A stretch of 60,758 bases of DNA from an uncultured Cocleimonas sp. (GTDB taxonomy: Bacteria > Pseudomonadota > Gammaproteobacteria > Thiotrichales > Thiotrichaceae). The position numbers and the translations under genes are program-made. The notes beneath the pieces are model-generated. The model did no database searches. It saw nothing but the letters and a program-made list of their open reading frames with translations, and was not told the origin of the DNA. Shown here piece after piece: positions 1-60,758 of this stretch (positions within the stretch are counted from its first letter, which is position 1; each line of letters starts with the position of its first letter). Where the stretch lies: the NCBI RefSeq assembly GCF_947495625.1, contig NZ_CANLZW010000029.1, forward strand, positions 1 through 60,758. Direction: 5' to 3'.

Positions 1-61
1 ACTGCGAAAAGGCTATAAGGTATGATAGTAAAAACAATGACTTGGTTGCTTAATTCAACGG

Positions 62-76
62 CATTGGGGGGGTGAC
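62..76 (+). repeat. Partial copy of the dispersed G-run element
   Basis: The G-rich half of the window's dispersed element is present as seven G residues followed by TGAC. The usual GCCCTAAAAGTA left half is replaced by GGCATT, so no hairpin forms. It is either a decayed copy or a chance match. No gene is recognisable in positions 1-118. Confidence 0.4.
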
Positions 77-118
77 TAGATTAGTTGGTTTTTGATGATG
101 AGGTTCTTTTGTAGACAT

Positions 119-153
119 AAAAAAGCCCACTAACAATTAATCGTTAGCAGGCT
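119..153 (-). terminator. Rho-independent terminator for the small minus-strand gene
   Basis: On the minus strand an imperfect hairpin (AGCC pairing with GGCT, a two-base internal mismatch, then CTAAC pairing with GTTAG around an 8-base loop) is followed by six T. It lies 20 bases beyond the stop of the 49-residue reading frame at 173-322, which supports that frame being a separate transcript. Confidence 0.7.
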
Positions 154-172
154 TCCTTCGATGGTATATCAA

Positions 173-322
173 TTACACTCTTATTAAGTGACTTGCAATA
201 GCCATAACAATGACAAAAAGGGTGCTGGCAACCAGAGATTTAACAATTGGCGGTAACACTCCACAGTCATCATTATTTTTTAATGATGCTAGCCCTAATA
301 AGTTTTTTAGTAAACACGTCAT
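173..322 (-). CDS. Small single-pass membrane protein, 49 residues
   Basis: The minus-strand frame opens at ATG 322 and closes with TAA at 173-175. It is preceded by a good ribosome binding site (AAGGGGAG, seven bases before ATG) and followed by a hairpin-plus-T terminator. The product starts MTCLLKNLLG, has a short polar middle (KNNDDCG) and ends with a hydrophobic stretch of about 20 residues (LVASTLFVIVMAIASHL), so one membrane helix near the C-terminus is predicted. Two cysteines are present, at residues 3 and 20. I do not recognise a family. It lies downstream of tatC in the same direction, separated by about 250 bases. The binding site, terminator and hydrophobic helix together argue for a real gene. 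Confidence 0.6.
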   Translation of the reverse strand: MTCLLKNLLGLASLKNNDDCGVLPPIVKSLVASTLFVIVMAIASHLIRV

Positions 323-569
323 AGGATGCTCCCCTTCGTGATTTTTACAAAACTATTTATAAAGTATGTTTTTAACTATTAATTAAAAAATAATAGTTCG
401 AGATTAAATGGCCGCTATTCCATATCTCGTGAAAACTATTATTAATTAATCAAAGTTATATGAATAGTAACATGAAGAAACTGAATGGTTCATTACTATT
501 TAATTAAATTCTAATATTTGATATTTATCAAATCATTGTTTTTATTAGATTTATTTCAATTTTATTGAG
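323..569. other. AT-rich intergenic stretch downstream of tatC
   Basis: This stretch has no plausible coding frame. It is very AT-rich, with TTAATTAA-like tracts, and probably carries the promoter of the small minus-strand gene. A TTTATAAA stretch near 355-362, read on the minus strand, is a possible -10 region. No clear hairpin terminator for tatC was found here. Confidence 0.4.
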
Positions 570-1823
570 CTAACTCTTGTCGTTTGAATCGTCGTCCTTT
601 TTGGATTCGGCACGTTCCTTTGCCTTATCTTCAACGAATTCGTCAGCCATATCATCCGCTTCAATACGGTCTAATTCAGCTTCCATTTCTTCGTCAGAGA
701 GTTCATCAAAATCCTCGACCACATCAGTACCGTAGAATCTCTCTGCTTCTTCTGAGTCGCTAATTTTCCCATTTTCTTCTGGAATATAATCTTCATCATA
801 TTCTTCACTGCTGAGGTCTTCGTCTTTGATCAGGTCTTCTGTCTTTTTAACATCATCTTCTATATCTGATGATGGGCTAGACATGTCGAATGCATCATCA
901 TCTGTGTATTCGTTATGACCTGTATCATTGTTATCTTCGTTGTTAATAGTGCGGTCAGAATCATCCTCTTCATAGGTATAGTCATCATCTTCCCAAAGTT
1001 TATCTGCGCTTATTGCAGCAGTGCCTGCAGCTGCTGAAGCTGCTGTTTTCTCAGCATCCATCTGTTCTTTGGCTTCACCGGCTTCTTTGATTCGAATATC
1101 AAAGAAACGGCTGAAAATAATACCTAATTCAAATAATAACCACATCGGAATAGCGAGCATGATCTGCGAAATAACGTCAGGTGGCGTAAGTAACATGCCA
1201 ACAACAAAAGCACCAACGATCACATAAGGGCGTTTTGATTTTAAATCTTTAGCAGTAGTCATACCCGTGCTGATCAATAGAATTGTCGCTATTGGCATTT
1301 CAAAACCAAAACCAAATGCCATGAACATCATGATCGTAAAGTCGAGATATTGAGCTATATCTGGGCTAAAGACGGCTACTTCAGGGGCGAACTGCGGAAT
1401 AATTTTAAACATCATCGGTAGCAGAATATAGTAAACAAACGCAATACCGAGATAAAAGAGGAAGATACTGGAAGCAATTAGTGGATAAATTAAGCGTTTT
1501 TCATGCTTGTACAAGCCGGGTGCTACAAATGACCATAATTGGTAAAACAAGTAGGGTAGGGCGATTAAAAAAGCCACCATCAAGGTTAGCTTCATTGGAA
1601 TAAGGAATGGCGCTACAGGGCCAATGATTAACATTTCCTGGCCTTGATCAACCAGTGGAGCTGCTAGCCAGTTATAAATATTTTTAGCGAAGGGAAATAG
1701 ACAAACAAAGGCAACAAAGATAACGATTACCGCTCTAAGTAAGCGATCTCGCATTTCGATCAGATGGGAGAGGAAACCACCTACAGCTGTTTCAGGTAGT
1801 TCTTTTGCTGGGGTATCGCTCAT
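570..1823 (-). CDS. tatC: Twin-arginine translocase subunit TatC with long acidic C-terminal tail
   Basis: TatC is the inner-membrane receptor of the Tat pathway, binding twin-arginine signal peptides and recruiting TatB and TatA for export of folded proteins. Residues 1-245 carry the family core: HLIEMRDRLL near the N-terminus, with the conserved glutamate at residue 23, then six membrane helices including the APGLYKHEKR loop with its conserved glutamate. Residues 246-417 are unusual. They form about 170 residues of low-complexity sequence very rich in Asp and Glu with a lysine-containing end, where typical TatC proteins stop near residue 250-260. The reading frame through the tail is intact and contains no second recognisable domain. 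The gene is the last of tatABC, five bases after tatB, so it is translated from the same message. Identity of the core is secure; the tail's role is unknown. Confidence 0.95.
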   Translation of the reverse strand: MSDTPAKELPETAVGGFLSHLIEMRDRLLRAVIVIFVAFVCLFPFAKNIYNWLAAPLVDQGQEMLIIGPVAPFLIPMKLTLMVAFLIALPYLFYQLWSFVAPGLYKHEKRLIYPLIASSIFLFYLGIAFVYYILLPMMFKIIPQFAPEVAVFSPDIAQYLDFTIMMFMAFGFGFEMPIATILLISTGMTTAKDLKSKRPYVIVGAFVVGMLLTPPDVISQIMLAIPMWLLFELGIIFSRFFDIRIKEAGEAKEQMDAEKTAASAAAGTAAISADKLWEDDDYTYEEDDSDRTINNEDNNDTGHNEYTDDDAFDMSSPSSDIEDDVKKTEDLIKDEDLSSEEYDEDYIPEENGKISDSEEAERFYGTDVVEDFDELSDEEMEAELDRIEADDMADEFVEDKAKERAESKKDDDSNDKS

Positions 1824-1828
1824 AGAGT

Positions 1829-2164
1829 TTATTTGTTATTTGCCGAGGAAGCTTTTTCTGCTTCGTTGATGCTATCGCCAAGCATTTCTGCGGCTTCATT
1901 TACTTCACTGGAAACTTCATTTCCAGTGCTTTTCATCATATCGCGTAATTCGCTGATTTCTTCTTTTTGTTGAGCCAGCATAGACTGCATTTCATCCGCG
2001 CGAATTTCTTTTTCGATATCTTCACGCGTATTAGCAATAAATGCTTTCATTTTACCCACGAATTTACCTGCTTTAGAAGCAAGACCGGGTAATCGCTCAG
2101 GGCCAACCACTAGCAGTGCAATCACGCCAATGACAAGCATTTCCAGAAAGCCAGAATCAAACAT
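1829..2164 (-). CDS. tatB: Sec-independent protein translocase TatB
   Basis: TatB forms the substrate-receptor complex with TatC in the inner membrane. The 111-residue product begins MFDSGFLEMLVIGVIALLVVGPERLP, the characteristic N-terminal helix with the E-x-x-V-I-x-V-A-L-x-V-x-GP-E-R-LP pattern. This is followed by an amphipathic helix (LASKAGKFVGKMKAFIANTREDIEKEI) and a charged variable tail. It sits between tatA and tatC with short gaps, consistent with one tatABC transcript. The GPERLP motif separates it from TatA, which has FGTKRLR instead. Confidence 0.95.
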   Translation of the reverse strand: MFDSGFLEMLVIGVIALLVVGPERLPGLASKAGKFVGKMKAFIANTREDIEKEIRADEMQSMLAQQKEEISELRDMMKSTGNEVSSEVNEAAEMLGDSINEAEKASSANNK

Positions 2165-2206
2165 TAAAAACTACTCGAAAGGGGTTAGTCTAAAATTGTG
2201 AAAAAC

Positions 2207-2458
2207 TTATGACTTAGTGGTGTCTTTAACTTTTGAAGTAGCGTCGATAACATCGTCAGCAGCATCTTCAATCGATTCTTTCTTGGCATTCACGCTATCT
2301 GCGCCACTTTTCATAGAGTCTTTGAAGTTTTTAACCGCTCCGCCTAAATCGCCACCTGCATTGCGTAGACGCTTTGTGCCGAAGATAACCACTACGATTA
2401 CCAAGATAATTAATAGTGACCATGGGCTAATCCCGCCTAATCCAAATCCGTATAACAT
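2207..2458 (-). CDS. tatA: Sec-independent protein translocase TatA
   Basis: TatA oligomerises to form the translocation path of the Tat system. The 83-residue product has a short N-terminal membrane helix ([17 protein letters not shown]), the hinge [14 protein letters not shown] and an amphipathic helix beginning AVKNFKDSM, followed by a charged tail. The family normally begins with a G-x-S helix start, and GGISPWSLL fits. It lies 87 bases after hisE, so it may be read through from the his genes or have its own promoter in that gap; no strong promoter was identified. Confidence 0.95.
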
Positions 2459-2545
2459 ACTATTCCTCTCTTCTTTGATTCTTTAATGTACCGCTAACAT
2501 CTCTAAATTAGAGACTTTTAATTTAATACTCTCTATCTGGTACGT

Positions 2546-2887
2546 TTACTGTCGACTTGCTTTTTCGACTAGACCAGATGTTCCAAATCGACGTTCTAAT
2601 TCTTTTAAAACATCATCTGGATGTAAATTTTGTTGTGCTAATAATACTAGGGTATGAAACCATAAGTCAGCAACTTCGTAGACTATTTTATCCGGGCTTT
2701 TGCCATTTTCAGTATCTTTAGCAGCCATCACGACTTCAGTCGCTTCTTCGCCTACCTTTTTAAGAATCGCATCCAATCCTTTGTCGTACAATTTTGCTAC
2801 GTATGAACTGTCAGGTTCAGCCGATTTGCGAGCCTCAAGAACATCTGCAACGTCTCTAAGCGTATTATTACTCATACTCTTATCCAT
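2546..2887 (-). CDS. hisE: Phosphoribosyl-ATP pyrophosphatase HisE
   Basis: HisE hydrolyses phosphoribosyl-ATP to phosphoribosyl-AMP in the second step of histidine synthesis. The 113-residue protein has the all-alpha MazG-like fold signature: [32 protein letters not shown], with the metal-binding EExxE-type glutamates, then [13 protein letters not shown]. The start at 2887 is supported by AAGGA seven bases upstream, just after the hisF stop. In many proteobacteria hisI (the next enzyme) lies directly before or is fused to hisE. Here it is neither fused nor adjacent. Confidence 0.93.
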
Positions 2888-2896
2888 AATATGTCC

Positions 2897-3670
2897 TTAA
2901 ATGCGCATTTCAATGCCTTGATCCTGCATAAATTGTTTGGCTTCACCAACGGTGTATTCATTAAAGTGAAAAATACTTGCCGCTAAAACCGCATCAGCGC
3001 CAGCTATGGTCACGCCATCGGCTAAATGCTGAAGATTACCTACACCGCCAGAAGCGATAACAGGGATATTAACAGCATCTACAATCGCTTTTGTTAAAGG
3101 TAGGTTAAAACCTGACTTTGTGCCATCTTTATCCATGCTGGTTACAAGCAGTTCGCCAGCACCATAGTCTGCCATTTTTTTTGCCCATTCTACGGCATCA
3201 ATTCCAGTATCATTACGACCACCGTGGGTGAATATATCCCACTTATCAGGTTCGCCTTCTTTGCTGACTTTTTTTGCATCAATCGCAACAACAATGCATT
3301 GAGAGCCATAGTATTCAGCGGCTTGTCTAACTAATTCTGGATTGTGAATAGCAGCGGTATTGATTGCTACTTTGTCCGCGCCTGCGTTGAGCATTGTGCG
3401 AACATCTTCCAGTTTGCGAATACCGCCGCCAACAGTCAGAGGTATAAACACTTCGGATGCAATCGCTTCAACCATGTGGACCGTAGTTTCACGATCATCA
3501 GAGCTTGCAGTTATGTCCAGAAAAGTAATTTCATCTGCGCCTTCACGATTATAGCGTGCGGCAACTTCAACTGGATCACCCGCATCGCGGATATCGACGA
3601 AGTTAACACCTTTCACAACGCGTCCATTATCAACGTCGAGACAAGGGATAATGCGTTTTGCTAATCCCAT
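2897..3670 (-). CDS. hisF: Imidazole glycerol phosphate synthase, cyclase subunit HisF
   Basis: HisF is the TIM-barrel synthase half of the HisFH complex. It uses ammonia from HisH to convert PRFAR to imidazole glycerol phosphate and AICAR. The start [24 protein letters not shown] at 3670 matches the family and follows the hisA stop by two bases; an upstream start at 3691 would only add seven unconserved residues and overlap hisA. Visible motifs are the catalytic Asp in [19 protein letters not shown], the phosphate-binding loops VGGGIR and ASGGVGN, and the second catalytic Asp in [13 protein letters not shown]. The protein is about 257 residues, the normal length. Confidence 0.96.
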
Positions 3671-3671
3671 G

Positions 3672-4418
3672 TTATGCCATTCTCTCAGCAAATGTGTCTA
3701 CGAACTCATGCGCTTTGGCAAGGTCGATCGTACCTTCGTAGATCGAACGACCAAGAATTGTGCCTGTGATACCCGAAGCTTCGACATTACACAGTGCGAT
3801 AATATCGTCCATATTGGTTACACCACCAGAAGCGATAACAGGAATGTTAATGCTTTCAGCAAGTTCTTTCGTGGCTTCAACGTTGACGCCTGTCATCATG
3901 CCATCGCGTGAAATGTCGGTATAAACGATCGCCACTACACCGGCTTCTTCGAACTGTTTTGCAAGATCAATAGCTGAAACGGTAGAAACTTTATCCCAGC
4001 CATCTGTTGCTACCATGCCATTTTTAGCATCGATACCGACAATAATATGCCCAGGAAATTGCTTGCAAAGGTCTTTTACAAACTCAGGATCTTCAACCGC
4101 TTTGGTACCAATGATGCAGTAAGTGACTCCGGCATCAAGATAAGCTTGAACCGTTTTTGCATCACGAATGCCGCCACCGATTTGAATCGGTAGGTCAGGG
4201 AATTTCTTCGCAATTGCTTCGACAGCAGAATTGTTTACTGGAGCGCCATCAAATGCACCATTCAGATCAACCAAGTGTAAACGTTTTGCGCCAGCTTCAA
4301 CCCAGCGCGTAGCTGTGTCAACAGGGCTATCAGAGAATACGGTGGTGTCTTCCATGCGGCCTTGTTTTAGGCGTACGCATTGCCCGTCTTTAAGATCAAT
4401 CGCAGGTAGTAATAACAT
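3672..4418 (-). CDS. hisA: Phosphoribosylformimino-AICAR phosphate isomerase HisA
   Basis: HisA catalyses the Amadori rearrangement of ProFAR to PRFAR, the substrate of HisFH. The 248-residue TIM barrel begins [20 protein letters not shown], with the catalytic aspartate in AIDLKDG. It carries the phosphate-binding IGGGIRD and IASGGV loops and the second catalytic Asp in [14 protein letters not shown]. Its ATG directly abuts the hisH stop and its own stop lies two bases from the hisF start, so hisH-hisA-hisF are translationally linked. Confidence 0.96.
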
Positions 4419-5060
4419 CTAAACGTTTCCATCCCATTGGGTAAAGTTTTTCAAAAGTTGTAATCCATCATCCGCGCTTTTTTCAGGGTGTGCCTGAATC
4501 GCAAAGACATTGTCTTTTGCAATAGCAGATGGATAGGTAATACCGTAATCGGTCTCACCAGCGATAATTGATTTATCTTCTGGCGCAATAAAGTAACTAT
4601 GCACAAAGTAAAAACGAGAGTTTTCTTTGATGCCATTCCACAGTGGATGTTGTTGAGTATGCGAGACTTTATTCCAGCCCATTTGTGGGATTTTTAGTCG
4701 TTCACCATTCTCGTCAGTCGCGCCAATGTGGTCTTGAAAGTACAAAACTTTACCTTCATAAAGACCGATACAATCGACTCCGCCGCCTTCTGAACTATGC
4801 TCCATCAGCACTTGCATGCCCATGCAAACACCTAGAAAAGGTTTGCTTACAGCGACTTGTTTAACTACATCAACGAGTTCACGCTTGTGTAATTCACTCA
4901 TGCAATCGCGAGCAGCACCCTGACCAGGGAATACGATGTGATCCGCTTTGTTGATAACATCGGGAGAAGATGTTATCTCAACCGTTTCATTGGTAACGTG
5001 TTGAAGGGCTTTGTGCACGGAGTGTAAATTGCCCATGCTGTAATCTATAACCGCAATCAT
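4419..5060 (-). CDS. hisH: Imidazole glycerol phosphate synthase, glutaminase subunit HisH
   Basis: HisH is the class I glutamine amidotransferase that supplies ammonia to HisF. The 213-residue product starts MIAVIDYSMGNLHSVHKAL. It contains the oxyanion region FPGQGAARDCM, the nucleophile motif FLGVCMGMQVL with the catalytic cysteine, and the His-Glu pair in FAIQAHPEKSADDGL, so the triad is complete. The 157-base gap upstream to hisB is unusually long for this operon and contains repeated sequence. Confidence 0.95.
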   Translation of the reverse strand: MIAVIDYSMGNLHSVHKALQHVTNETVEITSSPDVINKADHIVFPGQGAARDCMSELHKRELVDVVKQVAVSKPFLGVCMGMQVLMEHSSEGGGVDCIGLYEGKVLYFQDHIGATDENGERLKIPQMGWNKVSHTQQHPLWNGIKENSRFYFVHSYFIAPEDKSIIAGETDYGITYPSAIAKDNVFAIQAHPEKSADDGLQLLKNFTQWDGNV

Positions 5061-5217
5061 CTTTTAAATCACCCACCTTGCTCTTTCTATCCACCCAATA
5101 ACTGCGTTGTCGATGCTCGTTTGCGCTTGCAAACTCCGCGTCTTCGCCTTGCTCTTGAGTGAATATAAAGAGCAATTTGGGCAATTTAGTTTTAAATAAG
5201 ACAACATTTGAAAAAGT
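5061..5217. repeat. Repeat-like insertion between hisH and hisB
   Basis: This gap has no convincing gene. A 10-base direct repeat CCTTGCTCTT occurs at 5076-5085 and 5147-5156, enclosing about 60 bases with higher GC than the surroundings (ACTGCGTTGTCGATGCTCG and GCGCTTGCAAACTCCGCG). A short inverted repeat GCTCTT/AAGAGC is found at 5151-5156 and 5168-5173. Composition and boundaries look like a small interspersed repeat that moved into the his operon. Only one copy was seen here, so this is uncertain. Confidence 0.35.
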
Positions 5218-5811
5218 TTATAGAGAACCTTTTGTTGATGGTATTGCGTTCGCAGAACGCTCATCTCTTTCAACAGCCATACGTAATGCGCGTCCAAATG
5301 CTTTGAATATAGTTTCAGCAATATGGTGTGCGTTACGACCGCGGATATTATCCAGATGTAAGCTGACTAAAGCGTGGTTTACAAAGCCTTGGAAAAACTC
5401 GTGGAATAGATCGGTATCGAAATTTCCTAGCATTGGGCGTTTGTAATCTACAGTGTCTTCCAAATGTGGACGACCAGAAAAATCAATCACTACGCGTGAT
5501 AGTGACTCATCAAGTGGTACATAAGCGTGACCGTAACGACGGATGCCTTTTTTATCACCAATCGCTTTTGCAAAAGCCTGACCCAGTGAAATACCGATGT
5601 CTTCAACCGTATGATGCGCATCTATGTGCAGATCACCGTTTGCTTCGATTTCAATATCGATCATGCCGTGCAGCGCTATCTGGTGCATCATGTGTTCAAG
5701 GAAAGGTACTTCGGTTTTGAAGCGTGCTTTTCCCGTGCCGTCTAAATTTATATTGACGGTAATCTGTGTTTCAAAAGTATCACGTGTGATAGTGGCTGTA
5801 CGTTCGGTCAT
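5218..5811 (-). CDS. hisB: Imidazoleglycerol-phosphate dehydratase HisB
   Basis: HisB removes water from imidazole glycerol phosphate to give imidazole acetol phosphate. The start [19 protein letters not shown] at 5811 matches the family, and a longer frame reaching 5898 adds an unconserved aromatic-rich leader. The protein has the metal-binding repeats [22 protein letters not shown], the [15 protein letters not shown] segment, the LFHEFFQGF helix and a second histidine cluster [20 protein letters not shown]. It is the stand-alone dehydratase of about 197 residues, without the N-terminal histidinol-phosphatase domain of enteric HisB. It is the first his gene in this block, and its leader contains a copy of the dispersed G-run element. 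Confidence 0.96.
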
Positions 5812-5888
5812 GTTTATCATTTTCGGTTGTTTAGGTGGCGGATAATACCATATTGTGACGCGATGTAACCTGTAGAAATAGAAAGAAA

Positions 5889-5913
5889 TAGGCCCCAAAG
5901 TAGGGGGGTGCCC
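5889..5913 (+). repeat. Dispersed G-run element in the hisB leader
   Basis: The sequence GGCCCCAAAGTAGGGGGGTG matches the window consensus, with CCCC able to pair with the G run. It lies between divergent genes about 80 bases upstream of hisB. No minus-strand gene is present upstream for it to terminate. A T-rich but interrupted tract (TATTTCTTT) follows on the minus strand. Confidence 0.8.
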
Positions 5914-6128
5914 TATAAAATAGTTTAAACAGTCAATGTTCTACTTGCTCGTTTAATGCGGTTTGTTCGCATAAAACTGAACTTTCACGTTAATATTGGC
6001 GCTAAATAGATACTGGGGATATTTTTTAATAATGCAATTATCCATGGCGTGTTTAAGTGTTTGTATTGTTTTTGCTTTTTCCTATGCGGTTTGAATATTA
6101 ATAACGATGTTTTCGAATCAAACAATTA

Positions 6129-6156
6129 AAAAAAGCCCTATAAGTGGGGGGGGTGT
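6129..6156 (+). repeat. Dispersed G-run element overlapping a ribosome binding site
   Basis: Seven A, GCCCTATAAGT, then eight G and TGT end only six bases before the ATG at 6163. The G run sits nine bases upstream of the ATG and is the only purine-rich candidate Shine-Dalgarno sequence. On the minus strand the same sequence would be a hairpin followed by seven T. Confidence 0.8.
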
Positions 6157-6162
6157 AAAACT

Positions 6163-7251
6163 ATGAATAGTTTAATCGTTAAATCTGTGTTGTTTGCAAT
6201 GGCTCTTTTGATCCATCAATTTGCTGCGGCTAAATCCAATCTTGATTTGTTAAAAGTCCCTGCTGGTTTCAAGATAGAGTTATTTGAAAGTGATGTACCT
6301 AATGCGAGAACTATGGTTTTGGGTACTAATGGTACCTTGTTTGTGGGCACAAGAAACGAAGGTGTCGTTTATGCCATTAAGAATAATAAACGCTATATTA
6401 TTGCTGAAGATCTAAACATGCCGAACGGTTTAGCGTTTCGCGACAAAGCACTCTACATAGGCGCTGTAGATAAACTATTTCGAATGGATGATATTGAAGC
6501 TCGATTAGATAACCCGCCGATTCCTACTTTAATTCGAGATGATTTACCTTCTGAAACACACCACGGTTGGAGATATATGGATTTCGGTCCGGATGGCCGC
6601 TTATATATGGCCATCGGTGCGCCGTGTAATGTGTGCTTGAAGAAAGATTATGCCGTGATTCGCAGTATGAACGCGGATGGAACGGATGAACGCGTAGAGG
6701 CGAGAGGTATTCGTAATACCGTAGGTTTTACCTGGCACCCCGTATCAAAAAAATTATGGTTGAGTGATAACGGCAGAGACATGATGGGCGATGATATTCC
6801 CCCTGATGAGATCAACCGTGTTGATGAATTTCAGGAGCATTTTGGTTTCCCTTACTGTCACGGTGGAACGATTGCAGATCCTGAATTCAACGATTTATCG
6901 TGTCGAGCTTTTACGCCACCAATTCAGGCACTGGGTGCACATGTGGCTCCATTGGGTATTGCTTTTTATACAGGCAAGCAATTTCCAAAAGCTTATAAAA
7001 ACAGGTTGTTTGTCGCGGAACACGGTTCATGGAATCGCAGTAAAAAATCGGGCTACAAGGTCATGATGGCAACGATTACAGGTAGTGACGAAGATGAGAT
7101 AATCACCAAATATGAGCCATTTGTAACAGGCTGGTTACAGGGGCAAAAAGCCTGGGGCAGACCTGCTTATGTGCTTGTGCTCAAAGATGGTTCCTTATTG
7201 ATATCAGATGATAGGGGTGGCGCTATCTATCGCGTTTCATACACTCAATAA
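6163..7251 (+). CDS. Secreted PQQ-dependent sugar dehydrogenase-like beta-propeller protein
   Basis: This 362-residue protein has an N-terminal signal peptide (hydrophobic core VLFAMALLIHQFAAA, cleavage likely after AAA) and belongs to the soluble glucose/sorbosone dehydrogenase (GSDH) six-bladed propeller family. Family segments seen include LKVPAGFKIELFESDVPNARTM near the mature N-terminus, GLAFRDKALYIG, DFGPDGRLYMAIGAPCNVC, GFTWHPVSKKLWLSDNGRDMMGDDIPPDEIN, FGFPYCHGG and FVAEHGSWNRS. The family oxidises sugars in the periplasm with bound PQQ; the substrate here cannot be read. CNVC and the later cysteines are typical of the subgroup. The gene stands alone, with element copies on both sides: one at its ribosome binding site and one as its terminator. 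Confidence 0.85.
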   Translation: MNSLIVKSVLFAMALLIHQFAAAKSNLDLLKVPAGFKIELFESDVPNARTMVLGTNGTLFVGTRNEGVVYAIKNNKRYIIAEDLNMPNGLAFRDKALYIGAVDKLFRMDDIEARLDNPPIPTLIRDDLPSETHHGWRYMDFGPDGRLYMAIGAPCNVCLKKDYAVIRSMNADGTDERVEARGIRNTVGFTWHPVSKKLWLSDNGRDMMGDDIPPDEINRVDEFQEHFGFPYCHGGTIADPEFNDLSCRAFTPPIQALGAHVAPLGIAFYTGKQFPKAYKNRLFVAEHGSWNRSKKSGYKVMMATITGSDEDEIITKYEPFVTGWLQGQKAWGRPAYVLVLKDGSLLISDDRGGAIYRVSYTQ

Positions 7252-7324
7252 GTTTATGATTTGTAGTTTATTCGGGGCGTTTGATTGAAATGCTTAAGCT
7301 TCCTGATCTAACTGAGTCATCCAA

Positions 7325-7353
7325 GTCACCCCCATACTTATAGGCACTTTTTT
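7325..7353 (-). terminator. Dispersed G-run element acting as terminator of the dehydrogenase-like gene
   Basis: On the + strand GTCACCCCCATACTTATAGG is followed by CAC and six T, 75 bases after the stop at 7251. Only the core CC/GG pairs well, so the hairpin is weak, but position and T run fit termination of the + strand gene. The convergent minus-strand cyclase gene ends at 7357. Confidence 0.65.
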
Positions 7354-7356
7354 ATA

Positions 7357-9564
7357 TTACTTTTCAGTGTGATTATGAATAGGGTCCCAGTCAGTAGGTT
7401 GTTCTTTCAGGATGGTTTCGGTTCTTTCCAGATAAACCCGATAAAGCGGATCGTTTGAGGTTTCATATAATTGGCGAAAGCCTGCATGGGCTGTTTCCCA
7501 CTTTCCTGATAAATACTCAGCAAAGGTTTGCTCATGATTTTCTAGCTGGGATTTCTGTAGCTCTGTTAACTGACTGACCGTTTTCAGAGGTTCGTAGATT
7601 TTAATAGAATCCTGTTTGCCTTTTACCCTAACGTTATCTATATAGCGGAAAACAATATCAGGGCATTGTAGTTTAGTCTCTTCGCTGACTAAAATCCCAA
7701 CGCCATAGTATTTGGTTAATCCTTCGAGGCGTGATCCTAAATTAACCGCATCTCCTAACACGGTATAAGCTCTTCGATAGTCGGACCCCATGTCTCCCAC
7801 ATTCATCTCGCCCGTGTGAATGCCAATGCCTGCAGCAATATTATTGATTCCCATTTCCTTAAATGTTTTCTGCATTTTTTTGATTTTCTGCTGCATTTCC
7901 ATAGCCGCAATAACCGCTTTGGTAGCATGCTGAGGGTGGTAAATAGGAGCCCCCCAAAATGCCATCACCATATCACCCACGTATTTATCAATCGTGCCCT
8001 GGTTATTAAAGATGATTTCAGTAATAGGTGTCAGGTATTGATTGAGAAAAGTTTTCAATTGTCGTGTTGTTAACGGTTCTGACAGTGCGGTGAAGTCTCT
8101 GATATCAGAAAAAAGCACAGTCATTTCTCTTTTTTCGCCATCGGTATTTACCGCATGAGGGAACTCGATCAACTTATTGATGTGTTCTAGAGGCACATAT
8201 TGGCCAAACATATCGTGAATGCGTCGCCGACCTTTGTTTTCTTTGATCAAATCGTAGATAACATGAATCGATGAAACCGCCATTACGGTGAGTAGAGGAA
8301 TAATCAACGGTAAATTGATGTGATGAGAAGACCACATCCAGTAATTAAACCCAAACATGACGAAGACGAGTGCTGTGCCTGAAATAACTAAGCCCATGGG
8401 TTGTAGTAATGGATAAAACAGCGCCATGAATAAACTCAAGACAGCAAGCGTCATGACCGTTGCCCCAGCAGCCCAATCTGGCACATAAGCAATGTTTTCC
8501 GGATGTAATAAACCATGAAGAATATTTGCCTGAATTTCCACCCCCGGAAAGCTAGCTTGAACTGGAGTAGGGCGCAGATCTGACAAACCAACAGCAGATG
8601 TACCTACTAAAGCGATTGCATTTTCTAACTCGGGAAATGTTTTTTTGTTATGCAGGATCTCGCTTGCAGGGATATAGGGGAAATGTTTTTGTTTGCCTAG
8701 ATAAGGGATGAGAATCTGCCCTTGAGCATCCGTTTTGATAACCATTTTTCCCATGCTTAAATGGGTGATCGTTTGGGCGCTTCCTACAAAATCAGTATGC
8801 AGTTTTATTTCATCTTCCAGCAAATAAATGCGTGCAGTTTCCAACGCTAAAGAAGGGTAAATCTGGTTGTTGTAGACAGCCACTACCGGGGCTCTTCGAA
8901 TGGTTCCATCTCTATCAGGGGCAATGCTGAAAAAACCACTTCCGGCAGAATTGTTAGTAAACTCATTCAGGTTTGCGGTATACCCGAGCATGTGAATCGC
9001 CGTGAGTTTTTCCGTATTTTCAATGTCGCTTACTATGGCAGAACTAGCCAGTTTTCCCGATTGAGTCACCAGTTTTCTGTGAAATGGATAGCCTAAAACG
9101 ACTTCCTTATCTTTAATGCTGTCGGCAAAAAAGCTATCCCCGTTGAGGTTGTTTTCTATCTTTAAATACCAGTCAGGTAGTTCTTCACCTGTTTGATTTA
9201 ATGCAATCTTTACTTTCTCTAGAGGGTTTTGTTCTTTCTCTGATTGCACGACGTCCATTGCGATAACTGCAACATTGTTCTCATGCAGTTTATTGACCAG
9301 TGTGCCTATTTTTTTTCTTTCCCAGGGCCAACGCCCGTCTTTTTTTATGCTCGCTTCGTCAATGTCGATAATGATTATCGGCGGAAGTTCTGTTATTTCA
9401 ATAGGAGTGCTGAGCTTTAGGCGGATGTCGTAGGGAATCGCTTCGAGTCTTTGTTGTATATCAATACTTGTTGGATCGTCGCTCAAATAAAAAAGAGCAG
9501 CAAGTATGGTTAAAACGATACCTGTAATGATGGGTAGTAGAGATTGTTTATGTTTACTAAACAG
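7357..9564 (-). CDS. CHASE2-domain adenylate/guanylate cyclase, membrane bound
   Basis: This is a class III nucleotide cyclase with an extracytoplasmic CHASE2 sensor. Conserved coding continues upstream of the TTG at 9486. The preceding 26 codons encode SKHKQSLLPIITGIVLTIL, the N-terminal membrane helix a CHASE2 protein needs. The open frame there contains no ATG, GTG or TTG; CTG at 9564, seven bases after GAGGG, is my choice. CHASE2 features are YDIRLKL, IDIDEASIKKDGRWPWERKKIG and LVGTSAVGLSDLRPTPV. Three membrane helices follow, around residues 360-440 of the extended protein. The cyclase domain has VLFSDIRDFTALSE (metal-binding Asp), YVGDMVMAFWGAP (second Asp) and VLGDAVNLGSRLEGL. It is divergent from the surface lipoprotein, Slam-like and FecR genes, and families like these are often neighbours. 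Nucleotide specificity (cAMP or cGMP) is not decided. Confidence 0.9.
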   Translation of the reverse strand: MFSKHKQSLLPIITGIVLTILAALFYLSDDPTSIDIQQRLEAIPYDIRLKLSTPIEITELPPIIIIDIDEASIKKDGRWPWERKKIGTLVNKLHENNVAVIAMDVVQSEKEQNPLEKVKIALNQTGEELPDWYLKIENNLNGDSFFADSIKDKEVVLGYPFHRKLVTQSGKLASSAIVSDIENTEKLTAIHMLGYTANLNEFTNNSAGSGFFSIAPDRDGTIRRAPVVAVYNNQIYPSLALETARIYLLEDEIKLHTDFVGSAQTITHLSMGKMVIKTDAQGQILIPYLGKQKHFPYIPASEILHNKKTFPELENAIALVGTSAVGLSDLRPTPVQASFPGVEIQANILHGLLHPENIAYVPDWAAGATVMTLAVLSLFMALFYPLLQPMGLVISGTALVFVMFGFNYWMWSSHHINLPLIIPLLTVMAVSSIHVIYDLIKENKGRRRIHDMFGQYVPLEHINKLIEFPHAVNTDGEKREMTVLFSDIRDFTALSEPLTTRQLKTFLNQYLTPITEIIFNNQGTIDKYVGDMVMAFWGAPIYHPQHATKAVIAAMEMQQKIKKMQKTFKEMGINNIAAGIGIHTGEMNVGDMGSDYRRAYTVLGDAVNLGSRLEGLTKYYGVGILVSEETKLQCPDIVFRYIDNVRVKGKQDSIKIYEPLKTVSQLTELQKSQLENHEQTFAEYLSGKWETAHAGFRQLYETSNDPLYRVYLERTETILKEQPTDWDPIHNHTEK

Positions 9565-9805
9565 CTTATTACCCTCGAAAATTATATGACAAAGAAGTAG
9601 TTAACTAAATAATAGTGAATTAACCCTAAAATGTGAAAAATTACCCTTTTTTCTATTATCAACAGGTTAGCATCAGTAAGTCAGCGTGGAAAGCAGTTGC
9701 GTTTTTATGCTGCCAGTGTGATGGAAAACACTGAAATTACCAACAATTATAATTTGGACTATAGTTTATTGTGATGGAATATAACAAACGTATTGAGAGG
9801 GAGTT

Positions 9806-12800
9806 GTGAAAGGAATCTGTATTAGCTTCTCAAAAATGATTAAGCTGCTAATGCTATCGTTTGTTGTATCGCTATTGTCATCTTGCGGAGGCGGTGGCGG
9901 CTCTTCAACGTCTTCCTCTTCCTCTTCAAACACTATTCAACAGGCGACAAAGATAACAACCGGTGTCGCCCAAAAAGGCCCGTTCTCAATCAATACGCCA
10001 GTTGAAATATCGAGGCTGAATTCTGTCGGACAGCCGACAGGTGATACTATTTCTGCAAAGGTAAGCGCTAATAATGGTGAGTTTAGCTTCCAGCTTCCTG
10101 CAGAATGGGATACAGCTGCGCCAGTTAACCTTTATTTGAAAGCGAGAGGAAAAGTCTTTGATGAATCTTTAGGGATAGAGTTAGAAACGCCTATAACATT
10201 AACGGCAATCACTCAAAGCACCGATAATGAATCAAGCCTAAATTCAGTCAATATACTCACACACTGGCAAGCCCAGCGAACGCAGACACTCTTGGCAGAA
10301 GGTAAAGGTTTTAATCAATCACTCAAACAGGCAAATGATGAGCTTGTGAAGGTATTTGGAATAGATCGAATTCATTCTTTGGATTTTTCTAGCTCTGATG
10401 ACGAAAGCAATAGCGCCATGTTGCTTTTATTATCAGGTGTATTAATGGAAGTTGCCCGGGCACATCAAGTTGAACCACAATCGATGATTGATCAGATAGG
10501 CGATGATTTTTCCAATGACGGAAACTTGTCTGCTGAAGGTGATCAGTGGTTCTTGCGCATGCAAGCAGCAATTAAAGATAACCCCATCGCCCATGCAAAA
10601 AAATACGCAAAGCGTTTACAGGAAAAGCAGGCTATCGATGTTGTATCTGTTAGTAGCTTGCCTCGCAACTTTCCATTGGCTTCTCGTCCTGTAGCAAATG
10701 TGCCCGCCGAATTATTTGCATCACCCGGCGAGACAATTGTTCTTGATGGTAGCGGTAGTCACGATAGCGGTAACATAATCAATTTCACCTGGTTTCGAGT
10801 CGATCAGCAAACGCAATACCCTGTTCCTGTCAGTGATAGATTTGACTCAAGTCCAACCATTACAGTACCAAGCGAGGCAGAAGTTTTAGCCGCGCCGAAT
10901 CAAGAGATCGCATTGCTTTATGCTTTAGTCGTGACCGATGAGGCAAAACTAACGCATACAGGTGTTGTGAAAGTTATTGTTAAAAAAACGCCGATAGATA
11001 ACACCCCCCCACTTGCAGAGCCTCAGCAATTAACAACAGATGAAGATGTGCCATTAAAAATCACATTAACGGGAAGTGATGAGGATGGCGATCCAATCGT
11101 ATTTAATTTAAATACACCACTATCTACCGCTAACGGAATAATAGAACTAGACCCAGACTTGGGTTCTGCCTTGCCTAATGTAGTTTATACCTCAACCAAA
11201 GATTATTTTGGTTCTGATAGTTTTACGTTTTTGGTTAATGATGGATTTGAAAGCTCTAATGTTGCCACTGTAGATATTCAGATAACACCCGTTAATGATC
11301 CACCTGAAGCTGATGCAGATGAAGATCAAATCGTCGAAAGTTCACAAACAGTCTTACTTAACGGCTTAGGTAGCACAGATGTAGATGGAACGGTTGAAGC
11401 GTATTTATGGCAGCAACAACCGGGGGGCTCGGTAGTAAGCCTTAGTGATGTGTCTGATTCTAATCCTAGCTTTACAGCTCCAGCTGTTTCAAGTGTTTCT
11501 GAGACGCTTATATTTGACTTGGTAGTAACTGACAATGATGGGGCTGAGTCAGCAGTCGATACAGTCGAAATAACAATTAATCCATTAAATGAAGCGCCTA
11601 TTGCGATAGCAGGTGATGATCAAGAAGTTTTTTCTGGGGATTTAGTTAATCTTAATGGCTCAGGCACGGATGTGGATGGTGATGTTGTTGGATTCCTTTG
11701 GGCTCAGAGTAGTGGCTCTGCCGTTAGTCTTAGCAATACAGGTATTGCGGCTCCTGGTTTTACCGCTCCTACAGTACAGAGTGCTCCAGAAATATTAATT
11801 TTTAATTTAATAGTGACTGATAATGATGGTGCAAAATCAGTAAGTGATTCTGTAGAAATTGTGGTAAACCCTCCCGGAAACAATATGCCTGTTGCTAATG
11901 CTGGTCTAGATCAAGCAATTGCTTCTGTAAGAACATCTTTTGGAAGCGGGTTTCAAGAAGCTACACTCCCAATAACACTTGATGGTTCAGGTAGTTCTGA
12001 TCTTGAGGATCCAATATCGGATTTAAGATTTAATTGGACTCAGGTAAGTGGCCCGGTAGCGGTTGATCCAGATGATGACATTAAGCCTGTTTTTAATATT
12101 GTTGGAGGTTCGTCACAAGTTATTTCTGGGGACTATGTGTTTAAGTTGGAGGTTACCGATTCAGGTAACTTAGTTTCTGATCCTGATGAAATTACAATTA
12201 CCGTAGGTCCAAATCAACCGCCTATAGCTGATGATTTGTTTATCCCCATAGATTTATCAGGTAATCCAACTTCAATTACTTTAGTTGGCAATGATCCCGA
12301 TGGAAATAATGCAAATTTAACGTATGAGGTTCTGACTCAACCTATTACTGGTAATTTGACTGTTACTTATACTGATAATATCTTGGAATATCAACCCTAC
12401 AGCATAAGTTCTCCTGAAATTGATAGCTTTACGTACAGAGTTGTAGATGAGCTAGGCTTAGGATCTAATGTAGCAACTGTTAATTTGACGGAGCCTAATA
12501 CCCCTCCTACTGCAAACGCGGGCTATTTTAGTGGATCTGCAGTGGCACTAGTAACAGGTGATCCAAGTAACCCAGTGGGTTTTGAAGAAACATCGGTAAT
12601 TACTTTAGATGGTTCGTATAGTTCTGACGCTGAAGATGCGAATACTGATCTGAGTTATCAATGGAGTCAAATGTCAGGGCCTATTACAATTCCCGTTGCG
12701 GATATTCCTCAAGTAATGGAGCCCTCATTCACTATTATTAATACTAATGTAAGTCAGTCTATCGTTGGTGAGTATGTGTTTCAATTAGTGGTCACTGATA

Positions 12801-13801
12801 GAGGTGGATTAATATCGGTTGCCGATCAAGTCTCATTTTTCATCTCTCTACCTAATCCAAGCGTTATTGCATTACCTGGTGAAGATAGAGATGAAATAGA
12901 GTTGACCACAGTCCAACTTTATGGATCTGGAAGTGCTCCTCAAGGATTAGATAATTCAACATTTGTATGGGAGTGGACACAAATTGATATTATCCCAGGT
13001 ACTGAGATTGATTTAGTATTTGATCCAACTTATCAGCGATACACGCCAACTTTTATTGCCCCTGCAGTAACTGTACCTACTGAGATAAAATTACAATTAA
13101 TTGTATTTGATAATGAATTCGGGTTTTCTGAGCCTGCTGTTGTAGTAATAACTATCTATCCAACAGGAACTATCCTTACAAATGTAAAACCAACAGCCGT
13201 AGATCAAAATGTTATAACCAATGCGAACGGATCACTTTCGAGTGTTTCGTTATTAGGGGATGACCCTGATGGCGATAATCGTGGTTTAACTTATAGGGTA
13301 ATTGGCTTGTCAGATGATACAAGAGGAAGAATCAACTCTATTAGCTATTTAGATGTAATTGGTGTTAATCCAAGGGTTTTTTATGAGCCTTTTTATCCTG
13401 TACTCGAAAATACACTGACCTACGTTGCAATAGATCAAGATGGCGCTGAGTCAGATCCTGCAACGGTAATTTTCACACCGCTAACTTCTCCGCCTGGCAA
13501 TACTGCTCCAGTAGCACAGAGTATTACGATAGATATTGATCCACCATTATCTTCAAGTAATAGTCGCTATATCCTGGATTTGTCAACATTGATTCAAGAT
13601 GCTGATGGTGACGAGTATATTATAGATGTTATTAGCCAGGAAGATACGCAAGTCAATTTCACAGAATTTAGTGGAAATAGCTTGCGTATGGATAATAATT
13701 CTAGAACCTCAGCGGCCACAGGGAGTTATACATATCGAGCGATTGATATTTATGGAAACGCTTCAGCCCCTGCCACCATAACGATTAACTACAATGAATA
13801 A
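9806..13801 (+). CDS. Large surface lipoprotein with tandem PKD/cadherin-like repeats
   Basis: This 1331-residue protein has a lipoprotein signal (LLMLSFVVSLLSSC, lipidated Cys27) followed by a flexible GGGGGSSTSSSSSS tether. The GTG start at 9806 is supported by GAGAGGGAG just upstream; ATG at 9836 is an alternative giving the same mature protein. Residues about 45-290 form an N-terminal domain of no recognised function. Residues about 300-1331 contain eight or more Ig-like units, including PKD-type (LDGSGSHD, VLLNGLGSTD, ITLDGSGSSD, ITLDGSYSSD) and cadherin-like stretches with Asp-rich loops (DEDGDP, DVDGTV, DVDGDV, DPDGNN, DPDGDN, DADGDE) that suggest calcium binding. Such proteins act as adhesins or rigid stalks. 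The next gene begins two bases after the stop and encodes a Slam-like outer-membrane protein, which suggests a cargo-exporter pair. Confidence 0.85.
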   Translation: MKGICISFSKMIKLLMLSFVVSLLSSCGGGGGSSTSSSSSSNTIQQATKITTGVAQKGPFSINTPVEISRLNSVGQPTGDTISAKVSANNGEFSFQLPAEWDTAAPVNLYLKARGKVFDESLGIELETPITLTAITQSTDNESSLNSVNILTHWQAQRTQTLLAEGKGFNQSLKQANDELVKVFGIDRIHSLDFSSSDDESNSAMLLLLSGVLMEVARAHQVEPQSMIDQIGDDFSNDGNLSAEGDQWFLRMQAAIKDNPIAHAKKYAKRLQEKQAIDVVSVSSLPRNFPLASRPVANVPAELFASPGETIVLDGSGSHDSGNIINFTWFRVDQQTQYPVPVSDRFDSSPTITVPSEAEVLAAPNQEIALLYALVVTDEAKLTHTGVVKVIVKKTPIDNTPPLAEPQQLTTDEDVPLKITLTGSDEDGDPIVFNLNTPLSTANGIIELDPDLGSALPNVVYTSTKDYFGSDSFTFLVNDGFESSNVATVDIQITPVNDPPEADADEDQIVESSQTVLLNGLGSTDVDGTVEAYLWQQQPGGSVVSLSDVSDSNPSFTAPAVSSVSETLIFDLVVTDNDGAESAVDTVEITINPLNEAPIAIAGDDQEVFSGDLVNLNGSGTDVDGDVVGFLWAQSSGSAVSLSNTGIAAPGFTAPTVQSAPEILIFNLIVTDNDGAKSVSDSVEIVVNPPGNNMPVANAGLDQAIASVRTSFGSGFQEATLPITLDGSGSSDLEDPISDLRFNWTQVSGPVAVDPDDDIKPVFNIVGGSSQVISGDYVFKLEVTDSGNLVSDPDEITITVGPNQPPIADDLFIPIDLSGNPTSITLVGNDPDGNNANLTYEVLTQPITGNLTVTYTDNILEYQPYSISSPEIDSFTYRVVDELGLGSNVATVNLTEPNTPPTANAGYFSGSAVALVTGDPSNPVGFEETSVITLDGSYSSDAEDANTDLSYQWSQMSGPITIPVADIPQVMEPSFTIINTNVSQSIVGEYVFQLVVTDRGGLISVADQVSFFISLPNPSVIALPGEDRDEIELTTVQLYGSGSAPQGLDNSTFVWEWTQIDIIPGTEIDLVFDPTYQRYTPTFIAPAVTVPTEIKLQLIVFDNEFGFSEPAVVVITIYPTGTILTNVKPTAVDQNVITNANGSLSSVSLLGDDPDGDNRGLTYRVIGLSDDTRGRINSISYLDVIGVNPRVFYEPFYPVLENTLTYVAIDQDGAESDPATVIFTPLTSPPGNTAPVAQSITIDIDPPLSSSNSRYILDLSTLIQDADGDEYIIDVISQEDTQVNFTEFSGNSLRMDNNSRTSAATGSYTYRAIDIYGNASAPATITINYNE

Positions 13802-13803
13802 AT

Positions 13804-15126
13804 ATGAGAAATTTCAATAAATCTTTCAAATGGTTATTTTGTTTGGGCTTAATCTTGATTCAGTCGAGTTCAATAGCGACGAATAAATATGATGTGCTTG
13901 AAAAATTGGTAAAACAACAAAAGTATCAACAAGCATATCAACAAGCCATAAAAACCCGTTCTCAAAATGAAGGTGATCCTCGTTTTGATTACTTATATGG
14001 CTTATCTGCGATGCAAACTGGCCATTACAATGAAGCGGTATTTGCATTAGATCGAGTGACAGTCTCTTCGCCTAATGTCATTCGCCCGCGTTTGGAGTTA
14101 GCTCGCGCCTACTTAAGCCTTAACAACTCTTACGCGGCAAAAAAAGAATTCAATGATGTTTTGAATTTAAATCCACCGCCTGTTGTAAGAAAAAAAGTAC
14201 AGGCTTATCTGGCAGAATTAGAGAAAAAAGGGGATAGAATCACACAGCACTCTGTCACTAAGAGCCTCGCATCATTGTCTTTTGGTTACGATGATAATAT
14301 CAATTTTGGTTACGATAATGCTGAGATTGATCTTTCTGATTTTGGGGTGGTTACTTTGAATGATTCTTCGGTGAAGCAGGGCAGTGGTTTTGCGGAGGGA
14401 AAGTTTCAATTCAAACATCGCACCTTGAAGAATAAAGTGAAAAGTACGTTTTTTTCGGCGAATGCAACGCACCGAGAATACTTTAAAAATTCTGATTTCA
14501 ATGTAACTGATTTGGATTTGCGTACGGGTATCACCTTTAACCATGCGAAAAAACAATATCAATTAGTGGGCAGAACGCGCCCTGTGATGCTAGGTGGGGA
14601 GTTGTATTCAAATACTATTGGTGTTGATGCTATTGCTCGAAAATCCATAGGCTCCTCTCAGGTAGGGAGCCTTAAACTGAGTATCGAAAAGTATGACAAC
14701 AAAAAGGTTGCGCTCAGCGATAGAAGCAGAGCAATTGTTTCAGGCCGAATTGATAAACAAGTTGGTGACACGCAACATCAGTTGAATCTTTATTTGGGTA
14801 AGGAATGGCCAGACAAATCCGAAGGTAAACAATACAGCCGAAATATTAGTGGAATAGGGTATTGGGCGGTCAAAGAGTGGAATAAGAAAGATAGAACCTA
14901 CCTGGGTCTCGATTATCGTCACTACAAACATCAGCAAGCTTATGCGATTTACGATAATAAACGCAGCGATGATCGATTCATCTTTAAAGTGGGTCATGAG
15001 CATCGGTTTAATGATGAACTCGCGTTTATTGCGCAGGCAAGACACATCAATAATCAAAGTAATCTGGATCTATACGATGCAAAAAGAAACGAAGTAAAAG
15101 TAGGTATTCGCTATGACTGGGATTAA
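13804..15126 (+). CDS. Slam-like TPR plus outer-membrane beta-barrel protein
   Basis: This 440-residue protein has a signal peptide (WLFCLGLILIQSSSIA). TPR-type helices span residues about 30-140 (QQKYQQAYQQAI, FDYLYGLSAMQTGHYNEAVFALDRV, RLELARAYLSLNNSYAAKKEF). A strand-rich region then runs from residue about 150 to the end, beginning FGYDDNINFGYDNAEIDL. That order (periplasmic TPR, then a barrel with a GYDxNxN start) is the layout of the DUF560 family of surface lipoprotein assembly modulators. These move lipoproteins from the periplasmic side of the outer membrane to the surface. The gene follows the large lipoprotein by two bases and overlaps the FecR gene by 14 bases, so all three are translationally coupled. 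The link to Slam rests on architecture and context, not on an alignment. Confidence 0.75.
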   Translation: MRNFNKSFKWLFCLGLILIQSSSIATNKYDVLEKLVKQQKYQQAYQQAIKTRSQNEGDPRFDYLYGLSAMQTGHYNEAVFALDRVTVSSPNVIRPRLELARAYLSLNNSYAAKKEFNDVLNLNPPPVVRKKVQAYLAELEKKGDRITQHSVTKSLASLSFGYDDNINFGYDNAEIDLSDFGVVTLNDSSVKQGSGFAEGKFQFKHRTLKNKVKSTFFSANATHREYFKNSDFNVTDLDLRTGITFNHAKKQYQLVGRTRPVMLGGELYSNTIGVDAIARKSIGSSQVGSLKLSIEKYDNKKVALSDRSRAIVSGRIDKQVGDTQHQLNLYLGKEWPDKSEGKQYSRNISGIGYWAVKEWNKKDRTYLGLDYRHYKHQQAYAIYDNKRSDDRFIFKVGHEHRFNDELAFIAQARHINNQSNLDLYDAKRNEVKVGIRYDWD

Positions 15127-16654
15127 TAAAACAATTGTATTTTCTGTTTGTCTGATTGTTTTATCGGCATTCGCAAATACCAAGGTCATGGCGGCAGAAA
15201 AAGAAGCGGGTAAAACGCTCTTGACCCGTGGAGAAGTCATTGGGCAACGCGATGGGAAAAACATTACGTTAAAACGTCGTTCGAATATTTATGAGAAAGA
15301 TGAAATTCGAGTGGGTAAAGATGGTCGCGCCCAGTTTAGAATGATTGATCAGGCCTTAATTTCTCTCCAGGAAAACTCAGTATTACAAATTAAAAAATAC
15401 CAGTTTGTTGAAGGTGAGACTACCAACTCTGCGTTACTGGAACTGTTGTCGGGTGGTTTAAGAACCATCACCGGAGCCATTGGTAAAGGCAATAAAAAAG
15501 CCTATGAACTCAGAACTCCTCTGGCGACCATTGGTATTCGCGGCACGGATTATGAGGTAGAAATTGTCTCTAATGGTATGTATGTCGCCGTTTGGGAAGG
15601 CGTCATCCATTTGCGTGCTCGTTTGCGTAGTGGTTGCAATATATTATTGGGGCGTTCCAAGCCTTTCATGTTTATCTTTATTGATCGCTTGGGTAAATGT
15701 ACCGGCTTAGATGAAGTTCCCGATGTATTTAGAGATGGACACAGCTCAAACATTAAAATACCTGCAGCTAATAATGTATTAGATGCGAATTACGTGACGG
15801 GTAAGGAGCTGTTGGCTAGACCTGTTCTATTGGATCCTAGCATTGAAGTGATAAGCAATAGTCAGCCGCCTGTTACACCTCCGGTTACTCCGCCTGTAAC
15901 TCCACCCGTTGAGCCTCCGGTAACGCCGCCAACCACGCCACCAGTTATTCCGCCACCTGAAGTGACTTACGAGGTAAGTGCTTTTGCGATTGACCAAACG
16001 CGACCTTCAACAGAACTGGATGTTTCGGCATCAGAATTAAACACGGCAACACCAACTTTTAATGTGGGTTTGAATTTATTAGATAATGCAGCAGGAAGCG
16101 CCGTACAAAATTACGAGCAATCCGTTGGTGGTTATGCGGTTAGTTGGGGATATTGGGGAGAGTTTAATTCCACTTTGGCAAGTAGGAATGTCGATGATTC
16201 AAGCAATAGAGGTCTCCTCTGGGCAACTTATGAAGCAACTGACCCTGATGTCGTCAGTGCCAGAACCGGAACCTTCAATCGTTATGATAATGTCTCAAAC
16301 AGTCTCTTAAGCGCTACAGCGGGAGACGCTAGTAATCTACAAGTGCAAATGGATGTGAATTTCGAATCGGGTGCTGTCAGTAATGGTGCACTATCGGCAA
16401 ATACGCCCAATGAAACATGGGTTGCCGTATTTGATGGTCAGATTACCTCAGGAGATCTGGATCTTCAAATGAATGGTGCCAGCGTGATAGATTCAAATCC
16501 CAATACAGCAAGTCCACCGCGCGATGCGAGTGGTTTTATTGCTGGTGATTTTGTGGGTGAGAATGCAGAAGCCATACTCGGTGCATTTGGTTTGTCAGAA
16601 GATGCTGATCCCAGTAATAATATCGAAGGGTTATTTACAGTTGAAGAGCAATAA
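15113..16654 (+). CDS. FecR-domain protein with proline-rich linker
   Basis: This 513-residue exported protein has a signal peptide (VFSVCLIVLSAFANTKVMAA). A FecR domain spans residues about 40-155: LTRGEVIGQRDGK, RRSNIYEKDEIRVGKDGRAQFRM, ISLQENSVLQIKKY, LLSGGLRTITGAIG and ELRTPLATIGIRGTDYEV. A two-cysteine segment follows (CNILLG and KCTGL). Next is a linker with at least six PPVTPP-like repeats (residues about 250-285) and a 230-residue C-terminal region that is not recognised. This differs from the classical FecR anti-sigma regulator, having no cytoplasmic N-terminus or single-span topology and no adjacent sigma factor. It resembles the periplasmic FecR-domain proteins found beside CHASE2 cyclases. 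The 14-base overlap with the Slam-like gene indicates coupling. Its function is unknown; a periplasmic scaffold or ligand-sensing role is possible. Confidence 0.75.
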   Translation: MTGINKTIVFSVCLIVLSAFANTKVMAAEKEAGKTLLTRGEVIGQRDGKNITLKRRSNIYEKDEIRVGKDGRAQFRMIDQALISLQENSVLQIKKYQFVEGETTNSALLELLSGGLRTITGAIGKGNKKAYELRTPLATIGIRGTDYEVEIVSNGMYVAVWEGVIHLRARLRSGCNILLGRSKPFMFIFIDRLGKCTGLDEVPDVFRDGHSSNIKIPAANNVLDANYVTGKELLARPVLLDPSIEVISNSQPPVTPPVTPPVTPPVEPPVTPPTTPPVIPPPEVTYEVSAFAIDQTRPSTELDVSASELNTATPTFNVGLNLLDNAAGSAVQNYEQSVGGYAVSWGYWGEFNSTLASRNVDDSSNRGLLWATYEATDPDVVSARTGTFNRYDNVSNSLLSATAGDASNLQVQMDVNFESGAVSNGALSANTPNETWVAVFDGQITSGDLDLQMNGASVIDSNPNTASPPRDASGFIAGDFVGENAEAILGAFGLSEDADPSNNIEGLFTVEEQ

Positions 16655-16685
16655 GTGAAGAACAATAAATGAAGTGCTATGGTAA

Positions 16686-16713
16686 AAACTGCCTAAAAGT
16701 AGGGGGGGTGACC
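16686..16713 (+). terminator. Dispersed G-run element, terminator of the DUF523 gene
   Basis: The + strand reads GCCTAAAAGTAG, more G, then TGAC. On the minus strand this gives CCTACTTTTAGG followed by CAGTTTTT, 32 bases beyond the stop of the minus-strand DUF523 gene. It lies between convergent genes. Confidence 0.75.
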
Positions 16714-16744
16714 TTTATAACTATTACTTACATTTATGGTTTAT

Positions 16745-17236
16745 TTAACCATTGTCTAAATAGTAATCGAGTTCATCTAATTGGTTTTGATTGAAAACCC
16801 GGATATTGTTTTTCTCTAAGAGCGCTGTTGTGACTCCCATTCCAAGAATTAAATCCTTGTTGAAGGTGCCATCGTAAACCATGCTACTGCCGCATGAAGG
16901 GCTTCTTTCGGTGAGTATCGCCACTTTGCAATTGTTGGCTAAAGCTAGTTGTAATGCTTTATTAGCGCCGTCTATAAACATCTGTGTTACATCTTCACCA
17001 TCTACTTGTAAAATTTTAGTTTTGCCATCAAGTACACTGTTTGCATCACCAAATTGAATCTCAGCAGGAAGACGTGGGGTTGGTAATCCGCCAGCAACTT
17101 CTGGACAAATGGCAACTAAGCGTTCTTCATCTCTCCATTTAGTCATTAAAGGATGGTCTAGCATTAAGTCAGCTCCATTGTAACGAACTGGTTTTCCAAT
17201 GAGACAAGCGCTGATTAAAATATTCCCTTGAGAGAT
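16745..17236 (-). CDS. DUF523 family protein with apparent AUC start
   Basis: The protein contains SACLIGKPVRYNGAD, ICPEVAGGLPTPRLPAEIQ and the SPSCGSSMVYDG cysteine motif of the DUF523 family, which is of unknown function with conserved cysteines that may hold a metal or cofactor. The first ATG (17164) would delete SACLIGKPVRYNG. The open frame continues upstream to an in-frame stop, but without ATG, GTG or TTG. ATC at 17236 lies eight bases after AAAAGGA and gives SQGNILISACLIG as the second residue onward, a normal N-terminus for this family. I therefore extend the gene to 17236, giving 163 residues, the usual length. A point change from ATG to ATC, a sequencing error or a genuinely unusual start are all possible. 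Confidence 0.8.
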   Translation of the reverse strand: MSQGNILISACLIGKPVRYNGADLMLDHPLMTKWRDEERLVAICPEVAGGLPTPRLPAEIQFGDANSVLDGKTKILQVDGEDVTQMFIDGANKALQLALANNCKVAILTERSPSCGSSMVYDGTFNKDLILGMGVTTALLEKNNIRVFNQNQLDELDYYLDNG

Positions 17237-17287
17237 GTTTGTATTCCTTTTTTATTTTCCCTATGTAATAAATTTCAAATGAATTAA

Positions 17288-17896
17288 CTAGGGATTTTTA
17301 CGAATTTGTGTAACTACATCACGGCTAAATCGTGTGAGAGCTTCACTTTGAGCATTAACATACGCAGTATAGCCTGAGCCTTTTAGGGGAACTGTTATTA
17401 ATGCACGTTTTACCAATAATTCTTTGTCATTTTTTAGTAGGCGCCAACGAGCATTAAGCGTAACGTTTTTATGCGTTGGGCTATTTATATCACCATCAAA
17501 ACTCTCGATGTCGATACGCACCTGATAGTCTGGTTGAAAGGTAGATTTCCACGGATATTGTTCAATTTTTTCCGTTTTTAACAATACCGAAAGATTATCT
17601 GTAATAGCTTTGTTGAGTTCTTCTTTGTAAGAACCACCCCATTGATGGCTCTCTGACATGATGATTTCAGATTTGTTTTTTCGGCTAACTATTTGTGGAC
17701 GATTGAGCAATCGAGGTATTTCAACTGGGCCAATACCGATGCTGATTTTATTAGCGCTTGCCGCAGCACTAGGTTTCATGGAAGACAGCGAATAAAAGTG
17801 TGTTCCTCCCAGATTGCCAGATGATGAATTGCTACTACAGCCAGAAAGTGCGCTGAAAATTAAGATAAAAACAGGTAGAGCTAAAATTTTAATCAT
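17288..17896 (-). CDS. pqiC: PqiC-like outer-membrane lipoprotein
   Basis: This 202-residue lipoprotein (signal LPVFILIFSALSGC, lipidated cysteine near residue 20) carries the ABC-type transport auxiliary lipoprotein fold. Its segments are FYSLSSMKP, ISIGIGPVEIPRLLNRPQIV, ESHQWGGSYKEELNKAITDNLSVLL and a closing ALTRFSRDVVTQI helix. In E. coli PqiC is an outer-membrane lipoprotein that contacts the PqiB tunnel of the Pqi lipid-transport system. It is the last gene of pqiA-pqiA-pqiB-pqiC here, 78 bases after pqiB. Confidence 0.88.
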   Translation of the reverse strand: MIKILALPVFILIFSALSGCSSNSSSGNLGGTHFYSLSSMKPSAAASANKISIGIGPVEIPRLLNRPQIVSRKNKSEIIMSESHQWGGSYKEELNKAITDNLSVLLKTEKIEQYPWKSTFQPDYQVRIDIESFDGDINSPTHKNVTLNARWRLLKNDKELLVKRALITVPLKGSGYTAYVNAQSEALTRFSRDVVTQIRKNP

Positions 17897-17974
17897 GTTG
17901 ATCTACTTTTTATTTGCCGTTTGCATAGTTCTTTGAATAGTTGTTTGGTTAATTATTTATTGATGACGAGACGC

Positions 17975-19810
17975 TTATTTGCCAAAAATAAGTGAATCGG
18001 GTTTACGTTGAAGTGTATCTGCCAATACTGAAAATGACTTAGACGCTTCGGTTAATTCATTAATTAATACTCGTAAACGATGTTGTAATACCGAGTCTTC
18101 ACTCAAGGTAGACTTCAAGCCAGCATCCAGTGTGTTGCTGGTTCTATTGATGCTTTGCATGGTTTTGGCTGCACTCTGCTCAAGCTTATTGCCGACATTA
18201 CTAAATGTTTTTAAGGTGTGGCCCGCATCTTTTTGCAGTTTATCAGTTGCCGATGAAATGGTGACGACAGCCTTTTGCGCATCTAACATTAATCGATTGA
18301 TAGATTCGGTGGTCTTTTTTGCGCTTGTTAAGGTTTTGACTAACTCTTGAGAAAAGCCTTCTTTATCTAATTGACTGGTAATTCGATCTAAATTTGCAGT
18401 GGTATTAGCAAGTCCAGTGAGTGTCTTTTTGACGTCGTTTGAATTGATCAATGCTTTGATGCTGGCAAGTGTCTCTGTTAATTCTTCTGATATCTCCGTG
18501 GCATCAAAATTCATCAACGTGGATTGTGCCGCAGTGGTTGGGAATCTTGATGCTTTGCTTATGCTGGTAGGCATTAGAGAAAATTCATTTCTTCCTTTTT
18601 CGCCCGTTATTAGTCTGCTAGGTGGTATATCAAGTGAAATATATTGTGAGCCGGTTAATAAACTATCCACGACCAATTGCGCTTGAAGCCCTTCTTCAAC
18701 AAGCTCTTTCAATTTTGCTTCGGCTTCTTTGGCATCTGCTTTGCGTGAAAATTTATCAATGCGCAATGAGACTTTTACCGCTGCTCTGATGTTGTCATTA
18801 GCCTCATCATGTTGCAGTGATATTTTTTCCACTCTACCTACTCTGACACCGCTATATTCGATATTTGAATCTTCTGTTAGGCCGTGTAATGAATCATCAA
18901 AATACATGGTGTAAAACAGTTTGTTATAAAGCTCAGTATTTTCCTGTGCAACTTTATAGGAGTCATAAAGAGTAAATGCAGTCTCGCCGCTAATCTCCTT
19001 ACTAACGCCATCTTTAGGTGTTTCAAATGCAATGCCACCAATCAGTAGGGAAGTCATCGATTCCATTCTGGTTGATATCCCATTGGCAGAAATATCCACC
19101 TCGATGCCGCTGGCATTCCAGAAGCGCGTGTTGCTCTTGATTAGTTTGTCATACGGTTCGTGTACATAGATGAACACGTCAATACTTTCAGTATCTGAAT
19201 TCAATCGATAACTGGTAACCTCACCAACATTGATTTTGTTGTAGTAAACAGGAGAGCCAATATCAAGCGAACCCAGATTTTCGGTACGCATCGCTATGCG
19301 TGTACCACTGGCGTCATTGGTGATAAATGGAGCGGTTGCAAGACCCAGATAACTATCAAGCGGTTCACTTTTTGCGCCGGGGTCGAGTCCAATATAAACA
19401 CCAGAGAGTAATGTATCCAAACCGCTAACCCCTTGCAGTGTAATGCGCGGTTTCTTGACCCAGAATCTAGTATTGGTCCCCAGATTATCTGCCATTTCAG
19501 GGAAAATTTCGGCTGTCACTCTGACCTTGTTTAAGTCTTCTGTTAAGCGTAATTTTCTCACTTTGCCAACAACTACATCTTTATAGCGTATCGGTGTTTT
19601 CTTCTCTTCTATGCCGGCAGCTTCATCAAATGTGATATTAATAATGGTGCCGCGTTCGCTGTAATATTTGAAAATTAGCCAACCACCAATTAACGCTGCA
19701 GTTATAGGAATGATCCAGATTAAAGAAAAACGTGCTTTGGGATTAACCTGGGCGTATGGAAGATCATCGGTGTTAATTCCACTACCAGAATTAGATTCGG
19801 TTTGAGCCAT
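17975..19810 (-). CDS. pqiB: PqiB-like MCE-domain protein
   Basis: PqiB spans the periplasm as a stack of MCE rings and long helices forming a lipid tunnel. The 611-residue product has one N-terminal membrane helix (FSLIWIIPITAALIGGWLIF), then three MCE units. The first begins ITFDEAAGIEEKKTPIRYKDVVVGKV, the second MRTENLGSLDIGSPVYYNKINVGEV and the third YFDDSLHGLTEDSNIEYSGVRVGRVE. A long helical C-terminus of about 170 residues (SEELTETLASIKALINSNDV onward) follows. Length and order match PqiB rather than the seven-MCE YebT. It lies two bases after the second PqiA gene. Confidence 0.93.
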   Translation of the reverse strand: MAQTESNSGSGINTDDLPYAQVNPKARFSLIWIIPITAALIGGWLIFKYYSERGTIINITFDEAAGIEEKKTPIRYKDVVVGKVRKLRLTEDLNKVRVTAEIFPEMADNLGTNTRFWVKKPRITLQGVSGLDTLLSGVYIGLDPGAKSEPLDSYLGLATAPFITNDASGTRIAMRTENLGSLDIGSPVYYNKINVGEVTSYRLNSDTESIDVFIYVHEPYDKLIKSNTRFWNASGIEVDISANGISTRMESMTSLLIGGIAFETPKDGVSKEISGETAFTLYDSYKVAQENTELYNKLFYTMYFDDSLHGLTEDSNIEYSGVRVGRVEKISLQHDEANDNIRAAVKVSLRIDKFSRKADAKEAEAKLKELVEEGLQAQLVVDSLLTGSQYISLDIPPSRLITGEKGRNEFSLMPTSISKASRFPTTAAQSTLMNFDATEISEELTETLASIKALINSNDVKKTLTGLANTTANLDRITSQLDKEGFSQELVKTLTSAKKTTESINRLMLDAQKAVVTISSATDKLQKDAGHTLKTFSNVGNKLEQSAAKTMQSINRTSNTLDAGLKSTLSEDSVLQHRLRVLINELTEASKSFSVLADTLQRKPDSLIFGK

Positions 19811-19812
19811 GT

Positions 19813-20520
19813 TTATGGTTTTACCATCTGTTTGTTATCTTTATTGCTAACTGTTTTTTTACTACCCGATTTTGTTTCGGATTCTAAAACATCCCATATT
19901 AAACGTGGGTCAAAAGCGCGTGCTGCAAACATTGTTAAAATGACTACTGCAGCAAATGAAAGCGCACCTAAACCCGGCGTGACATTTGCGCTATTTCCAA
20001 ACTGAACCAGTGTGACTAATATGCCAATCACAAACACATCGACCATCGACCATCTACCGACAAACTCGGTAATGCGGTACAAAACGGTTCGATCTTTGGG
20101 TTTCCAGCGAGCTTTCAAGTGAATGCTTATCATTAGCATCGTGAGTATAATTAATTTCAGTACCGGTATAAAGATACTTGCAACAAATATCAATAATGCC
20201 AATGGCCACATGCCGCCATCCATTAAATGTATCACTCCACTTATTATGGTATCTGGCTGGCCGTCACCCCACAAAGTGAAAGTCATTATTGGTAGTGTAT
20301 TGGCGGGAATATATAAAATCAGCGCAGCGATTAATAACGCCCATGTACGATTGATGCTATTAGGTTTTCGCAAGTGGATATTCGACTTGCAGCAAGGGCA
20401 AACAAGTTCGACTTTTTTCAAATCTGCGTGCTTGGGTAATTTGCACAAGGTGCTACAAAAGTGGCAGGAGATAAAGCCTGCATCACGCGCTGTGATCTCT
20501 GTGTTTTTGATAGCTGACAT
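19813..20520 (-). CDS. pqiA: PqiA-like integral membrane protein, second half gene
   Basis: This 235-residue protein has an N-terminal zinc ribbon (CHFCSTLCKLP and LVCPCCKSNIHLRKP) and a four-helix PqiA membrane domain: INRTWALLIAALILYIPANTLPIMT, PLALLIFVASIFIPVLKLIILTML, GRWSMVDVFVIGILVTLVQFG and AALSFAAVVILTMFAARAFDPRLIWD. E. coli PqiA is one polypeptide of about 417 residues with two such halves. Here they are separate genes that overlap by one base (TAATG). It probably works with PqiB and PqiC in lipid trafficking between membranes. Confidence 0.9.
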   Translation of the reverse strand: MSAIKNTEITARDAGFISCHFCSTLCKLPKHADLKKVELVCPCCKSNIHLRKPNSINRTWALLIAALILYIPANTLPIMTFTLWGDGQPDTIISGVIHLMDGGMWPLALLIFVASIFIPVLKLIILTMLMISIHLKARWKPKDRTVLYRITEFVGRWSMVDVFVIGILVTLVQFGNSANVTPGLGALSFAAVVILTMFAARAFDPRLIWDVLESETKSGSKKTVSNKDNKQMVKP

Positions 20521-21155
20521 TATTGCGTTATCTCATTTCTAAGCTTGCTCCAGACATCATGAGGATTAAGCGAATAACTCAGCAAGGTTAATGACAGAAT
20601 CAATAAGCAAAAAGCGTAAAGAGACGTCCCAAAAACCACCTCGGCAACGTCACCCAGTTTTACCATTGCCACCAACAACGCAAGCATGAAAATTTCCAGC
20701 ATGCCCCAGGTGTCAGTACTTCTCAAAAACCGAAATAACGGAGCGGTGTAATCGTTAAATTTATCCATTTTTACCTGCATCAATATAAAAATGGTTCCGA
20801 GTAATGTTGTTGCGGGAAAGATGACGGTAGTAAACAGTACGACAATACTTAGCAATGGCATATCTGCTTTGAATAACGATACCGATGTCGAAATTAATGT
20901 TTCATCCTGTGTGGTGCCAAGGGCTCTTAGTGATAGCAGTGGGAACATATTAGATATCACATAAAGAATCAGTCCCGTGATAGCAAAAGCCAGGCTTCTA
21001 TCGACTGAGTTTTTCTGATTTTTGAACAAAAATGCATTACATCGAGGGCAGGTGGCTGATTGGCCAACACGCAATTGTGGTACCTGCAGGAATAAATCAC
21101 AATCGTGACAGGCAATTTGAGTGATATTTACCGATGTGTGATTTGATTGATCCAT
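20520..21155 (-). CDS. pqiA: PqiA-like integral membrane protein, first half gene
   Basis: This 211-residue protein has a zinc ribbon (CHDCDLFLQVPQLRVGQSATCPRCNAFLF) and a PqiA domain: VDRSLAFAITGLILYVISNMFPLLSLRALG, PLLSIVVLFTTVIFPATTLLGTIF, STDTWGMLEIFMLALLVAMVKLG and a last helix ending LNPHDVWSKL. It is homologous to the following gene, and the two together correspond to one full PqiA. It is the first gene of the pqi operon. The 71-base gap to the divergent CLC gene must hold both promoters. Confidence 0.9.
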   Translation of the reverse strand: MDQSNHTSVNITQIACHDCDLFLQVPQLRVGQSATCPRCNAFLFKNQKNSVDRSLAFAITGLILYVISNMFPLLSLRALGTTQDETLISTSVSLFKADMPLLSIVVLFTTVIFPATTLLGTIFILMQVKMDKFNDYTAPLFRFLRSTDTWGMLEIFMLALLVAMVKLGDVAEVVFGTSLYAFCLLILSLTLLSYSLNPHDVWSKLRNEITQ

Positions 21156-21226
21156 GTGCGATATATTGACAGAAATTAATGCTAAAATCCTAATTCATTA
21201 AGGACTCAAAATTAGTCTCATTTTAT

Positions 21227-23041
21227 ATGCTACCACTGTTAAAAATATTAAATAAGAAAAAAGCCCAGTGGATGGAATCCTTTCATTTTCGTCTCGCTCG
21301 CCCTGATGCCTTATTACAACTTGCGGTATTAGGGCTAATATCTGGCTTGATCACAGGCGCAGTGATCGTTATTTTTCGTTTGTTGGTAGAAGAGACTCAA
21401 GATTATCTATTACCTGGAGATGGGCCCGAAAACTATGAGGCTTTAAGCACAGGGTTGCGTTTACTGTTTCCCATAGTTAGTGGTTTATTGCTAGCGTTGT
21501 TGTTTTATAAGGCATCAAATGGCCTTCGGGTATTAGGTGTGGCGCGCGTCATGGAACGCATGGCTTACCATCAAGGATATTTAACGGTTAGGGGCTTTAT
21601 ATTGCAATTTGTAGGTGCAGCTTTAGCCATTATCGGTGGACATTCGGTTGGTCGAGAAGGACCGCATATTTATCTTGGTGCAGCTTCTGGTAGTCTTTTT
21701 GGGCAAAGTCTCAATCTACCAAATAACAGTATTCGAACGTTAGTCGCCAGTGGTGCAGCGGCGGCAATCGCGGCATCATTTAATACGCCATTAGCGGGTG
21801 TCATTTTTGCGCTTGAAGTGATTATGATGGAATACACCTTGGTGAGTTTTATTCCGATTATGCTGGCTGCGGTTACAGCAACCGGGCTTTCAAATTTCAT
21901 TTTGGGTAGCGAGCCAGCTTTTAGTATTCCTGATTTTAATTTTTCTTCCTTTGCTGAATTGCCGCTTATCATATTATTGGGCTTAATCGTTGGTGCTGGG
22001 GCTGCTTTTTATAATCAACTGATTGAGATCATCTCTGTAAAAACCAAGCACATAGAAATCTGGTGGAAGGTTATTGCAGCAGGTGTGTTTGTCGCAATTA
22101 TTGGTTTATTTTATCCAGAAGTATTTGGTATTGGTTACGATACCGTTAACACCACGTTGTTAGGTGGGTATACCGTCACTGTATTGTTTGGCTTATTTTT
22201 TGCCAAGTTGCTAGCGACCAGTCTTTGTATCGGTTTAGGTGTTCCTGGTGGGATGATTGGCCCAGCCTTTTTTATCGGAGCAGCGCTCGGTGCAATTGTT
22301 GGATATTTAGCCTCTTATTTTTTTGGTTACGACGCGTCTGATATTGGCTTTTATGCCATCTTAGGCATGGGGGCGATGGTTGGCGCTAGCCTGCAAGCAC
22401 CATTGGCTGCACTGACTGCGATTATGGAACTTACCTATAACCCCGGAATTATCATGCCCGGCATGTTGACTATAGTAATAGCACAACTCACCGCGAGCGA
22501 AGTATTCAACAAGCAATCACTTTTCATCAGCATGATGAGAAACAACGGTATGGATTACGATATCAACCCTGTTTTACAAGTACTTAGGGGAATAGGGGTT
22601 GCGAGTGTTCTTGACAATAAATTCACTAGGCTGTCTCCATCAACTAATATGGCGGCTGCTAAAAAAATGATAACTACAGATGCCAAAGTGAATTGGATAC
22701 TGATCAATAATGGCGAAGGTGAATTGAAAACCATGTTGCCGATTGCAGAGTTAGCTAAATATATCCAAACTGAACAATCAGAAAAAATGGATGATGAAGC
22801 GTCAGAAAGTACTGATATAGAAAACCTTGAAGAGCAGGACGTTAATTTAATCGAAATTCCGGCTAATCGTCTTCAACTCAGCCCCATATCATTGCAGGCA
22901 AATTTACAGCAAGCACATGAGAAATTTGTGCAAGGCGCTGAAGCTTTGTATGTGGTTTTTAATGAAGAGGAGGCGGATAAAAATTCTCGAGTCTACGGAA
23001 TTATCACTAAATCGATGGTGGATGACTCCTATAAGCTTTGA
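21227..23041 (+). CDS. CLC family chloride channel or H+/Cl- antiporter
   Basis: This 604-residue protein has the CLC membrane domain in residues about 25-430: LRVLGVARVMERMAYHQG in place of the usual GSGIP loop, the conserved GREGPHIYLGAASGSLFG with the gating glutamate, FNTPLAGVIFALEV, and VPGGMIGPAFFIGAALGA for the second filter loop. The gating glutamate is compatible with proton-coupled exchange, but the altered first loop makes ion selectivity uncertain. A C-terminal cytoplasmic region of about 170 residues has CBS-like segments (VASVLDNKFTRLSPSTNM) around an acidic linker. It is divergent from pqiA and stands alone. Confidence 0.9.
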   Translation: MLPLLKILNKKKAQWMESFHFRLARPDALLQLAVLGLISGLITGAVIVIFRLLVEETQDYLLPGDGPENYEALSTGLRLLFPIVSGLLLALLFYKASNGLRVLGVARVMERMAYHQGYLTVRGFILQFVGAALAIIGGHSVGREGPHIYLGAASGSLFGQSLNLPNNSIRTLVASGAAAAIAASFNTPLAGVIFALEVIMMEYTLVSFIPIMLAAVTATGLSNFILGSEPAFSIPDFNFSSFAELPLIILLGLIVGAGAAFYNQLIEIISVKTKHIEIWWKVIAAGVFVAIIGLFYPEVFGIGYDTVNTTLLGGYTVTVLFGLFFAKLLATSLCIGLGVPGGMIGPAFFIGAALGAIVGYLASYFFGYDASDIGFYAILGMGAMVGASLQAPLAALTAIMELTYNPGIIMPGMLTIVIAQLTASEVFNKQSLFISMMRNNGMDYDINPVLQVLRGIGVASVLDNKFTRLSPSTNMAAAKKMITTDAKVNWILINNGEGELKTMLPIAELAKYIQTEQSEKMDDEASESTDIENLEEQDVNLIEIPANRLQLSPISLQANLQQAHEKFVQGAEALYVVFNEEEADKNSRVYGIITKSMVDDSYKL

Positions 23042-23114
23042 TATCCTACCGATTCTTTCTTTTCAGGGGCTTTAACTAGACACCCAACTCCAAACGCTCT
23101 ATCCTTTCGCCCTG

Positions 23115-23372
23115 CGTTAGGTGTCCAGATGCATTAGCAAATGGATTAAACGGGAAGCTGGTGAATGATTTAGGTAGTAATTTTGCTACTTAAACATAAT
23201 TCCAGAGCTGCCCCCGCAACGGTAATTGAATAGACGTAAAATGACACCCCCCACCTTTTAGGGTGTTTTTTAATTAGTGCTTTCACATCCACTGTGCAAT
23301 TTTGAATGCATGGGAAGGAGAATACACTAATTTGGCATTTGCCAATATTCATAAGCCCGGAGACCGGCCTAC
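23115..23372 (+). ncRNA. Cobalamin riboswitch upstream of btuB
   Basis: Conserved parts of the AdoCbl riboswitch appear in order: TTAGGTGTCC, CGGGAAGCTGGTGAA, the B12-box core GAGCTGCCCCCGCAACGGTA, CACTGTGC, GGGAAGG and AAGCCCGGAGACCGGCC. It ends about 85 bases before the btuB ATG, as expected for translational or transcriptional control of B12 uptake genes. Between the CGCAACGGTA core and CACTGTGC there are about 65 bases, including a copy of the dispersed G-run element with its hairpin and T run. GACACC near 23078 could pair with GGTGTC near 23119, extending the first stem or forming an alternative structure. Confidence 0.93.
23243..23272 (-). repeat. Dispersed G-run element inside the cobalamin riboswitch
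   Basis: In the sense strand ACACCC and GGGTGT form a perfect six-pair stem around an 11-base loop and are followed by six T. It is therefore an intrinsic-terminator-like hairpin embedded in the peripheral, length-variable part of the aptamer. It matches the intergenic element family (rc: CACCCTAAAAGGTGGGGGGT). Confidence 0.85.
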
Positions 23373-23456
23373 GCGAAAACGACAACGAAATCGTAATGAT
23401 TTCTCGTTGCTCACTTTTTAAACAGCACGGCGGGTGCTGAAACAATAGGTCATACA

Positions 23457-25316
23457 ATGAAATATCCCCTTTTAGCTACAAAAGTAGCTCCTCTTTCTGT
23501 GCTTGCGATTTCACTTGCGTCTTTACAGTCTCCGGTTTTTGCAGATGAAGCGGTTCAGCTCAACGACGAAGGTGAATTGGAATTATCCATAACAGCCAAT
23601 AGACGATTACAAAAAACCAATGAAACGCTAGCACCAGTGAGTGTTATCACCCGAAAAAATATCGATGAGATTCAAGCTCAAAGCATTATTGATGTTCTTC
23701 GTTTGCAAAATGGTGTTGATATTTCACGCAGCGGCGGTGAAGGGTCACAGACCAGTGTGTTTCTTCGTGGTTCGAACAGCAATCAAAGTTTGGTGTTAGT
23801 TGATGGCGTGCGAGTATCTTCAGTAACTGCCGGTTCTTTTGATTGGAGTGCATTACCTACCGAGCAAATCGAGCGCATCGAAATTGTTCGTGGTGCAAGA
23901 ACAGCTCTTTATGGTTCTGACGCTATAGCAGGTGTCATTCAGGTTTTTACACGTAAAAATGGCGGTCCTTATGCGTCAGTTTCTTTGGGTGAATTTGGCA
24001 CCAAACGCGGTAGCGCTGGCTTTTCTAAAAGCCTGGGTAAAAATGGCAATTCAAAATTATCACTAAATGTTGCCGCAGAAAACTCGGATGGCTTCTCGTC
24101 AACAAATAGTAATGCTGGTGAATTTAGTTTTAACCCTGATGATGACGGATATAAAAAGCGCAGTGTTACAGGAGCATTCTCGCACGACTTTAGTGATACC
24201 ACTAAAGTGGGAATCAATATTCTTTCAAGTAATAACAAGAATGATTTTGATCAGGGCAAAAGTGAAACTGATCTTCAAACGATCAGCGCTTTTTTTCAAT
24301 CTAATATAAATGAAAAATGGTCGCAAAAACTAAGTGTCAGCCGCAGTGAAAATAATCTAGAGAGTATTTCCTCTTTTGGTGCTTCTACGTTTGATACTGA
24401 GCGTGAAGAATTAGATTGGCAAAATAATCTTAATCTGTCAGACAAAACGGCATTGGTTTTAGGAGCAAATTACCGAAAAGATCAAGGTAAAACCAATGAC
24501 TTTGATGACGATATTTCTAATAAAGCGCTTTATGCCAACTTAAATAGTGGCGTAGGTAAATTCACCTTTGAACTAGCGGGTCGTTACGATGATCATAGTC
24601 TGGCAGGTAGTGAATTCACTAATCAGTTAGCAGCTGGATTCGCTTTAACACCTAAAACAACGGCTTATGCAAGTTACGGAACCGCATTTACCGCACCAAG
24701 TATCAACGATTTATACTACCCGGGCTTTTTTGGTAGCTATGCAGGTAATCCTGATTTAGAAGCGGAAACATCAAAAACGTTTGAGATCGGCCTGAAATCA
24801 GAATTAGCTAAAAATCATAAATTCGAAGCCAGCATGTTCCGCACCAAAGTAGAGAATATGATTGGTTTCACGGGTGAAAATAATCAGGCAAGCAATACTG
24901 AGAAAGTACTTCTCAAAGGTGTTGAGTTAAGTTATGCAGGCAGTGCGAACAAGTTTGATTGGGGTCTAGGTGCTTCGATTCTTCGCGCGACAAATGACCT
25001 AACTAACGAACGTTTAGTGCGTCGTCCTAATAACAAATTCACCGCTAAATTAGGTTATGCGATGACAAGTAGAACGCGTTTAGGGGCAGATCTTATCTCT
25101 TCTAGTTCACGTCAGGATGATGATTTCAGTAGTTTTCCGTCAACACGCGTAAAGCTTGATTCATATACCTTATTGAATCTTACGTTAAATCAGAAAATCA
25201 ATAAGCACATGAAAGTAGGCGTACGAGTTGAAAATGTAACGGATGAAGATTACCAACTAGCAAGTGGCTTTAATACCCCCGGTAGAGCAGCCTATCTAAC
25301 ACTGAGTTATCAATAA
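23457..25316 (+). CDS. btuB: TonB-dependent vitamin B12 receptor BtuB
   Basis: This 619-residue outer-membrane receptor has a signal peptide (ending SLQSPVFA), a plug domain and a 22-strand barrel. Plug motifs include PVSVITRKNIDEIQAQSIIDVLRLQNGVDI, SVFLRGSNSNQSLVLVDGVRV, LPTEQIERIEIVRGARTALYG and SDAIAGVIQVFTRK. The barrel ends GFNTPGRAAYLTLSYQ, with an aromatic next to the C-terminus. Assignment to cobalamin rather than other TonB substrates rests on the riboswitch upstream and the BtuM-like gene downstream. Confidence 0.93.
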   Translation: MKYPLLATKVAPLSVLAISLASLQSPVFADEAVQLNDEGELELSITANRRLQKTNETLAPVSVITRKNIDEIQAQSIIDVLRLQNGVDISRSGGEGSQTSVFLRGSNSNQSLVLVDGVRVSSVTAGSFDWSALPTEQIERIEIVRGARTALYGSDAIAGVIQVFTRKNGGPYASVSLGEFGTKRGSAGFSKSLGKNGNSKLSLNVAAENSDGFSSTNSNAGEFSFNPDDDGYKKRSVTGAFSHDFSDTTKVGINILSSNNKNDFDQGKSETDLQTISAFFQSNINEKWSQKLSVSRSENNLESISSFGASTFDTEREELDWQNNLNLSDKTALVLGANYRKDQGKTNDFDDDISNKALYANLNSGVGKFTFELAGRYDDHSLAGSEFTNQLAAGFALTPKTTAYASYGTAFTAPSINDLYYPGFFGSYAGNPDLEAETSKTFEIGLKSELAKNHKFEASMFRTKVENMIGFTGENNQASNTEKVLLKGVELSYAGSANKFDWGLGASILRATNDLTNERLVRRPNNKFTAKLGYAMTSRTRLGADLISSSSRQDDDFSSFPSTRVKLDSYTLLNLTLNQKINKHMKVGVRVENVTDEDYQLASGFNTPGRAAYLTLSYQ

Positions 25317-25425
25317 TTGATAAATATCAGTCGCGTATTTAACTGATCTGGATAACTGGGTTATACTATAATCACTAAATATATTTTGTATGGCTTTTAA
25401 ATAAGCTTATTAAACTGGAATAAAT

Positions 25426-26016
25426 ATGAATACAGCAAAGAATAGCATTTCGACCAAAACACAATTAATCATTGGCGGCGTTTTACTCGCACTGATGGTT
25501 GTTACTCGTGGTAATTTATTTAGCCACATGGCTGACGCATCTTGGGCGATCTTCTTCATGGTAGGTTTTTATCTACGTGGTGATTCACTCAAAAAATTAG
25601 CTTTTCCTTTATTCTTTCTGGCAGCGTTTGTGATTGATTTAATCGTTATAGATGCACAAGGTGGCGTACATTACTGCTTCACACCGTCGTATCCATTTTT
25701 GATTCCTGCTTATGCAGCAATGTGGTTTGCCGGCAGTTGGTTTGCGAATAAATATCAAGAGAATGCACGTGGTCTAGCGACATTTGTAGCTTCAGCTACA
25801 GCAGGCGTTGCGGTATGTTTCTTAATCTCTAATGCTGGTTTTTACCTGTTCGCAGGTAAATTCGAAGAGATGAGTGTTGCACAATATGCTTCAAGCGTGG
25901 CGCAGTACTTACCGGGTTACATGAAAACAACAGCAATCTACTTAGGCTTTGCTGCTATAGTTCACTTGCTTATTACTCACAGCCCTGCTGCGAATAAAGA
26001 ACAAGCGCATTCATAA
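25426..26016 (+). CDS. btuM: BtuM-like ECF-type cobalamin transporter
   Basis: This 196-residue membrane protein has about six predicted helices. It has the segment GGVHYCFTPSYPFLIPAYAAMWFAGSWFA, resembling the BtuM family of solitary ECF S-components for vitamin B12, in which a conserved cysteine on this loop (here Cys84) coordinates the cobalt. It follows btuB by 110 bases and precedes a strong terminator, so it is probably in the same riboswitch-controlled unit. BtuB would move B12 across the outer membrane and BtuM across the inner membrane; no btuCDF genes are visible. Family assignment is from remembered motif and context. Confidence 0.8.
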   Translation: MNTAKNSISTKTQLIIGGVLLALMVVTRGNLFSHMADASWAIFFMVGFYLRGDSLKKLAFPLFFLAAFVIDLIVIDAQGGVHYCFTPSYPFLIPAYAAMWFAGSWFANKYQENARGLATFVASATAGVAVCFLISNAGFYLFAGKFEEMSVAQYASSVAQYLPGYMKTTAIYLGFAAIVHLLITHSPAANKEQAHS

Positions 26017-26095
26017 TTTGTGACAGCATTAAATGTTAAAAGCTATTGAAATGTTATAAGTTGTTGAAACAATGTTTAATATCTTTTAAGTTAAG

Positions 26096-26124
26096 AATCC
26101 AGACTATATGTCTGGATTTTTTTT
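26096..26124 (+). terminator. Strong Rho-independent terminator after btuM
   Basis: AATCCAGAC pairs perfectly with GTCTGGATT around a TATAT loop and is followed by a T run. It ends the btuB-btuM unit. A dispersed G-run element with its own hairpin and T run follows seven bases later, so the element is not needed here as a terminator. Confidence 0.92.
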
Positions 26125-26130
26125 GCTAAA

Positions 26131-26160
26131 ACACACCCCCCTACTTATAGGGCTTTTTTT
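26131..26160 (-). repeat. Dispersed G-run element in tandem with the btuM terminator
   Basis: The + strand reads ACACACCCCCCTACTTATAG then GGC and seven T; CCCTA pairs with TAGGG around CTTA. It is one of the best copies and could act as a second terminator ahead of sixA at 26192. Confidence 0.88.
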
Positions 26161-26191
26161 AGATTAGAAGTAAACCACCTATAATTTAATC

Positions 26192-26713
26192 ATGAAAACA
26201 ATCTACCTCGCAAGGCACGCAAAATCATCATGGAATAGTGATGCCGAAACGGACTTCGATCGTCCGTTGAGTGCACGAGGTGAAGCCGATGCAAAACGCA
26301 TTGGTGAAGAAATGTTGAATCGACAGTGGTTGCCACAAAAGGTCATATCTTCACCAGCGATCAGAGCGAAGCAGACCTGTAAAATACTCTGTAGTGAAAT
26401 AGAGTATCCGATTGCATCAATCGAATGGAACTCCGAAATTTACTCTGCCTACACCGTGACGCTGTTGCATATTCTAACGAATGTAGATGAGACAATAGAC
26501 AGCGTGATGTTGCTAGGACATAACCCCGCGATGGAAGATTTATTGGTACACCTTTGTGGCTTTGCAGAAACGCATCAATACAAACAAAATAACGGAAAAT
26601 TATTTACTACCGCAAATGTGGTAAAAATAAATGCCGATGTAAGCTGGAAGAATCTGATGATGCACCATGCCGATTTGACCGCGATGCTAAGACCCAAAGA
26701 ATTAGAGAGCTAA
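26192..26713 (+). CDS. sixA: SixA-like histidine phosphatase
   Basis: This 173-residue member of the histidine phosphatase superfamily starts MKTIYLARHAKSSWNSDAETDFDRPLSARGEADAKRIGEEM. The catalytic RH is in ARHAKS. KVISSPAIRAKQTCKIL supplies the second arginine, and LLGHNPAMEDLLVHL the second histidine. SixA dephosphorylates phosphohistidines on HPt domains or PTS proteins. The short length without a long cap insertion fits SixA rather than phosphoglycerate mutase. The promoter must lie in the 31 bases after the preceding element or further upstream. Confidence 0.85.
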   Translation: MKTIYLARHAKSSWNSDAETDFDRPLSARGEADAKRIGEEMLNRQWLPQKVISSPAIRAKQTCKILCSEIEYPIASIEWNSEIYSAYTVTLLHILTNVDETIDSVMLLGHNPAMEDLLVHLCGFAETHQYKQNNGKLFTTANVVKINADVSWKNLMMHHADLTAMLRPKELES

Positions 26714-26728
26714 TTGCTGTTATTCAAA

Positions 26729-26750
26729 AAGGCACCCCCCTACTTATGAG
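26729..26750 (-). repeat. Dispersed G-run element, degenerate copy after sixA
   Basis: The + strand reads GGCACCCCCCTACTTATGAG. The AAGTAGGGGGGTG core is intact, but the left arm that pairs with the G run is lost and no T run follows, so it should not terminate well. Confidence 0.75.
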
Positions 26751-26755
26751 TGATA

Positions 26756-26780
26756 TTACGTTTTTGTATTAAAAACGTAA
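26756..26780. repeat. Perfect AT-rich inverted repeat
   Basis: TTACGTTTTT and AAAAACGTAA form a perfect ten-base inverted repeat around GTATT. It directly follows the degenerate element copy and may supply the missing termination for sixA, or be a protein-binding dyad. The remaining 26781-27022 stretch before gatC shows no gene and must carry the gatCAB promoter. Confidence 0.65.
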
Positions 26781-27022
26781 ATAGAACTTATGCTTTGCGA
26801 GGCCGTTTTTTTTAATAGGTACTAACAGCCTATGAAGTACAGCTTAGGAAAGGGTTTGTATTTCAGTCGTATGGAAATCAACATAATTGATTTAAACAGT
26901 TAACAAGCTAGAAAACCTTTCTTAGCGCGTTTCTATTCGCGTATCTATATGTTAAATTTCTCCACACTAAATAGTGCTTCTGCAATCCAGCAGAACCCTT
27001 ACAACATTTACACGGTAATAAC

Positions 27023-27310
27023 ATGTCTCTGACACCTGAAGAAGTCAAAAAAATAGCCTTTCTGGCGCGACTCGCCATCAAAGAAGAAAGCATCGAACAA
27101 TACTCTGAAGATTTATCCGGAATCCTTCATCTAGTGGATCAGATGGACGCAGCCAATGTCGAAGATATCGAGCCAATGGCTCATCCTCAGGATGCGATGC
27201 AGCGTTTGCGTAAAGATGAAGTGACTGAAATCAATCAACGTGAAAAGCTCATGGAAAATGCACCAGCGACTGAAAACGGTTTGTTTTTAGTACCGAAAGT
27301 ACTGGATTGA
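27023..27310 (+). CDS. gatC: Aspartyl/glutamyl-tRNA amidotransferase subunit C
   Basis: GatC is the small subunit that stabilises GatAB, the enzyme converting Glu-tRNA(Gln) or Asp-tRNA(Asn) to the amidated form. The 95-residue product has [55 protein letters not shown] and the LRKDEV stretch typical of the family. It heads gatC-gatA-gatB. Its presence implies indirect charging of tRNA(Gln) and/or tRNA(Asn). Confidence 0.94.
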
Positions 27311-27323
27311 GGGACACATTAGT

Positions 27324-28808
27324 ATGGATAATCAAATGATTAATAAATCTCTAGCTGAACTCAGTGTCGGTTTACAAAGCGGCAAATTTTCAAGTGTTGA
27401 ATTAACGCAATTCTATCTTGATCGTATAGCGAGCCACGATAGCGAACTAAACGCATTTATCACAGTGACTGCAGAACAAGCACTAGCGACAGCAAAAACC
27501 GCAGATGAAAAAATTGCCAGCGGCTCTGCGTCTGGTTTAACAGGTATACCGCTAGCGCATAAAGATATTTTCTGTACCGATGGTGTCAAAACCTCTGCAG
27601 GTTCTAAAATGCTGGATAACTTCATCGCACCTTATAACGCGACAGTGGTAGAAAAGCTTAAATCAATCAGCATGCCTATGTTGGGTAAAACCAATATGGA
27701 TGAATTCGCGATGGGTTCATCTAATGAAAACTCCTATTACGGTGCAGTGAAAAATCCGTGGGATTTAGATCGTGTTCCTGGTGGCTCATCAGGTGGAAGT
27801 GCCGCTGCGGTTGCCGCAAAACTTGCACCTATCGCGACAGGTACAGATACAGGCGGTTCTATTCGCCAGCCCGCATCACTCACAGGCATTACAGGCATTA
27901 AGCCGACCTACGGCCGTGTATCTCGATACGGCATGATCGCGTATGCATCAAGTCTTGATCAAGGTGGGGTATTTGCCTCATCGGCTGCAGACAGTGCATT
28001 GTTATTAGAAGCCATGTCAGGTTTCGATGCGAAAGATTCAACCTCGGTTGATATTCCCGTGCCAGATTACTCAACGACGCTGAATGATTCATTGCAGGGT
28101 TTAAAGATTGGTTTACCTAAAGAATACTTCGAAGAAGGCTTAAACAGCGAAGTCGCAAAAGTGATCGAAGCGGCGGTTGAAGAATACAAAAAACTTGGCG
28201 CAGAAATCATCGAAGTTAGCTTGCCGAATACGCATTTAGCTATTCCTGCTTACTACGTGATTGCACCAGCAGAAGCATCATCAAACCTTTCACGTTTTGA
28301 TGGCGTGCGATATGGCTATCGCTGTGAAGATCCAGTCGATCTCACTGATATGTATATGCGTTCGCGTGGTGATGCATTTGGCCGCGAAGTGAAACGTAGA
28401 ATCATGACAGGCACCTATGCACTTTCAGCCGGTTATTACGATGCTTACTACTTAAAAGCACAGAAAATCCGTCGTTTAATCAGCGAAGATTTCCAAAAAG
28501 TCTTTGAAAAAGTTGATGTGATTATGGGGCCAGTGGCTCCAGAAACAGCATTCAAAATTGGTGAAAAATCGGATGATCCAATTAGCATGTACTTATCTGA
28601 TATTTACACCATCGCTCTTAATCTAGCAGGCTTGCCGGGTATGTCAGTACCGGCAGGTTTTGCTAATAATATGCCGGTAGGTTTACAAATTATCGGTAAT
28701 GCTTTCACTGAAGGAAAAATGTTAAACGTCGCACATCAATACCAACAAGCAACAGATTGGCACAAGCAAACGCCTTCAAAATACGCTGTTAGTGAAGGGG
28801 AGAAATAA
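27324..28808 (+). CDS. gatA: Aspartyl/glutamyl-tRNA amidotransferase subunit A
   Basis: GatA is the amidase-signature glutaminase of the complex. In the 494-residue protein the catalytic lysine is in [14 protein letters not shown]. The glycine/serine-rich signature [32 protein letters not shown] supplies the cis-serine and the nucleophile serine, and [21 protein letters not shown] follows. It begins 13 bases after gatC and ends one base before the gatB ATG. Confidence 0.97.
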
Positions 28809-28809
28809 C

Positions 28810-30255
28810 ATGGAATGGGAAACAGTAATCGGGCTGGAAATACACGCCCAACTTTCGACTAAATCCAAATTATTCTCTGGTTCATCCATAGAATACGGAC
28901 AAGAGCCAAACACACAGGCGAATGTCGTCGATCTCGCCATGCCTGGTGTGTTGCCAGTGTTGAATGCAGAAGCAGTGCGTATGGCTGCAATGTTTGGTCT
29001 GGCAATTGGTGCACCAATCGGCAGAGGCAATGTCTTCGCGCGTAAAAACTATTTCTACCCGGATTTGCCTCAAGGCTATCAAATCAGCCAGTTCGACAAG
29101 CCAATCGTAGAACTCGGTCATATCGATATCACCTTAGAAGACGGTGAAACTAAACGTGTGGGCGTTACGCGTGCACATCTAGAGCAAGACGCGGGTAAAT
29201 CGTTGCACGAAGACTTTGCAGGCATGACAGGCATCGATTTAAACCGTTCGGGTACGCCATTACTGGAAATCGTATCCGAGCCAGATATGCGTTCTGCCAA
29301 AGAAGCCGTTGCCTACATGAAGAAGATTCATGAGCTTGTGCAATATTTGGGTATTAACGATGGTAACTTGCAGGAAGGTTCTTTCCGTTGCGATGCTAAT
29401 GTATCAGTACGCCCAAAAGGTCAGGAAGAATTTGGAACACGTGCTGAGCTTAAAAACATCAATTCGTTCAAGTTTGTTGAGCGTGCGATTAATATCGAAG
29501 TAGAGCGTCAGATAGACTTAATTGAAGACGGTGGTTCAGTCGTACAGGAAACACGTTTATACGATCCTGATAAAAACGAAACACGTTCAATGCGTTCTAA
29601 AGAAGAAGCGAACGATTATCGCTACTTCCCCGATCCTGATTTGCTTCCTATAGAAATCACGGATGAGTTTTTAGAAGAAGTGAGAAAAACATTACCAGAA
29701 TTACCCGGTGTTAAATTCAAACGTTTCGTAGAAGAATATGATCTCAGTGAATACGACGCAGGTGTTTTAACCGCAAATATTGCAACAGCAGACTATTTTG
29801 AATCTGTCGCAAAAAGTGCGGATGCCAAACTCGCGGCTAACTGGATTACTGGCGAGCTATCTAGCCATTTAAATAAAGAAGACCTTAGTATTAATGATTC
29901 TCCGGTGAACGCAGCAATGCTTACGGGATTAATCAAACGCATCGAAGACAAAACAATCTCTGGCAAAATAGCCAAACAAGTTTTCGAAGCAATGTGGAAT
30001 GCTGAAGGCGGTACAGACGAGTCGGCAGCGGATAAAGTCATCGATGCAAAAGGTCTTAAGCAGATCACTGACTCGGGAGCGATCGAATCTATCATTGATG
30101 AGATTATCGCCAATAATCCTGCTCAGGTTGAGCAATTCCAGAGCGGTAAAGACAAAGTCTTTGGCTTTTTTGTGGGGCAGGTAATGAAGGCTTCACAAGG
30201 CAAAGCAAATCCAGCACAAGTGAATCAAATGCTCAAAGACAAGTTAAGTACTTAA
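28810..30255 (+). CDS. gatB: Aspartyl/glutamyl-tRNA amidotransferase subunit B
   Basis: GatB is the tRNA-binding kinase subunit that activates the misacylated amino acid. The start [24 protein letters not shown] at 28810 fits the family; an upstream start at 28792 would overlap gatA. It contains [55 protein letters not shown] and the C-terminal YqeY-like tail domain ending [21 protein letters not shown]. The length of 481 residues is normal. Confidence 0.97.
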
Positions 30256-30506
30256 CAACTGATAAAATTCATGATCAAGCCTATAAAAATAATGATTTTA
30301 AAGGTTTGAACAAACTAGGGCATTGTTACCACTATATAAGTAACGAATACCTTGTTCGTAAAAGGATTTTACGGCAATGAAAACCAAGGTATTTCTATCT
30401 AGCTTAATTGCTAATCATCGATTCAGGTATACCCTTTATCGTTGTATAAATTTAATCAGAGTCTGACTTAGATACATTCCAGACAATAATAAATTTATAA
30501 AAAAGG

Positions 30507-31394
30507 ATGAACATGGAAGTTGGGAAGTACATAAGCGAGTTGGAATGCATTGTTAAAAAAGGTGGCCCCGAAAAAAATGATTATGAAAAATTAAAGACTA
30601 TTGCCTCAAACTTAAAAAATATTACATTAGTAGAAGAAGCTAAGCTCTACAAAATTTTTAAACCAATATTGGATTTGAATTCAATAATTGGCCACACCTT
30701 TATGAAGCCTCACGGTTATGCTGGGGACTATGAGCTAATAGATAAAATTCATCTGAAACTTGTTTCTGATGATCCATTTCTTCAGAAATGGGATTGTTAT
30801 TATCACGAGGCAGATTCCTCCACTGCCGTAAGAAATCGAAAAGATTACTTCATTGAACAGATCAATAAAAAAAGAGATTTAAATAAACCAACTAAAAACA
30901 CTCATATCTTAAATCTTGGAAGTGGCCCTTGCAGGGATGTTAACGAGTTTTTCCTGAATAATGATAGAAGTGGCGTCTTTATAGACTGTGTCGATATGGA
31001 TGCTTCGGCGATAGAATATGCTTCTGCTGTTTGCGATAATTTTTATCAAAATATTAACTTTATAAATCGTAATGCGTTTAGATTAAAGCCAGACAGGCAA
31101 TATAGCTTAATCTGGTCCTCAGGCCTTTTTGATTACTTTTCTGATAAATTATTTGTACGATTAATTCACAGAATGTATGAATTTATAGAGGAAGGTGGTG
31201 AAATGGTTATTGGGAATTTTTCTACTAGCAATCCTGGCAAAAATGAAATGGAAGTCTATGGAAATTGGTATCTCAATCATAGAAATGAAGAGATGTTAAT
31301 TGAGCTTGCACAAAAGGCGATGATAGATAGGGATAAGATTTCTGTAAACAGTGAAGCAACAGGGGTTAATTTGTTTTTACATTTAAGAAAATAA
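30507..31394 (+). CDS. SAM-dependent methyltransferase, PhcB-like
   Basis: This 295-residue protein has a class I methyltransferase fold: ILNLGSGPCRDVNEFF (SAM-binding motif I), DCVDMDASAIEYA (acidic end of strand 2), INFINRNAFRL and YSLIWSSGLFDYF. The N-terminal third carries GHTFMKPHGYAGDYELIDKI. I associate this GYAGDY motif with methyltransferases annotated as PhcB-like, which make 3-hydroxy fatty acid methyl ester signals in Ralstonia. The codon composition is AT-richer than that of gatB upstream. It is followed, 130 bases on, by a diguanylate cyclase, so a signalling role is reasonable, but the product is unproven. Confidence 0.7.
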   Translation: MNMEVGKYISELECIVKKGGPEKNDYEKLKTIASNLKNITLVEEAKLYKIFKPILDLNSIIGHTFMKPHGYAGDYELIDKIHLKLVSDDPFLQKWDCYYHEADSSTAVRNRKDYFIEQINKKRDLNKPTKNTHILNLGSGPCRDVNEFFLNNDRSGVFIDCVDMDASAIEYASAVCDNFYQNINFINRNAFRLKPDRQYSLIWSSGLFDYFSDKLFVRLIHRMYEFIEEGGEMVIGNFSTSNPGKNEMEVYGNWYLNHRNEEMLIELAQKAMIDRDKISVNSEATGVNLFLHLRK

Positions 31395-31523
31395 AATAGC
31401 TTAATTGAAAAGCCGTTAGTCAGAAAAGTTATGATTTGTATGGGTTTTCAATTATTCTTGGGACTGCATATAAACAATAGTTTTTAATATAAAGCTTTAA
31501 AATAATAAAAATACGAGCATTCA

Positions 31524-32705
31524 ATGTTTAAGAAACCCAAAACTCAGTTTCAGTTTTACTCTGAAAATGAAGTAATTGATTCAACAAAGACTCTCTCAAT
31601 ATTAAGCGCATTGCTTTTTCTTGTGTTTGTTTTTGTCGATGTTTGGGCGATACCTTCTGCCTTCAATGAAGTAGTGAGTACCAGATTATTAGTTTTGGTA
31701 GCTTTAGTGTTTACTTACTTTTCTACATATCATCCTTCGTTTTATAAATATAAAGATTATGTTCTTTCTTTTATCTTTTTGACTACTTCATTAGGGATTG
31801 AGTACATGGTCTATAAAGCATTGCCCCATGAGCATGCTTATTCTGTATATTTTGTTGGTTTAGTTTTAATCATCATGACTCTTTATTCTTGGACCTATAT
31901 AAAATTTAGTGCTTCTTTAGTTGTAACTTTTATTGTAATGGGTGGTTATTTCTATATTGAAAATTATACTCGTGCACCTGAGTTTTCATTAACAATCTTC
32001 GAGTTAATAACTAACCTCTTTTTTGTAACTTCAGCTGTAGTTATTGGTATTGTAGCGAGGTTAATGAGAGACAAATTTATAAGAGAAAATTATCTTTTAC
32101 AAGAAGCATTGACTCAAGCCTTAGAAAAGAAAACCGAAGAAGCCAAAGACAATGAATATCTAGCAAATCATGACGCATTAACCGGCTTACCTAATCGTCG
32201 TTATATGACTGAGTTACTTGAAAACTCTATGCAAGAAGCTAAGGAAAAAGACAAAGTTCTTGTGATCATGTTCCTTGATCTTAATGGCTTTAAGCAGGTA
32301 AATGATATTTATGGTCATGCTGCTGGAGATAAAGTGTTAAAGGTTGTTGCAAAACGCTTAGAGCTGGCTATTCGTAGCGGTGATCATATAGCGCGTCTGG
32401 GTGGTGATGAATACCTAATTGGTTTAATGATGAATAAAGACCACCTTGGTGAAGCGGAAAATATGACTGAAAAGTTTGCGGCAATTATTGCGCAACCAAT
32501 GAACATTGAAGGAATTCGCGTTAGAGTCGGTTCTAGTATCGGTCTATCTGCCTATCCAATTCATGGTAATCAAATCAGCGTGCTTCTCGATATAGCGGAT
32601 AAGAGAATGTACGATGCAAAGAAGGGTAGAGACTCAGTATCTATGCAAAAAATTATCGAAGAACGTGATAATAAAGTAACTGTTTTTCCCGGAAAGAAAG
32701 TTTAG
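31524..32705 (+). CDS. Membrane-bound diguanylate cyclase (GGDEF)
   Basis: This 393-residue protein has about six membrane helices in residues 25-190 and a short coiled linker (LEKKTEEAKDNEYLANHD). The GGDEF domain has DALTGLPNRRYM, VIMFLDLNGFKQVNDIYGHAAGD, ARLGGDEYLIGL in the active-site loop, and VGSSIGLSAYPIHG. The loop GGDEY is an accepted variant of GG(D/E)EF, so activity is likely. No RxxD inhibitory site sits directly before it (IRSGDHIARL has RSGD, which could serve). The product would be c-di-GMP. Its stop codon directly abuts a pentanucleotide repeat. Confidence 0.9.
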   Translation: MFKKPKTQFQFYSENEVIDSTKTLSILSALLFLVFVFVDVWAIPSAFNEVVSTRLLVLVALVFTYFSTYHPSFYKYKDYVLSFIFLTTSLGIEYMVYKALPHEHAYSVYFVGLVLIIMTLYSWTYIKFSASLVVTFIVMGGYFYIENYTRAPEFSLTIFELITNLFFVTSAVVIGIVARLMRDKFIRENYLLQEALTQALEKKTEEAKDNEYLANHDALTGLPNRRYMTELLENSMQEAKEKDKVLVIMFLDLNGFKQVNDIYGHAAGDKVLKVVAKRLELAIRSGDHIARLGGDEYLIGLMMNKDHLGEAENMTEKFAAIIAQPMNIEGIRVRVGSSIGLSAYPIHGNQISVLLDIADKRMYDAKKGRDSVSMQKIIEERDNKVTVFPGKKV

Positions 32706-32736
32706 CTTCTCTTCTCTTCTCTTCTCTTCTCTTCTC
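32706..32736. repeat. CTTCT pentanucleotide tandem repeat, six copies
   Basis: Six perfect CTTCT units in a row begin immediately after the TAG of the diguanylate cyclase gene and end about 125 bases before hslO. The tract is outside any reading frame. Slippage could alter the 3' end of the upstream message or the spacing of the hslO promoter. Confidence 0.95.
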
Positions 32737-32859
32737 GGTTGTTGTTTTTTGTATCCTTGAGTTAATAGGTTTTTAGCTCTTTTTAAATTTTCTGTATCCT
32801 TATTGTTCTTCAATTCTCATCTGCGTTAGAATTGTCCTTTGCAACAAAAGGACAGATTC

Positions 32860-33759
32860 ATGTCGGATTCACTTCATCGTTTTCAATTAGAAAATCTACA
32901 CGTTCGCGGCGAATGGGTTTCACTTGATTCTTCATGGCGAGAAATTCTTAGCAATGCTGAATATCCTGAGCCAGTTAAACAGGTTTTGGGCGAAGCACTG
33001 GTTGCTATTAGTTTACTGGCAGAATCATTGAAGTTCGATGGTTCGCTTATTTTACAAATTCGCGGCGCATTGCCTGTATCTACACTAGTCGTTCAAGCAA
33101 CATCCAACGGGGCAATTCGAGGAATGGCAAACTGGCATGGTGAGATTCCTGATGATGCAAAATTTCAGGATTTGTTTGTGGCGGAAGGACAAGGCTTGGC
33201 AACCATGGTGATTAGCGTTGAGCCTAATGCCGCACAAGGCGAACGCTATCAAAGTTTGGTGGCGTTAGAAGGTGAATCCCTCGCGGAATCTTTCACCCAA
33301 TACTTTGCCCAATCAGAACAGCTAAAAACACGTCTATGGCTGGCTGTCGATGACACCCGAGCCTCTGGATTGATGTTGCAATGCTTGCCTTCGGAGTCTT
33401 CTGAAATTCAGGACGAAGGCTGGAATCACGCGACAATTTTAGCTGATACAGTGACCCAAGAAGAATTACTTAACTTAAGCTCGCAGACCCTATTACATCG
33501 ACTTTACCACGAAGAAGATTTGCGTATTTACGAGGATAAAGAGATTCATTTCGAGTGTAGTTGCTCGACTGAGAAAATCGAGAATACCATTCGTTCAATC
33601 GGTGAAGATGAAGCAAACTCCATTATCGAAGAACAAGGTCTAATTACCATTGATTGTGATTTCTGCAATACTCAATATAAGCTCGATAGCATTGATGTTA
33701 AGCGCTTATTTGTCGATGCAGACGTAACTGATATTCCTGGAACGGGAAGTGTCCACTGA
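32860..33759 (+). CDS. hslO: Redox-regulated chaperone Hsp33
   Basis: Hsp33 is a cytoplasmic holdase activated by oxidation of its zinc site. The start MSDSLHRFQLENLHVRGEWV at 32860 is preceded by AAAAGGAC seven bases upstream; an earlier frame start at 32839 is unconserved. The 299-residue protein has the N-terminal fold with EALVAISLLAESLKFDG and LQIRGALP, the linker helix region, and the C-terminal zinc motif FECSCS with DCDFC, giving the CxC...CxxC set. The 3' end overlaps the longer dinB frame. Confidence 0.95.
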   Translation: MSDSLHRFQLENLHVRGEWVSLDSSWREILSNAEYPEPVKQVLGEALVAISLLAESLKFDGSLILQIRGALPVSTLVVQATSNGAIRGMANWHGEIPDDAKFQDLFVAEGQGLATMVISVEPNAAQGERYQSLVALEGESLAESFTQYFAQSEQLKTRLWLAVDDTRASGLMLQCLPSESSEIQDEGWNHATILADTVTQEELLNLSSQTLLHRLYHEEDLRIYEDKEIHFECSCSTEKIENTIRSIGEDEANSIIEEQGLITIDCDFCNTQYKLDSIDVKRLFVDADVTDIPGTGSVH

Positions 33760-33781
33760 GGTCGATTTAACTCGTTCTCCG

Positions 33782-34834
33782 ATGCGTAAAATCATTCATG
33801 TTGATATGGATTGCTTTTACGCAGCGGTTGAGGTTCGTGAAAACCCTCAATTAAAAGGTAAGCCCGTAGCGGTGGGAGGAAGCCCTAAAAGTAGGGGGGT
33901 GGTAGCAGCGTGTAATTACGAAGCCCGTAAATTCGGGGTACATTCAGCGATGCCTATGTCGCGAGCATTTCAGCAATGCCCCGGTTTGATTACGACGCCT
34001 GTGCACATGGATCTCTATAAAGAAATCTCGACTGAGATTCATCAAATTTTTCAAGATTACACCGATCAAATCGAGCCATTATCATTAGACGAAGCTTATC
34101 TCGATGTCAGTGAATCACCGCATTGTGGTGGCAGTGCTACCTTAATCGCACAACAAATTCGTGAGCGAATCTTCGATACCCAGCGTTTAACCGCATCTGC
34201 TGGTATCGCACCCAATAAATTTTTAGCTAAAGTAGCGAGTGACTGGAATAAGCCGAATGGGCAAAAGGTCATAACGCCCGATGATGTTCAGGAATTTGTA
34301 AAAGCATTACCGGTAAAAGCCATTTCAGGGGTCGGCAAGGTCACTGCCAAGCGCATGTCTGAACTGAATATTGAAACCTGTGAAGATTTAAATCAGATGG
34401 GTTTAGATAAACTTAATCAACACTTTGGTAGTTTCGGCGAGCAGCTTTATCAATACAGTCAGGGTATTGATAATAGACCTGTGCAAACACACTGGATACG
34501 TAAATCACTGAGTGTCGAAGATACTTTTGCTGAAGATTTGCCAAACCTGGAAAGCTGTTTGCTGGAGCTATCTACAATCTATGAAGAGTTACTGCTTCGA
34601 TTGGAAAGAGCAAGGAAGAAACAGCGGCTTATCCCAAAAGCGCTTTTTGTAAAACTACGTTTTGATGATTTTGAAACGACCACCATTCAAATGATAGGCA
34701 GTAGGCCAGATAAAAATTCTTATATGAGATTATGCGCAGATGCGTGGCAGCGTGGACAACGACCTGTTCGTTTGATTGGTTTGGGTTTACAATTTAACCC
34801 GCCTGATATGCCTGAACAGTTAACTTTATTATAA
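33782..34834 (+). CDS. dinB: DNA polymerase IV
   Basis: This Y-family translesion polymerase starts MRKIIHVDMDCFYAAVEVRENP with the first catalytic Asp. It has GGSPKSRGVVAACNYEARKFGV, the second catalytic pair in LSLDEAYLDVS, SAGIAPNKFLAKVASDWNKPNGQ, the helix-hairpin-helix VKAISGVGKVTAKRM and the little-finger domain. ATG 33782 gives 350 residues, the E. coli length. A GTG start at 33749 would add 11 residues and overlap hslO by 11 bases; neither start has a strong ribosome site. It lacks an obvious C-terminal clamp-binding QLxLGL but ends MPEQLTLL, which may serve. The codons for SPKSRGV form an exact copy of the dispersed G-run element. Confidence 0.95.
   Translation: MRKIIHVDMDCFYAAVEVRENPQLKGKPVAVGGSPKSRGVVAACNYEARKFGVHSAMPMSRAFQQCPGLITTPVHMDLYKEISTEIHQIFQDYTDQIEPLSLDEAYLDVSESPHCGGSATLIAQQIRERIFDTQRLTASAGIAPNKFLAKVASDWNKPNGQKVITPDDVQEFVKALPVKAISGVGKVTAKRMSELNIETCEDLNQMGLDKLNQHFGSFGEQLYQYSQGIDNRPVQTHWIRKSLSVEDTFAEDLPNLESCLLELSTIYEELLLRLERARKKQRLIPKALFVKLRFDDFETTTIQMIGSRPDKNSYMRLCADAWQRGQRPVRLIGLGLQFNPPDMPEQLTLL
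33880..33901 (+). repeat. Dispersed G-run element inside dinB coding sequence
   Basis: GCCCTAAAAGTAGGGGGGTG, preceded by AA, is read as part of Ser-Pro-Lys-Ser-Arg-Gly-Val within the conserved finger/palm motif of DinB. It equals the intergenic copy at 52072-52094 over the same bases. It uses AGG and GGG codons in an otherwise AT-leaning gene. Confidence 0.9.
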
Positions 34835-35044
34835 TTTCTTAGTTAGTCGCTATCGTAGGCTGTCAGTAGATACAATTCAGTTTGTACAAACGCCACTTGT
34901 TGTCAGAATCAGCAAAAAATGTCACTTAAAGGCGAAAATTATGTCTCGATATAGTAGCCTGATGTAGCTGCATTGCTAATATCTTGCATGGCATGAAAAT
35001 TGCATCATATTATAGTTAATAATATTTAAAAATAATTAGATGCC

Positions 35045-36181
35045 ATGCCGCTAGATTCAGTACAAGAAGAAAAAACAAACCTGGAAAATTTTCTGGGTCA
35101 AAATCAGATAAAAAATCTAGATACGCGATACTATCTTTATGGTATTTCTGTGGCTTTTTTCATCATATTTCCAATGGCGATGTATCGCTTTTATACCGGT
35201 GACCGTGTTATAGGAATGTTTGATCTTGCTATTTCACTTCTATTGCTTTCTTTGAGTGTGAGGATTTGGTACCGCAAAAATACTGATCATATAAACTATT
35301 TCGTGTTTGGCATTAGCTCCATTTTGATGTTAGTGATCGTTTCGGTAAAAGGCATTGATAGTCTTATTTGGATATTTGCCTTTGTGGGAATAGGTTATTA
35401 CACGATTGATAAAACCTATGCATTATTCGGTAGTATTTTATTGTCATTAGCTTCTACAGCCATTGTATTAGACCAAATTACGACAAGCTTTATGGTCAGT
35501 TTTTACCCTTCACTTATTTTATTAAATACTTTGCTCTATTTAGGTGCATCTAAATCTGGATATCAGCAAGATTTATTGTTTGAATTAGCGACTATTGATA
35601 GTTTGACTCGGGTTAAAAATCGTCTGGCATTCAATGAAAAAATTGAAGAATTAAGTTCAAGTATGACCAGAATCAAACAAACTGTTTCTATAATGATTTT
35701 GGATATAGACCACTTTAAGAAAATCAACGATACCTTCGGGCATGCAGAAGGTGATCAGGTGTTGGCAGATTTTGCCCAGTTAATTAAATCGAATATTCGA
35801 GGTTCGGATTCTATCTATCGATATGGTGGAGAAGAGTTCGTCGTTCTTGCTTATAACTCAAATTTAGAAAGCGCAGCTAAACTTGCAGAATCCATTCGAG
35901 AGAAGGTTGCATTATTCCCTTGTCTGGCAAAATACGATTTAACCGTGTCGATTGGAGTAACGGAGATTCCTGCCAATAATGCAAATGCGGTAAGTTGGTT
36001 AGACAGAGCGGATGAGGCACTTTATCTGTCTAAAAATAGAGGCAGGAATAAAGTATATTTAGCCCTGCATGATGATACCAATAATTCTGACAGTTACATG
36101 GAGTACGCTAAATATTTCAACATCGATCAAATAGATGGCAGTCTGGCTTCGAATGTAATTAAACTAAAGAAGGCTGATTAG
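35045..36181 (+). CDS. Membrane-bound diguanylate cyclase (GGDEF)
   Basis: This 378-residue protein has about six membrane helices in residues 30-180 and a C-terminal GGDEF domain: DSLTRVKNRLAF, VSIMILDIDHFKKINDTFGHAEGD, YRYGGEEFVVLAYN (active-site GGEEF) and LTVSIGVTEIP. An RxxD-type site five residues before GGEEF (IRGSDSIYRYGGEEF, RGSD) would allow product inhibition. It is not closely related to the other GGDEF protein in the window. An element-type terminator follows about 90 bases after its stop. Confidence 0.9.
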   Translation: MPLDSVQEEKTNLENFLGQNQIKNLDTRYYLYGISVAFFIIFPMAMYRFYTGDRVIGMFDLAISLLLLSLSVRIWYRKNTDHINYFVFGISSILMLVIVSVKGIDSLIWIFAFVGIGYYTIDKTYALFGSILLSLASTAIVLDQITTSFMVSFYPSLILLNTLLYLGASKSGYQQDLLFELATIDSLTRVKNRLAFNEKIEELSSSMTRIKQTVSIMILDIDHFKKINDTFGHAEGDQVLADFAQLIKSNIRGSDSIYRYGGEEFVVLAYNSNLESAAKLAESIREKVALFPCLAKYDLTVSIGVTEIPANNANAVSWLDRADEALYLSKNRGRNKVYLALHDDTNNSDSYMEYAKYFNIDQIDGSLASNVIKLKKAD

Positions 36182-36267
36182 TCTACTCTCACATACAGAT
36201 AACAAAAATACAAAGCTAATAAATAATACCCAGATAACCAGTAAAGATCATGCTCTATTGGGTTTAA

Positions 36268-36297
36268 ACACACCCCCCTACTTTTAGGCGTTTTTTG
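36268..36297 (-). terminator. Dispersed G-run element, terminator of the second diguanylate cyclase
   Basis: On the + strand CACACCCCCCTACTTTTAGG is followed by CG and six T. CCTA pairs with TAGG around CTTT. Position and direction fit termination of the upstream + strand gene. Confidence 0.82.
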
Positions 36298-36418
36298 TAT
36301 TCTCCCAGTCAAAACTTTACCCAATTAATGGTTAGGTTAATCTACTATAGTATTGTGCTACAGTAATGCAGGTCTCTTGAAACAGATCTGTATCTATTAT
36401 CGTTAGGATTTATCTAAA

Positions 36419-38248
36419 ATTAATTTCTCTTCAGTCAAATCGTCCAAGTTTCTTTTTATATTCATTATCATTCTGGCTTTTCTCATGATGATGATGGCCT
36501 ATAGATATGCCAAAATAACTGCCGAAAGAGATCTTCAAACAACACTTCAAACTCAATTGCTACAAATTGTGAATAAATTACAAATCACACTGGAAAGGCA
36601 TTTGTATCTACCTTCGTTACTGGCGAATAACAACGATGTTATTGACTTCCTTAAGTCTTCTGAAGCAACTGAAGCATATAAAAAGGGTCAAGATAGCGTT
36701 AACCTTTCCTTAGAGCACATCAACAATATTTCTGGCACAACAACGATATTCTTGATGGATGCATCAGGTCAGGTTGTCTCTTCGAGTAATTGGGCCGAAA
36801 AAGATTCACTGATTAAGAAAGATTACTCGACCTGGCCTTATTTTGAACAAGCAAAGAATAATATATTAGGAAGGTACTTTACTTCTCAGGCGGCTAATGA
36901 GGAGCGTTTTTATTTCTTTGCTAGGTCTATTCAAAATAATAATAATGAATTGATCGGTATTGTGGTGGTTCAAGTGCCTCTCAGTGATCTTGCTTTTAAC
37001 TGGACCTTGGCTGATGTTGATTTTGCAGTTACAGATAAAAATGGCATTGTTTTCTTAAGTAGTAAAAGTGAGTGGGATTTAAACGCGATATCGAATTTAG
37101 ATCTGAATGTTGTTAGTCAAAATAAACACTATCAAAATAAAGAAACGATTAAAATTCTTAATAAAGAGCGTATCAACTTAAGTAATGAAGGTTTTCAACT
37201 CATAAAGTTGCTCAATAAAAAATACCAAATGTTGAGTCAAAGTATGGATATAGCCGGTTGGGATGTTAGGGTGCTATCCGATTACTCTATTGCTGAAAAA
37301 GAAATATCAAGAATAATGCTTATAAGTGCAATCTTAATTTTGTTAGTAGCTGCACTGGCTGTTCTATTGTTGAAGATACAAAATCAACGTAAGGAATTTC
37401 AGCAACAAGCAACTGAAGAACTGGAAAACAAAGTGGCAGAAAGAACGCAGGCTTTAAAAAAATCTCAGGAAGACTTAATCCAGGCAGCAAAAATGGCAGC
37501 GTTAGGGCAACTTTCTACAGGCATCACCCATGAGATAAATAATCCGCTTTCTGCTATTCGAGCATATGCAGATAATGCCAGTCAGTTTCTGCAAAAAGAT
37601 CGCTTGGATATGGTCGATCAAAACTTAACTGAAATCACAAAATTAACGGAAAATATGGCGGCCATTACAGGTCAGCTAAAATCGTTTGCGCGTAAAAGTA
37701 AGGGGCAATTAAAACCAGTGAATTTAGATGCGACAATAGATCGCGCTATATCCATAGTTAACTCTAAAATTGTCAGCAGCGGCACCAACATTACTTATGA
37801 TATTAATACCCATGACCCGATTAGAATGGTTTTAGCGGATGAAGTGTGGCTAAGCCAGGTTTTGGTTAACCTGATTAGTAATGCGATTTCAGCGACCAAT
37901 CAAAATATCGAGAGAAATGTCTGGATTGATATAAAAGAATCGGACATATCGGAAATTAAAGAAACGACAGATACAGAAGATCAGGAAAAGAGCCCCCATA
38001 AATACTGCATCGAAATACGCGATAATGGCACCGGTATTGAAGACAGTGATTTACCACGTATTTTCGAGCCCTTTTTCACCACCAAACCAACAACCAAAGG
38101 TCTGGGCCTCGGTTTGTCCATTTCATTTAATCTGGTAAAAGATATGAATGGATCACTTGATGCTCGTAATCGCAAAGACGGTGGTGCATTATTTACCCTT
38201 TGTTTACCTTCTGTTAACCCGCAGGCAAATAGCGATTCTAGTTTATGA
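36419..38248 (+). CDS. dctB: DctB-like sensor histidine kinase
   Basis: This is the sensor for C4-dicarboxylate TRAP transport. Coding begins upstream of the ATG cluster at 36485: the in-frame codons before it encode KFLFIFIIILAFL, which with MMMMAYRYAK forms the first membrane helix. No ATG, GTG or TTG exists between the upstream stop and that helix. ATT at 36419 is a candidate start, about nine bases after TTAGGA, so the exact start is uncertain. A periplasmic sensor of about 250 residues follows (LERHLYLPSLLANNNDVIDFL, FLMDASGQVVSSSNW). Then come the second helix (ISAILILLVAALAVLLLK), a coiled linker, HisKA with the phosphorylated His in GITHEINNPLSAIRAYADN, and a HATPase domain (DNGTGIEDSDLPRIFEPFFT, GLGLGLSI). 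It overlaps dctD by four bases. Confidence 0.9.
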   Translation: MNFSSVKSSKFLFIFIIILAFLMMMMAYRYAKITAERDLQTTLQTQLLQIVNKLQITLERHLYLPSLLANNNDVIDFLKSSEATEAYKKGQDSVNLSLEHINNISGTTTIFLMDASGQVVSSSNWAEKDSLIKKDYSTWPYFEQAKNNILGRYFTSQAANEERFYFFARSIQNNNNELIGIVVVQVPLSDLAFNWTLADVDFAVTDKNGIVFLSSKSEWDLNAISNLDLNVVSQNKHYQNKETIKILNKERINLSNEGFQLIKLLNKKYQMLSQSMDIAGWDVRVLSDYSIAEKEISRIMLISAILILLVAALAVLLLKIQNQRKEFQQQATEELENKVAERTQALKKSQEDLIQAAKMAALGQLSTGITHEINNPLSAIRAYADNASQFLQKDRLDMVDQNLTEITKLTENMAAITGQLKSFARKSKGQLKPVNLDATIDRAISIVNSKIVSSGTNITYDINTHDPIRMVLADEVWLSQVLVNLISNAISATNQNIERNVWIDIKESDISEIKETTDTEDQEKSPHKYCIEIRDNGTGIEDSDLPRIFEPFFTTKPTTKGLGLGLSISFNLVKDMNGSLDARNRKDGGALFTLCLPSVNPQANSDSSL

Positions 38249-39600
38249 ATTCACCCACTGTATTACTGATTGATGACGAAGAGACGGTTAGGCAATCTAT
38301 CTCTCAAACCTTACAACTTGCTGACATAAAAGTTGAAACGTTTAGCACAGCAAAAGAAGCTTTACCACTTTTATCAACCAGCTTTAACGGAATTGTTTTA
38401 AGCGATATCCGTATGCCTGAAATGGACGGTTTAGAACTGTTAGATCATAGTTTAGCGATAGACCCTAAACTTCCCGTGATTCTCATTAGTGGCCACGCGG
38501 ATGTTTCCACTGCTGTAAATGCTATTCGCAAAGGTGCATATGATTTAATCGAGAAACCTTTCTCGAATATATTATTGGTAGATAAGGTCAATCGAGCCTT
38601 GAACCAACGTGAATTAAGCCTGGAGAACCGCTTGCTAAAAGAGGAACTCGCGAGTCAAAATCATCTTGGACCAAGAATTATTGGAAAAGCACCGGCAATA
38701 GTAAAACTTCGTAAAATGATCACAAGAATCGCTGATGCAGATACCGATGTGTTGATTATGGGTGAAACGGGAACCGGCAAAGAGTTAGTCGCTCGTTCTT
38801 TGCACGAGCAAAGCAAGCGTCGTGATAACCACTTTGTCGCCATCAACTGTGGAGCTATTCAGGAGCAACTACTCAATAGTGAATTATTTGGCCACGAAGC
38901 AGGGGCTTTTACAGACGCTAAACAAAAACGCATCGGTAAATTTGAACATTCTAACGGAGGTACCTTATTTCTTGATGAAATAGAAAGCATGGCGCTTACC
39001 ACGCAAGTGCCGCTGCTTAGAGTGTTACAAGAACGCAGTATCGAACGCTTGGGTTCAAATAAATCCTTGCCGCTAGATATTAGGGTACTGGCAGCCACCA
39101 AAGTTGATTTGAAAACTGCCGCCGAACAAAAGGAGTTTCGCCAAGACCTTTATTATCGACTCAATGTAGTAACGCTCGAGTTACCACCGCTTCGTGATAG
39201 GCGTGAAGATATTCCTTTGTTATTTCAGCATTTCGTTTTAGTTGCAACAGCTAGAACCAAACGGGAAATGCCTATCCTTGATTCCAAAGCAGTGAAAGTA
39301 CTTTTGGAGCACGATTGGCCCGGCAATATCAGAGAGCTCAGAAACATCGCAGAACGTTATGTGTTACTGGGTGAAAGCGTCCAGTTTGAACTCAAAGAAA
39401 TCATGCATTCGAATGCCCCGGAAGATGGCTTAGGTTTGGTAGATCAGGTTTCTGGTTTTGAGAAAAGCATTATCGAGCAAGCTTTAATCGAGCATAAAGG
39501 CAATCTTGCTAAAGTCATGGAAGCATTACAACTTCCACGAAGAACATTGTCGGACAAATTAGCTAAATATGACTTAGAGCGAAAAAGTTATTTGAACTAG
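38245..39600 (+). CDS. dctD: DctD-like sigma54-dependent response regulator
   Basis: This NtrC-family activator has a receiver domain (LLIDDEETVRQSI, phosphoacceptor in GIVLSDIRMPEMDGLELL, LISGHADVSTAVNAIRKGAYDLIEKPF) and an AAA+ domain: Walker A GETGTGKELVARSLHE, the sigma54-contact loop ELFGHEAGAFTDA, Walker B GGTLFLDEIESM and DLYYRLNVVTLELPPLRDR. A Fis-type HTH lies at the C-terminus (GNLAKVMEALQLPRRTLSDKLAKYDL). ATG at 38245 overlaps the dctB end. It should activate the -24/-12 promoter upstream of dctP at 39823. Confidence 0.93.
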   Translation: MNSPTVLLIDDEETVRQSISQTLQLADIKVETFSTAKEALPLLSTSFNGIVLSDIRMPEMDGLELLDHSLAIDPKLPVILISGHADVSTAVNAIRKGAYDLIEKPFSNILLVDKVNRALNQRELSLENRLLKEELASQNHLGPRIIGKAPAIVKLRKMITRIADADTDVLIMGETGTGKELVARSLHEQSKRRDNHFVAINCGAIQEQLLNSELFGHEAGAFTDAKQKRIGKFEHSNGGTLFLDEIESMALTTQVPLLRVLQERSIERLGSNKSLPLDIRVLAATKVDLKTAAEQKEFRQDLYYRLNVVTLELPPLRDRREDIPLLFQHFVLVATARTKREMPILDSKAVKVLLEHDWPGNIRELRNIAERYVLLGESVQFELKEIMHSNAPEDGLGLVDQVSGFEKSIIEQALIEHKGNLAKVMEALQLPRRTLSDKLAKYDLERKSYLN

Positions 39601-39659
39601 TTTAAAAGTCTAGAAGAAATATCCCGCAGGTTATCCCACAGTATTTATTACAGAAAAAC

Positions 39660-39707
39660 AGGCGGAAATCCGCCAATTGTTTTTGATATATGGCGAACAT
39701 TCGCCAT
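39660..39707. promoter_or_regulatory. Two DctD-type upstream activator dyads
   Basis: Two perfect palindromes lie 31 bases centre to centre: GGCGGAAATCCGCC at 39661-39674 and ATGGCGAACATTCGCCAT at 39690-39707. They share GGCG(A/G)A and TCCGCC/TTCGCC arms, lie three helical turns apart and stand about 120-160 bases upstream of the -24/-12 promoter. That is the usual geometry of enhancer sites for an NtrC-type activator. Confidence 0.8.
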
Positions 39708-39822
39708 TTTTACTACTATAATTTTTATTATATAGAAATAACGTAAAACTCATTGATAGTTAAATTCTTATTAATCAAGTGGTTAACTATTCTGTAAAAA
39801 TAGTATTATTCAAAAAAGATAG

Positions 39823-39840
39823 TTGGCACAGTCTGTGCTA
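39823..39840 (+). promoter_or_regulatory. Sigma54 promoter of dctPQM
   Basis: TTGGCACAGTCTGTGCTA has GG at 39825-39826 and GC at 39837-39838, giving the required 12-base register between the -24 and -12 elements. The TGGCAC half is exact. Transcription would begin near 39850, about 50 bases before dctP. Confidence 0.85.
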
Positions 39841-39903
39841 TATATTGGATGAACTTAAATTAATTGTTCATAGAAAAATAAATTTATTCAATAGGAGAAA
39901 AAC

Positions 39904-40992
39904 ATGCAAAAAGCATTATTAGGTCTAGCCGTTGCGTCAGCAATGGTACTTTCAACCTCAGTAGCACAAGCACAATGTGATCCAGGTGAAATGGTGATTA
40001 AATTCAGTCACGTGACCAATACTGACAAACATCCTAAAGGTATCGCTGCCAGCCTTCTCGAGAAGCGCGTCAACGAAGAAATGAATGGCAAAGCATGTAT
40101 GGAGGTTTTCCCAAATTCAACACTTTATGATGACAAGAAAGTACTTGAAGCAATGCTAAATGGCGATGTCCAAATGGCTGCACCTTCATTGTCAAAGTTT
40201 GAGAAATTCACAAAGAAGTTCCGTATTTTCGATTTACCATTTGTATTTACAGATGTAGATGCTGTCGACCGTTTTCAAAACTCTGAAGATGGCGAGAAGC
40301 TATTGAATTCAATGAATCGTCGTGGTCTTAAAGGATTAGCTTTCTGGCACAATGGCATGAAGCAATTCTCTGCTAACAAGCCATTAATTAAACCAGAAGA
40401 TGCTAAAGGCCTTAAGTTCCGCGTACAGGCTTCTGATGTTTTAGTTGCACAGATCGAGCAGTTAGGTGCTTCACCGCAAAAAATGTCATTTAAAGAAGTT
40501 TACGGTGGATTGCAGACTAAAGTAATCGATGGTCAATCAAACACATGGTCAAACATTTACGGTAAGAAGTTCTTTGAAGTTCAAGATGGAACGACTGAAA
40601 CTAACCACGGAATCTTAGACTACTTGGTAGTAACATCTAGCAAGTGGTGGGATGGTCTTCCTGATGATGTACGTACTCAATTGGCTACTATTCTTAAAGA
40701 AGTAACTGCTGCTCGTAACGCTGAATCTACAAAAGTGAATAACGAGAACAAAGAAAACGTTATTAAAGCGGGTGGTGAAGTTCGTACTTTAACAGCTGAG
40801 CAACGCCAAGCTTGGGTTGATGCAATGAAGCCAGTATGGAAAAAGTTTGAAGGCGACATTGGTGAAGACTTAATGAACGCTGCACTTGCTGCTAACAAAG
40901 CATCAGAACCAACTGTCGAGCTTAGTCTTGAATCTTTATTAGAAAGAATAAATGCTTTAGAAACTAGAATTAAGGCTTTAGAGTCTAAGTAA
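39904..40992 (+). CDS. dctP: TRAP transporter periplasmic substrate-binding protein DctP
   Basis: This 362-residue periplasmic receptor has a signal peptide ending STSVAQAQ and a strong ribosome site (AATAGGAG). Family segments include MVIKFSHVTNTDKHPKGIAASLLEKRVNEEMNGKACMEVFPNSTLYDDKKVLEAMLNGDVQM, FDLPFVFTD, GLKFRVQASDVLVAQIEQLGASPQKMSFKEVYGGLQTKVIDGQSNTWSNIYGKKFFEVQ and the carboxylate-binding arginine in KFRVQ. The C-terminal 25 residues (SLESLLERINALETRIKALESK) form a heptad-rich coiled coil, an unusual add-on that might mediate oligomers. Dicarboxylate as substrate is inferred from the DctBD regulators. Confidence 0.95.
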   Translation: MQKALLGLAVASAMVLSTSVAQAQCDPGEMVIKFSHVTNTDKHPKGIAASLLEKRVNEEMNGKACMEVFPNSTLYDDKKVLEAMLNGDVQMAAPSLSKFEKFTKKFRIFDLPFVFTDVDAVDRFQNSEDGEKLLNSMNRRGLKGLAFWHNGMKQFSANKPLIKPEDAKGLKFRVQASDVLVAQIEQLGASPQKMSFKEVYGGLQTKVIDGQSNTWSNIYGKKFFEVQDGTTETNHGILDYLVVTSSKWWDGLPDDVRTQLATILKEVTAARNAESTKVNNENKENVIKAGGEVRTLTAEQRQAWVDAMKPVWKKFEGDIGEDLMNAALAANKASEPTVELSLESLLERINALETRIKALESK

Positions 40993-41015
40993 TTGATGCA
41001 TATAAAGTAAATTGG

Positions 41016-41040
41016 CGGCCAGATTTATCTGGCCGTTTAT
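41016..41040 (+). terminator. Hairpin between dctP and dctQ
   Basis: CGGCCAGAT pairs perfectly with ATCTGGCCG across a minimal TT centre (in practice a four-base loop) and is followed by the weak tract TTTATAATT. It lies 24 bases after the dctP stop. It would act as a partial terminator or 3'-end protector, giving more DctP than DctQM. Confidence 0.75.
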
Positions 41041-41078
41041 AATTAAAAAATATAATTTTAATGTACTGAGGGGTAGTT

Positions 41079-41708
41079 ATGACAAATGTTCCGCCCAATA
41101 AAATCGGACAGTTTGTAGACAACATCGAAGAAACCAGTATTGCGCTATGTCTGGGGTTGATGACACTTATCACTTTTGCCAATGTAATTGCCCGATATAT
41201 TTTTAACGGAAATATTCTTTGGGCACTGGAAATCACTGTGTTTTTATTTGCTTGGCTAATATTAATGGGTGCCTCCTATGCGGTAAAAAAGCATATTCAT
41301 ATCGGTGTTGATGTTGTAATTAACATGCTTGCACCGGGGCCACGTAAAATTTTAGCCCTGATAGCCTGGGCTTCTTGCATGGCTTTCTCCATTTTATTAT
41401 TAATTGGATCTTGGGATTACTGGTATCCATTTATTACTGAACGAGTCTGGTTAGAAACGGAAGATATTCCCATGCCTGAAATCTTTGCATTTTTAGGTGA
41501 CTGGCTAAATGAAGGTGAAAAGTACGAGAAGATACCTCGCTTTATTCCTTATATGGCATTGCCATTAGGTATGGCCTTGATTACCTTCCGCTATTTACAA
41601 GTGGGTTGGAAAATATTTAAAGGGGATATCGATAAATTAATTGCTGCTCACGAAGTAGAAGACGATATAAAAGAACTTGAGCACGAAACAGCCGGAGGAA
41701 AAGACTAA
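41079..41708 (+). CDS. dctQ: TRAP transporter small membrane subunit DctQ
   Basis: This 209-residue protein has four membrane helices, with the DctQ pattern FANVIARYIFNGNILWALEITVFLFAWLILMGASYAVKKHIHIGVDVV and a last helix at FIPYMALPLGMALITFRYLQV. A longer loop (RVWLETEDIPMPEIFAFLGDWLNEGEKYEKIPR) is inserted before that helix. It overlaps dctM by one base (TAATG) and lies in the sigma54-controlled dctPQM unit. Confidence 0.93.
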   Translation: MTNVPPNKIGQFVDNIEETSIALCLGLMTLITFANVIARYIFNGNILWALEITVFLFAWLILMGASYAVKKHIHIGVDVVINMLAPGPRKILALIAWASCMAFSILLLIGSWDYWYPFITERVWLETEDIPMPEIFAFLGDWLNEGEKYEKIPRFIPYMALPLGMALITFRYLQVGWKIFKGDIDKLIAAHEVEDDIKELEHETAGGKD

Positions 41709-43072
41709 TGGATATTTTATTTCTATTCCTGATGGTTATCGGTTTTATGCTAATCGGAGTGCCGATTGCTATTTCGCTGGGCCTTTCCAGTATTATCTTT
41801 TTATTTATTCATTCAGATGCTTCACTGGCATCTGTTGCTCAAACGCTTTTTTCAGCATTTGAAGGGCATTACACATTGCTCGCAATCCCATTCTTTATCT
41901 TAGCTTCGGTGTTTATGTCTACCGGAGGTGTAGCGAAGAGAATTATTCGTTTTGCAATTGCCATGGTTGGTCATTTTCGCGGTGGTTTAGCAATGGCATC
42001 TGTTTTTGCCTGTATGATGTTTGCTGCGCTTTCAGGTTCATCACCAGCAACAGTTGTTGCTATCGGTTCGATCGTCATAGCTGGCATGGTGCAAGTGGGT
42101 TACACCAAAGAATTTGCTGCAGGCGTTATCTGTAATGCTGGTACTTTGGGAATCCTTATTCCTCCTTCAATCGTTATGGTTGTATATGCTGCCGCTACAG
42201 ATGTATCAGTGGGTAGAATGTTCTTGGCAGGTGTTATTCCTGGTTTAATGGCTGGTGGCATGCTGATGATAGGCATTTATGTTGTGGCTCGCTGGAAAAA
42301 CCTACCCGCGCAACCATGGGCTGGTGTTGGTGAAATATTTGCTGCGGCTAGAGATGCAATCTGGGGATTAATGCTTATTGTCATTATTCTTGGTGGTATC
42401 TACGGTGGTGTATTTACTCCTACGGAAGCTGCTGCGGTTGCAGCTATCTATGCTTTTTTGATTGCTAACTTTGTCTACAAAGACATGGGGCCATTTAAAC
42501 AAAAGGGTAAAGGCGGCATAATGATTTTATGGCGTGGTCTTTCTGTTTTTTGGCATAAAGATACAAAGAAGAGTCTGCTAGAAGCCGGTAAATTGACAAT
42601 TATGTTGTTGTTTATTATTGCCAATGCTTTGATCTTGAAGCATGTATTAACGGAAGAACGTGTACCACAGATGATTACCGAAGCGATGTTATCTGCTGGT
42701 TTTGGTCCGATCATGTTTTTGGTTATTGTGAATATTCTACTGCTTATCGGTGGGCAATTCATGGAGCCATCAGGACTGCTGATCATTGTTGCGCCGTTAG
42801 TTTTCCCAATCGCTATTCAGTTAGGAATAGATCCGATTCACCTCGGTATCATTATGGTGGTGAATATGGAAATAGGGATGATCACACCGCCCGTGGGACT
42901 CAACCTATTCGTCACCGCCGGAGTTGCTGGCATGTCGATGCTTAACGTAGTTAAAGCGGCTGCACCTTGGTTGTTGATCATGTTTATCTTCTTGATCATC
43001 GTAACCTACGTACCAGCTGTTTCTACATGGTTGCCAACGATGTTTATGGGGCCGGAGATAATTACCAAATAA
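41708..43072 (+). CDS. dctM: TRAP transporter large membrane subunit DctM
   Basis: This 454-residue protein of about 12 helices is the substrate-translocating subunit, using a sodium gradient. Typical segments are GVPIAISLGLSSIIFLF, LLAIPFFILASVFMSTGGVAKRII, RGGLAMASVFACMMFAALSGSSPATVVAIGSI, GVICNAGTLGILIPPSIVMVVYA, GVFTPTEAAAVAAIYAF and GMITPPVGLNLFVTAGVA. A charged insertion near the middle (YKDMGPFKQKGKGG) precedes the second half. It closes the operon, and an element-derived terminator follows 30 bases later. Confidence 0.95.
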   Translation: MDILFLFLMVIGFMLIGVPIAISLGLSSIIFLFIHSDASLASVAQTLFSAFEGHYTLLAIPFFILASVFMSTGGVAKRIIRFAIAMVGHFRGGLAMASVFACMMFAALSGSSPATVVAIGSIVIAGMVQVGYTKEFAAGVICNAGTLGILIPPSIVMVVYAAATDVSVGRMFLAGVIPGLMAGGMLMIGIYVVARWKNLPAQPWAGVGEIFAAARDAIWGLMLIVIILGGIYGGVFTPTEAAAVAAIYAFLIANFVYKDMGPFKQKGKGGIMILWRGLSVFWHKDTKKSLLEAGKLTIMLLFIIANALILKHVLTEERVPQMITEAMLSAGFGPIMFLVIVNILLLIGGQFMEPSGLLIIVAPLVFPIAIQLGIDPIHLGIIMVVNMEIGMITPPVGLNLFVTAGVAGMSMLNVVKAAAPWLLIMFIFLIIVTYVPAVSTWLPTMFMGPEIITK

Positions 43073-43081
43073 GCTCTTGTC

Positions 43082-43134
43082 AAAAAAGTGCCTTAAAGGT
43101 GGGGGGTGTGATTATTTATCACATCCCCTTTTTT
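43082..43134 (+). terminator. Dispersed G-run element forming the dctPQM terminator
   Basis: The element copy GTGCCTTAAAGGTGGGGGGT at 43088-43107 lends its G run to a second, longer hairpin. GGGGGTGTGAT pairs with ATCACATCCCC (one G-T wobble) around TATTT and is followed by six T on the + strand. The minus strand also has a T run after the element, so this is a bidirectional terminator. Confidence 0.88.
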
Positions 43135-43205
43135 ATTAGATAAATATTAATTACCGTTAAGCTAACTCAGCAAGTTTGCAGACTTGTTTGCTGTAAACTA
43201 TCATT

Positions 43206-44228
43206 ATGCTCAGCATGATAAATACAATTTCTCTACTGCTCTGTGGTTTCTCCGTAATAAGCGCTTTGGTGTTGATATTTACGCACCTAGACACAAACAG
43301 AAATCACTACCAAGGTAAATGGCTGTCCCGAATCGCAGGAGTAGTCTTGCTATTGGGTTTGGCATCGATGCAACTGATTCATTATGACTTTCTCGCTAAT
43401 CAGGGAGATCTGGTGAATTCTCGATTATATGTGTTCTTATTATTTATCGTTTCGCCTGCGTTTTACTTTTTTATCAGAGATGTTTTGCGCGTTGAAAGCA
43501 GTTATCAACCGATACAGTTATTACACTTATTACCAGCGCTGATTTCACTGTTTATACCTTCAAATATTGCCCAACTTCTCGCATTTGTATTTGGGACAGG
43601 TTATGTGTTGTGGCTGGCTTACAGTATTTACTCCATAAGAGCACAACGCTCTCGTTTCAAATTAGAATTACTGGCTCTGTTAGCGATAGGCTTATTGGCC
43701 ATTCTGGTTTTAATCATCGGTGTGTTGATGCCAGTAATAAGTGATTACGTTTTCTATACGAGTTACGCCACTCTGCTTGGCTTGAGTTTTGTCGTGATCG
43801 TATTTACCTTATTGCGCTTCCCCGATATCACTCAGGAAGTTGCTGAAGCCGCCGAAGCTGCCTATGCCACCAGTACGCTTAATAATCTGGATAGTGAAGC
43901 TCTGGTGCTTAAATTACGCCAGTTACTGGAAGTGGAAAAGCTGTACGCAGAGGATAATCTCAGCTTAGGTTTGCTCGCCGAGAAAATGGATATCAGCAAT
44001 CATCAATTGTCCGAATTGATTAACACACGTTTCAAAAAGAGTTTCTCTCAACTGCTACGAGAATATCGTATTACCGAAGCCAAGCGCATGTTGATTGACG
44101 AGCCCAACGCATCGGTATTATCTATCGGTTTATCTACAGGTTTTACCTCACAATCTAACTTTTACACAGCGTTTAAAGAGTTAACGGGAATGGCACCTGG
44201 TAACTATCGGAAGACTAATAATAAATAG
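43206..44228 (+). CDS. AraC-family regulator with N-terminal membrane domain
   Basis: This 340-residue protein has about seven hydrophobic helices in residues 5-205 and a C-terminal AraC DNA-binding domain. The domain comprises NLSLGLLAEKMDISNHQLSELINTRFKKSFSQLLREYRITEAKRMLIDEPNASVLSIGLSTGFTSQSNFYTAFKELTGMAPGNYR, containing both helix-turn-helix units. Membrane-bound AraC regulators of this type read signals at the cytoplasmic membrane; the ligand and targets are not evident. It lies directly after dctPQM but past a terminator, so it is likely an independent transcript. Confidence 0.85.
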   Translation: MLSMINTISLLLCGFSVISALVLIFTHLDTNRNHYQGKWLSRIAGVVLLLGLASMQLIHYDFLANQGDLVNSRLYVFLLFIVSPAFYFFIRDVLRVESSYQPIQLLHLLPALISLFIPSNIAQLLAFVFGTGYVLWLAYSIYSIRAQRSRFKLELLALLAIGLLAILVLIIGVLMPVISDYVFYTSYATLLGLSFVVIVFTLLRFPDITQEVAEAAEAAYATSTLNNLDSEALVLKLRQLLEVEKLYAEDNLSLGLLAEKMDISNHQLSELINTRFKKSFSQLLREYRITEAKRMLIDEPNASVLSIGLSTGFTSQSNFYTAFKELTGMAPGNYRKTNNK

Positions 44229-44296
44229 TTCTAGAAGTGCATCTATATAGCTTCGACTGCGATTTGATAGTGTTTCGTTCCTGAGTCTTGCTAAAA

Positions 44297-44321
44297 ACCT
44301 GCTATAAGTAGGGGGGGTGAC
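44297..44321 (+). repeat. Dispersed G-run element in the VOC gene leader
   Basis: GCTATAAGTAGGGGGGGTGA follows CTAAAAACCT and lies 50 bases upstream of the VOC gene, between two + strand genes. The T run is on the minus strand, so it cannot end the upstream gene's message in the sense direction. Confidence 0.82.
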
Positions 44322-44370
44322 CTTTAAAATCACACCACACAACCTAACTTTGATTGAGGAGTAAATTACC

Positions 44371-44757
44371 ATGCCGATGAATCCAATTAGCTGGTTTGAG
44401 ATTTATGTAGACGATATAAACAGAGCTATAAAGTTTTATGAATCAGTATTTGCAGTCAAACTTGAAAGTCTCGAAGATCCAACAGATTCTGAAGAGGAGA
44501 TGCAGATGATGGCTTTTCCTGCCGATATGGAAAGTTATGGCGCATCCGGTGCGCTAGTGAAAATGGAAGGTTTTCCTGCTGGTGGTAATAGCACTGTTGT
44601 GTATTTTGCCTGTGATGATTGCAGTATAGAAGAGTCGAGAGTGAAAGGTGCTGGAGGGAAGGTTCAACAAGCCAAAATGTCTATCGGCGAGTTTGGGTTT
44701 ATCTCACTGGTGATGGATACCGAAGGTAATATTATTGGTTTGCATTCCATGAGTTAG
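44371..44757 (+). CDS. VOC (glyoxalase-like) family protein
   Basis: This 128-residue single-domain VOC protein starts MPMNPISWFEIYVDDINRAIKFYESVFAVKLESLED and ends FGFISLVMDTEGNIIGLHS, the usual beta-alpha-beta-beta-beta layout of two modules. The metal or substrate ligands typical of glyoxalase I are not all evident, so the reaction is unknown. A clear ribosome site (GAGGAG) lies ten bases upstream. It probably forms a two-gene unit with the DUF1428 gene 30 bases downstream. Confidence 0.85.
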   Translation: MPMNPISWFEIYVDDINRAIKFYESVFAVKLESLEDPTDSEEEMQMMAFPADMESYGASGALVKMEGFPAGGNSTVVYFACDDCSIEESRVKGAGGKVQQAKMSIGEFGFISLVMDTEGNIIGLHSMS

Positions 44758-44787
44758 TTTTTTGTCTAGTAAGTTGAGGTTATTTAT

Positions 44788-45141
44788 ATGGACTATATAG
44801 ATGGGTTTGTCGTGGCAGTCCCGAATAAAAATAAAGACGCCTATATACAACACGCCACAGAAGCAGCGGCTCTATTTAGAGAATATGGCGCGTTAAACGT
44901 CGTGGAGTGCTGGGGTGATGATGTTCCTTCTGGAGAACTCACCTCTTTTCCCATGGCGGTTCAATGTAAAGAAGATGAGACCGTGGTTTTTTCCTGGATT
45001 GTCTGGCCATCCAAAGACGTGAGGAATGCAGGTATGGAAAAAGTCATGAAAGACCCGCGTATGGATATGCAGGAGGGTTCAATACCGTTTGATGGTAGCC
45101 GCCTTATCTTTGGTGGGTTTCAACGGGTGGTTAACGAATAG
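44788..45141 (+). CDS. DUF1428 family protein
   Basis: This 117-residue protein starts MDYIDGFVVAVPNKNKDAYIQHATEAAALFREYGALNVVECWGDDVP and continues FPMAVQCKEDETVVFSWIVWPSKDVRNAGMEKVMKDPRM, which matches the DUF1428 (dimeric alpha-beta barrel) family. Its function is unknown. These proteins often accompany VOC proteins, as here. Confidence 0.85.
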   Translation: MDYIDGFVVAVPNKNKDAYIQHATEAAALFREYGALNVVECWGDDVPSGELTSFPMAVQCKEDETVVFSWIVWPSKDVRNAGMEKVMKDPRMDMQEGSIPFDGSRLIFGGFQRVVNE

Positions 45142-45221
45142 TCAAAGGTAAGACGCTTAGAAGTCGTTTTATAATGAGGGGTCGATAACCTCATAGTTAA
45201 GTGTTTTTCATTTGATATAAA

Positions 45222-45285
45222 TAATGCCTCAAAGGTGGGGGTGTGATTAATTCAACACCCCCCGTCTTTGGGGCACTTTTTCTTC
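45222..45285. terminator. Inverted pair of dispersed G-run elements, bidirectional terminator
   Basis: A + copy (ATGCCTCAAAGGTGGGGGTG, 45224-45243) is followed 10 bases later by a minus copy (ACACCCCCCGTCTTTGGGGC, 45254-45273) and five T. The two copies pair along about 25 bases. They sit between the convergent DUF1428 and META genes and terminate both. The inverted-pair arrangement is like that of uptake sequences in Neisseria and Haemophilus terminators. Confidence 0.88.
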
Positions 45286-45314
45286 ATTGATTCATCAAAT
45301 TAATAAATATGGCA

Positions 45315-46127
45315 TTAAGGACGTAGCGCTGAAATTGTTTTTCCATTAGCGGCTTTCAAGGTTAAAGAACCTTTAGAGTCGAATGAGAAATCATCTACAG
45401 AGCCGATGGCATTCAGAAACTGAATTTCCTGGCCATTAAGTTCTGGCTGGCAGGCTTTTTTTGTTACGGCTAAAGGTCCAACCGATAATTTTCCATTGTG
45501 TAATTTGTAGTCGCCATTGAAACGGTTACAACCAGCGAGTCCACTCAACTTTCCATCGGTTGAAAATGTCATGGTGGTTTCTGAATTATCAATCACAGAT
45601 ACTCCATTGATATCTCTGACTTGCCAGTTGATATTTAGTAAGTCCATGATGTTATCACTGGCTGTCACGGGCTTTACAGAAATCATGACAATTTCATCAA
45701 GCGTTTGTGAGGTCTTGCCTGAATCGACTGGGTTATTCGTATCGGTCGTCCAAAGTAAGCCATTATCCTTTCCACGAATTTCGGCTGTCATGGCATAGCT
45801 CTCTTGAGCTTTTAAACTGTCTTTGGGAATACTAAATTCATATTTGACGGGGATGGCGTTATCAGAAAGGTCGAATATTTGCTCTTCAATATTGATAGAG
45901 GATGCATCAGCGAGTGAGACGTTATTTAAACGAACATAAAGTTTAGATTCAGCCGGTGGAGTTACACTTTCACTGTAACTTACACTGCCGTTAATGGTGA
46001 CGTTCTCTTGTTTTTCCGTTTGTTTATCAGTGCTTTTCTCTGATTTATTCTTATCCATACACGCACTTGTTAGCAATGTAGCGATAAATAAAAGTGAAAA
46101 CAAAAATGGCGTTTTAAATTGATTCAT
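45315..46127 (-). CDS. Lipoprotein with YbaY/YscW-like and META (HslJ) domains
   Basis: This 270-residue lipoprotein (signal FSLLFIATLLTSAC, lipidated Cys23) has a charged linker (MDKNKSEKSTDKQTEKQ). A YbaY/YscW-like domain follows: VTINGSVSYSESVTPPAESKLYVRLNNVSLADASS, then QIFDLSDNAIPVKYEFSIP. The C-terminal META/HslJ domain has WQVRDINGVSVIDNSETTMTFSTDGKLSGLAGCNRFNGDY and KKACQPELNGQEIQFLNAI, with the two cysteines usually present. Such envelope proteins are linked to stress or antibiotic tolerance in other bacteria; the role here is not known. Confidence 0.85.
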   Translation of the reverse strand: MNQFKTPFLFSLLFIATLLTSACMDKNKSEKSTDKQTEKQENVTINGSVSYSESVTPPAESKLYVRLNNVSLADASSINIEEQIFDLSDNAIPVKYEFSIPKDSLKAQESYAMTAEIRGKDNGLLWTTDTNNPVDSGKTSQTLDEIVMISVKPVTASDNIMDLLNINWQVRDINGVSVIDNSETTMTFSTDGKLSGLAGCNRFNGDYKLHNGKLSVGPLAVTKKACQPELNGQEIQFLNAIGSVDDFSFDSKGSLTLKAANGKTISALRP

Positions 46128-46339
46128 TCATTCCCCTTAAATATTTTTAAGTATTAACTTATATATAACAATGTAGGACAGAAATAGTTTCAATTCATCG
46201 AAAAATTTTTAATATTGTTGTGCTCGAATAGCAGTATTAATAAAATCTGTAGGATTGGTTTTCACTACTTTTTCCTGAGTTTTTCCACTGCTAGCGATTA
46301 ATAGAAATCAGATTCCATTATATTTGGATCATCAAATGA

Positions 46340-47551
46340 CTAGGCTGGTGGAAGTCTATTAATAATATATTCTCCAATCGGAATTGCAGATGTCGCTGCG
46401 GGTGAAGGCGCATTGCATACATGTAAGCTTCTAGGGCTTTCTGCAAACAAGAAATCATGTACTAAGGTGCCATCATTCATTACAGCCTGGGCACGAATCC
46501 CTGCGGGATAAGGTGTTAAATCGTTGACGGTTAATTGCGGACAATATTTTTGAACCAGCTTTAGGTAGCCAGGTTTCCACCATGAGTTCCAGGTTTCAAC
46601 AAGGCCAGTCTTATAATTAGCCTGTAGCACTTTCCAAAAACCTTTAAACCGAATCATGTCTAGTACATCGTGTAGGCTGATGTTAATTTTTCCGTAACCT
46701 TCACGCTTCCAACCTTGTACGGCATTCGGTCCTACGGTGACTGTTCCATCGATCATGCGCGTAAGATGTACCCCTAAAAAAGGTAATTCTGGATCAGGGA
46801 TAGGGTAAATCAGGTGCTTAACAATATTGTTGTATTTTGCGGGTAGTTGGTAGTATTCACCACGAAATGGGATTATCTGGAAGTCCGTTTTTATCCCTAG
46901 CATTCGTGTCGTTCTGTCAGCCATTAATCCCGAACAAGTGATTAAAAAATCTGTTTTAAATTCCTCGCTCTTGCCTTCATGGTTTGCGAACACCGTCACG
47001 TGGTCTGCAGATTCATTAAGATCAGTGACTTCATGGTTTAAGCGCGCCTCACCTCCCAGTTTTTCAAACTGTTTGGCCATTGCCATGCTGACCTGTTGGT
47101 AGTTAACAATGCCGGTGTCTTTGGCAAAAATTGCACCGAGGCCGATGATATTTGGTTCGCGTTCTTTCAGCTGTGCTTGGGTTAATAACTCAACATCAAG
47201 ACCATTCTCTAGGCAGCGTTCAAACAGTGCCCCCATACGTTCTAATTCGAGTTCATTGGTCGCTACTAAAAGCTTGCCGCATTGCTCGACTTTAATATTA
47301 TGTTCGGCGCAAAATGCCAGAGTTGCAGCAACGCCGCGTTTGCAAAAATCCGCCTTCAGACTTCCGGGGGCGTAATAGACGCCAGCATGAATAACTCCGC
47401 TGTTATGGCCTGTTTGGTGTTTGGCAAATTGGTTTTCTTTTTCTAATAAGAGTATTTTTTTCTCAGGAAAAGATTGCTGTAACTGCATGGCAGTAGATAA
47501 ACCGACAATGCCTCCGCCAACAATTACATAGTCATATTTTGTAGAGCTCAC
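46340..47551 (-). CDS. lhgO: L-2-hydroxyglutarate oxidase LhgO
   Basis: This 403-residue FAD enzyme of the DAO family oxidises L-2-hydroxyglutarate to 2-oxoglutarate, feeding electrons to the membrane quinone pool. Visible are the FAD motif DYVIVGGGIVGLSTAMQLQQSFP, LLEKENQFAKHQTGHNSGVIHAGVYYAPGSLKADFCKRG (the conserved histidine region), GIVNYQQVSMAMA and PAGIRAQAVMNDGTLVHDFLF near the end. It lies 80 bases after the glutarate hydroxylase gene, whose product is its substrate. Confidence 0.93.
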   Translation of the reverse strand: MSSTKYDYVIVGGGIVGLSTAMQLQQSFPEKKILLLEKENQFAKHQTGHNSGVIHAGVYYAPGSLKADFCKRGVAATLAFCAEHNIKVEQCGKLLVATNELELERMGALFERCLENGLDVELLTQAQLKEREPNIIGLGAIFAKDTGIVNYQQVSMAMAKQFEKLGGEARLNHEVTDLNESADHVTVFANHEGKSEEFKTDFLITCSGLMADRTTRMLGIKTDFQIIPFRGEYYQLPAKYNNIVKHLIYPIPDPELPFLGVHLTRMIDGTVTVGPNAVQGWKREGYGKINISLHDVLDMIRFKGFWKVLQANYKTGLVETWNSWWKPGYLKLVQKYCPQLTVNDLTPYPAGIRAQAVMNDGTLVHDFLFAESPRSLHVCNAPSPAATSAIPIGEYIINRLPPA

Positions 47552-47631
47552 AATCTACCTCTTTGAGAAACACTAGGCTTCAGGCTATTTTTATCGATCA
47601 TTATTTTCGTGGAGTAAGCGCTAAAAGGCTA

Positions 47632-48606
47632 TTAGTTTGTGAAGTGACCACGCTGTCTAAGCAACTCACGACGCAAGCCTTCGTTTGCGACAAACTTATC
47701 GCGTCCGTGGAGCCAGATGTTGTTTTGTAACACCAGCATTGATCCGACATCAACACGAACACTAATGCAGTTTGTATCTGCTTCTAAGGATTTTCCCATT
47801 TCATACAGGTACAGACCTTGTTCACGATTTTGTGGTTCGACAAATTGATCAATGAAGGACAAGCGTGGCCCACCCTTATTATCACTATCACCATCGATAT
47901 CCTCATCAAGAAAAACGGGGTGATACACTTTAGTCGGTGTGTTTTTGCTCGGTGGTGAACCCCATTGCATATCTTGTTTCGCCAGAGGGTGATTGTAAAA
48001 CTTGTCTAACTCTTCCCAGTCATCCAGATGCAAGATTAGTGAGTCACCACCTTCCATATTTTCTTCTGCCATTTTCGTCATTAATACGAAATCTGTTTTC
48101 TCATCAACATAGGTGCCATCGTTGTGTAGCTCCATACGGCGATGTGCCTGGCGTAAGTAGCTATCGCTGTTGTCTTTGTTTTCAACCGTGAAGCGCGCAT
48201 AATATTTATTCATCATCGCGTCATGATTGGGTAAGCCAACAATATGAGAGATTGCGGTTGATAGCTGAACATGAAAGTCACCGGTTTCATACGCTTCTTC
48301 AGGCGTTGTTGGTTGGTCTTCATACTCAAGTAAAAAGGCACCTGTTTCGCGACTTTTTACTATGCTGTTTAAAGTCTCTCCCAAGGTGAATTTAGTCAGT
48401 TCATTGAGCGTTTCTGCAATTGCAAACCGTAGAAAGGGTTTGTATTCGAGCGCTTGAACGGAAAAGTCTTCACATTTGTTTTTGAAAGTAGCAATGGTTT
48501 CTCGAGACAAAGTAACAACCTGAAGACGTGCACTGGCTGAAGAAGGCTTAACGCTGAACCCCTTTGGTTTAGCGATATTAATAAGGTGTAGGTCTGGCGA
48601 ATTCAT
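47632..48606 (-). CDS. glaH: Glutarate 2-hydroxylase GlaH (CsiD)
   Basis: This 324-residue Fe(II)/2-oxoglutarate dioxygenase converts glutarate to L-2-hydroxyglutarate. Conserved parts are GETGAFLLEYEDQPTTPEEAYETGDFHVQLSTAISHIVGLPNHDAM, the iron ligands in ELHNDGTYVDEKTDFVLM (HxD), the closing histidine in LQNNIWLHGRDKF, and REEL-like RRELLRQRGHF at the C-terminus. With LhgO and the divergent GntR regulator it forms the lysine/glutarate degradation module described in E. coli and Pseudomonas. gabDT are not adjacent. Confidence 0.93.
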   Translation of the reverse strand: MNSPDLHLINIAKPKGFSVKPSSASARLQVVTLSRETIATFKNKCEDFSVQALEYKPFLRFAIAETLNELTKFTLGETLNSIVKSRETGAFLLEYEDQPTTPEEAYETGDFHVQLSTAISHIVGLPNHDAMMNKYYARFTVENKDNSDSYLRQAHRRMELHNDGTYVDEKTDFVLMTKMAEENMEGGDSLILHLDDWEELDKFYNHPLAKQDMQWGSPPSKNTPTKVYHPVFLDEDIDGDSDNKGGPRLSFIDQFVEPQNREQGLYLYEMGKSLEADTNCISVRVDVGSMLVLQNNIWLHGRDKFVANEGLRRELLRQRGHFTN

Positions 48607-48641
48607 GGCGATCTCATTTGCGATAAAAAGTGAATACGAAT

Positions 48642-48674
48642 AATGTCGACATTCTATATTAATGTCAATATTTT
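48642..48674. promoter_or_regulatory. Candidate operators between glaH and its regulator
   Basis: AATGTCGACATT at 48642-48653 is a perfect 12-base palindrome 36 bases upstream of the glaH ATG. ATGTCAATATTTT at 48662-48674 fits the ATGT-N5-TTTT half-site I remember for E. coli CsiR/GlaR. A further ATGTCAATAAA lies near 48699. The region is shared by divergent genes. Confidence 0.5.
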
Positions 48675-48750
48675 GATTTATTTAAGTCATTTAACTTTTA
48701 TGTCAATAAAGAATAGAATACGTCTATTCTTATCACTTTAACTGACTTTA

Positions 48751-49497
48751 ATGGGTTCTGTAATCTCATCAATGACTAAAAATATCGATAAATCCACAGC
48801 TAAACCCATAGTAAATCCCTCTGAAACGACTGATAGCTTTTCCTCTCAGGTTCTTCAACAGCTAAAGGGCGATATCCTCAGTGGTTATTTTGCGCCTGGC
48901 GAAAAACTTAAAATGGCTATTCTAAAAGAACGCTATGCCGTCGGAATAAGCCCTTTGCGTGAGGCATTGTCTCAACTGTTGGTGGAACAGCTGGTGGTTG
49001 TAGAAAATCAGCGAGGTTTTAAAGTACATCCTATTTCCTTGGCAGAGATGATAGACATCTATCAAACCAGATCACATATTGAGGCGCTTTGCGTTGAGCT
49101 AGCCATTGCCAATGGGAATGATGAATGGGAGGCTTCGATTGTTGCGGCCAATCACCTTCTGAAGAAATCAGGAGAGTTATTAGAAAAAACAGACGATGAC
49201 GTACAACAGTGGGAAGCAATTCATCAGAAATTCCATACTGCGATTGCCAGTGGCTGTGGTTCTGCAACGTTATTACAGGTGAGGCGATCTCTTTATGAAA
49301 AAGCTTCACGGTATCGGAATCTATGGCTGAAAAAGAATATGTCTGATCACGGCGTTTATGATGCCAACAGACAAGAACATGATGACCTGGTTGAGGCTTT
49401 ACTCGATCGCAATCAAGAGAAGGCAATCGAAATCATCAAACAACATTTGTTGATCCCGAGCCTTTTATTGCAAGAAAGTAAACCTTCATTGTTTTAA
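48751..49497 (+). CDS. glaR: GntR/FCD family regulator of the glutarate genes (CsiR/GlaR-like)
   Basis: This 248-residue regulator has an N-terminal winged helix (SSQVLQQLKGDILSGYFAPGEKLKMAILKERYAVGISPLREALSQLLVEQLVVVENQRGFKV) and an FCD ligand domain with metal-binding positions (DIYQTRSHIEALCVELAIANGN, HQKFHTAIASGC, EHDDLVEALLDRNQEKAIEIIKQHLL). It is divergent from glaH-lhgO, as expected for a local repressor responding to a pathway acid such as L-2-hydroxyglutarate. A second ATG at 48772 is possible; the N-terminal 25 residues are not conserved. Confidence 0.88.
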   Translation: MGSVISSMTKNIDKSTAKPIVNPSETTDSFSSQVLQQLKGDILSGYFAPGEKLKMAILKERYAVGISPLREALSQLLVEQLVVVENQRGFKVHPISLAEMIDIYQTRSHIEALCVELAIANGNDEWEASIVAANHLLKKSGELLEKTDDDVQQWEAIHQKFHTAIASGCGSATLLQVRRSLYEKASRYRNLWLKKNMSDHGVYDANRQEHDDLVEALLDRNQEKAIEIIKQHLLIPSLLLQESKPSLF

Positions 49498-49549
49498 GCC
49501 ACCCTGACTGTTTTAGCTAAAAGCTGTTCTAACAAAAAATAGGTCTAAC

Positions 49550-49580
49550 TAAAAAAGTGCCCCAAAGTAGGGGGGGTGAC
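49550..49580 (+). terminator. Dispersed G-run element, terminator of the hydroxyacid dehydrogenase gene
   Basis: The + strand reads AAAAAAGTGCCCCAAAGTAG, then G and TGAC. On the minus strand CCCC pairs with GGGG and CACTTTTTT follows, about 50 bases beyond the stop of the minus-strand gene. It lies between convergent genes. Confidence 0.82.
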
Positions 49581-49627
49581 TATCTTCTCCATGGTTTATC
49601 TATGTTTAACAATGATTTAATCAGTGA

Positions 49628-50602
49628 TTAACTCTCAATACATTCGGGAATTGGAGTAAGCACCGTTCCTTCGCGCAAATGCTGCAATAAATTCTCGACC
49701 GCAAGATTTCCCATTGCGGTGCGTGTTTCCTGAGTGGCGCTGCCGATATGTGGTGTCAGTACCGTATTTTTTAAGTCTCGTAATCTTTTGGGGATTACCG
49801 GCTCGTTTTCAAAAACGTCTAAACCCGCCCAGCCCAGTTTGCCATTTTCTAAACAATCGATCATTGCTGATTCGTCAACCACACTACCACGGGATACGTT
49901 GACGAGCACACCCTCGGGACCTAATGCTTCCATGACTTCTCGGTTAACTAGATGTTTGGTTTCTGGGCCGCCGGTGGTGATACAAATCATTGCATCGGCT
50001 TCTTTTGCCATGTCGATTAGCTTGGGGAAGTATTCGTAAGGAACATCTTTTTTGCTGCGTCCGTGGTAAAGAATACGTGTATTAAATGGCGTTAGTTTGT
50101 CAGCGATAGCTTGTCCGATACGACCTAATCCTAGAATACCTATTGTGCGATTATCAGCTGTGCGCGATAGTGGCGCTTTGCCTTGTTCCCATCGTCCCGA
50201 GCGTGCGTGCGCTTCATTGAAGTTAAAGTCGCGATAACATGCGAGTAACAGTAAAAGTGCGGTAGTAGAGGTTTCGGCATTCAGTACATTAGGGGTATGT
50301 GTGACTAGAATGCCTTTCTCTTTTATCAGCGGAATATTAATCGAATCATAACCAACGCTGTAATTACTGATTAATTCAAGATTAGGAAGTGCATCCATAC
50401 ATTCTGGTTTGATACCTTCGTGACCGCTAGTAAGTACGTATTTGAAGCTTTCACCGTGTGTTTGTAACCAGCTTGCCGGATCATCTAAATCATAAGCAAA
50501 TTGAAGCGAAAACGCTGTGCTGAGTTGCTCTTCCATTTCGGGCGTTATTTTTCCGGTGACGAATAGGTTTTGCATAGTTTTTCCTACTGCTGTTTTTGTC
50601 AT
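49628..50602 (-). CDS. D-2-hydroxyacid dehydrogenase
   Basis: This 324-residue NAD(P)-dependent D-isomer-specific dehydrogenase has the Rossmann motif TIGILGLGRIGQAIADKL, the substrate arginine in LVNVSRGSVVDESAMIDCL, the Glu in GLDVFENEPVIP and the His in LTPHIGSATQETRTAMG. NSEQ-like NYSVGYDSINIPLIKEKGILVTHTPNVL precedes the cofactor domain. HGRSKKD after the second Rossmann strand suggests NADP preference, as in glyoxylate/hydroxypyruvate or 2-ketogluconate reductases. It lies 53 bases after the enolase-superfamily gene, so the two may act on one sugar-acid or hydroxyacid route. Confidence 0.9.
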   Translation of the reverse strand: MTKTAVGKTMQNLFVTGKITPEMEEQLSTAFSLQFAYDLDDPASWLQTHGESFKYVLTSGHEGIKPECMDALPNLELISNYSVGYDSINIPLIKEKGILVTHTPNVLNAETSTTALLLLLACYRDFNFNEAHARSGRWEQGKAPLSRTADNRTIGILGLGRIGQAIADKLTPFNTRILYHGRSKKDVPYEYFPKLIDMAKEADAMICITTGGPETKHLVNREVMEALGPEGVLVNVSRGSVVDESAMIDCLENGKLGWAGLDVFENEPVIPKRLRDLKNTVLTPHIGSATQETRTAMGNLAVENLLQHLREGTVLTPIPECIES

Positions 50603-50655
50603 TTATGGATGACTTATAGATGATTAATAGAAGTTTTGCTTCCTGCTTTTAGGTT

Positions 50656-51807
50656 TTAATCTGGGTTTTTAAAGTAATGATCGAGAACTTCAGTCTCTAC
50701 GCCTAAACCAGGTAAATCAGCGAGCGATATTTGACCATCGACTGGAGTGATAGGGAAGACATCTTCACGCAATGGGTTGTGATTGTTATCGACTTCTAAA
50801 ACGCCCGGAACACCAGAGCCACTGGCGGCTAGAATATGAGCTGATGCCGCAAGGGCAATACCGCCACCTAATGAATGTGGGCAATAGACTTTACCTGATT
50901 GGTTGGCGTTTACAGCAACCTCATGGCCTTTGGTGATGCCACCCCATTTGCAAACATCGGGTTGAAAGATATCCATCCAGTTGCCATCGATCGCCTGATC
51001 AAACTCAAGCATGTCATCAAAGTTTTCTCCGCCTGCAACGTTAGTGGTGCAGGCCTTTTTGAAAGCGATCCAGTCGTTTAGCGGTGCGTCTTTTCTTAGA
51101 GGTTCTTCAATCCAGCGAGGATTAAATGCTTGAACATCAGGCAATTCGTTTAAGGCAGTCTCGATGTCCCACGCTTGATTGACATCGACCATCAGCTCCT
51201 GACCGTCAGACATCGTGTCTCTTGCATCCTGAAGGTTGTTGAGATCAGTCTCTTTGCCAAACCCAATTTTCAGTTTGAAACGGCTGTGCCCCATCGCTTG
51301 TAGCTTGGCAACTGTTTCACCAGTATTTTTGGGATTAATACCACTGGCATAAACATCAATGATATTTGTCGATTCATTAAGGAGATTATGCAAAGAGATG
51401 TTGTGGCGTTTGGCAACTAGGTCCCATATTGCGATATCCAGACCGCAAATTGCTTGCGCTATTGGACCAAACTCGCCTGTTTGCAGTGCCAGTATATGCA
51501 TCGAATTTGTTATCTGTTCGAATGTTGCCTGAGGTGAATCGAAATGTTTATCATGAACGCGCGGTATGATTTCTGAGGCAAATAACTTGGCGCGATGATC
51601 GGCTCCGCATGCGGGAAAATTACACCAAATCTCCCCATAGCCAAAAGCACCTTGATCATCTTGAATACGTACAAAAACGGCGGGCCTTTCCGTCATCGTT
51701 CCAAAAGAGGTTTTAACCGGTGTTTCGATCTTGAATCGTTTGATCACAACATCCAGCTTCTTGATAGTGATCGATAGATCTAATTTGTTGTATAAAGGAT
51801 TTATCAT
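50656..51807 (-). CDS. Enolase-superfamily enzyme, mandelate racemase type
   Basis: This 383-residue protein has an N-terminal capping domain (IKRFKIETPVKTSFGTMTERPAVFVRIQDDQGAFGYGEI) and a barrel with K-x-K (FKLKIGFGKETDL). Metal ligands are in VDVNQAWD, WIEEPL and GGENFDD. The His/Asp pair is in FQPDVCKWGGITKG and CPHSLGGGIALAASAH. The KxK and His together place it in the mandelate racemase/acid-sugar dehydratase subgroup rather than muconate lactonising enzymes. The substrate cannot be assigned. It probably shares an operon with the downstream dehydrogenase. The first 15 residues (to TIKKLDV) may be too long; a start nearer the conserved region is possible. Confidence 0.85.
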   Translation of the reverse strand: MINPLYNKLDLSITIKKLDVVIKRFKIETPVKTSFGTMTERPAVFVRIQDDQGAFGYGEIWCNFPACGADHRAKLFASEIIPRVHDKHFDSPQATFEQITNSMHILALQTGEFGPIAQAICGLDIAIWDLVAKRHNISLHNLLNESTNIIDVYASGINPKNTGETVAKLQAMGHSRFKLKIGFGKETDLNNLQDARDTMSDGQELMVDVNQAWDIETALNELPDVQAFNPRWIEEPLRKDAPLNDWIAFKKACTTNVAGGENFDDMLEFDQAIDGNWMDIFQPDVCKWGGITKGHEVAVNANQSGKVYCPHSLGGGIALAASAHILAASGSGVPGVLEVDNNHNPLREDVFPITPVDGQISLADLPGLGVETEVLDHYFKNPD

Positions 51808-52066
51808 TCAAAACACCCGCTTTATTATAAGAAAATCAAATGTGACGTTATTAAGCTTATTGCGAAATAATTCACTTATTAGATAGTAGTTCCTAATGTT
51901 TTAGTGTGATGGATATTTTCTGTAATTTTTTATTAAAGTTTGAATGACTAGGGACTTGTTAAGAACAATATCTTGATTTAATTCGGAGCATTAGTTCCTT
52001 TTGTTATTTCAAAAGCGAAATGAGCCGAGTTTTAATGATGCCTTTAAGAAGGGCAGCCGTAGCTGA

Positions 52067-52096
52067 ATAAAAAAGCCCTAAAAGTAGGGGGGTGAC
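52067..52096 (+). terminator. Dispersed G-run element, terminator of the NERD gene
   Basis: Six A, GCCCTAAAAGTAGGGGGGTG and AC end one base before the minus-strand stop codon of the NERD gene. On the minus strand CCCTA pairs with TAGGG and CTTTTTT follows. It is one of the two cleanest copies of the family. Positions 51808-52066, upstream of the enolase-superfamily gene, show no gene. Confidence 0.88.
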
Positions 52097-52097
52097 T

Positions 52098-52706
52098 TTA
52101 AACTCTATAGGGTTGTCTTAAGTATGCAACTTGCTTCTTTGTTGTAGAGCGTGGACGTTCAATTTTAAGTAGTTCTATGCTTTCAATGAGGTTTTTTACT
52201 TCTGCTTGTGGAAAGATCACAGTGTCTATTGATTTTATGTACTCAATATAACTTACATCCAGCACATTCTCTGGCATTGTTGTTTTGAAAGAACTGTTCC
52301 CGGTAAACGCAATGATTGAATGAAACTTATCATCTGTTAAATCCAGCATATGCGCCAAAGCTTTTATGTGTTTATGGTTTTTATGCAGTGGATTCTGGAA
52401 CTTGAATTTTCCGCTAGAGGTTGATTGTACCCAGTCCTTTTCGTGTTCTCCTCCAAAAATCCAGCCTTTCATGTATTTAGTATCCACCACAAAAATACCA
52501 TACGGAGAGACGAGTAAATGGTCAATTTGGGTTGTACCACTCAAGGCAGGCATACTGATATCGTTAATAAGGTGATATTCGTTTTTATTGAGATTTTTGA
52601 TAATTGACTGATTTATATTTGGTCCTTCTATTAATCCTTTAAAAGCCGGAGAGTTCAGATATATAGCGAGAATAGCGATAAGGGCAGAAATTATTAAATA
52701 GTGCAT
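52098..52706 (-). CDS. NERD domain protein
   Basis: This 202-residue protein has one N-terminal membrane helix (YLIISALIAILAIYL) and a nuclease-related (NERD) domain: EYHLINDISMPALSGTTQIDHLLVSPYGIFVVDTKYMKGWIFGG followed by WVQ...KFKFQNPLHKNHKHIKAL. The IDHL...GIFVVDTKYMKG order retains the Asp and the Asp/Thr-Lys of the PD-(D/E)xK-like core, with D in place of the usual E. Activity is uncertain. It stands alone between intergenic stretches, and its function in the cell is not known. Confidence 0.85.
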   Translation of the reverse strand: MHYLIISALIAILAIYLNSPAFKGLIEGPNINQSIIKNLNKNEYHLINDISMPALSGTTQIDHLLVSPYGIFVVDTKYMKGWIFGGEHEKDWVQSTSSGKFKFQNPLHKNHKHIKALAHMLDLTDDKFHSIIAFTGNSSFKTTMPENVLDVSYIEYIKSIDTVIFPQAEVKNLIESIELLKIERPRSTTKKQVAYLRQPYRV

Positions 52707-52881
52707 GTGAGTATTTTTTTATTATTTGTGTGCAATGCATTTTAATATATGTCTCATTGGTTTTAATATTTTTTCAGATAATTGGTAAGTTAAAAAGTGC
52801 CTAATTACCTGTTAAGCACTTCAAGCCTTATTCAGATAAAACCAATTATCGAACTTATAAAAGATATTATTAAAGACATTA

Positions 52882-54498
52882 TTAAAAATTGTCGCGTAAA
52901 ATCATCATCGATCCCATTTCACCGATCATCATTGATGGGGCGGATGTATTGCCACTAATTAATTTTGGCATTATCGAGGCATCTATCACGCGTAAATTGT
53001 TCATCCCGATGACTTTTAAGGACTTTGGGTCTACCACTGCCATCTCGTCAATTCCCATTTTACAAGTACCGACAGGATGATAAACCGTGGTGGTGGTTTG
53101 CTTAAGATATTCTAAAATTTCTTCATCGGTTTGTACGTCTTTTCCTGGTGCCATTTCTTTGCCGCGTTTTTCATCAAATACAGGTGACGCAAGAACCTCA
53201 CGCGCTTTTTTGACTCCTTCTATGAGTACTTTCTGGTCCTGTTCTTTAGCAAAAAAATTGTAGTCGATAATGACGTTGCGATGAGTGCCATCATTGGCTA
53301 ATTTCACGGTACCTTTGCTTTGCGGTCTCAATACACAAGTGAAGATGGAATAACCATGGCCAAATTCAAAGCTTTTGCCTCGGTGACTTCTGTACAGGGG
53401 TGTAAAGTGAAATTGTATATCGGGATCATCATTGGCTTGCTCGGCGAACTTGGTTTTGGCAAAGCCTCCTACTTCTGTGTAATTCGTTGTCCACCAGCCC
53501 ATACGTTTTAATATGTATTTGAAGGGCGCTGGAATTACATGCGGTAGTAAAGTCCTTAGTGAAACACCAATTGAACTGGCGCTGTTTGAGCGAACAGTCA
53601 CCATGCTATCTATATGATCCTGAAGGTTTTCCCCAACTCCTTTTAAATCTTTTTTACATTCAATACCTAATTCTTTTAATTCATCGGCATTTCCGATACC
53701 TGATGCCATCAATATACGTGGAGAAGAAATAACGCCTGAACTCAAAATTACTTCTTTATTGCATTGAAGAACTTTTGCTTCACCATTTTGTTCTATCTTG
53801 ATACTGGTGACGTTGTCACCCTCAATATTTAAAGATAAAACTTCCGTGTTTGTCATAACCGTAAGGTTTGATCGAGAATCGAGTACTGGTTTTACAAATG
53901 CGGTGTAACTGCTGACTCGCTCGCCATTTTTTTGTTTTAAATTGAACGTGCCTAAGCCTAATTGAGTTTTCCCGTTAAAGTCAGTATTTTCAGGAAGCCC
54001 AATGTGCTCTCCTGCAGATACAAATAGTTGTCCTACTTTGTTGGTATCTTGGGGTTTAACAACAGTAACTTCACCGTCAAAACCATGAAACTCAGGGCTT
54101 TGACCGACTTCATTCTTTTCCAGTTTTTTAAAAACAGGAAGAACATCATCATAAGACCAACCTTCGCAGCCAAGTTGCTCCCAGGTGTCATAGTCTTTAC
54201 GATTCCCTCGGATATAAACCATATTGTTTATCGAGGTTGAGCCACCCAAACCTTTGCCACGATTGACTGTAATCACACGATTATTCAGGTGTTTTTGTGG
54301 TGCACCTTGGTACTTAAAGTCATGGTTTTTATTGTTATAGCTAATAAAAACGCCGGCAGGAATTGATACCCAAGGTTGTTTGTTGCTACCACCTGCTTCT
54401 ATTAAACAGACTGTAACCTTAGGATCAGCGCTCAAACGATTGGCTACTACGCAGCCCGATGCTCCGGCGCCGACAATTATGTAATCAAATGACTTCAT
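52882..54498 (-). CDS. GMC family oxidoreductase (choline dehydrogenase-like)
   Basis: This 538-residue FAD alcohol dehydrogenase has DYIIVGAGASGCVVANRLSADPKVTVCLIEAGG, the GMC signature NRGKGLGGSTSINNMVYIRGNRKDYDTWEQLG, the second signature SSGVISSPRILMASGIG and the C-terminal catalytic stretch TTTVYHPVGTCKMG followed by NLRVIDASIMPKLISGNTSAPSMMIGEMG. It resembles alcohol/choline dehydrogenases. It lies 20 bases after the RpiR regulator gene and opposite a glutamine-synthetase-like/ALDH operon. An amino alcohol derivative is therefore a plausible substrate. This is inference from context. Confidence 0.9.
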   Translation of the reverse strand: MKSFDYIIVGAGASGCVVANRLSADPKVTVCLIEAGGSNKQPWVSIPAGVFISYNNKNHDFKYQGAPQKHLNNRVITVNRGKGLGGSTSINNMVYIRGNRKDYDTWEQLGCEGWSYDDVLPVFKKLEKNEVGQSPEFHGFDGEVTVVKPQDTNKVGQLFVSAGEHIGLPENTDFNGKTQLGLGTFNLKQKNGERVSSYTAFVKPVLDSRSNLTVMTNTEVLSLNIEGDNVTSIKIEQNGEAKVLQCNKEVILSSGVISSPRILMASGIGNADELKELGIECKKDLKGVGENLQDHIDSMVTVRSNSASSIGVSLRTLLPHVIPAPFKYILKRMGWWTTNYTEVGGFAKTKFAEQANDDPDIQFHFTPLYRSHRGKSFEFGHGYSIFTCVLRPQSKGTVKLANDGTHRNVIIDYNFFAKEQDQKVLIEGVKKAREVLASPVFDEKRGKEMAPGKDVQTDEEILEYLKQTTTTVYHPVGTCKMGIDEMAVVDPKSLKVIGMNNLRVIDASIMPKLISGNTSAPSMMIGEMGSMMILRDNF

Positions 54499-54517
54499 TA
54501 ACTTTTCTCTTGAAAAT

Positions 54518-55390
54518 TCACTTTAAATTTCTAAACAGTTTAGTGACCCCAAACATTGCTTCCAGACTTTCTATACGATCACGACTGCTATCCCAGCTTT
54601 GGTTTTGAATCTGCGCCAATAACGATTCTACGATGAAAGTAATGGCTATCGTGGAATCTAAACTGGATGGCACTTCAACAAGGGACTTGAAACAATATTC
54701 AGCATGCTTCTCGATGGGTGAGCCCCATTGATCAGTAAATAAAATTATCGTACATCCTCTCTCTTTGACTAAATGAGCGAGTTTTTGCAGGTCTTTTTCG
54801 TATCGTCTTATGTCGAAAATAATCAGTATGGAGCTCTCGTCCATATCTAGTATATATTGTGGCCAAACATTAGAAGACTCACTTAATAACGTAACTTTAG
54901 GTCTGATTATCTGTAAATGATTATAAAAATAATCTGCGTTCGAACGCGTAATCCTACCTCCGGCTAGAAATATTCTTCTTGAGGTATCTCCTAAAATATC
55001 TGCAACGGAATCAAATGCAGTCTGGTCTAATCTATCTAACGTATGCCTTAAATTAGCCGCAACAGCATCTGCAAATTGATGTGAAATATGCTTATTTGAA
55101 GATTCAGTAATCCATGAATCATGCTTTGAAACAGGTTTCTTTATTTGAGCCGCTACTTCCTCTCTTAATGCTTCCTGCATTTTAGAAAAACCATCAAACC
55201 CCAGTTTTTTTGCCAGTCTGACTACTGTAGGTGTGGAAACCTTGGCTATAGAGGCTAAGGAAGTAATCGATTGCATTCCAGCTACTGGGTAATCAGTGAG
55301 TAAAATACTGGCTACTTGACGTTCTGAATGCGTTAATTCATCCATGCAATCGCTCAAAATGTCTTTAACAATACCTGTGCCTGATTTCAT
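54518..55390 (-). CDS. MurR/RpiR family transcriptional regulator
   Basis: This regulator has an N-terminal HTH_6 (LTHSERQVASILLTDYPVAGMQSITSLASIAKVSTPTVVRLAKKLGFDGFSKMQEALREEV) and a C-terminal SIS sugar-isomerase-like domain (RIFLAGGRITRSNADYFYNHLQII, ILIIFDIRRYEKDLQKLAHLVKERGCTIILFTD). The start MKSGTGIVKDIL at 55390 has GAGGGAAG six bases upstream; a longer frame to 55405 is weaker. It is divergent from the amidohydrolase-like gene, and a palindrome lies in that gap. SIS domains usually bind phosphosugars, but this subgroup near amine-catabolic genes may sense another metabolite. Confidence 0.88.
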   Translation of the reverse strand: MKSGTGIVKDILSDCMDELTHSERQVASILLTDYPVAGMQSITSLASIAKVSTPTVVRLAKKLGFDGFSKMQEALREEVAAQIKKPVSKHDSWITESSNKHISHQFADAVAANLRHTLDRLDQTAFDSVADILGDTSRRIFLAGGRITRSNADYFYNHLQIIRPKVTLLSESSNVWPQYILDMDESSILIIFDIRRYEKDLQKLAHLVKERGCTIILFTDQWGSPIEKHAEYCFKSLVEVPSSLDSTIAITFIVESLLAQIQNQSWDSSRDRIESLEAMFGVTKLFRNLK

Positions 55391-55450
55391 AAATACTTCC
55401 CTCAAAGAATGTGCGTATTTCTTATGGAATAGACTTTATCAGAAATAATA

Positions 55451-55486
55451 TTGACAGTGTTAAAGTAAATGTACAGAATTGTACAT
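55451..55486 (+). promoter_or_regulatory. Promoter with overlapping operator palindrome
   Basis: TTGACA at 55451-55456 is a perfect -35. After 17 bases CAGAAT at 55474-55479 is an acceptable -10. ATGTACA-GAAT-TGTACAT at 55469-55486 is a perfect 7+7 inverted repeat covering the -10 and the start site. The predicted transcription start is within a few bases of the ATG at 55488, implying a leaderless message repressed by the neighbouring RpiR protein. Confidence 0.65.
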
Positions 55487-55487
55487 A

Positions 55488-56282
55488 ATGGAAAATCATA
55501 ATACATCGATTAATTTATTTTCTGAACATAGCATTGAGTCGGCCAGATTAATTAACCCTGACGGCAAAGCTCCGATTGTTTTGATCTGTGAGCATGCTTC
55601 TAATTTTATTCCACCATTTTTAAATGATCTTGGTTTAAATCAAGAAGGCTTAGTATCACATGCCGCATGGGATATTGGTGCTTATGAAATGGCCTGTGAA
55701 GTTAGTGAGCTACTTGATGCGCCATTGATAGCAGCGAAAGTTTCAAGACTGGTATACGATTGTAATAGAGCACCTGAGTCAGGTATTGGTATACCTAGTA
55801 AAAGTGAAGTTATTGATGTTCCTGGTAACAAAAACTTAAGTGAAATCGAAATAAATGAACGGGTTAAGTATGTATACGAACCCTTTCATGAGTTGATAAA
55901 TCAGACAATTTACAACCCTGATCGCTTGGCACTTTCAACACAGCATGCTACTCCAGCGATAATCACAATACATAGCTTTACTCCGGTCTATTTTGGTGAG
56001 AAGCGTTCTGTAGAGTTAGGAATACTGCATGACAAAGATGATCGCCTAGCGAAACTAGTGATGGGGGAAGTGAAGAATCGAACTCAATTAAAGGCAGAGT
56101 TTAACGCTCCCTACGATGTGAGTGACAATGTCATGCATACGATAAATAAACATGCCCAAGATAAAAAATTCATGAATGTGATGATAGAAATCAAGAATGA
56201 TTTGCTTTCCAATTCATCAGATATTAACGCTATGGCTGTAGATTTAAGCACTTCCATTTACGAAGCTTTAGCAAATGCATAG
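55488..56282 (+). CDS. N-formylglutamate amidohydrolase family protein
   Basis: This 264-residue protein starts MENHNTSINLF at 55488 and has the family motifs VLICEHASNFIPPFLNDLGL, HAAWDIGAYEMACEVSELLDAPLIAAKVSRLVYDCNR and ITIHSFTPVYFGEKRSVELGILHD, with conserved His, Asp and Arg for the metal-dependent amidase. There are no hut genes nearby. It is followed by a glutamine-synthetase-like gene and ALDH, suggesting hydrolysis of a gamma-glutamyl amide rather than N-formylglutamate. No ribosome site precedes the ATG. The frame's earlier TTG at 55479 lies inside the operator and is unlikely. Confidence 0.85.
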   Translation: MENHNTSINLFSEHSIESARLINPDGKAPIVLICEHASNFIPPFLNDLGLNQEGLVSHAAWDIGAYEMACEVSELLDAPLIAAKVSRLVYDCNRAPESGIGIPSKSEVIDVPGNKNLSEIEINERVKYVYEPFHELINQTIYNPDRLALSTQHATPAIITIHSFTPVYFGEKRSVELGILHDKDDRLAKLVMGEVKNRTQLKAEFNAPYDVSDNVMHTINKHAQDKKFMNVMIEIKNDLLSNSSDINAMAVDLSTSIYEALANA

Positions 56283-56333
56283 ACGTCTAGCGCTAATTTT
56301 TAGGGCTAATTTACAAAAGGTGAAAAGATAAAA

Positions 56334-57704
56334 ATGACTGAAACCAAACAACTTACCTTTGAGGCTTTAAAGTCTGACGTTAATGATGGAATTATCGATA
56401 CTGTTCTGGTCTGCCTCGTTGACATGCAAGGACGCCTTATGGGAAAAAGATTCCATGCTCAAAGTTTTGTTGAGAGTGCGTATCAGGAGACTCACTGTTG
56501 TACTTATTTGCTGGCAACAGATTTAGAGATGGCAACCCCTGATGGTTATGCCTCCACTAGTTGGGAAGCAGGCTATGGCGATTATGTGATGAAGCCTGAC
56601 TTATCTACTTTAAGATATGTACCATGGCTTGAAGGGACTGCAATGGTTTTGTGTGATGTGATTGATCATAGTACTCATAAACCAGTGCCTCACTCACCAA
56701 GAGAAATGCTTAAAGGTCAAATAGCAAAATTAGCAAGTCTTGGTTATACGGCATATATGGCAACAGAATTAGAGTTCTTTTTATTCAAAGAAAGCTTTGA
56801 AGAACTAGCGAATAGCAACTACAAGCAAATGACGCCTATTGGTGCTTATAACGAAGATTACCATATCTTTCAAACCACTAAAGAAGAAGGTGTTATGCGC
56901 CCACTGAGAAACCATTTATATGAAATGGGTATCCCAGTTGAAGGATCGAAAGGCGAAGCTGAAGCAGGGCAGGAAGAACTCAATATTAAATACGATGATG
57001 CCCTCGCATGTGCTGATCATCATACGATCGCAAAACATGCGACTAAAGAGATCTCTTGGCAACAAGGTCATGCAGTAACCTTTTTACCTAAATGGGATCA
57101 TAAGCGTATCGGTAGTTCTTCTCATGTGCATCAGTCTTTATGGAAAGATGGAAATTCGATTTTTTTTGATGAAAAATGCGAATTAGGTAAATCTGAAATT
57201 ATGGATAATTACTTAGCCGGTTTAATTGCCTACGCGACTGATTACACCTATTTTATGGCGCCTTATGTAAATAGTTATAAACGATTTGCCAAAGGTAGCT
57301 TTGCTCCTACAAAAATTGTTTGGTCTGTAGATAACCGAACAGCAGCCTTCAGGTTGTGTGGAGCAGGTAGTTCAGCAATTAGAGTTGAGTGTAGAGTGCC
57401 CGGGTCGGATATGAATCCATATTTAGCACAATCAGCAATGTTAGCTGCGGGTATAAAAGGCATTGAAGAAAAGATGAAACTTCCACCAGAATTCACTGGC
57501 AATGTTTATAAGGATTCCGAAGCTGAGTCAATCCCAGGCAATTTATATAAAGCAATAGAGACCTTGAGGGCATCGAGTATGCTCAAAGAAGCCTTTGGCG
57601 AGGAAGTCGTTAAACATTACGTGAGATGTGGCGAAGTAGAAATAGAAGAATTTGAAAAAGTTGTCACTGATTGGGAAGTTAAACGTGGCTTTGAGAGAGT
57701 ATAA
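56334..57704 (+). CDS. Glutamine synthetase family protein (gamma-glutamylamine synthetase type)
   Basis: This 456-residue protein has a GS beta-grasp domain (IIDTVLVCLVDMQGRLMGKRFHAQSF) and the catalytic barrel: YTAYMATELEFFLFKE with metal-binding Glu, EGSKGEAEAGQEELNIKYDDALACADHHTIAKH, GSSSHVHQSLW, NSYKRFAKGSFAPTKIVWSVDNRTAAFRL and IRVECRVPGSDMNPYLAQSAMLAAG. DMQGRLMGKR and the lack of the adenylylated tyrosine loop place it with PuuA/IpuC-like enzymes that join glutamate to an amine, not with GlnA. A ribosome site (AAAGGTG) precedes it. It is the second gene of the operon and ends five bases before ALDH. Confidence 0.88.
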   Translation: MTETKQLTFEALKSDVNDGIIDTVLVCLVDMQGRLMGKRFHAQSFVESAYQETHCCTYLLATDLEMATPDGYASTSWEAGYGDYVMKPDLSTLRYVPWLEGTAMVLCDVIDHSTHKPVPHSPREMLKGQIAKLASLGYTAYMATELEFFLFKESFEELANSNYKQMTPIGAYNEDYHIFQTTKEEGVMRPLRNHLYEMGIPVEGSKGEAEAGQEELNIKYDDALACADHHTIAKHATKEISWQQGHAVTFLPKWDHKRIGSSSHVHQSLWKDGNSIFFDEKCELGKSEIMDNYLAGLIAYATDYTYFMAPYVNSYKRFAKGSFAPTKIVWSVDNRTAAFRLCGAGSSAIRVECRVPGSDMNPYLAQSAMLAAGIKGIEEKMKLPPEFTGNVYKDSEAESIPGNLYKAIETLRASSMLKEAFGEEVVKHYVRCGEVEIEEFEKVVTDWEVKRGFERV

Positions 57705-57709
57705 GAATA

Positions 57710-59092
57710 ATGGCTAACACTAAGATTTTAAAATGCATATCTCCCATTGATGGGAGTTTATATGCGGAGCGTGAAACCTTTACCAGCATAGAAGCTCATG
57801 AAGCAGCGAAACGAGCCAAAGTGGCCCAGGTTGAATGGGGAAAAAAGTCCATAAAAGAAAGATCTGATTTGGTGAATCTGGGCGTTTTAAAATTAGGTGA
57901 AATTCAGGAAGAAACAACCATAGAATTAGCCCATCAGATGGGACGCCCCATTCGGTATGGTGGTGAATATTCAGGTTTTCAGTTTCGCGCTGATACCATG
58001 GCCGACCTTGCCGAAAAAGCATTAGCTCCAATCATTGTGGAAGATAGTGATGCCTTTGTTCGAAGAATTGATCGCATTCCTTTGGGTGTAGTGCTTGTAA
58101 TCGCACCATGGAATTATCCCTATATGACAGCGGTAAACACAGTGGTTCCTGCACTTATTGCTGGCAATTCTGTTCTGTTAAAACATTCTGAGCAGACTTT
58201 ATTAGTGGGTGAACGTATAGAAAAAGCATTTCATGAAGCGGGAATTTCGAAAGATGTGTTTCAAAATGTTTTACTTAGTCATGAAACGACAGGAGAGCTA
58301 ATCAGTTCTAGCGCTTTTGATTTTGTTAACTTTACCGGATCAGTAGGCGGTGGCAAGGCGATGGAAATTGCGGCAGCCGGAACCTTTACGGGTGTGGGTA
58401 CAGAATTGGGCGGTAAAGACCCCGGCTATGTTCGAGAAGATGCAGATCTGGATGCCGCAGTCGATACCTTAATTGATGGTGCAATGTATAACGCGGGTCA
58501 ATGTTGTTGTGGCATCGAGCGCATCTACGTACATGAGAGTTTATTTGATGCGTTTGTTGAGAAAGCGACAGCGATTGTTAAAGGCTATAAATTAGGCAAC
58601 CCACTGGATCCAGAAACAACGATTGGACCAATGGCGACCGCACGTTCTGCCAACGAAGTGCGTGCGCAGATTGATGAGGCGATAGAGCAGGGCGCAAAGC
58701 GTTGCGTAGATGTGTTTGCTGAAGATGATGGTGGTGCCTATTTGAGCCCTACAATTTTAATCAATGTTAATCATGATATGAAAGTCATGCGCGAAGAATC
58801 ATTCGGCCCGGTCGTTGGGATCATGTCGGTCAAAGATGATGCTGAAGCTATAGCGCTGATGAACGATAGCGAATTTGGCTTAACCGCTTCTATTTGGACT
58901 AAGGATACGGATAAGGCTTACGAGATTGGTTCACAGATTGAAACTGGCACCGTGTATATGAATCGTTGTGATTTTGTAGACCCTGAGTTGTGTTGGACAG
59001 GTTGCAAAGATACAGGACGAGGTGGCGGCCTATCAGTTATCGGATATCATAATTTAACCCGACCCAAGTCATTCCATCTAAAGAAACAATGA
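57710..59092 (+). CDS. Aldehyde dehydrogenase
   Basis: This 460-residue NAD(P)-dependent ALDH has the oxyanion asparagine in APWNYPYMTAVN, the cofactor loop VNFTGSVGGGKAM, the general-base Glu in GTELGGKDPGYV, the catalytic cysteine in YNAGQCCCGIERIYV, and REESFGPVVGIM. Three consecutive cysteines at the active site are unusual but known in the family. As the third gene of the operon it would oxidise the aldehyde made by the divergent GMC enzyme, by analogy with PuuC in putrescine breakdown. The substrate is inferred only from context. Confidence 0.92.
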   Translation: MANTKILKCISPIDGSLYAERETFTSIEAHEAAKRAKVAQVEWGKKSIKERSDLVNLGVLKLGEIQEETTIELAHQMGRPIRYGGEYSGFQFRADTMADLAEKALAPIIVEDSDAFVRRIDRIPLGVVLVIAPWNYPYMTAVNTVVPALIAGNSVLLKHSEQTLLVGERIEKAFHEAGISKDVFQNVLLSHETTGELISSSAFDFVNFTGSVGGGKAMEIAAAGTFTGVGTELGGKDPGYVREDADLDAAVDTLIDGAMYNAGQCCCGIERIYVHESLFDAFVEKATAIVKGYKLGNPLDPETTIGPMATARSANEVRAQIDEAIEQGAKRCVDVFAEDDGGAYLSPTILINVNHDMKVMREESFGPVVGIMSVKDDAEAIALMNDSEFGLTASIWTKDTDKAYEIGSQIETGTVYMNRCDFVDPELCWTGCKDTGRGGGLSVIGYHNLTRPKSFHLKKQ

Positions 59093-59354
59093 GAGTGATT
59101 GAGTTATCTCAATTTCACAGACCCCTAAATACCTGATTTATTAAGTTTATACTTAATATTGATCTAGTGGTTCAGCTGATTCAAGTCAGTGCAAATAGAA
59201 AGTTGATACCATTTTTTTAATTATTTAATAACTAATATCTTAGTAAGATATCACGCTTTTATATATACCCTCCCTAGTACAAATTGACTATTCTTTAAAA
59301 ACTAAATCTATTATATGGTTGATAGTGGAACGTTGGTCTATTGAGGTATAAAAA

Positions 59355-60653
59355 ATGAAAACTATGGATTTTATCTCGCTCAGTTCAAATACTGAGGAAC
59401 CGCATATACGTTCTTATCTTTTAATGCCGGGTATAGTTTTATTTGCTAGTGTTCTTACGATTAGTAATGCTCAGGCCAGAGATATGTATAGGGTTGCACC
59501 TATTGAAGTCGTCGTATACGAAGGAAAACCTATCGATTACTCAAGTCAGTCAGATGTAATAGTTATTGAAGAAAATCATTCACAAAATACTTATGAAAAT
59601 GTGGTGGTGATTGAGACATATACTGATGATTTATCAAGCCCATCTAATTCAACCGCTGTTGCTAAAAGTACAACGCCTACTACTCAACAGCGAGAAGCGT
59701 TGAGTAATGAACGGTTAGCTCAAACTAAAGCACAAACTGCTCAACGTGCAAAAGCTCAGCTAAACCAGCCGAAAGCTAAACCCGTGGTGGCTCAAAGCAG
59801 GAATTTAATTGCGCAGAATACACTTCAATATAAACAAAATCAGCCTAGTAAAAATTTAGCTCCAAAAGCAGAAAGTACAGACGCCGAGCTTATGGCTTAT
59901 TATGTAAAGTTTTTTGGAAAGCAGAATAACAAAGTCTCAAAGCAAGAAACCTCTTTGACAAATCTGTCTGTTAAACAAAAACCAATTAAACAAGTTGTTT
60001 ATAAAAAAGCGAAACCCCAAAAAACTCAACTGGCTAAGTCAGCTCCAAAGAGGAGAACTTCACAACTAATATCCAAAAAATTATCAGTAACCAAGATGAT
60101 AAATGCCAATGTGGAAGGGAAAGATCCTGAGTTAGTAGCGTTTTACATGGGTATCTTTGGAGCTCAAAAGAATACTTTGTCCAAGAAACCTAGCCGGTCG
60201 ATTCAATTAGCTGTCAAACAAACACCCAGTAAAATAGTTAAGAAAAAGACTAAACTAAAAGTTAATCCAAAGTCTAATTTGAAGAAAATTCAGTTGGCAA
60301 AGAGGACTTCAAAAAATAAAGATCCGGAATTAGTCGCTTTTTATGAACAGGTGTTTGGCAATGATAAATTAAGCTCATCTAAACACGTTCCTGTTGTTGT
60401 GAATTCAAAAGCAAAAGATCCTGAGTTAGTAGCGTTTTATGAGCGGGAATTTGGTAAAATCATGAATAACACAAAAGTGGCGATGCTAAACAAAAAAGTC
60501 AGCAATAAAGTAAAGATTGTAGCGAGCTCTAAATCAGATAAAAAACTTAACCTAAAGAAGAAGGTTAAAGGAAAAACTAAAAATTCAATGAGTACAGCGG
60601 CAGTAGAGCTTCAAAATCTGATTGATGAGTTAACGAGCAAAAATATCATCTAA
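59355..60653 (+). CDS. Exported lysine-rich repeat protein, unknown function
   Basis: This 432-residue protein has an N-terminal signal (SYLLMPGIVLFASVLTISNAQA) after a 20-residue polar lead, then a mature N-terminus MYRVAPIEVVVYEGKPIDYSS. The rest is low-complexity and rich in Lys, Gln, Ser and Thr, and carries four copies of a motif. The copies, near residues 174-190, 255-271, 319-335 and 353-369, are DAELMAYYVKFFGK, KDPELVAFYMGIFGA, KDPELVAFYEQVFGN and KDPELVAFYEREFGK. Spacing is irregular (about 81, 64 and 34 residues), so the units are short linear motifs in a disordered basic chain rather than folded repeats. I do not recognise a family. The exported basic character suggests binding to an anionic envelope polymer or nucleic acid. 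The 262 bases upstream contain no other gene. Confidence 0.8.
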   Translation: MKTMDFISLSSNTEEPHIRSYLLMPGIVLFASVLTISNAQARDMYRVAPIEVVVYEGKPIDYSSQSDVIVIEENHSQNTYENVVVIETYTDDLSSPSNSTAVAKSTTPTTQQREALSNERLAQTKAQTAQRAKAQLNQPKAKPVVAQSRNLIAQNTLQYKQNQPSKNLAPKAESTDAELMAYYVKFFGKQNNKVSKQETSLTNLSVKQKPIKQVVYKKAKPQKTQLAKSAPKRRTSQLISKKLSVTKMINANVEGKDPELVAFYMGIFGAQKNTLSKKPSRSIQLAVKQTPSKIVKKKTKLKVNPKSNLKKIQLAKRTSKNKDPELVAFYEQVFGNDKLSSSKHVPVVVNSKAKDPELVAFYEREFGKIMNNTKVAMLNKKVSNKVKIVASSKSDKKLNLKKKVKGKTKNSMSTAAVELQNLIDELTSKNII

Positions 60654-60671
60654 GGCATACTTAAATATAAA

Positions 60672-60694
60672 ATAAAAAAAGGCCTAAAAGGTGA
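60672..60694 (+). repeat. Possible decayed G-run element copy after the repeat protein gene
   Basis: AAAAAAAGGCCTAAAAGGTG matches the left half and loop of the element (compare the riboswitch copy) but the G run is replaced by ATGAG. It lies 20 bases after the stop, the usual position. Too degenerate to be sure. Confidence 0.4.
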
Positions 60695-60758
60695 TGAGAT
60701 GGTCTCCTCCTCTTTAATGCGGCATCAAAGTGCCATAATTGGAGATGTAAATCATTCA

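Follow-up and report, generated by a model that had tools for sequence, protein, structure and literature searches.

Type 11 secretion systems (T11SS) and CHASE2 cyclases have each been described next to proteins that resemble parts of the locus reported here. The Slam outer-membrane protein consists of TPR repeats and a 14-stranded outer-membrane barrel (PMC5449769), and T11SS cargo is described as a variable N-terminal effector joined to a C-terminal barrel, with many cargo proteins being soluble (PMC12282271). In Campylobacterota, a gene cluster encodes a CHASE2 adenylate cyclase, a phosphodiesterase, a FecR protein and a TPR protein, which its authors propose to form one signalling pathway (PMC9239204). 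The outer-membrane barrel NsrA of Sinorhizobium meliloti is needed for the signals that activate the CHASE2 cyclases CyaD1, CyaD2 and CyaK (PMC7529298, PMC13001267), while the BiofilmReg operon of Burkholderia encodes a LysM-FecR protein and a CHASE2 histidine kinase in a study that calls the stimuli of CHASE2 sensors unknown (PMC5192318). The locus bears on the route by which signals pass from the outer membrane to an inner-membrane cyclase. FecR domains are also found in anti-sigma regulators such as PupR, which are built from a cytoplasmic anti-sigma domain and a membrane helix and in which the FecR domain is a periplasmic relay.

We analysed a window of 60,758 nucleotides from an uncultured Cocleimonas sp., in which a first-pass annotation had pointed out four neighbouring genes. 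All four ORFs were confirmed in place, except for the start of the cyclase gene, and we assign the following features:

7357..9564 (first listed as 7357-9486), minus strand: class III nucleotidyl cyclase ORF with a CHASE2 domain (ORF list, Pfam)
9565..9805, no strand: divergent intergenic region between the cyclase and lipoprotein genes
9806..13801, plus strand: PKD/Ig/cadherin-repeat lipoprotein ORF, 1331 aa (ORF list, Pfam)
13804..15126, plus strand: TPR/barrel, Slam-like outer-membrane protein ORF, 440 aa (ORF list, Pfam, AF2)
13891..14232, plus strand: N-terminal TPR domain, residues 30-143 (AF2 helices; TPR Pfam hits; VIA Z 17.8 to SycD)
14248..15120, plus strand: 14-stranded beta-barrel, residues 149-439 (AF2; VIA Z 22.1 to CymA, 21.1 to OmpG)
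15113..16654, plus strand: FecR/TbpB-type fusion protein ORF, 513 aa (ORF list, Pfam, structure prediction)
15113..15193, plus strand: putative signal peptide, type I by eye (sequence; hydrophobic N-terminus)
15203..15709, plus strand: FecR beta-domain, residues 31-199 (PF04773; VIA Z 15.3 to the PupR periplasmic domain)
15725..15973, plus strand: proline-rich, low-confidence linker, residues 205-287 (pLDDT; proline density)
15959..16651, plus strand: TbpB-type handle and eight-stranded barrel, residues 283-513 (predicted structure, Foldseek, VIA)
16145..16156, plus strand: WGYW, an instance of the signature WG[RYKSDF][WY], early in the C-terminal domain

The barrel gene starts 2 nt past the lipoprotein stop codon and is overlapped by 14 nt by the FecR gene. 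As in T11SS (Slam, DUF560 or SlipAM; PF04575), a TPR protein with a 14-stranded barrel is encoded beside a gene for a secreted-type protein that ends in a handle and an eight-stranded barrel. Unlike canonical Slams, the window's barrel stands apart in the tree, its gene precedes a FecR gene, and a CHASE2 cyclase is linked to it. The cargo candidate has an N-terminal FecR domain. Section 15 of PMC12282271 does not list such an architecture, and the word FecR occurs 0 times in the main text of that paper. What is new here is that the barrel and FecR proteins are read as exporter and cargo.

The first-pass annotation knew of no description of the four proteins acting together, which holds except for the Campylobacterota cluster, where a CHASE2 cyclase, a FecR protein and a TPR protein likewise occur together; however, the passages describing that cluster do not term its TPR protein a barrel or a Slam relative and mention no cargo domain (PMC9239204). 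The phosphodiesterase of the cluster has no linked counterpart in the window, so that three of its four gene types are present here. The NsrA system resembles the window in combining an outer-membrane barrel with CHASE2 cyclases, a likeness drawn from the published descriptions (PMC7529298, PMC13001267). BiofilmReg similarly couples a FecR protein with a CHASE2 sensor enzyme, but this enzyme is a kinase and not a cyclase, and the account of the operon drawn on here mentions neither a barrel nor a TbpB-type domain (PMC5192318). The anti-sigma regulators share the fold of the FecR domain (Z 15.3 to PupR), whereas the window's FecR protein has a putative signal peptide in place of their anti-sigma domain and membrane helix. 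This N-terminal segment runs straight into the FecR domain with no anti-sigma domain between them, and Pfam found no sigma factor among the three flanking ORFs scanned (6163, 16745 and 17288), such that neither hallmark of an ECF-type FecR regulator was found.

In the 4.6-Mb Cocleimonas genome, SlipAM and TbpB_B_D each have a single match (E≤0.1, both below cut-off), as do CHASE2 and FecR (E≤0.001, over cut-off). Because all four of these sole matches lie in the window, their clustering exceeds what chance would give. The cyclase exceeds the Pfam cut-offs for both CHASE2 (E=1.1e-54, 186.1 bits) and Guanylate_cyc (5e-21, 75.5 bits), and its catalytic motifs could be located in the sequence; its product, putatively, we take to be cAMP. 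While the first-pass annotation was right about this gene, the TTG start it used at 9486 falls inside a hydrophobic N-terminal segment, and translation shows the frame continuing upstream, as it does in the C. flava cyclase. An in-frame CTG at 9564 is preceded by a GAGG motif and gives a cyclase of ~735 aa. This CTG is the likely start, and the extended N-terminus likely forms a signal anchor, judging from the hydrophobic in-frame segment, which would supply the membrane anchor of a CHASE2 receptor cyclase. The single CRP-like site in 9565..9805 (9717-9732, 2 mismatches) was not above chance.

The barrel protein had been said to have Slam architecture, with a profile search and a structure prediction proposed as checks. 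The profile search gave TPR hits and weak matches to SlipAM (E=0.012, 15.6 bits against a PF04575 cut-off of 22) and TPR_Slam (0.0055), both of which stayed below cut-off. The structure prediction was clearer: the AF2 model (mean pLDDT 93.5) consists of TPR helices followed by 14 long strands, which is the layout of a T11SS outer-membrane protein. Among its relatives, 33/60 match SlipAM at E≤0.01 (best 2.4e-14), and several FecR-linked barrels exceed the PF04575 cut-off. In a quick, unrooted tree with long branches, a branch with SH-aLRT 90 set the 11 strongly scoring SlipAM sequences apart, and the window's barrel fell inside a 76-member group (97), not with the canonical Slams; one FecR-linked barrel (L171) fell beside the latter. 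Taken together, the Slam architecture is borne out, and the protein is a TPR and 14-strand outer-membrane barrel related to Slam/T11SS outside the canonical group.

The FecR protein matches PF04773 at its FecR domain (E=2.3e-14), and its C-terminus gives matches below cut-off to PF01298 (E=0.0023, 18.9 bits against 26), with NF041636 slam_lipo also below cut-off (E=0.022). Its model (mean pLDDT 77.5) comprises the FecR domain, the linker (pLDDT <50 at residues 211-260, 262-268 and 278-284) and a C-terminal eight-stranded barrel with its final strands at residues 388-512. Foldseek placed TbpB in the top rows (8.7e-7), followed by HphA (1.2e-4), NHBA (0.004), and HpuA and fHbp (both about 0.02). 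These TbpB alignments extend across both domains of the model at 16-18 A rmsd, and for the match we therefore rely on VIA, which aligned the C-terminal domain with the TbpB C-lobe at Z 14.5 over 200 residues. A C-terminal eight-stranded barrel after a handle, in a gene adjoining that of a T11SS-type outer-membrane protein, is what T11SS cargo would be expected to show, and the cargo fold is thus predicted to belong to the FecR protein and not to the PKD lipoprotein. The TbpB-type ending was absent from the first-pass annotation.

The same ending recurs in relatives. The signature WG[RYKSDF][WY], which was picked after the alignments had been seen, occurs in 47/66 complete FecR ORFs of >300 aa compared to 1/755 other ORFs in the scanned loci, and lies 155-196 residues before the end in 42 of the 47. 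An HMM detected the C-terminal domain in 27/61 complete FecR ORFs, always at the very end of proteins ranging from 413 to 2,474 residues, and Pfam detected it in 11/52; some long FecR proteins have several hits to it. The linker varies: 16/32 domain-bearing relatives have at least 12 prolines within a stretch of about 40 residues, and in about half the linker is not rich in proline.

We scanned 80 loci from Gamma- and Betaproteobacteria, chosen on the barrel. By script, the next gene downstream of the barrel encoded a FecR protein in 71 of them (72 counting L046); five loci had a barrel without FecR. When loci were picked independently by PF04575, FecR adjoined the barrel in 17/22 weakly scoring loci and in 0/11 strongly scoring ones, one of which ends 155 nt downstream. 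The CHASE2 cyclase was present in 16/80 barrel loci, in several different gene orders, and the barrel-FecR pair in only 2/20 sampled CHASE2 loci. Among Thiotrichaceae genomes, CHASE2 was found in 19/20 with FecR compared to 3/16 without it, and a second operon form, with FecR, a CHASE2 cyclase and a barrel-like protein, was seen in 8/8 fetched loci. The cyclase is therefore a frequent third partner of the pair. The co-occurrence suggested by the first-pass annotation extends far outside this strain for the barrel and FecR genes and less strictly for the cyclase, but not for the lipoprotein, which is lineage-specific; the annotation had staked its reading on a Slam relationship and on co-conservation of the genes, and a Slam-related barrel with co-conserved partners is what was found.

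The module most likely serves surface-to-cAMP signalling, with export and signalling both putative. On balance, we favour an exporter-cargo pair of Slam-like barrel and FecR/TbpB-type protein with outside-in signalling to the CHASE2 cyclase that changes cAMP. The predicted folds, domain order, pairing and co-conservation are computed; we infer export, the topology, FecR-to-CHASE2 contact and cAMP as the product. The core would be the two-gene pair, in which the barrel protein, with its TPR domain in the periplasm, would, by analogy with T11SS, recognise the C-terminal domain of the FecR protein and move it unfolded to the surface. The often linked adenylate-type cyclase would face the periplasm with its sensor domain, and the PKD lipoprotein may be an accessory adhesin of the lineage. 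In the most likely course of signalling, the N-terminal FecR domain would remain periplasmic, the linker would cross the outer membrane through or beside the pore, and the TbpB-type domain outside would respond to a ligand, to a surface or to the status of export, upon which the FecR domain would signal to the CHASE2 domain and cAMP would change. If the pair works in this way, CHASE2 cyclases gain a concrete upstream input, the FecR domain a role beyond sigma-factor control, and type 11 secretion a reach into signalling, beyond nutrient capture and adhesion; the non-canonical part of the Slam family would also gain a class of predicted cargo recognisable by a simple sequence signature.

A more specific version, which we put forward tentatively, is a tethered surface sensor. 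A flexible linker, proline-rich in this protein, would join the periplasmic FecR domain to the TbpB-type domain outside, so that one polypeptide would span the outer membrane and hand an external signal to the periplasm-facing cyclase. This would make the secretion pore one element of an outer-membrane-to-cAMP signalling route, and the giant relatives could be adhesins anchored through the same FecR end.

The strongest competitor, although we think it unlikely, is that the locus is a plain T11SS through which the FecR protein is exported complete, FecR domain included, and ends up at the surface or in the medium. FecR would then be the effector, and regulation or history would account for the cyclase lying nearby. 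It agrees with the published cargo pattern (PMC12282271), with the apparent lack of a lipobox after the hydrophobic N-terminus of the FecR protein (simple test), and with most barrel loci lacking CHASE2. However, it leaves unexplained both the FecR-CHASE2 association across Thiotrichaceae and the second operon form. We consider it less probable again that the barrel is a receptor and not an exporter, with outer loops binding a signal, the TbpB-type domain docking periplasmically and FecR relaying to the cyclase, along the lines of NsrA and the Sinorhizobium CHASE2 cyclases. That precedent with CHASE2 cyclases (PMC7529298, PMC13001267), the weak SlipAM score and the porin-like matches (CymA, OmpG and BBP2_2, a porin-type family matched by 37/60 relatives) are consistent with a receptor, but the predicted T11SS cargo fold in the FecR protein argues for export, and long FecR proteins with several domain hits are more easily understood if surface-exposed than if they served as relays in the periplasm.

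The first-pass annotation had proposed surface display of the 1331-residue lipoprotein by the barrel; that version, with FecR and CHASE2 as regulators of the lipoprotein, we regard as very improbable. The lipoprotein carries PKD, Big_9 and cadherin domains (Pfam) and an LLSSC lipobox (by eye), its gene abuts the barrel gene, it recurs in Cocleimonas/Leucothrix loci, and cadherin-type genes recur in Rheinheimera and Marinifaba loci. However, Pfam profiles gave no TbpB-type match to it at E≤1, and the cargo-type domain sits in the FecR protein. The barrel and FecR genes persist in two Thiothrix loci that lack the lipoprotein gene, where the cyclase gene is directly divergent from the barrel gene, and most non-Thiotrichaceae loci have no comparable large gene just upstream of the barrel. 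The lipoprotein thus appears, from sequence, to be a lineage-specific, adhesin-like addition. That the barrel exports exopolysaccharide like BcsC or PgaA is hardly credible: BcsC fills the first Foldseek rows and shares TPR and barrel, but PgaA-type barrels have 16 strands (PMC8406197) against 14 here, no polysaccharide synthase was recognised among ORFs 3000-22000 (by eye, with Pfam on 6163, 16745 and 17288), and the constant partner is a FecR protein with a cargo fold. An MBL-fold hydrolase, unlinked in the Cocleimonas genome and at a guess a putative phosphodiesterase, adjoins FecR in six relatives.

The window holds four open reading frames (ORFs) that had been proposed to form one surface-display and signalling system, and an ORF check confirmed all four at the following places:

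7357-9564, minus strand: CHASE2-domain class III nucleotidyl cyclase
9806-13801, plus strand: PKD/cadherin-repeat lipoprotein of 1331 amino acids
13804-15126, plus strand: TPR and outer-membrane barrel protein ("the barrel") of 440 amino acids
15113-16654, plus strand: FecR protein of 513 amino acids

The barrel gene starts 2 nt past the lipoprotein stop codon, and its last 14 nt are shared with the FecR gene. The cyclase start had earlier been misplaced at a TTG (9486) within a hydrophobic segment; the frame is open upstream of 9486 as far as a CTG at 9564, preceded by a GAGG motif, and the same upstream frame is present in Cocleimonas flava. This CTG seems to be the start codon used by the cyclase gene (added stretch 9484-9564, minus strand). 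Within the 4.6-Mb source genome, CHASE2 and FecR have a single match each over cut-off, and SlipAM (PF04575, the outer-membrane protein of the type 11 secretion system, T11SS, also called Slam) and TbpB_B_D (PF01298) have a single match each at E<=0.1, below cut-off, all in this stretch. Promoter and terminator scans of the window gave no excess over shuffled sequence, and a CRP-like site at 9717 in the divergent promoter was rejected as regulatory evidence because 23 such sites (at most 2 mismatches) were found window-wide against 30 expected.

The barrel-FecR pair is real and widespread. The co-occurrence outside this strain that the first-pass annotation implied was borne out for these two genes: among the best 80 of 196 relatives in a genome contig scan, selected on the barrel alone, a script found FecR directly downstream of the barrel on the same strand in 71 loci. 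The closest named relative was Cocleimonas flava DSM 24830, with 91% barrel protein identity. Outside the 71, FecR lies downstream of an interrupted barrel gene (L046) or upstream of the barrel (L103), or the locus stops at a contig end (L061); L089 was scored as lacking FecR by HMM, but its downstream protein opens, by eye, with an apparent diverged FecR domain. FecR is absent beside the barrel in L055, L063, L064, L067 and L106 (where the barrel gene is split), and for these five loci, mostly in a clade with giant FecR genes, we suggest that a repetitive gene was lost or misassembled. Pfam FecR was present in 52/52 FecR proteins scanned and TbpB_B_D (E<=0.01) in 11/52, the sample being the window protein and 51 of 70 FecR ORFs pre-picked by FecR HMM, with 12 long and 7 cut or short ORFs omitted; of three long ORFs scanned apart, two had Pfam FecR and one (L090) had no Pfam match. 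In a metagenome assembly (G002:C430, loci L012/L017), a TAG interrupts the barrel gene, with a FecR gene downstream.

An independent selection on PF04575 in 276 Gammaproteobacteria showed FecR adjoining 17 of 22 weak loci (19-41 bits) compared to 0 of 11 strong loci (>=73 bits; Fisher p 2e-5, shared ancestry ignored), with several loci per genome, one strong locus (L156) cut off 155 nt downstream, and the "FecR" ORFs of L173 being fragments. These 33 loci were fetched from 37 PF04575 matches listed; the unfetched matches were two pieces at one strong place and a 35-aa fragment, all in genome G168, and one in G120.

The FecR protein ends in a predicted TbpB-type fold. In its structure model (22 sequences, mean pLDDT 77.5), a FecR domain (residues 31-199) comes first, then a linker rich in proline and modelled with low confidence (mostly 211-284); the last eight strands span 388-512. 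Foldseek against the PDB ranked TbpB best (8.7e-7), yet with an alignment over the whole model at 16-18 Å, followed by Vibrio HphA (1.2e-4), NHBA (0.004), and HpuA and fHbp (about 0.02), while the FecR part was matched by PupR and another anti-sigma factor. VIA, which fits domains, unlike the whole-model Foldseek alignment, placed residues 287-513 onto the TbpB C-lobe (Z 14.5, 4.0 Å, 200 residues), matched the C-terminal part to NHBA (Z 12.4) and fHbp (Z 11.4), and matched the FecR part to PupR (Z 15.3). Most of the proteins TbpB, HphA, NHBA, HpuA and fHbp are known Slam/T11SS cargos. By sequence, two models hit the C-terminus without reaching their cut-offs: TbpB_B_D (E=0.0023) and, from NCBIfam, "Slam-dependent surface lipoprotein" (0.022). 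A PDB search with the C-terminal domain profile gave 4 matches at E<=10, the best a "conserved hypothetical protein" (E 0.0052) and the others free serine kinase, which we take to be chance. Since PDB sequence searches gave nothing better, it is predicted structure, together with the weak Pfam and NCBIfam matches, that supports the TbpB relation.

These features make the FecR protein a cargo candidate of the barrel. T11SS cargos are laid out as effector, pedestal and C-terminal eight-stranded barrel in the accessible text of PMC12282271, and the predicted C-terminal eight-stranded barrel is common to both; Slam1 moves unfolded TbpB, according to the portion available of PMC9090332. The FecR protein opens with a type I-like signal peptide without a lipobox (by eye and simple test). 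An anti-sigma FecR identity was rejected because the protein has no anti-sigma part. "FecR" is named 0 times in the accessible portions of the T11SS/Slam papers PMC12282271, PMC8406197 and PMC5449769, and no publication presenting FecR proteins as cargo of a T11SS was found in a search outside which lay bioRxiv and most subscription journals.

Among relatives, the FecR protein tends to keep its tail. In a set of 61 complete FecR ORFs (271-2474 aa), an HMM made chiefly from the window's close relatives found the C-terminal domain in 27 (413-2474 aa), at the extreme end of each; the domain occurs in 10 of 12 FecR ORFs of at least 1400 aa, and several long ORFs have five or six matches, some weak. 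The signature WG[RYKSDF][WY] near the domain start was picked post hoc once alignments had been seen. Of the 66 complete FecR ORFs >300 aa, 47 carry it (0.67 expected from shuffles), compared to 1 of 755 non-FecR ORFs; its distance from the end is 155-196 residues in 42 of these 47. It is also present in 11/18 FecR ORFs of the PF04575-selected set. In half of the FecR ORFs with the C-terminal domain (16/32), 12 or more prolines fall within some stretch of 40 residues beyond the FecR domain, and the linker is short or proline-poor in the other 16. An export tag would be expected to show this pattern, a C-terminal domain that stays fixed while the middle varies. Gammaproteobacterial FecR ORFs of 1056-2374 aa (L051, L052, L054, L056, L058, L060, L068 and L072), much larger than the window's FecR protein, carry at least three TbpB-type domain matches, some weak.

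The barrel is best called a member of a Slam-related, FecR-linked family rather than a canonical Slam. The Slam architecture attributed to it earlier stands insofar as an AlphaFold2 model (60-sequence alignment, mean pLDDT 93.5) has TPR helices (30-143) and 14 long strands (149-439) and Slam models match; however, these Pfam matches (SlipAM, 15.6 bits with a cut-off of 22, and TPR_Slam, besides TPR repeats) are below cut-off, and the protein falls outside canonical Slams. Against the PDB, Foldseek ranked BcsC, a TPR-barrel, and CymA, a porin, at the top; VIA-align matched the barrel part to the fold of CymA (Z 22.1) and OmpG (Z 21.1), and the TPR part to SycD (Z 17.8). A BcsC/PgaA-type exporter was rejected because the barrel has 14 strands. 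SlipAM matched 33 of 60 barrel relatives at E<=0.01 (best 2.4e-14), and the porin model BBP2_2 matched 37/60. A quick tree built from 91 barrels had several long branches; in it, 11 strong SlipAM proteins fell together on one side of a branch with SH-aLRT 90, and 76 rows including the window grouped with support 97, leaving FecR-linked L171 and three weak rows outside this group. A PDB sequence search with the barrel profile gave 85 matches at E<=1, and among the 60 listed nearly all were TPR proteins plus OmpX, with no Slam; a plasmid search with the barrel gave zero matches.

CHASE2 genes occur in 16 of the best 80 of 196 barrel loci, and in 14 of 48 with >4 kb on both sides, against a rough chance estimate of ~1/80 if there are two such genes per 3 Mb genome; CHASE2 is common, being found in 158/276 Gammaproteobacteria. 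The reverse link is looser, with the barrel-FecR pair in 2 of 20 hand-sampled CHASE2 loci and a FecR gene in a further 3. Across 36 genomes under one family code whose named members in the scan are Thiotrichaceae, CHASE2 is present in 19/20 with FecR vs 3/16 without it, and in 15 of the 16 with the C-terminal domain vs 7/20 others (p 4e-4, ancestry ignored). FecR occurs together with a CHASE2 kinase in the accessible text of PMC5192318.

Five of the seven CHASE2 genomes without a C-terminal domain match (G012, G019, G021, G030 and G035) hold a second form, in which FecR, CHASE2 cyclase and a barrel-like protein are adjacent in 8/8 fetched loci from other Thiotrichaceae (L202-L209). The order is FecR-cyclase-barrel in seven and cyclase first in L203; L205 has a FecR gene at each end. 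Barrel identity here is weakly supported by sequence: the barrel HMM match is fair in 5/8 (>260 model positions) and partial in 3/8, and Pfam on three of the barrel-like proteins found TPR in one, with two lacking a match at E<=0.1. The WGxW signature is present in 9/10 FecR ORFs of this locus set, one ORF being of the first form. Since both forms were found, the FecR/CHASE2/barrel trio recurs in two arrangements.

By analogy, the barrel likely exports at least the C-terminal domain of the FecR protein. We favour an arrangement in which the FecR end would remain inside with the tail of the same protein outside, because the FecR domains of anti-sigma systems act as periplasmic relays and because FecR and CHASE2 genes co-occur. 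Caution applies to the relay role, since the accessible text of PMC5498481 describes a FecR protein among the Clr targets that is dispensable for signal perception. The rivals are plain secretion of the FecR protein by the barrel, and a receptor-type barrel like NsrA, an outer-membrane barrel protein required for signals acting via CHASE2 cyclases (available portions of PMC7529298 and PMC13001267).

The PKD lipoprotein, earlier taken for the barrel's cargo, was rejected in that role because no handle domain was found by Pfam at E<=1 and it is not co-conserved with the barrel. Its gene lies upstream of the barrel in Cocleimonas/Leucothrix loci; in two Thiothrix loci no such gene precedes the barrel and the cyclase is directly divergent from it, and in G023 the pair lacks the lipoprotein gene upstream, a lipoprotein-like gene and cyclase being divergent on another contig. 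Cadherin-type genes turn up next to the pair again in Rheinheimera (L065) and Marinifaba (L076), which makes an adhesin a recurrent, not constant, member.

An MBL-fold hydrolase co-occurs with the module, in 11/16 genomes with the C-terminal domain vs 1/20 others (p 7e-5, ancestry ignored). In six Thiotrichaceae its gene adjoins FecR; some relatives have it beside FecR or CHASE2, while in the source genome (G000) it is unlinked:

G000:C22:32133-32966, MBL-fold hydrolase
L024:8573-9448, MBL-fold hydrolase
L059:12714-13577, MBL-fold hydrolase

Prompted by PMC9239204, on a CHASE2 cyclase/PDE/FecR/TPR cluster of Campylobacterota, we guess by analogy that it may be a phosphodiesterase. A gene of 716-766 aa lies downstream of FecR in L071, L074, L082, L085, L087, L091 and L098; Glyco_transf_41 with TPRs was found in 7 of 33 neighbouring proteins scanned, probably those same seven products, and this neighbour is a possible glycosylation partner.
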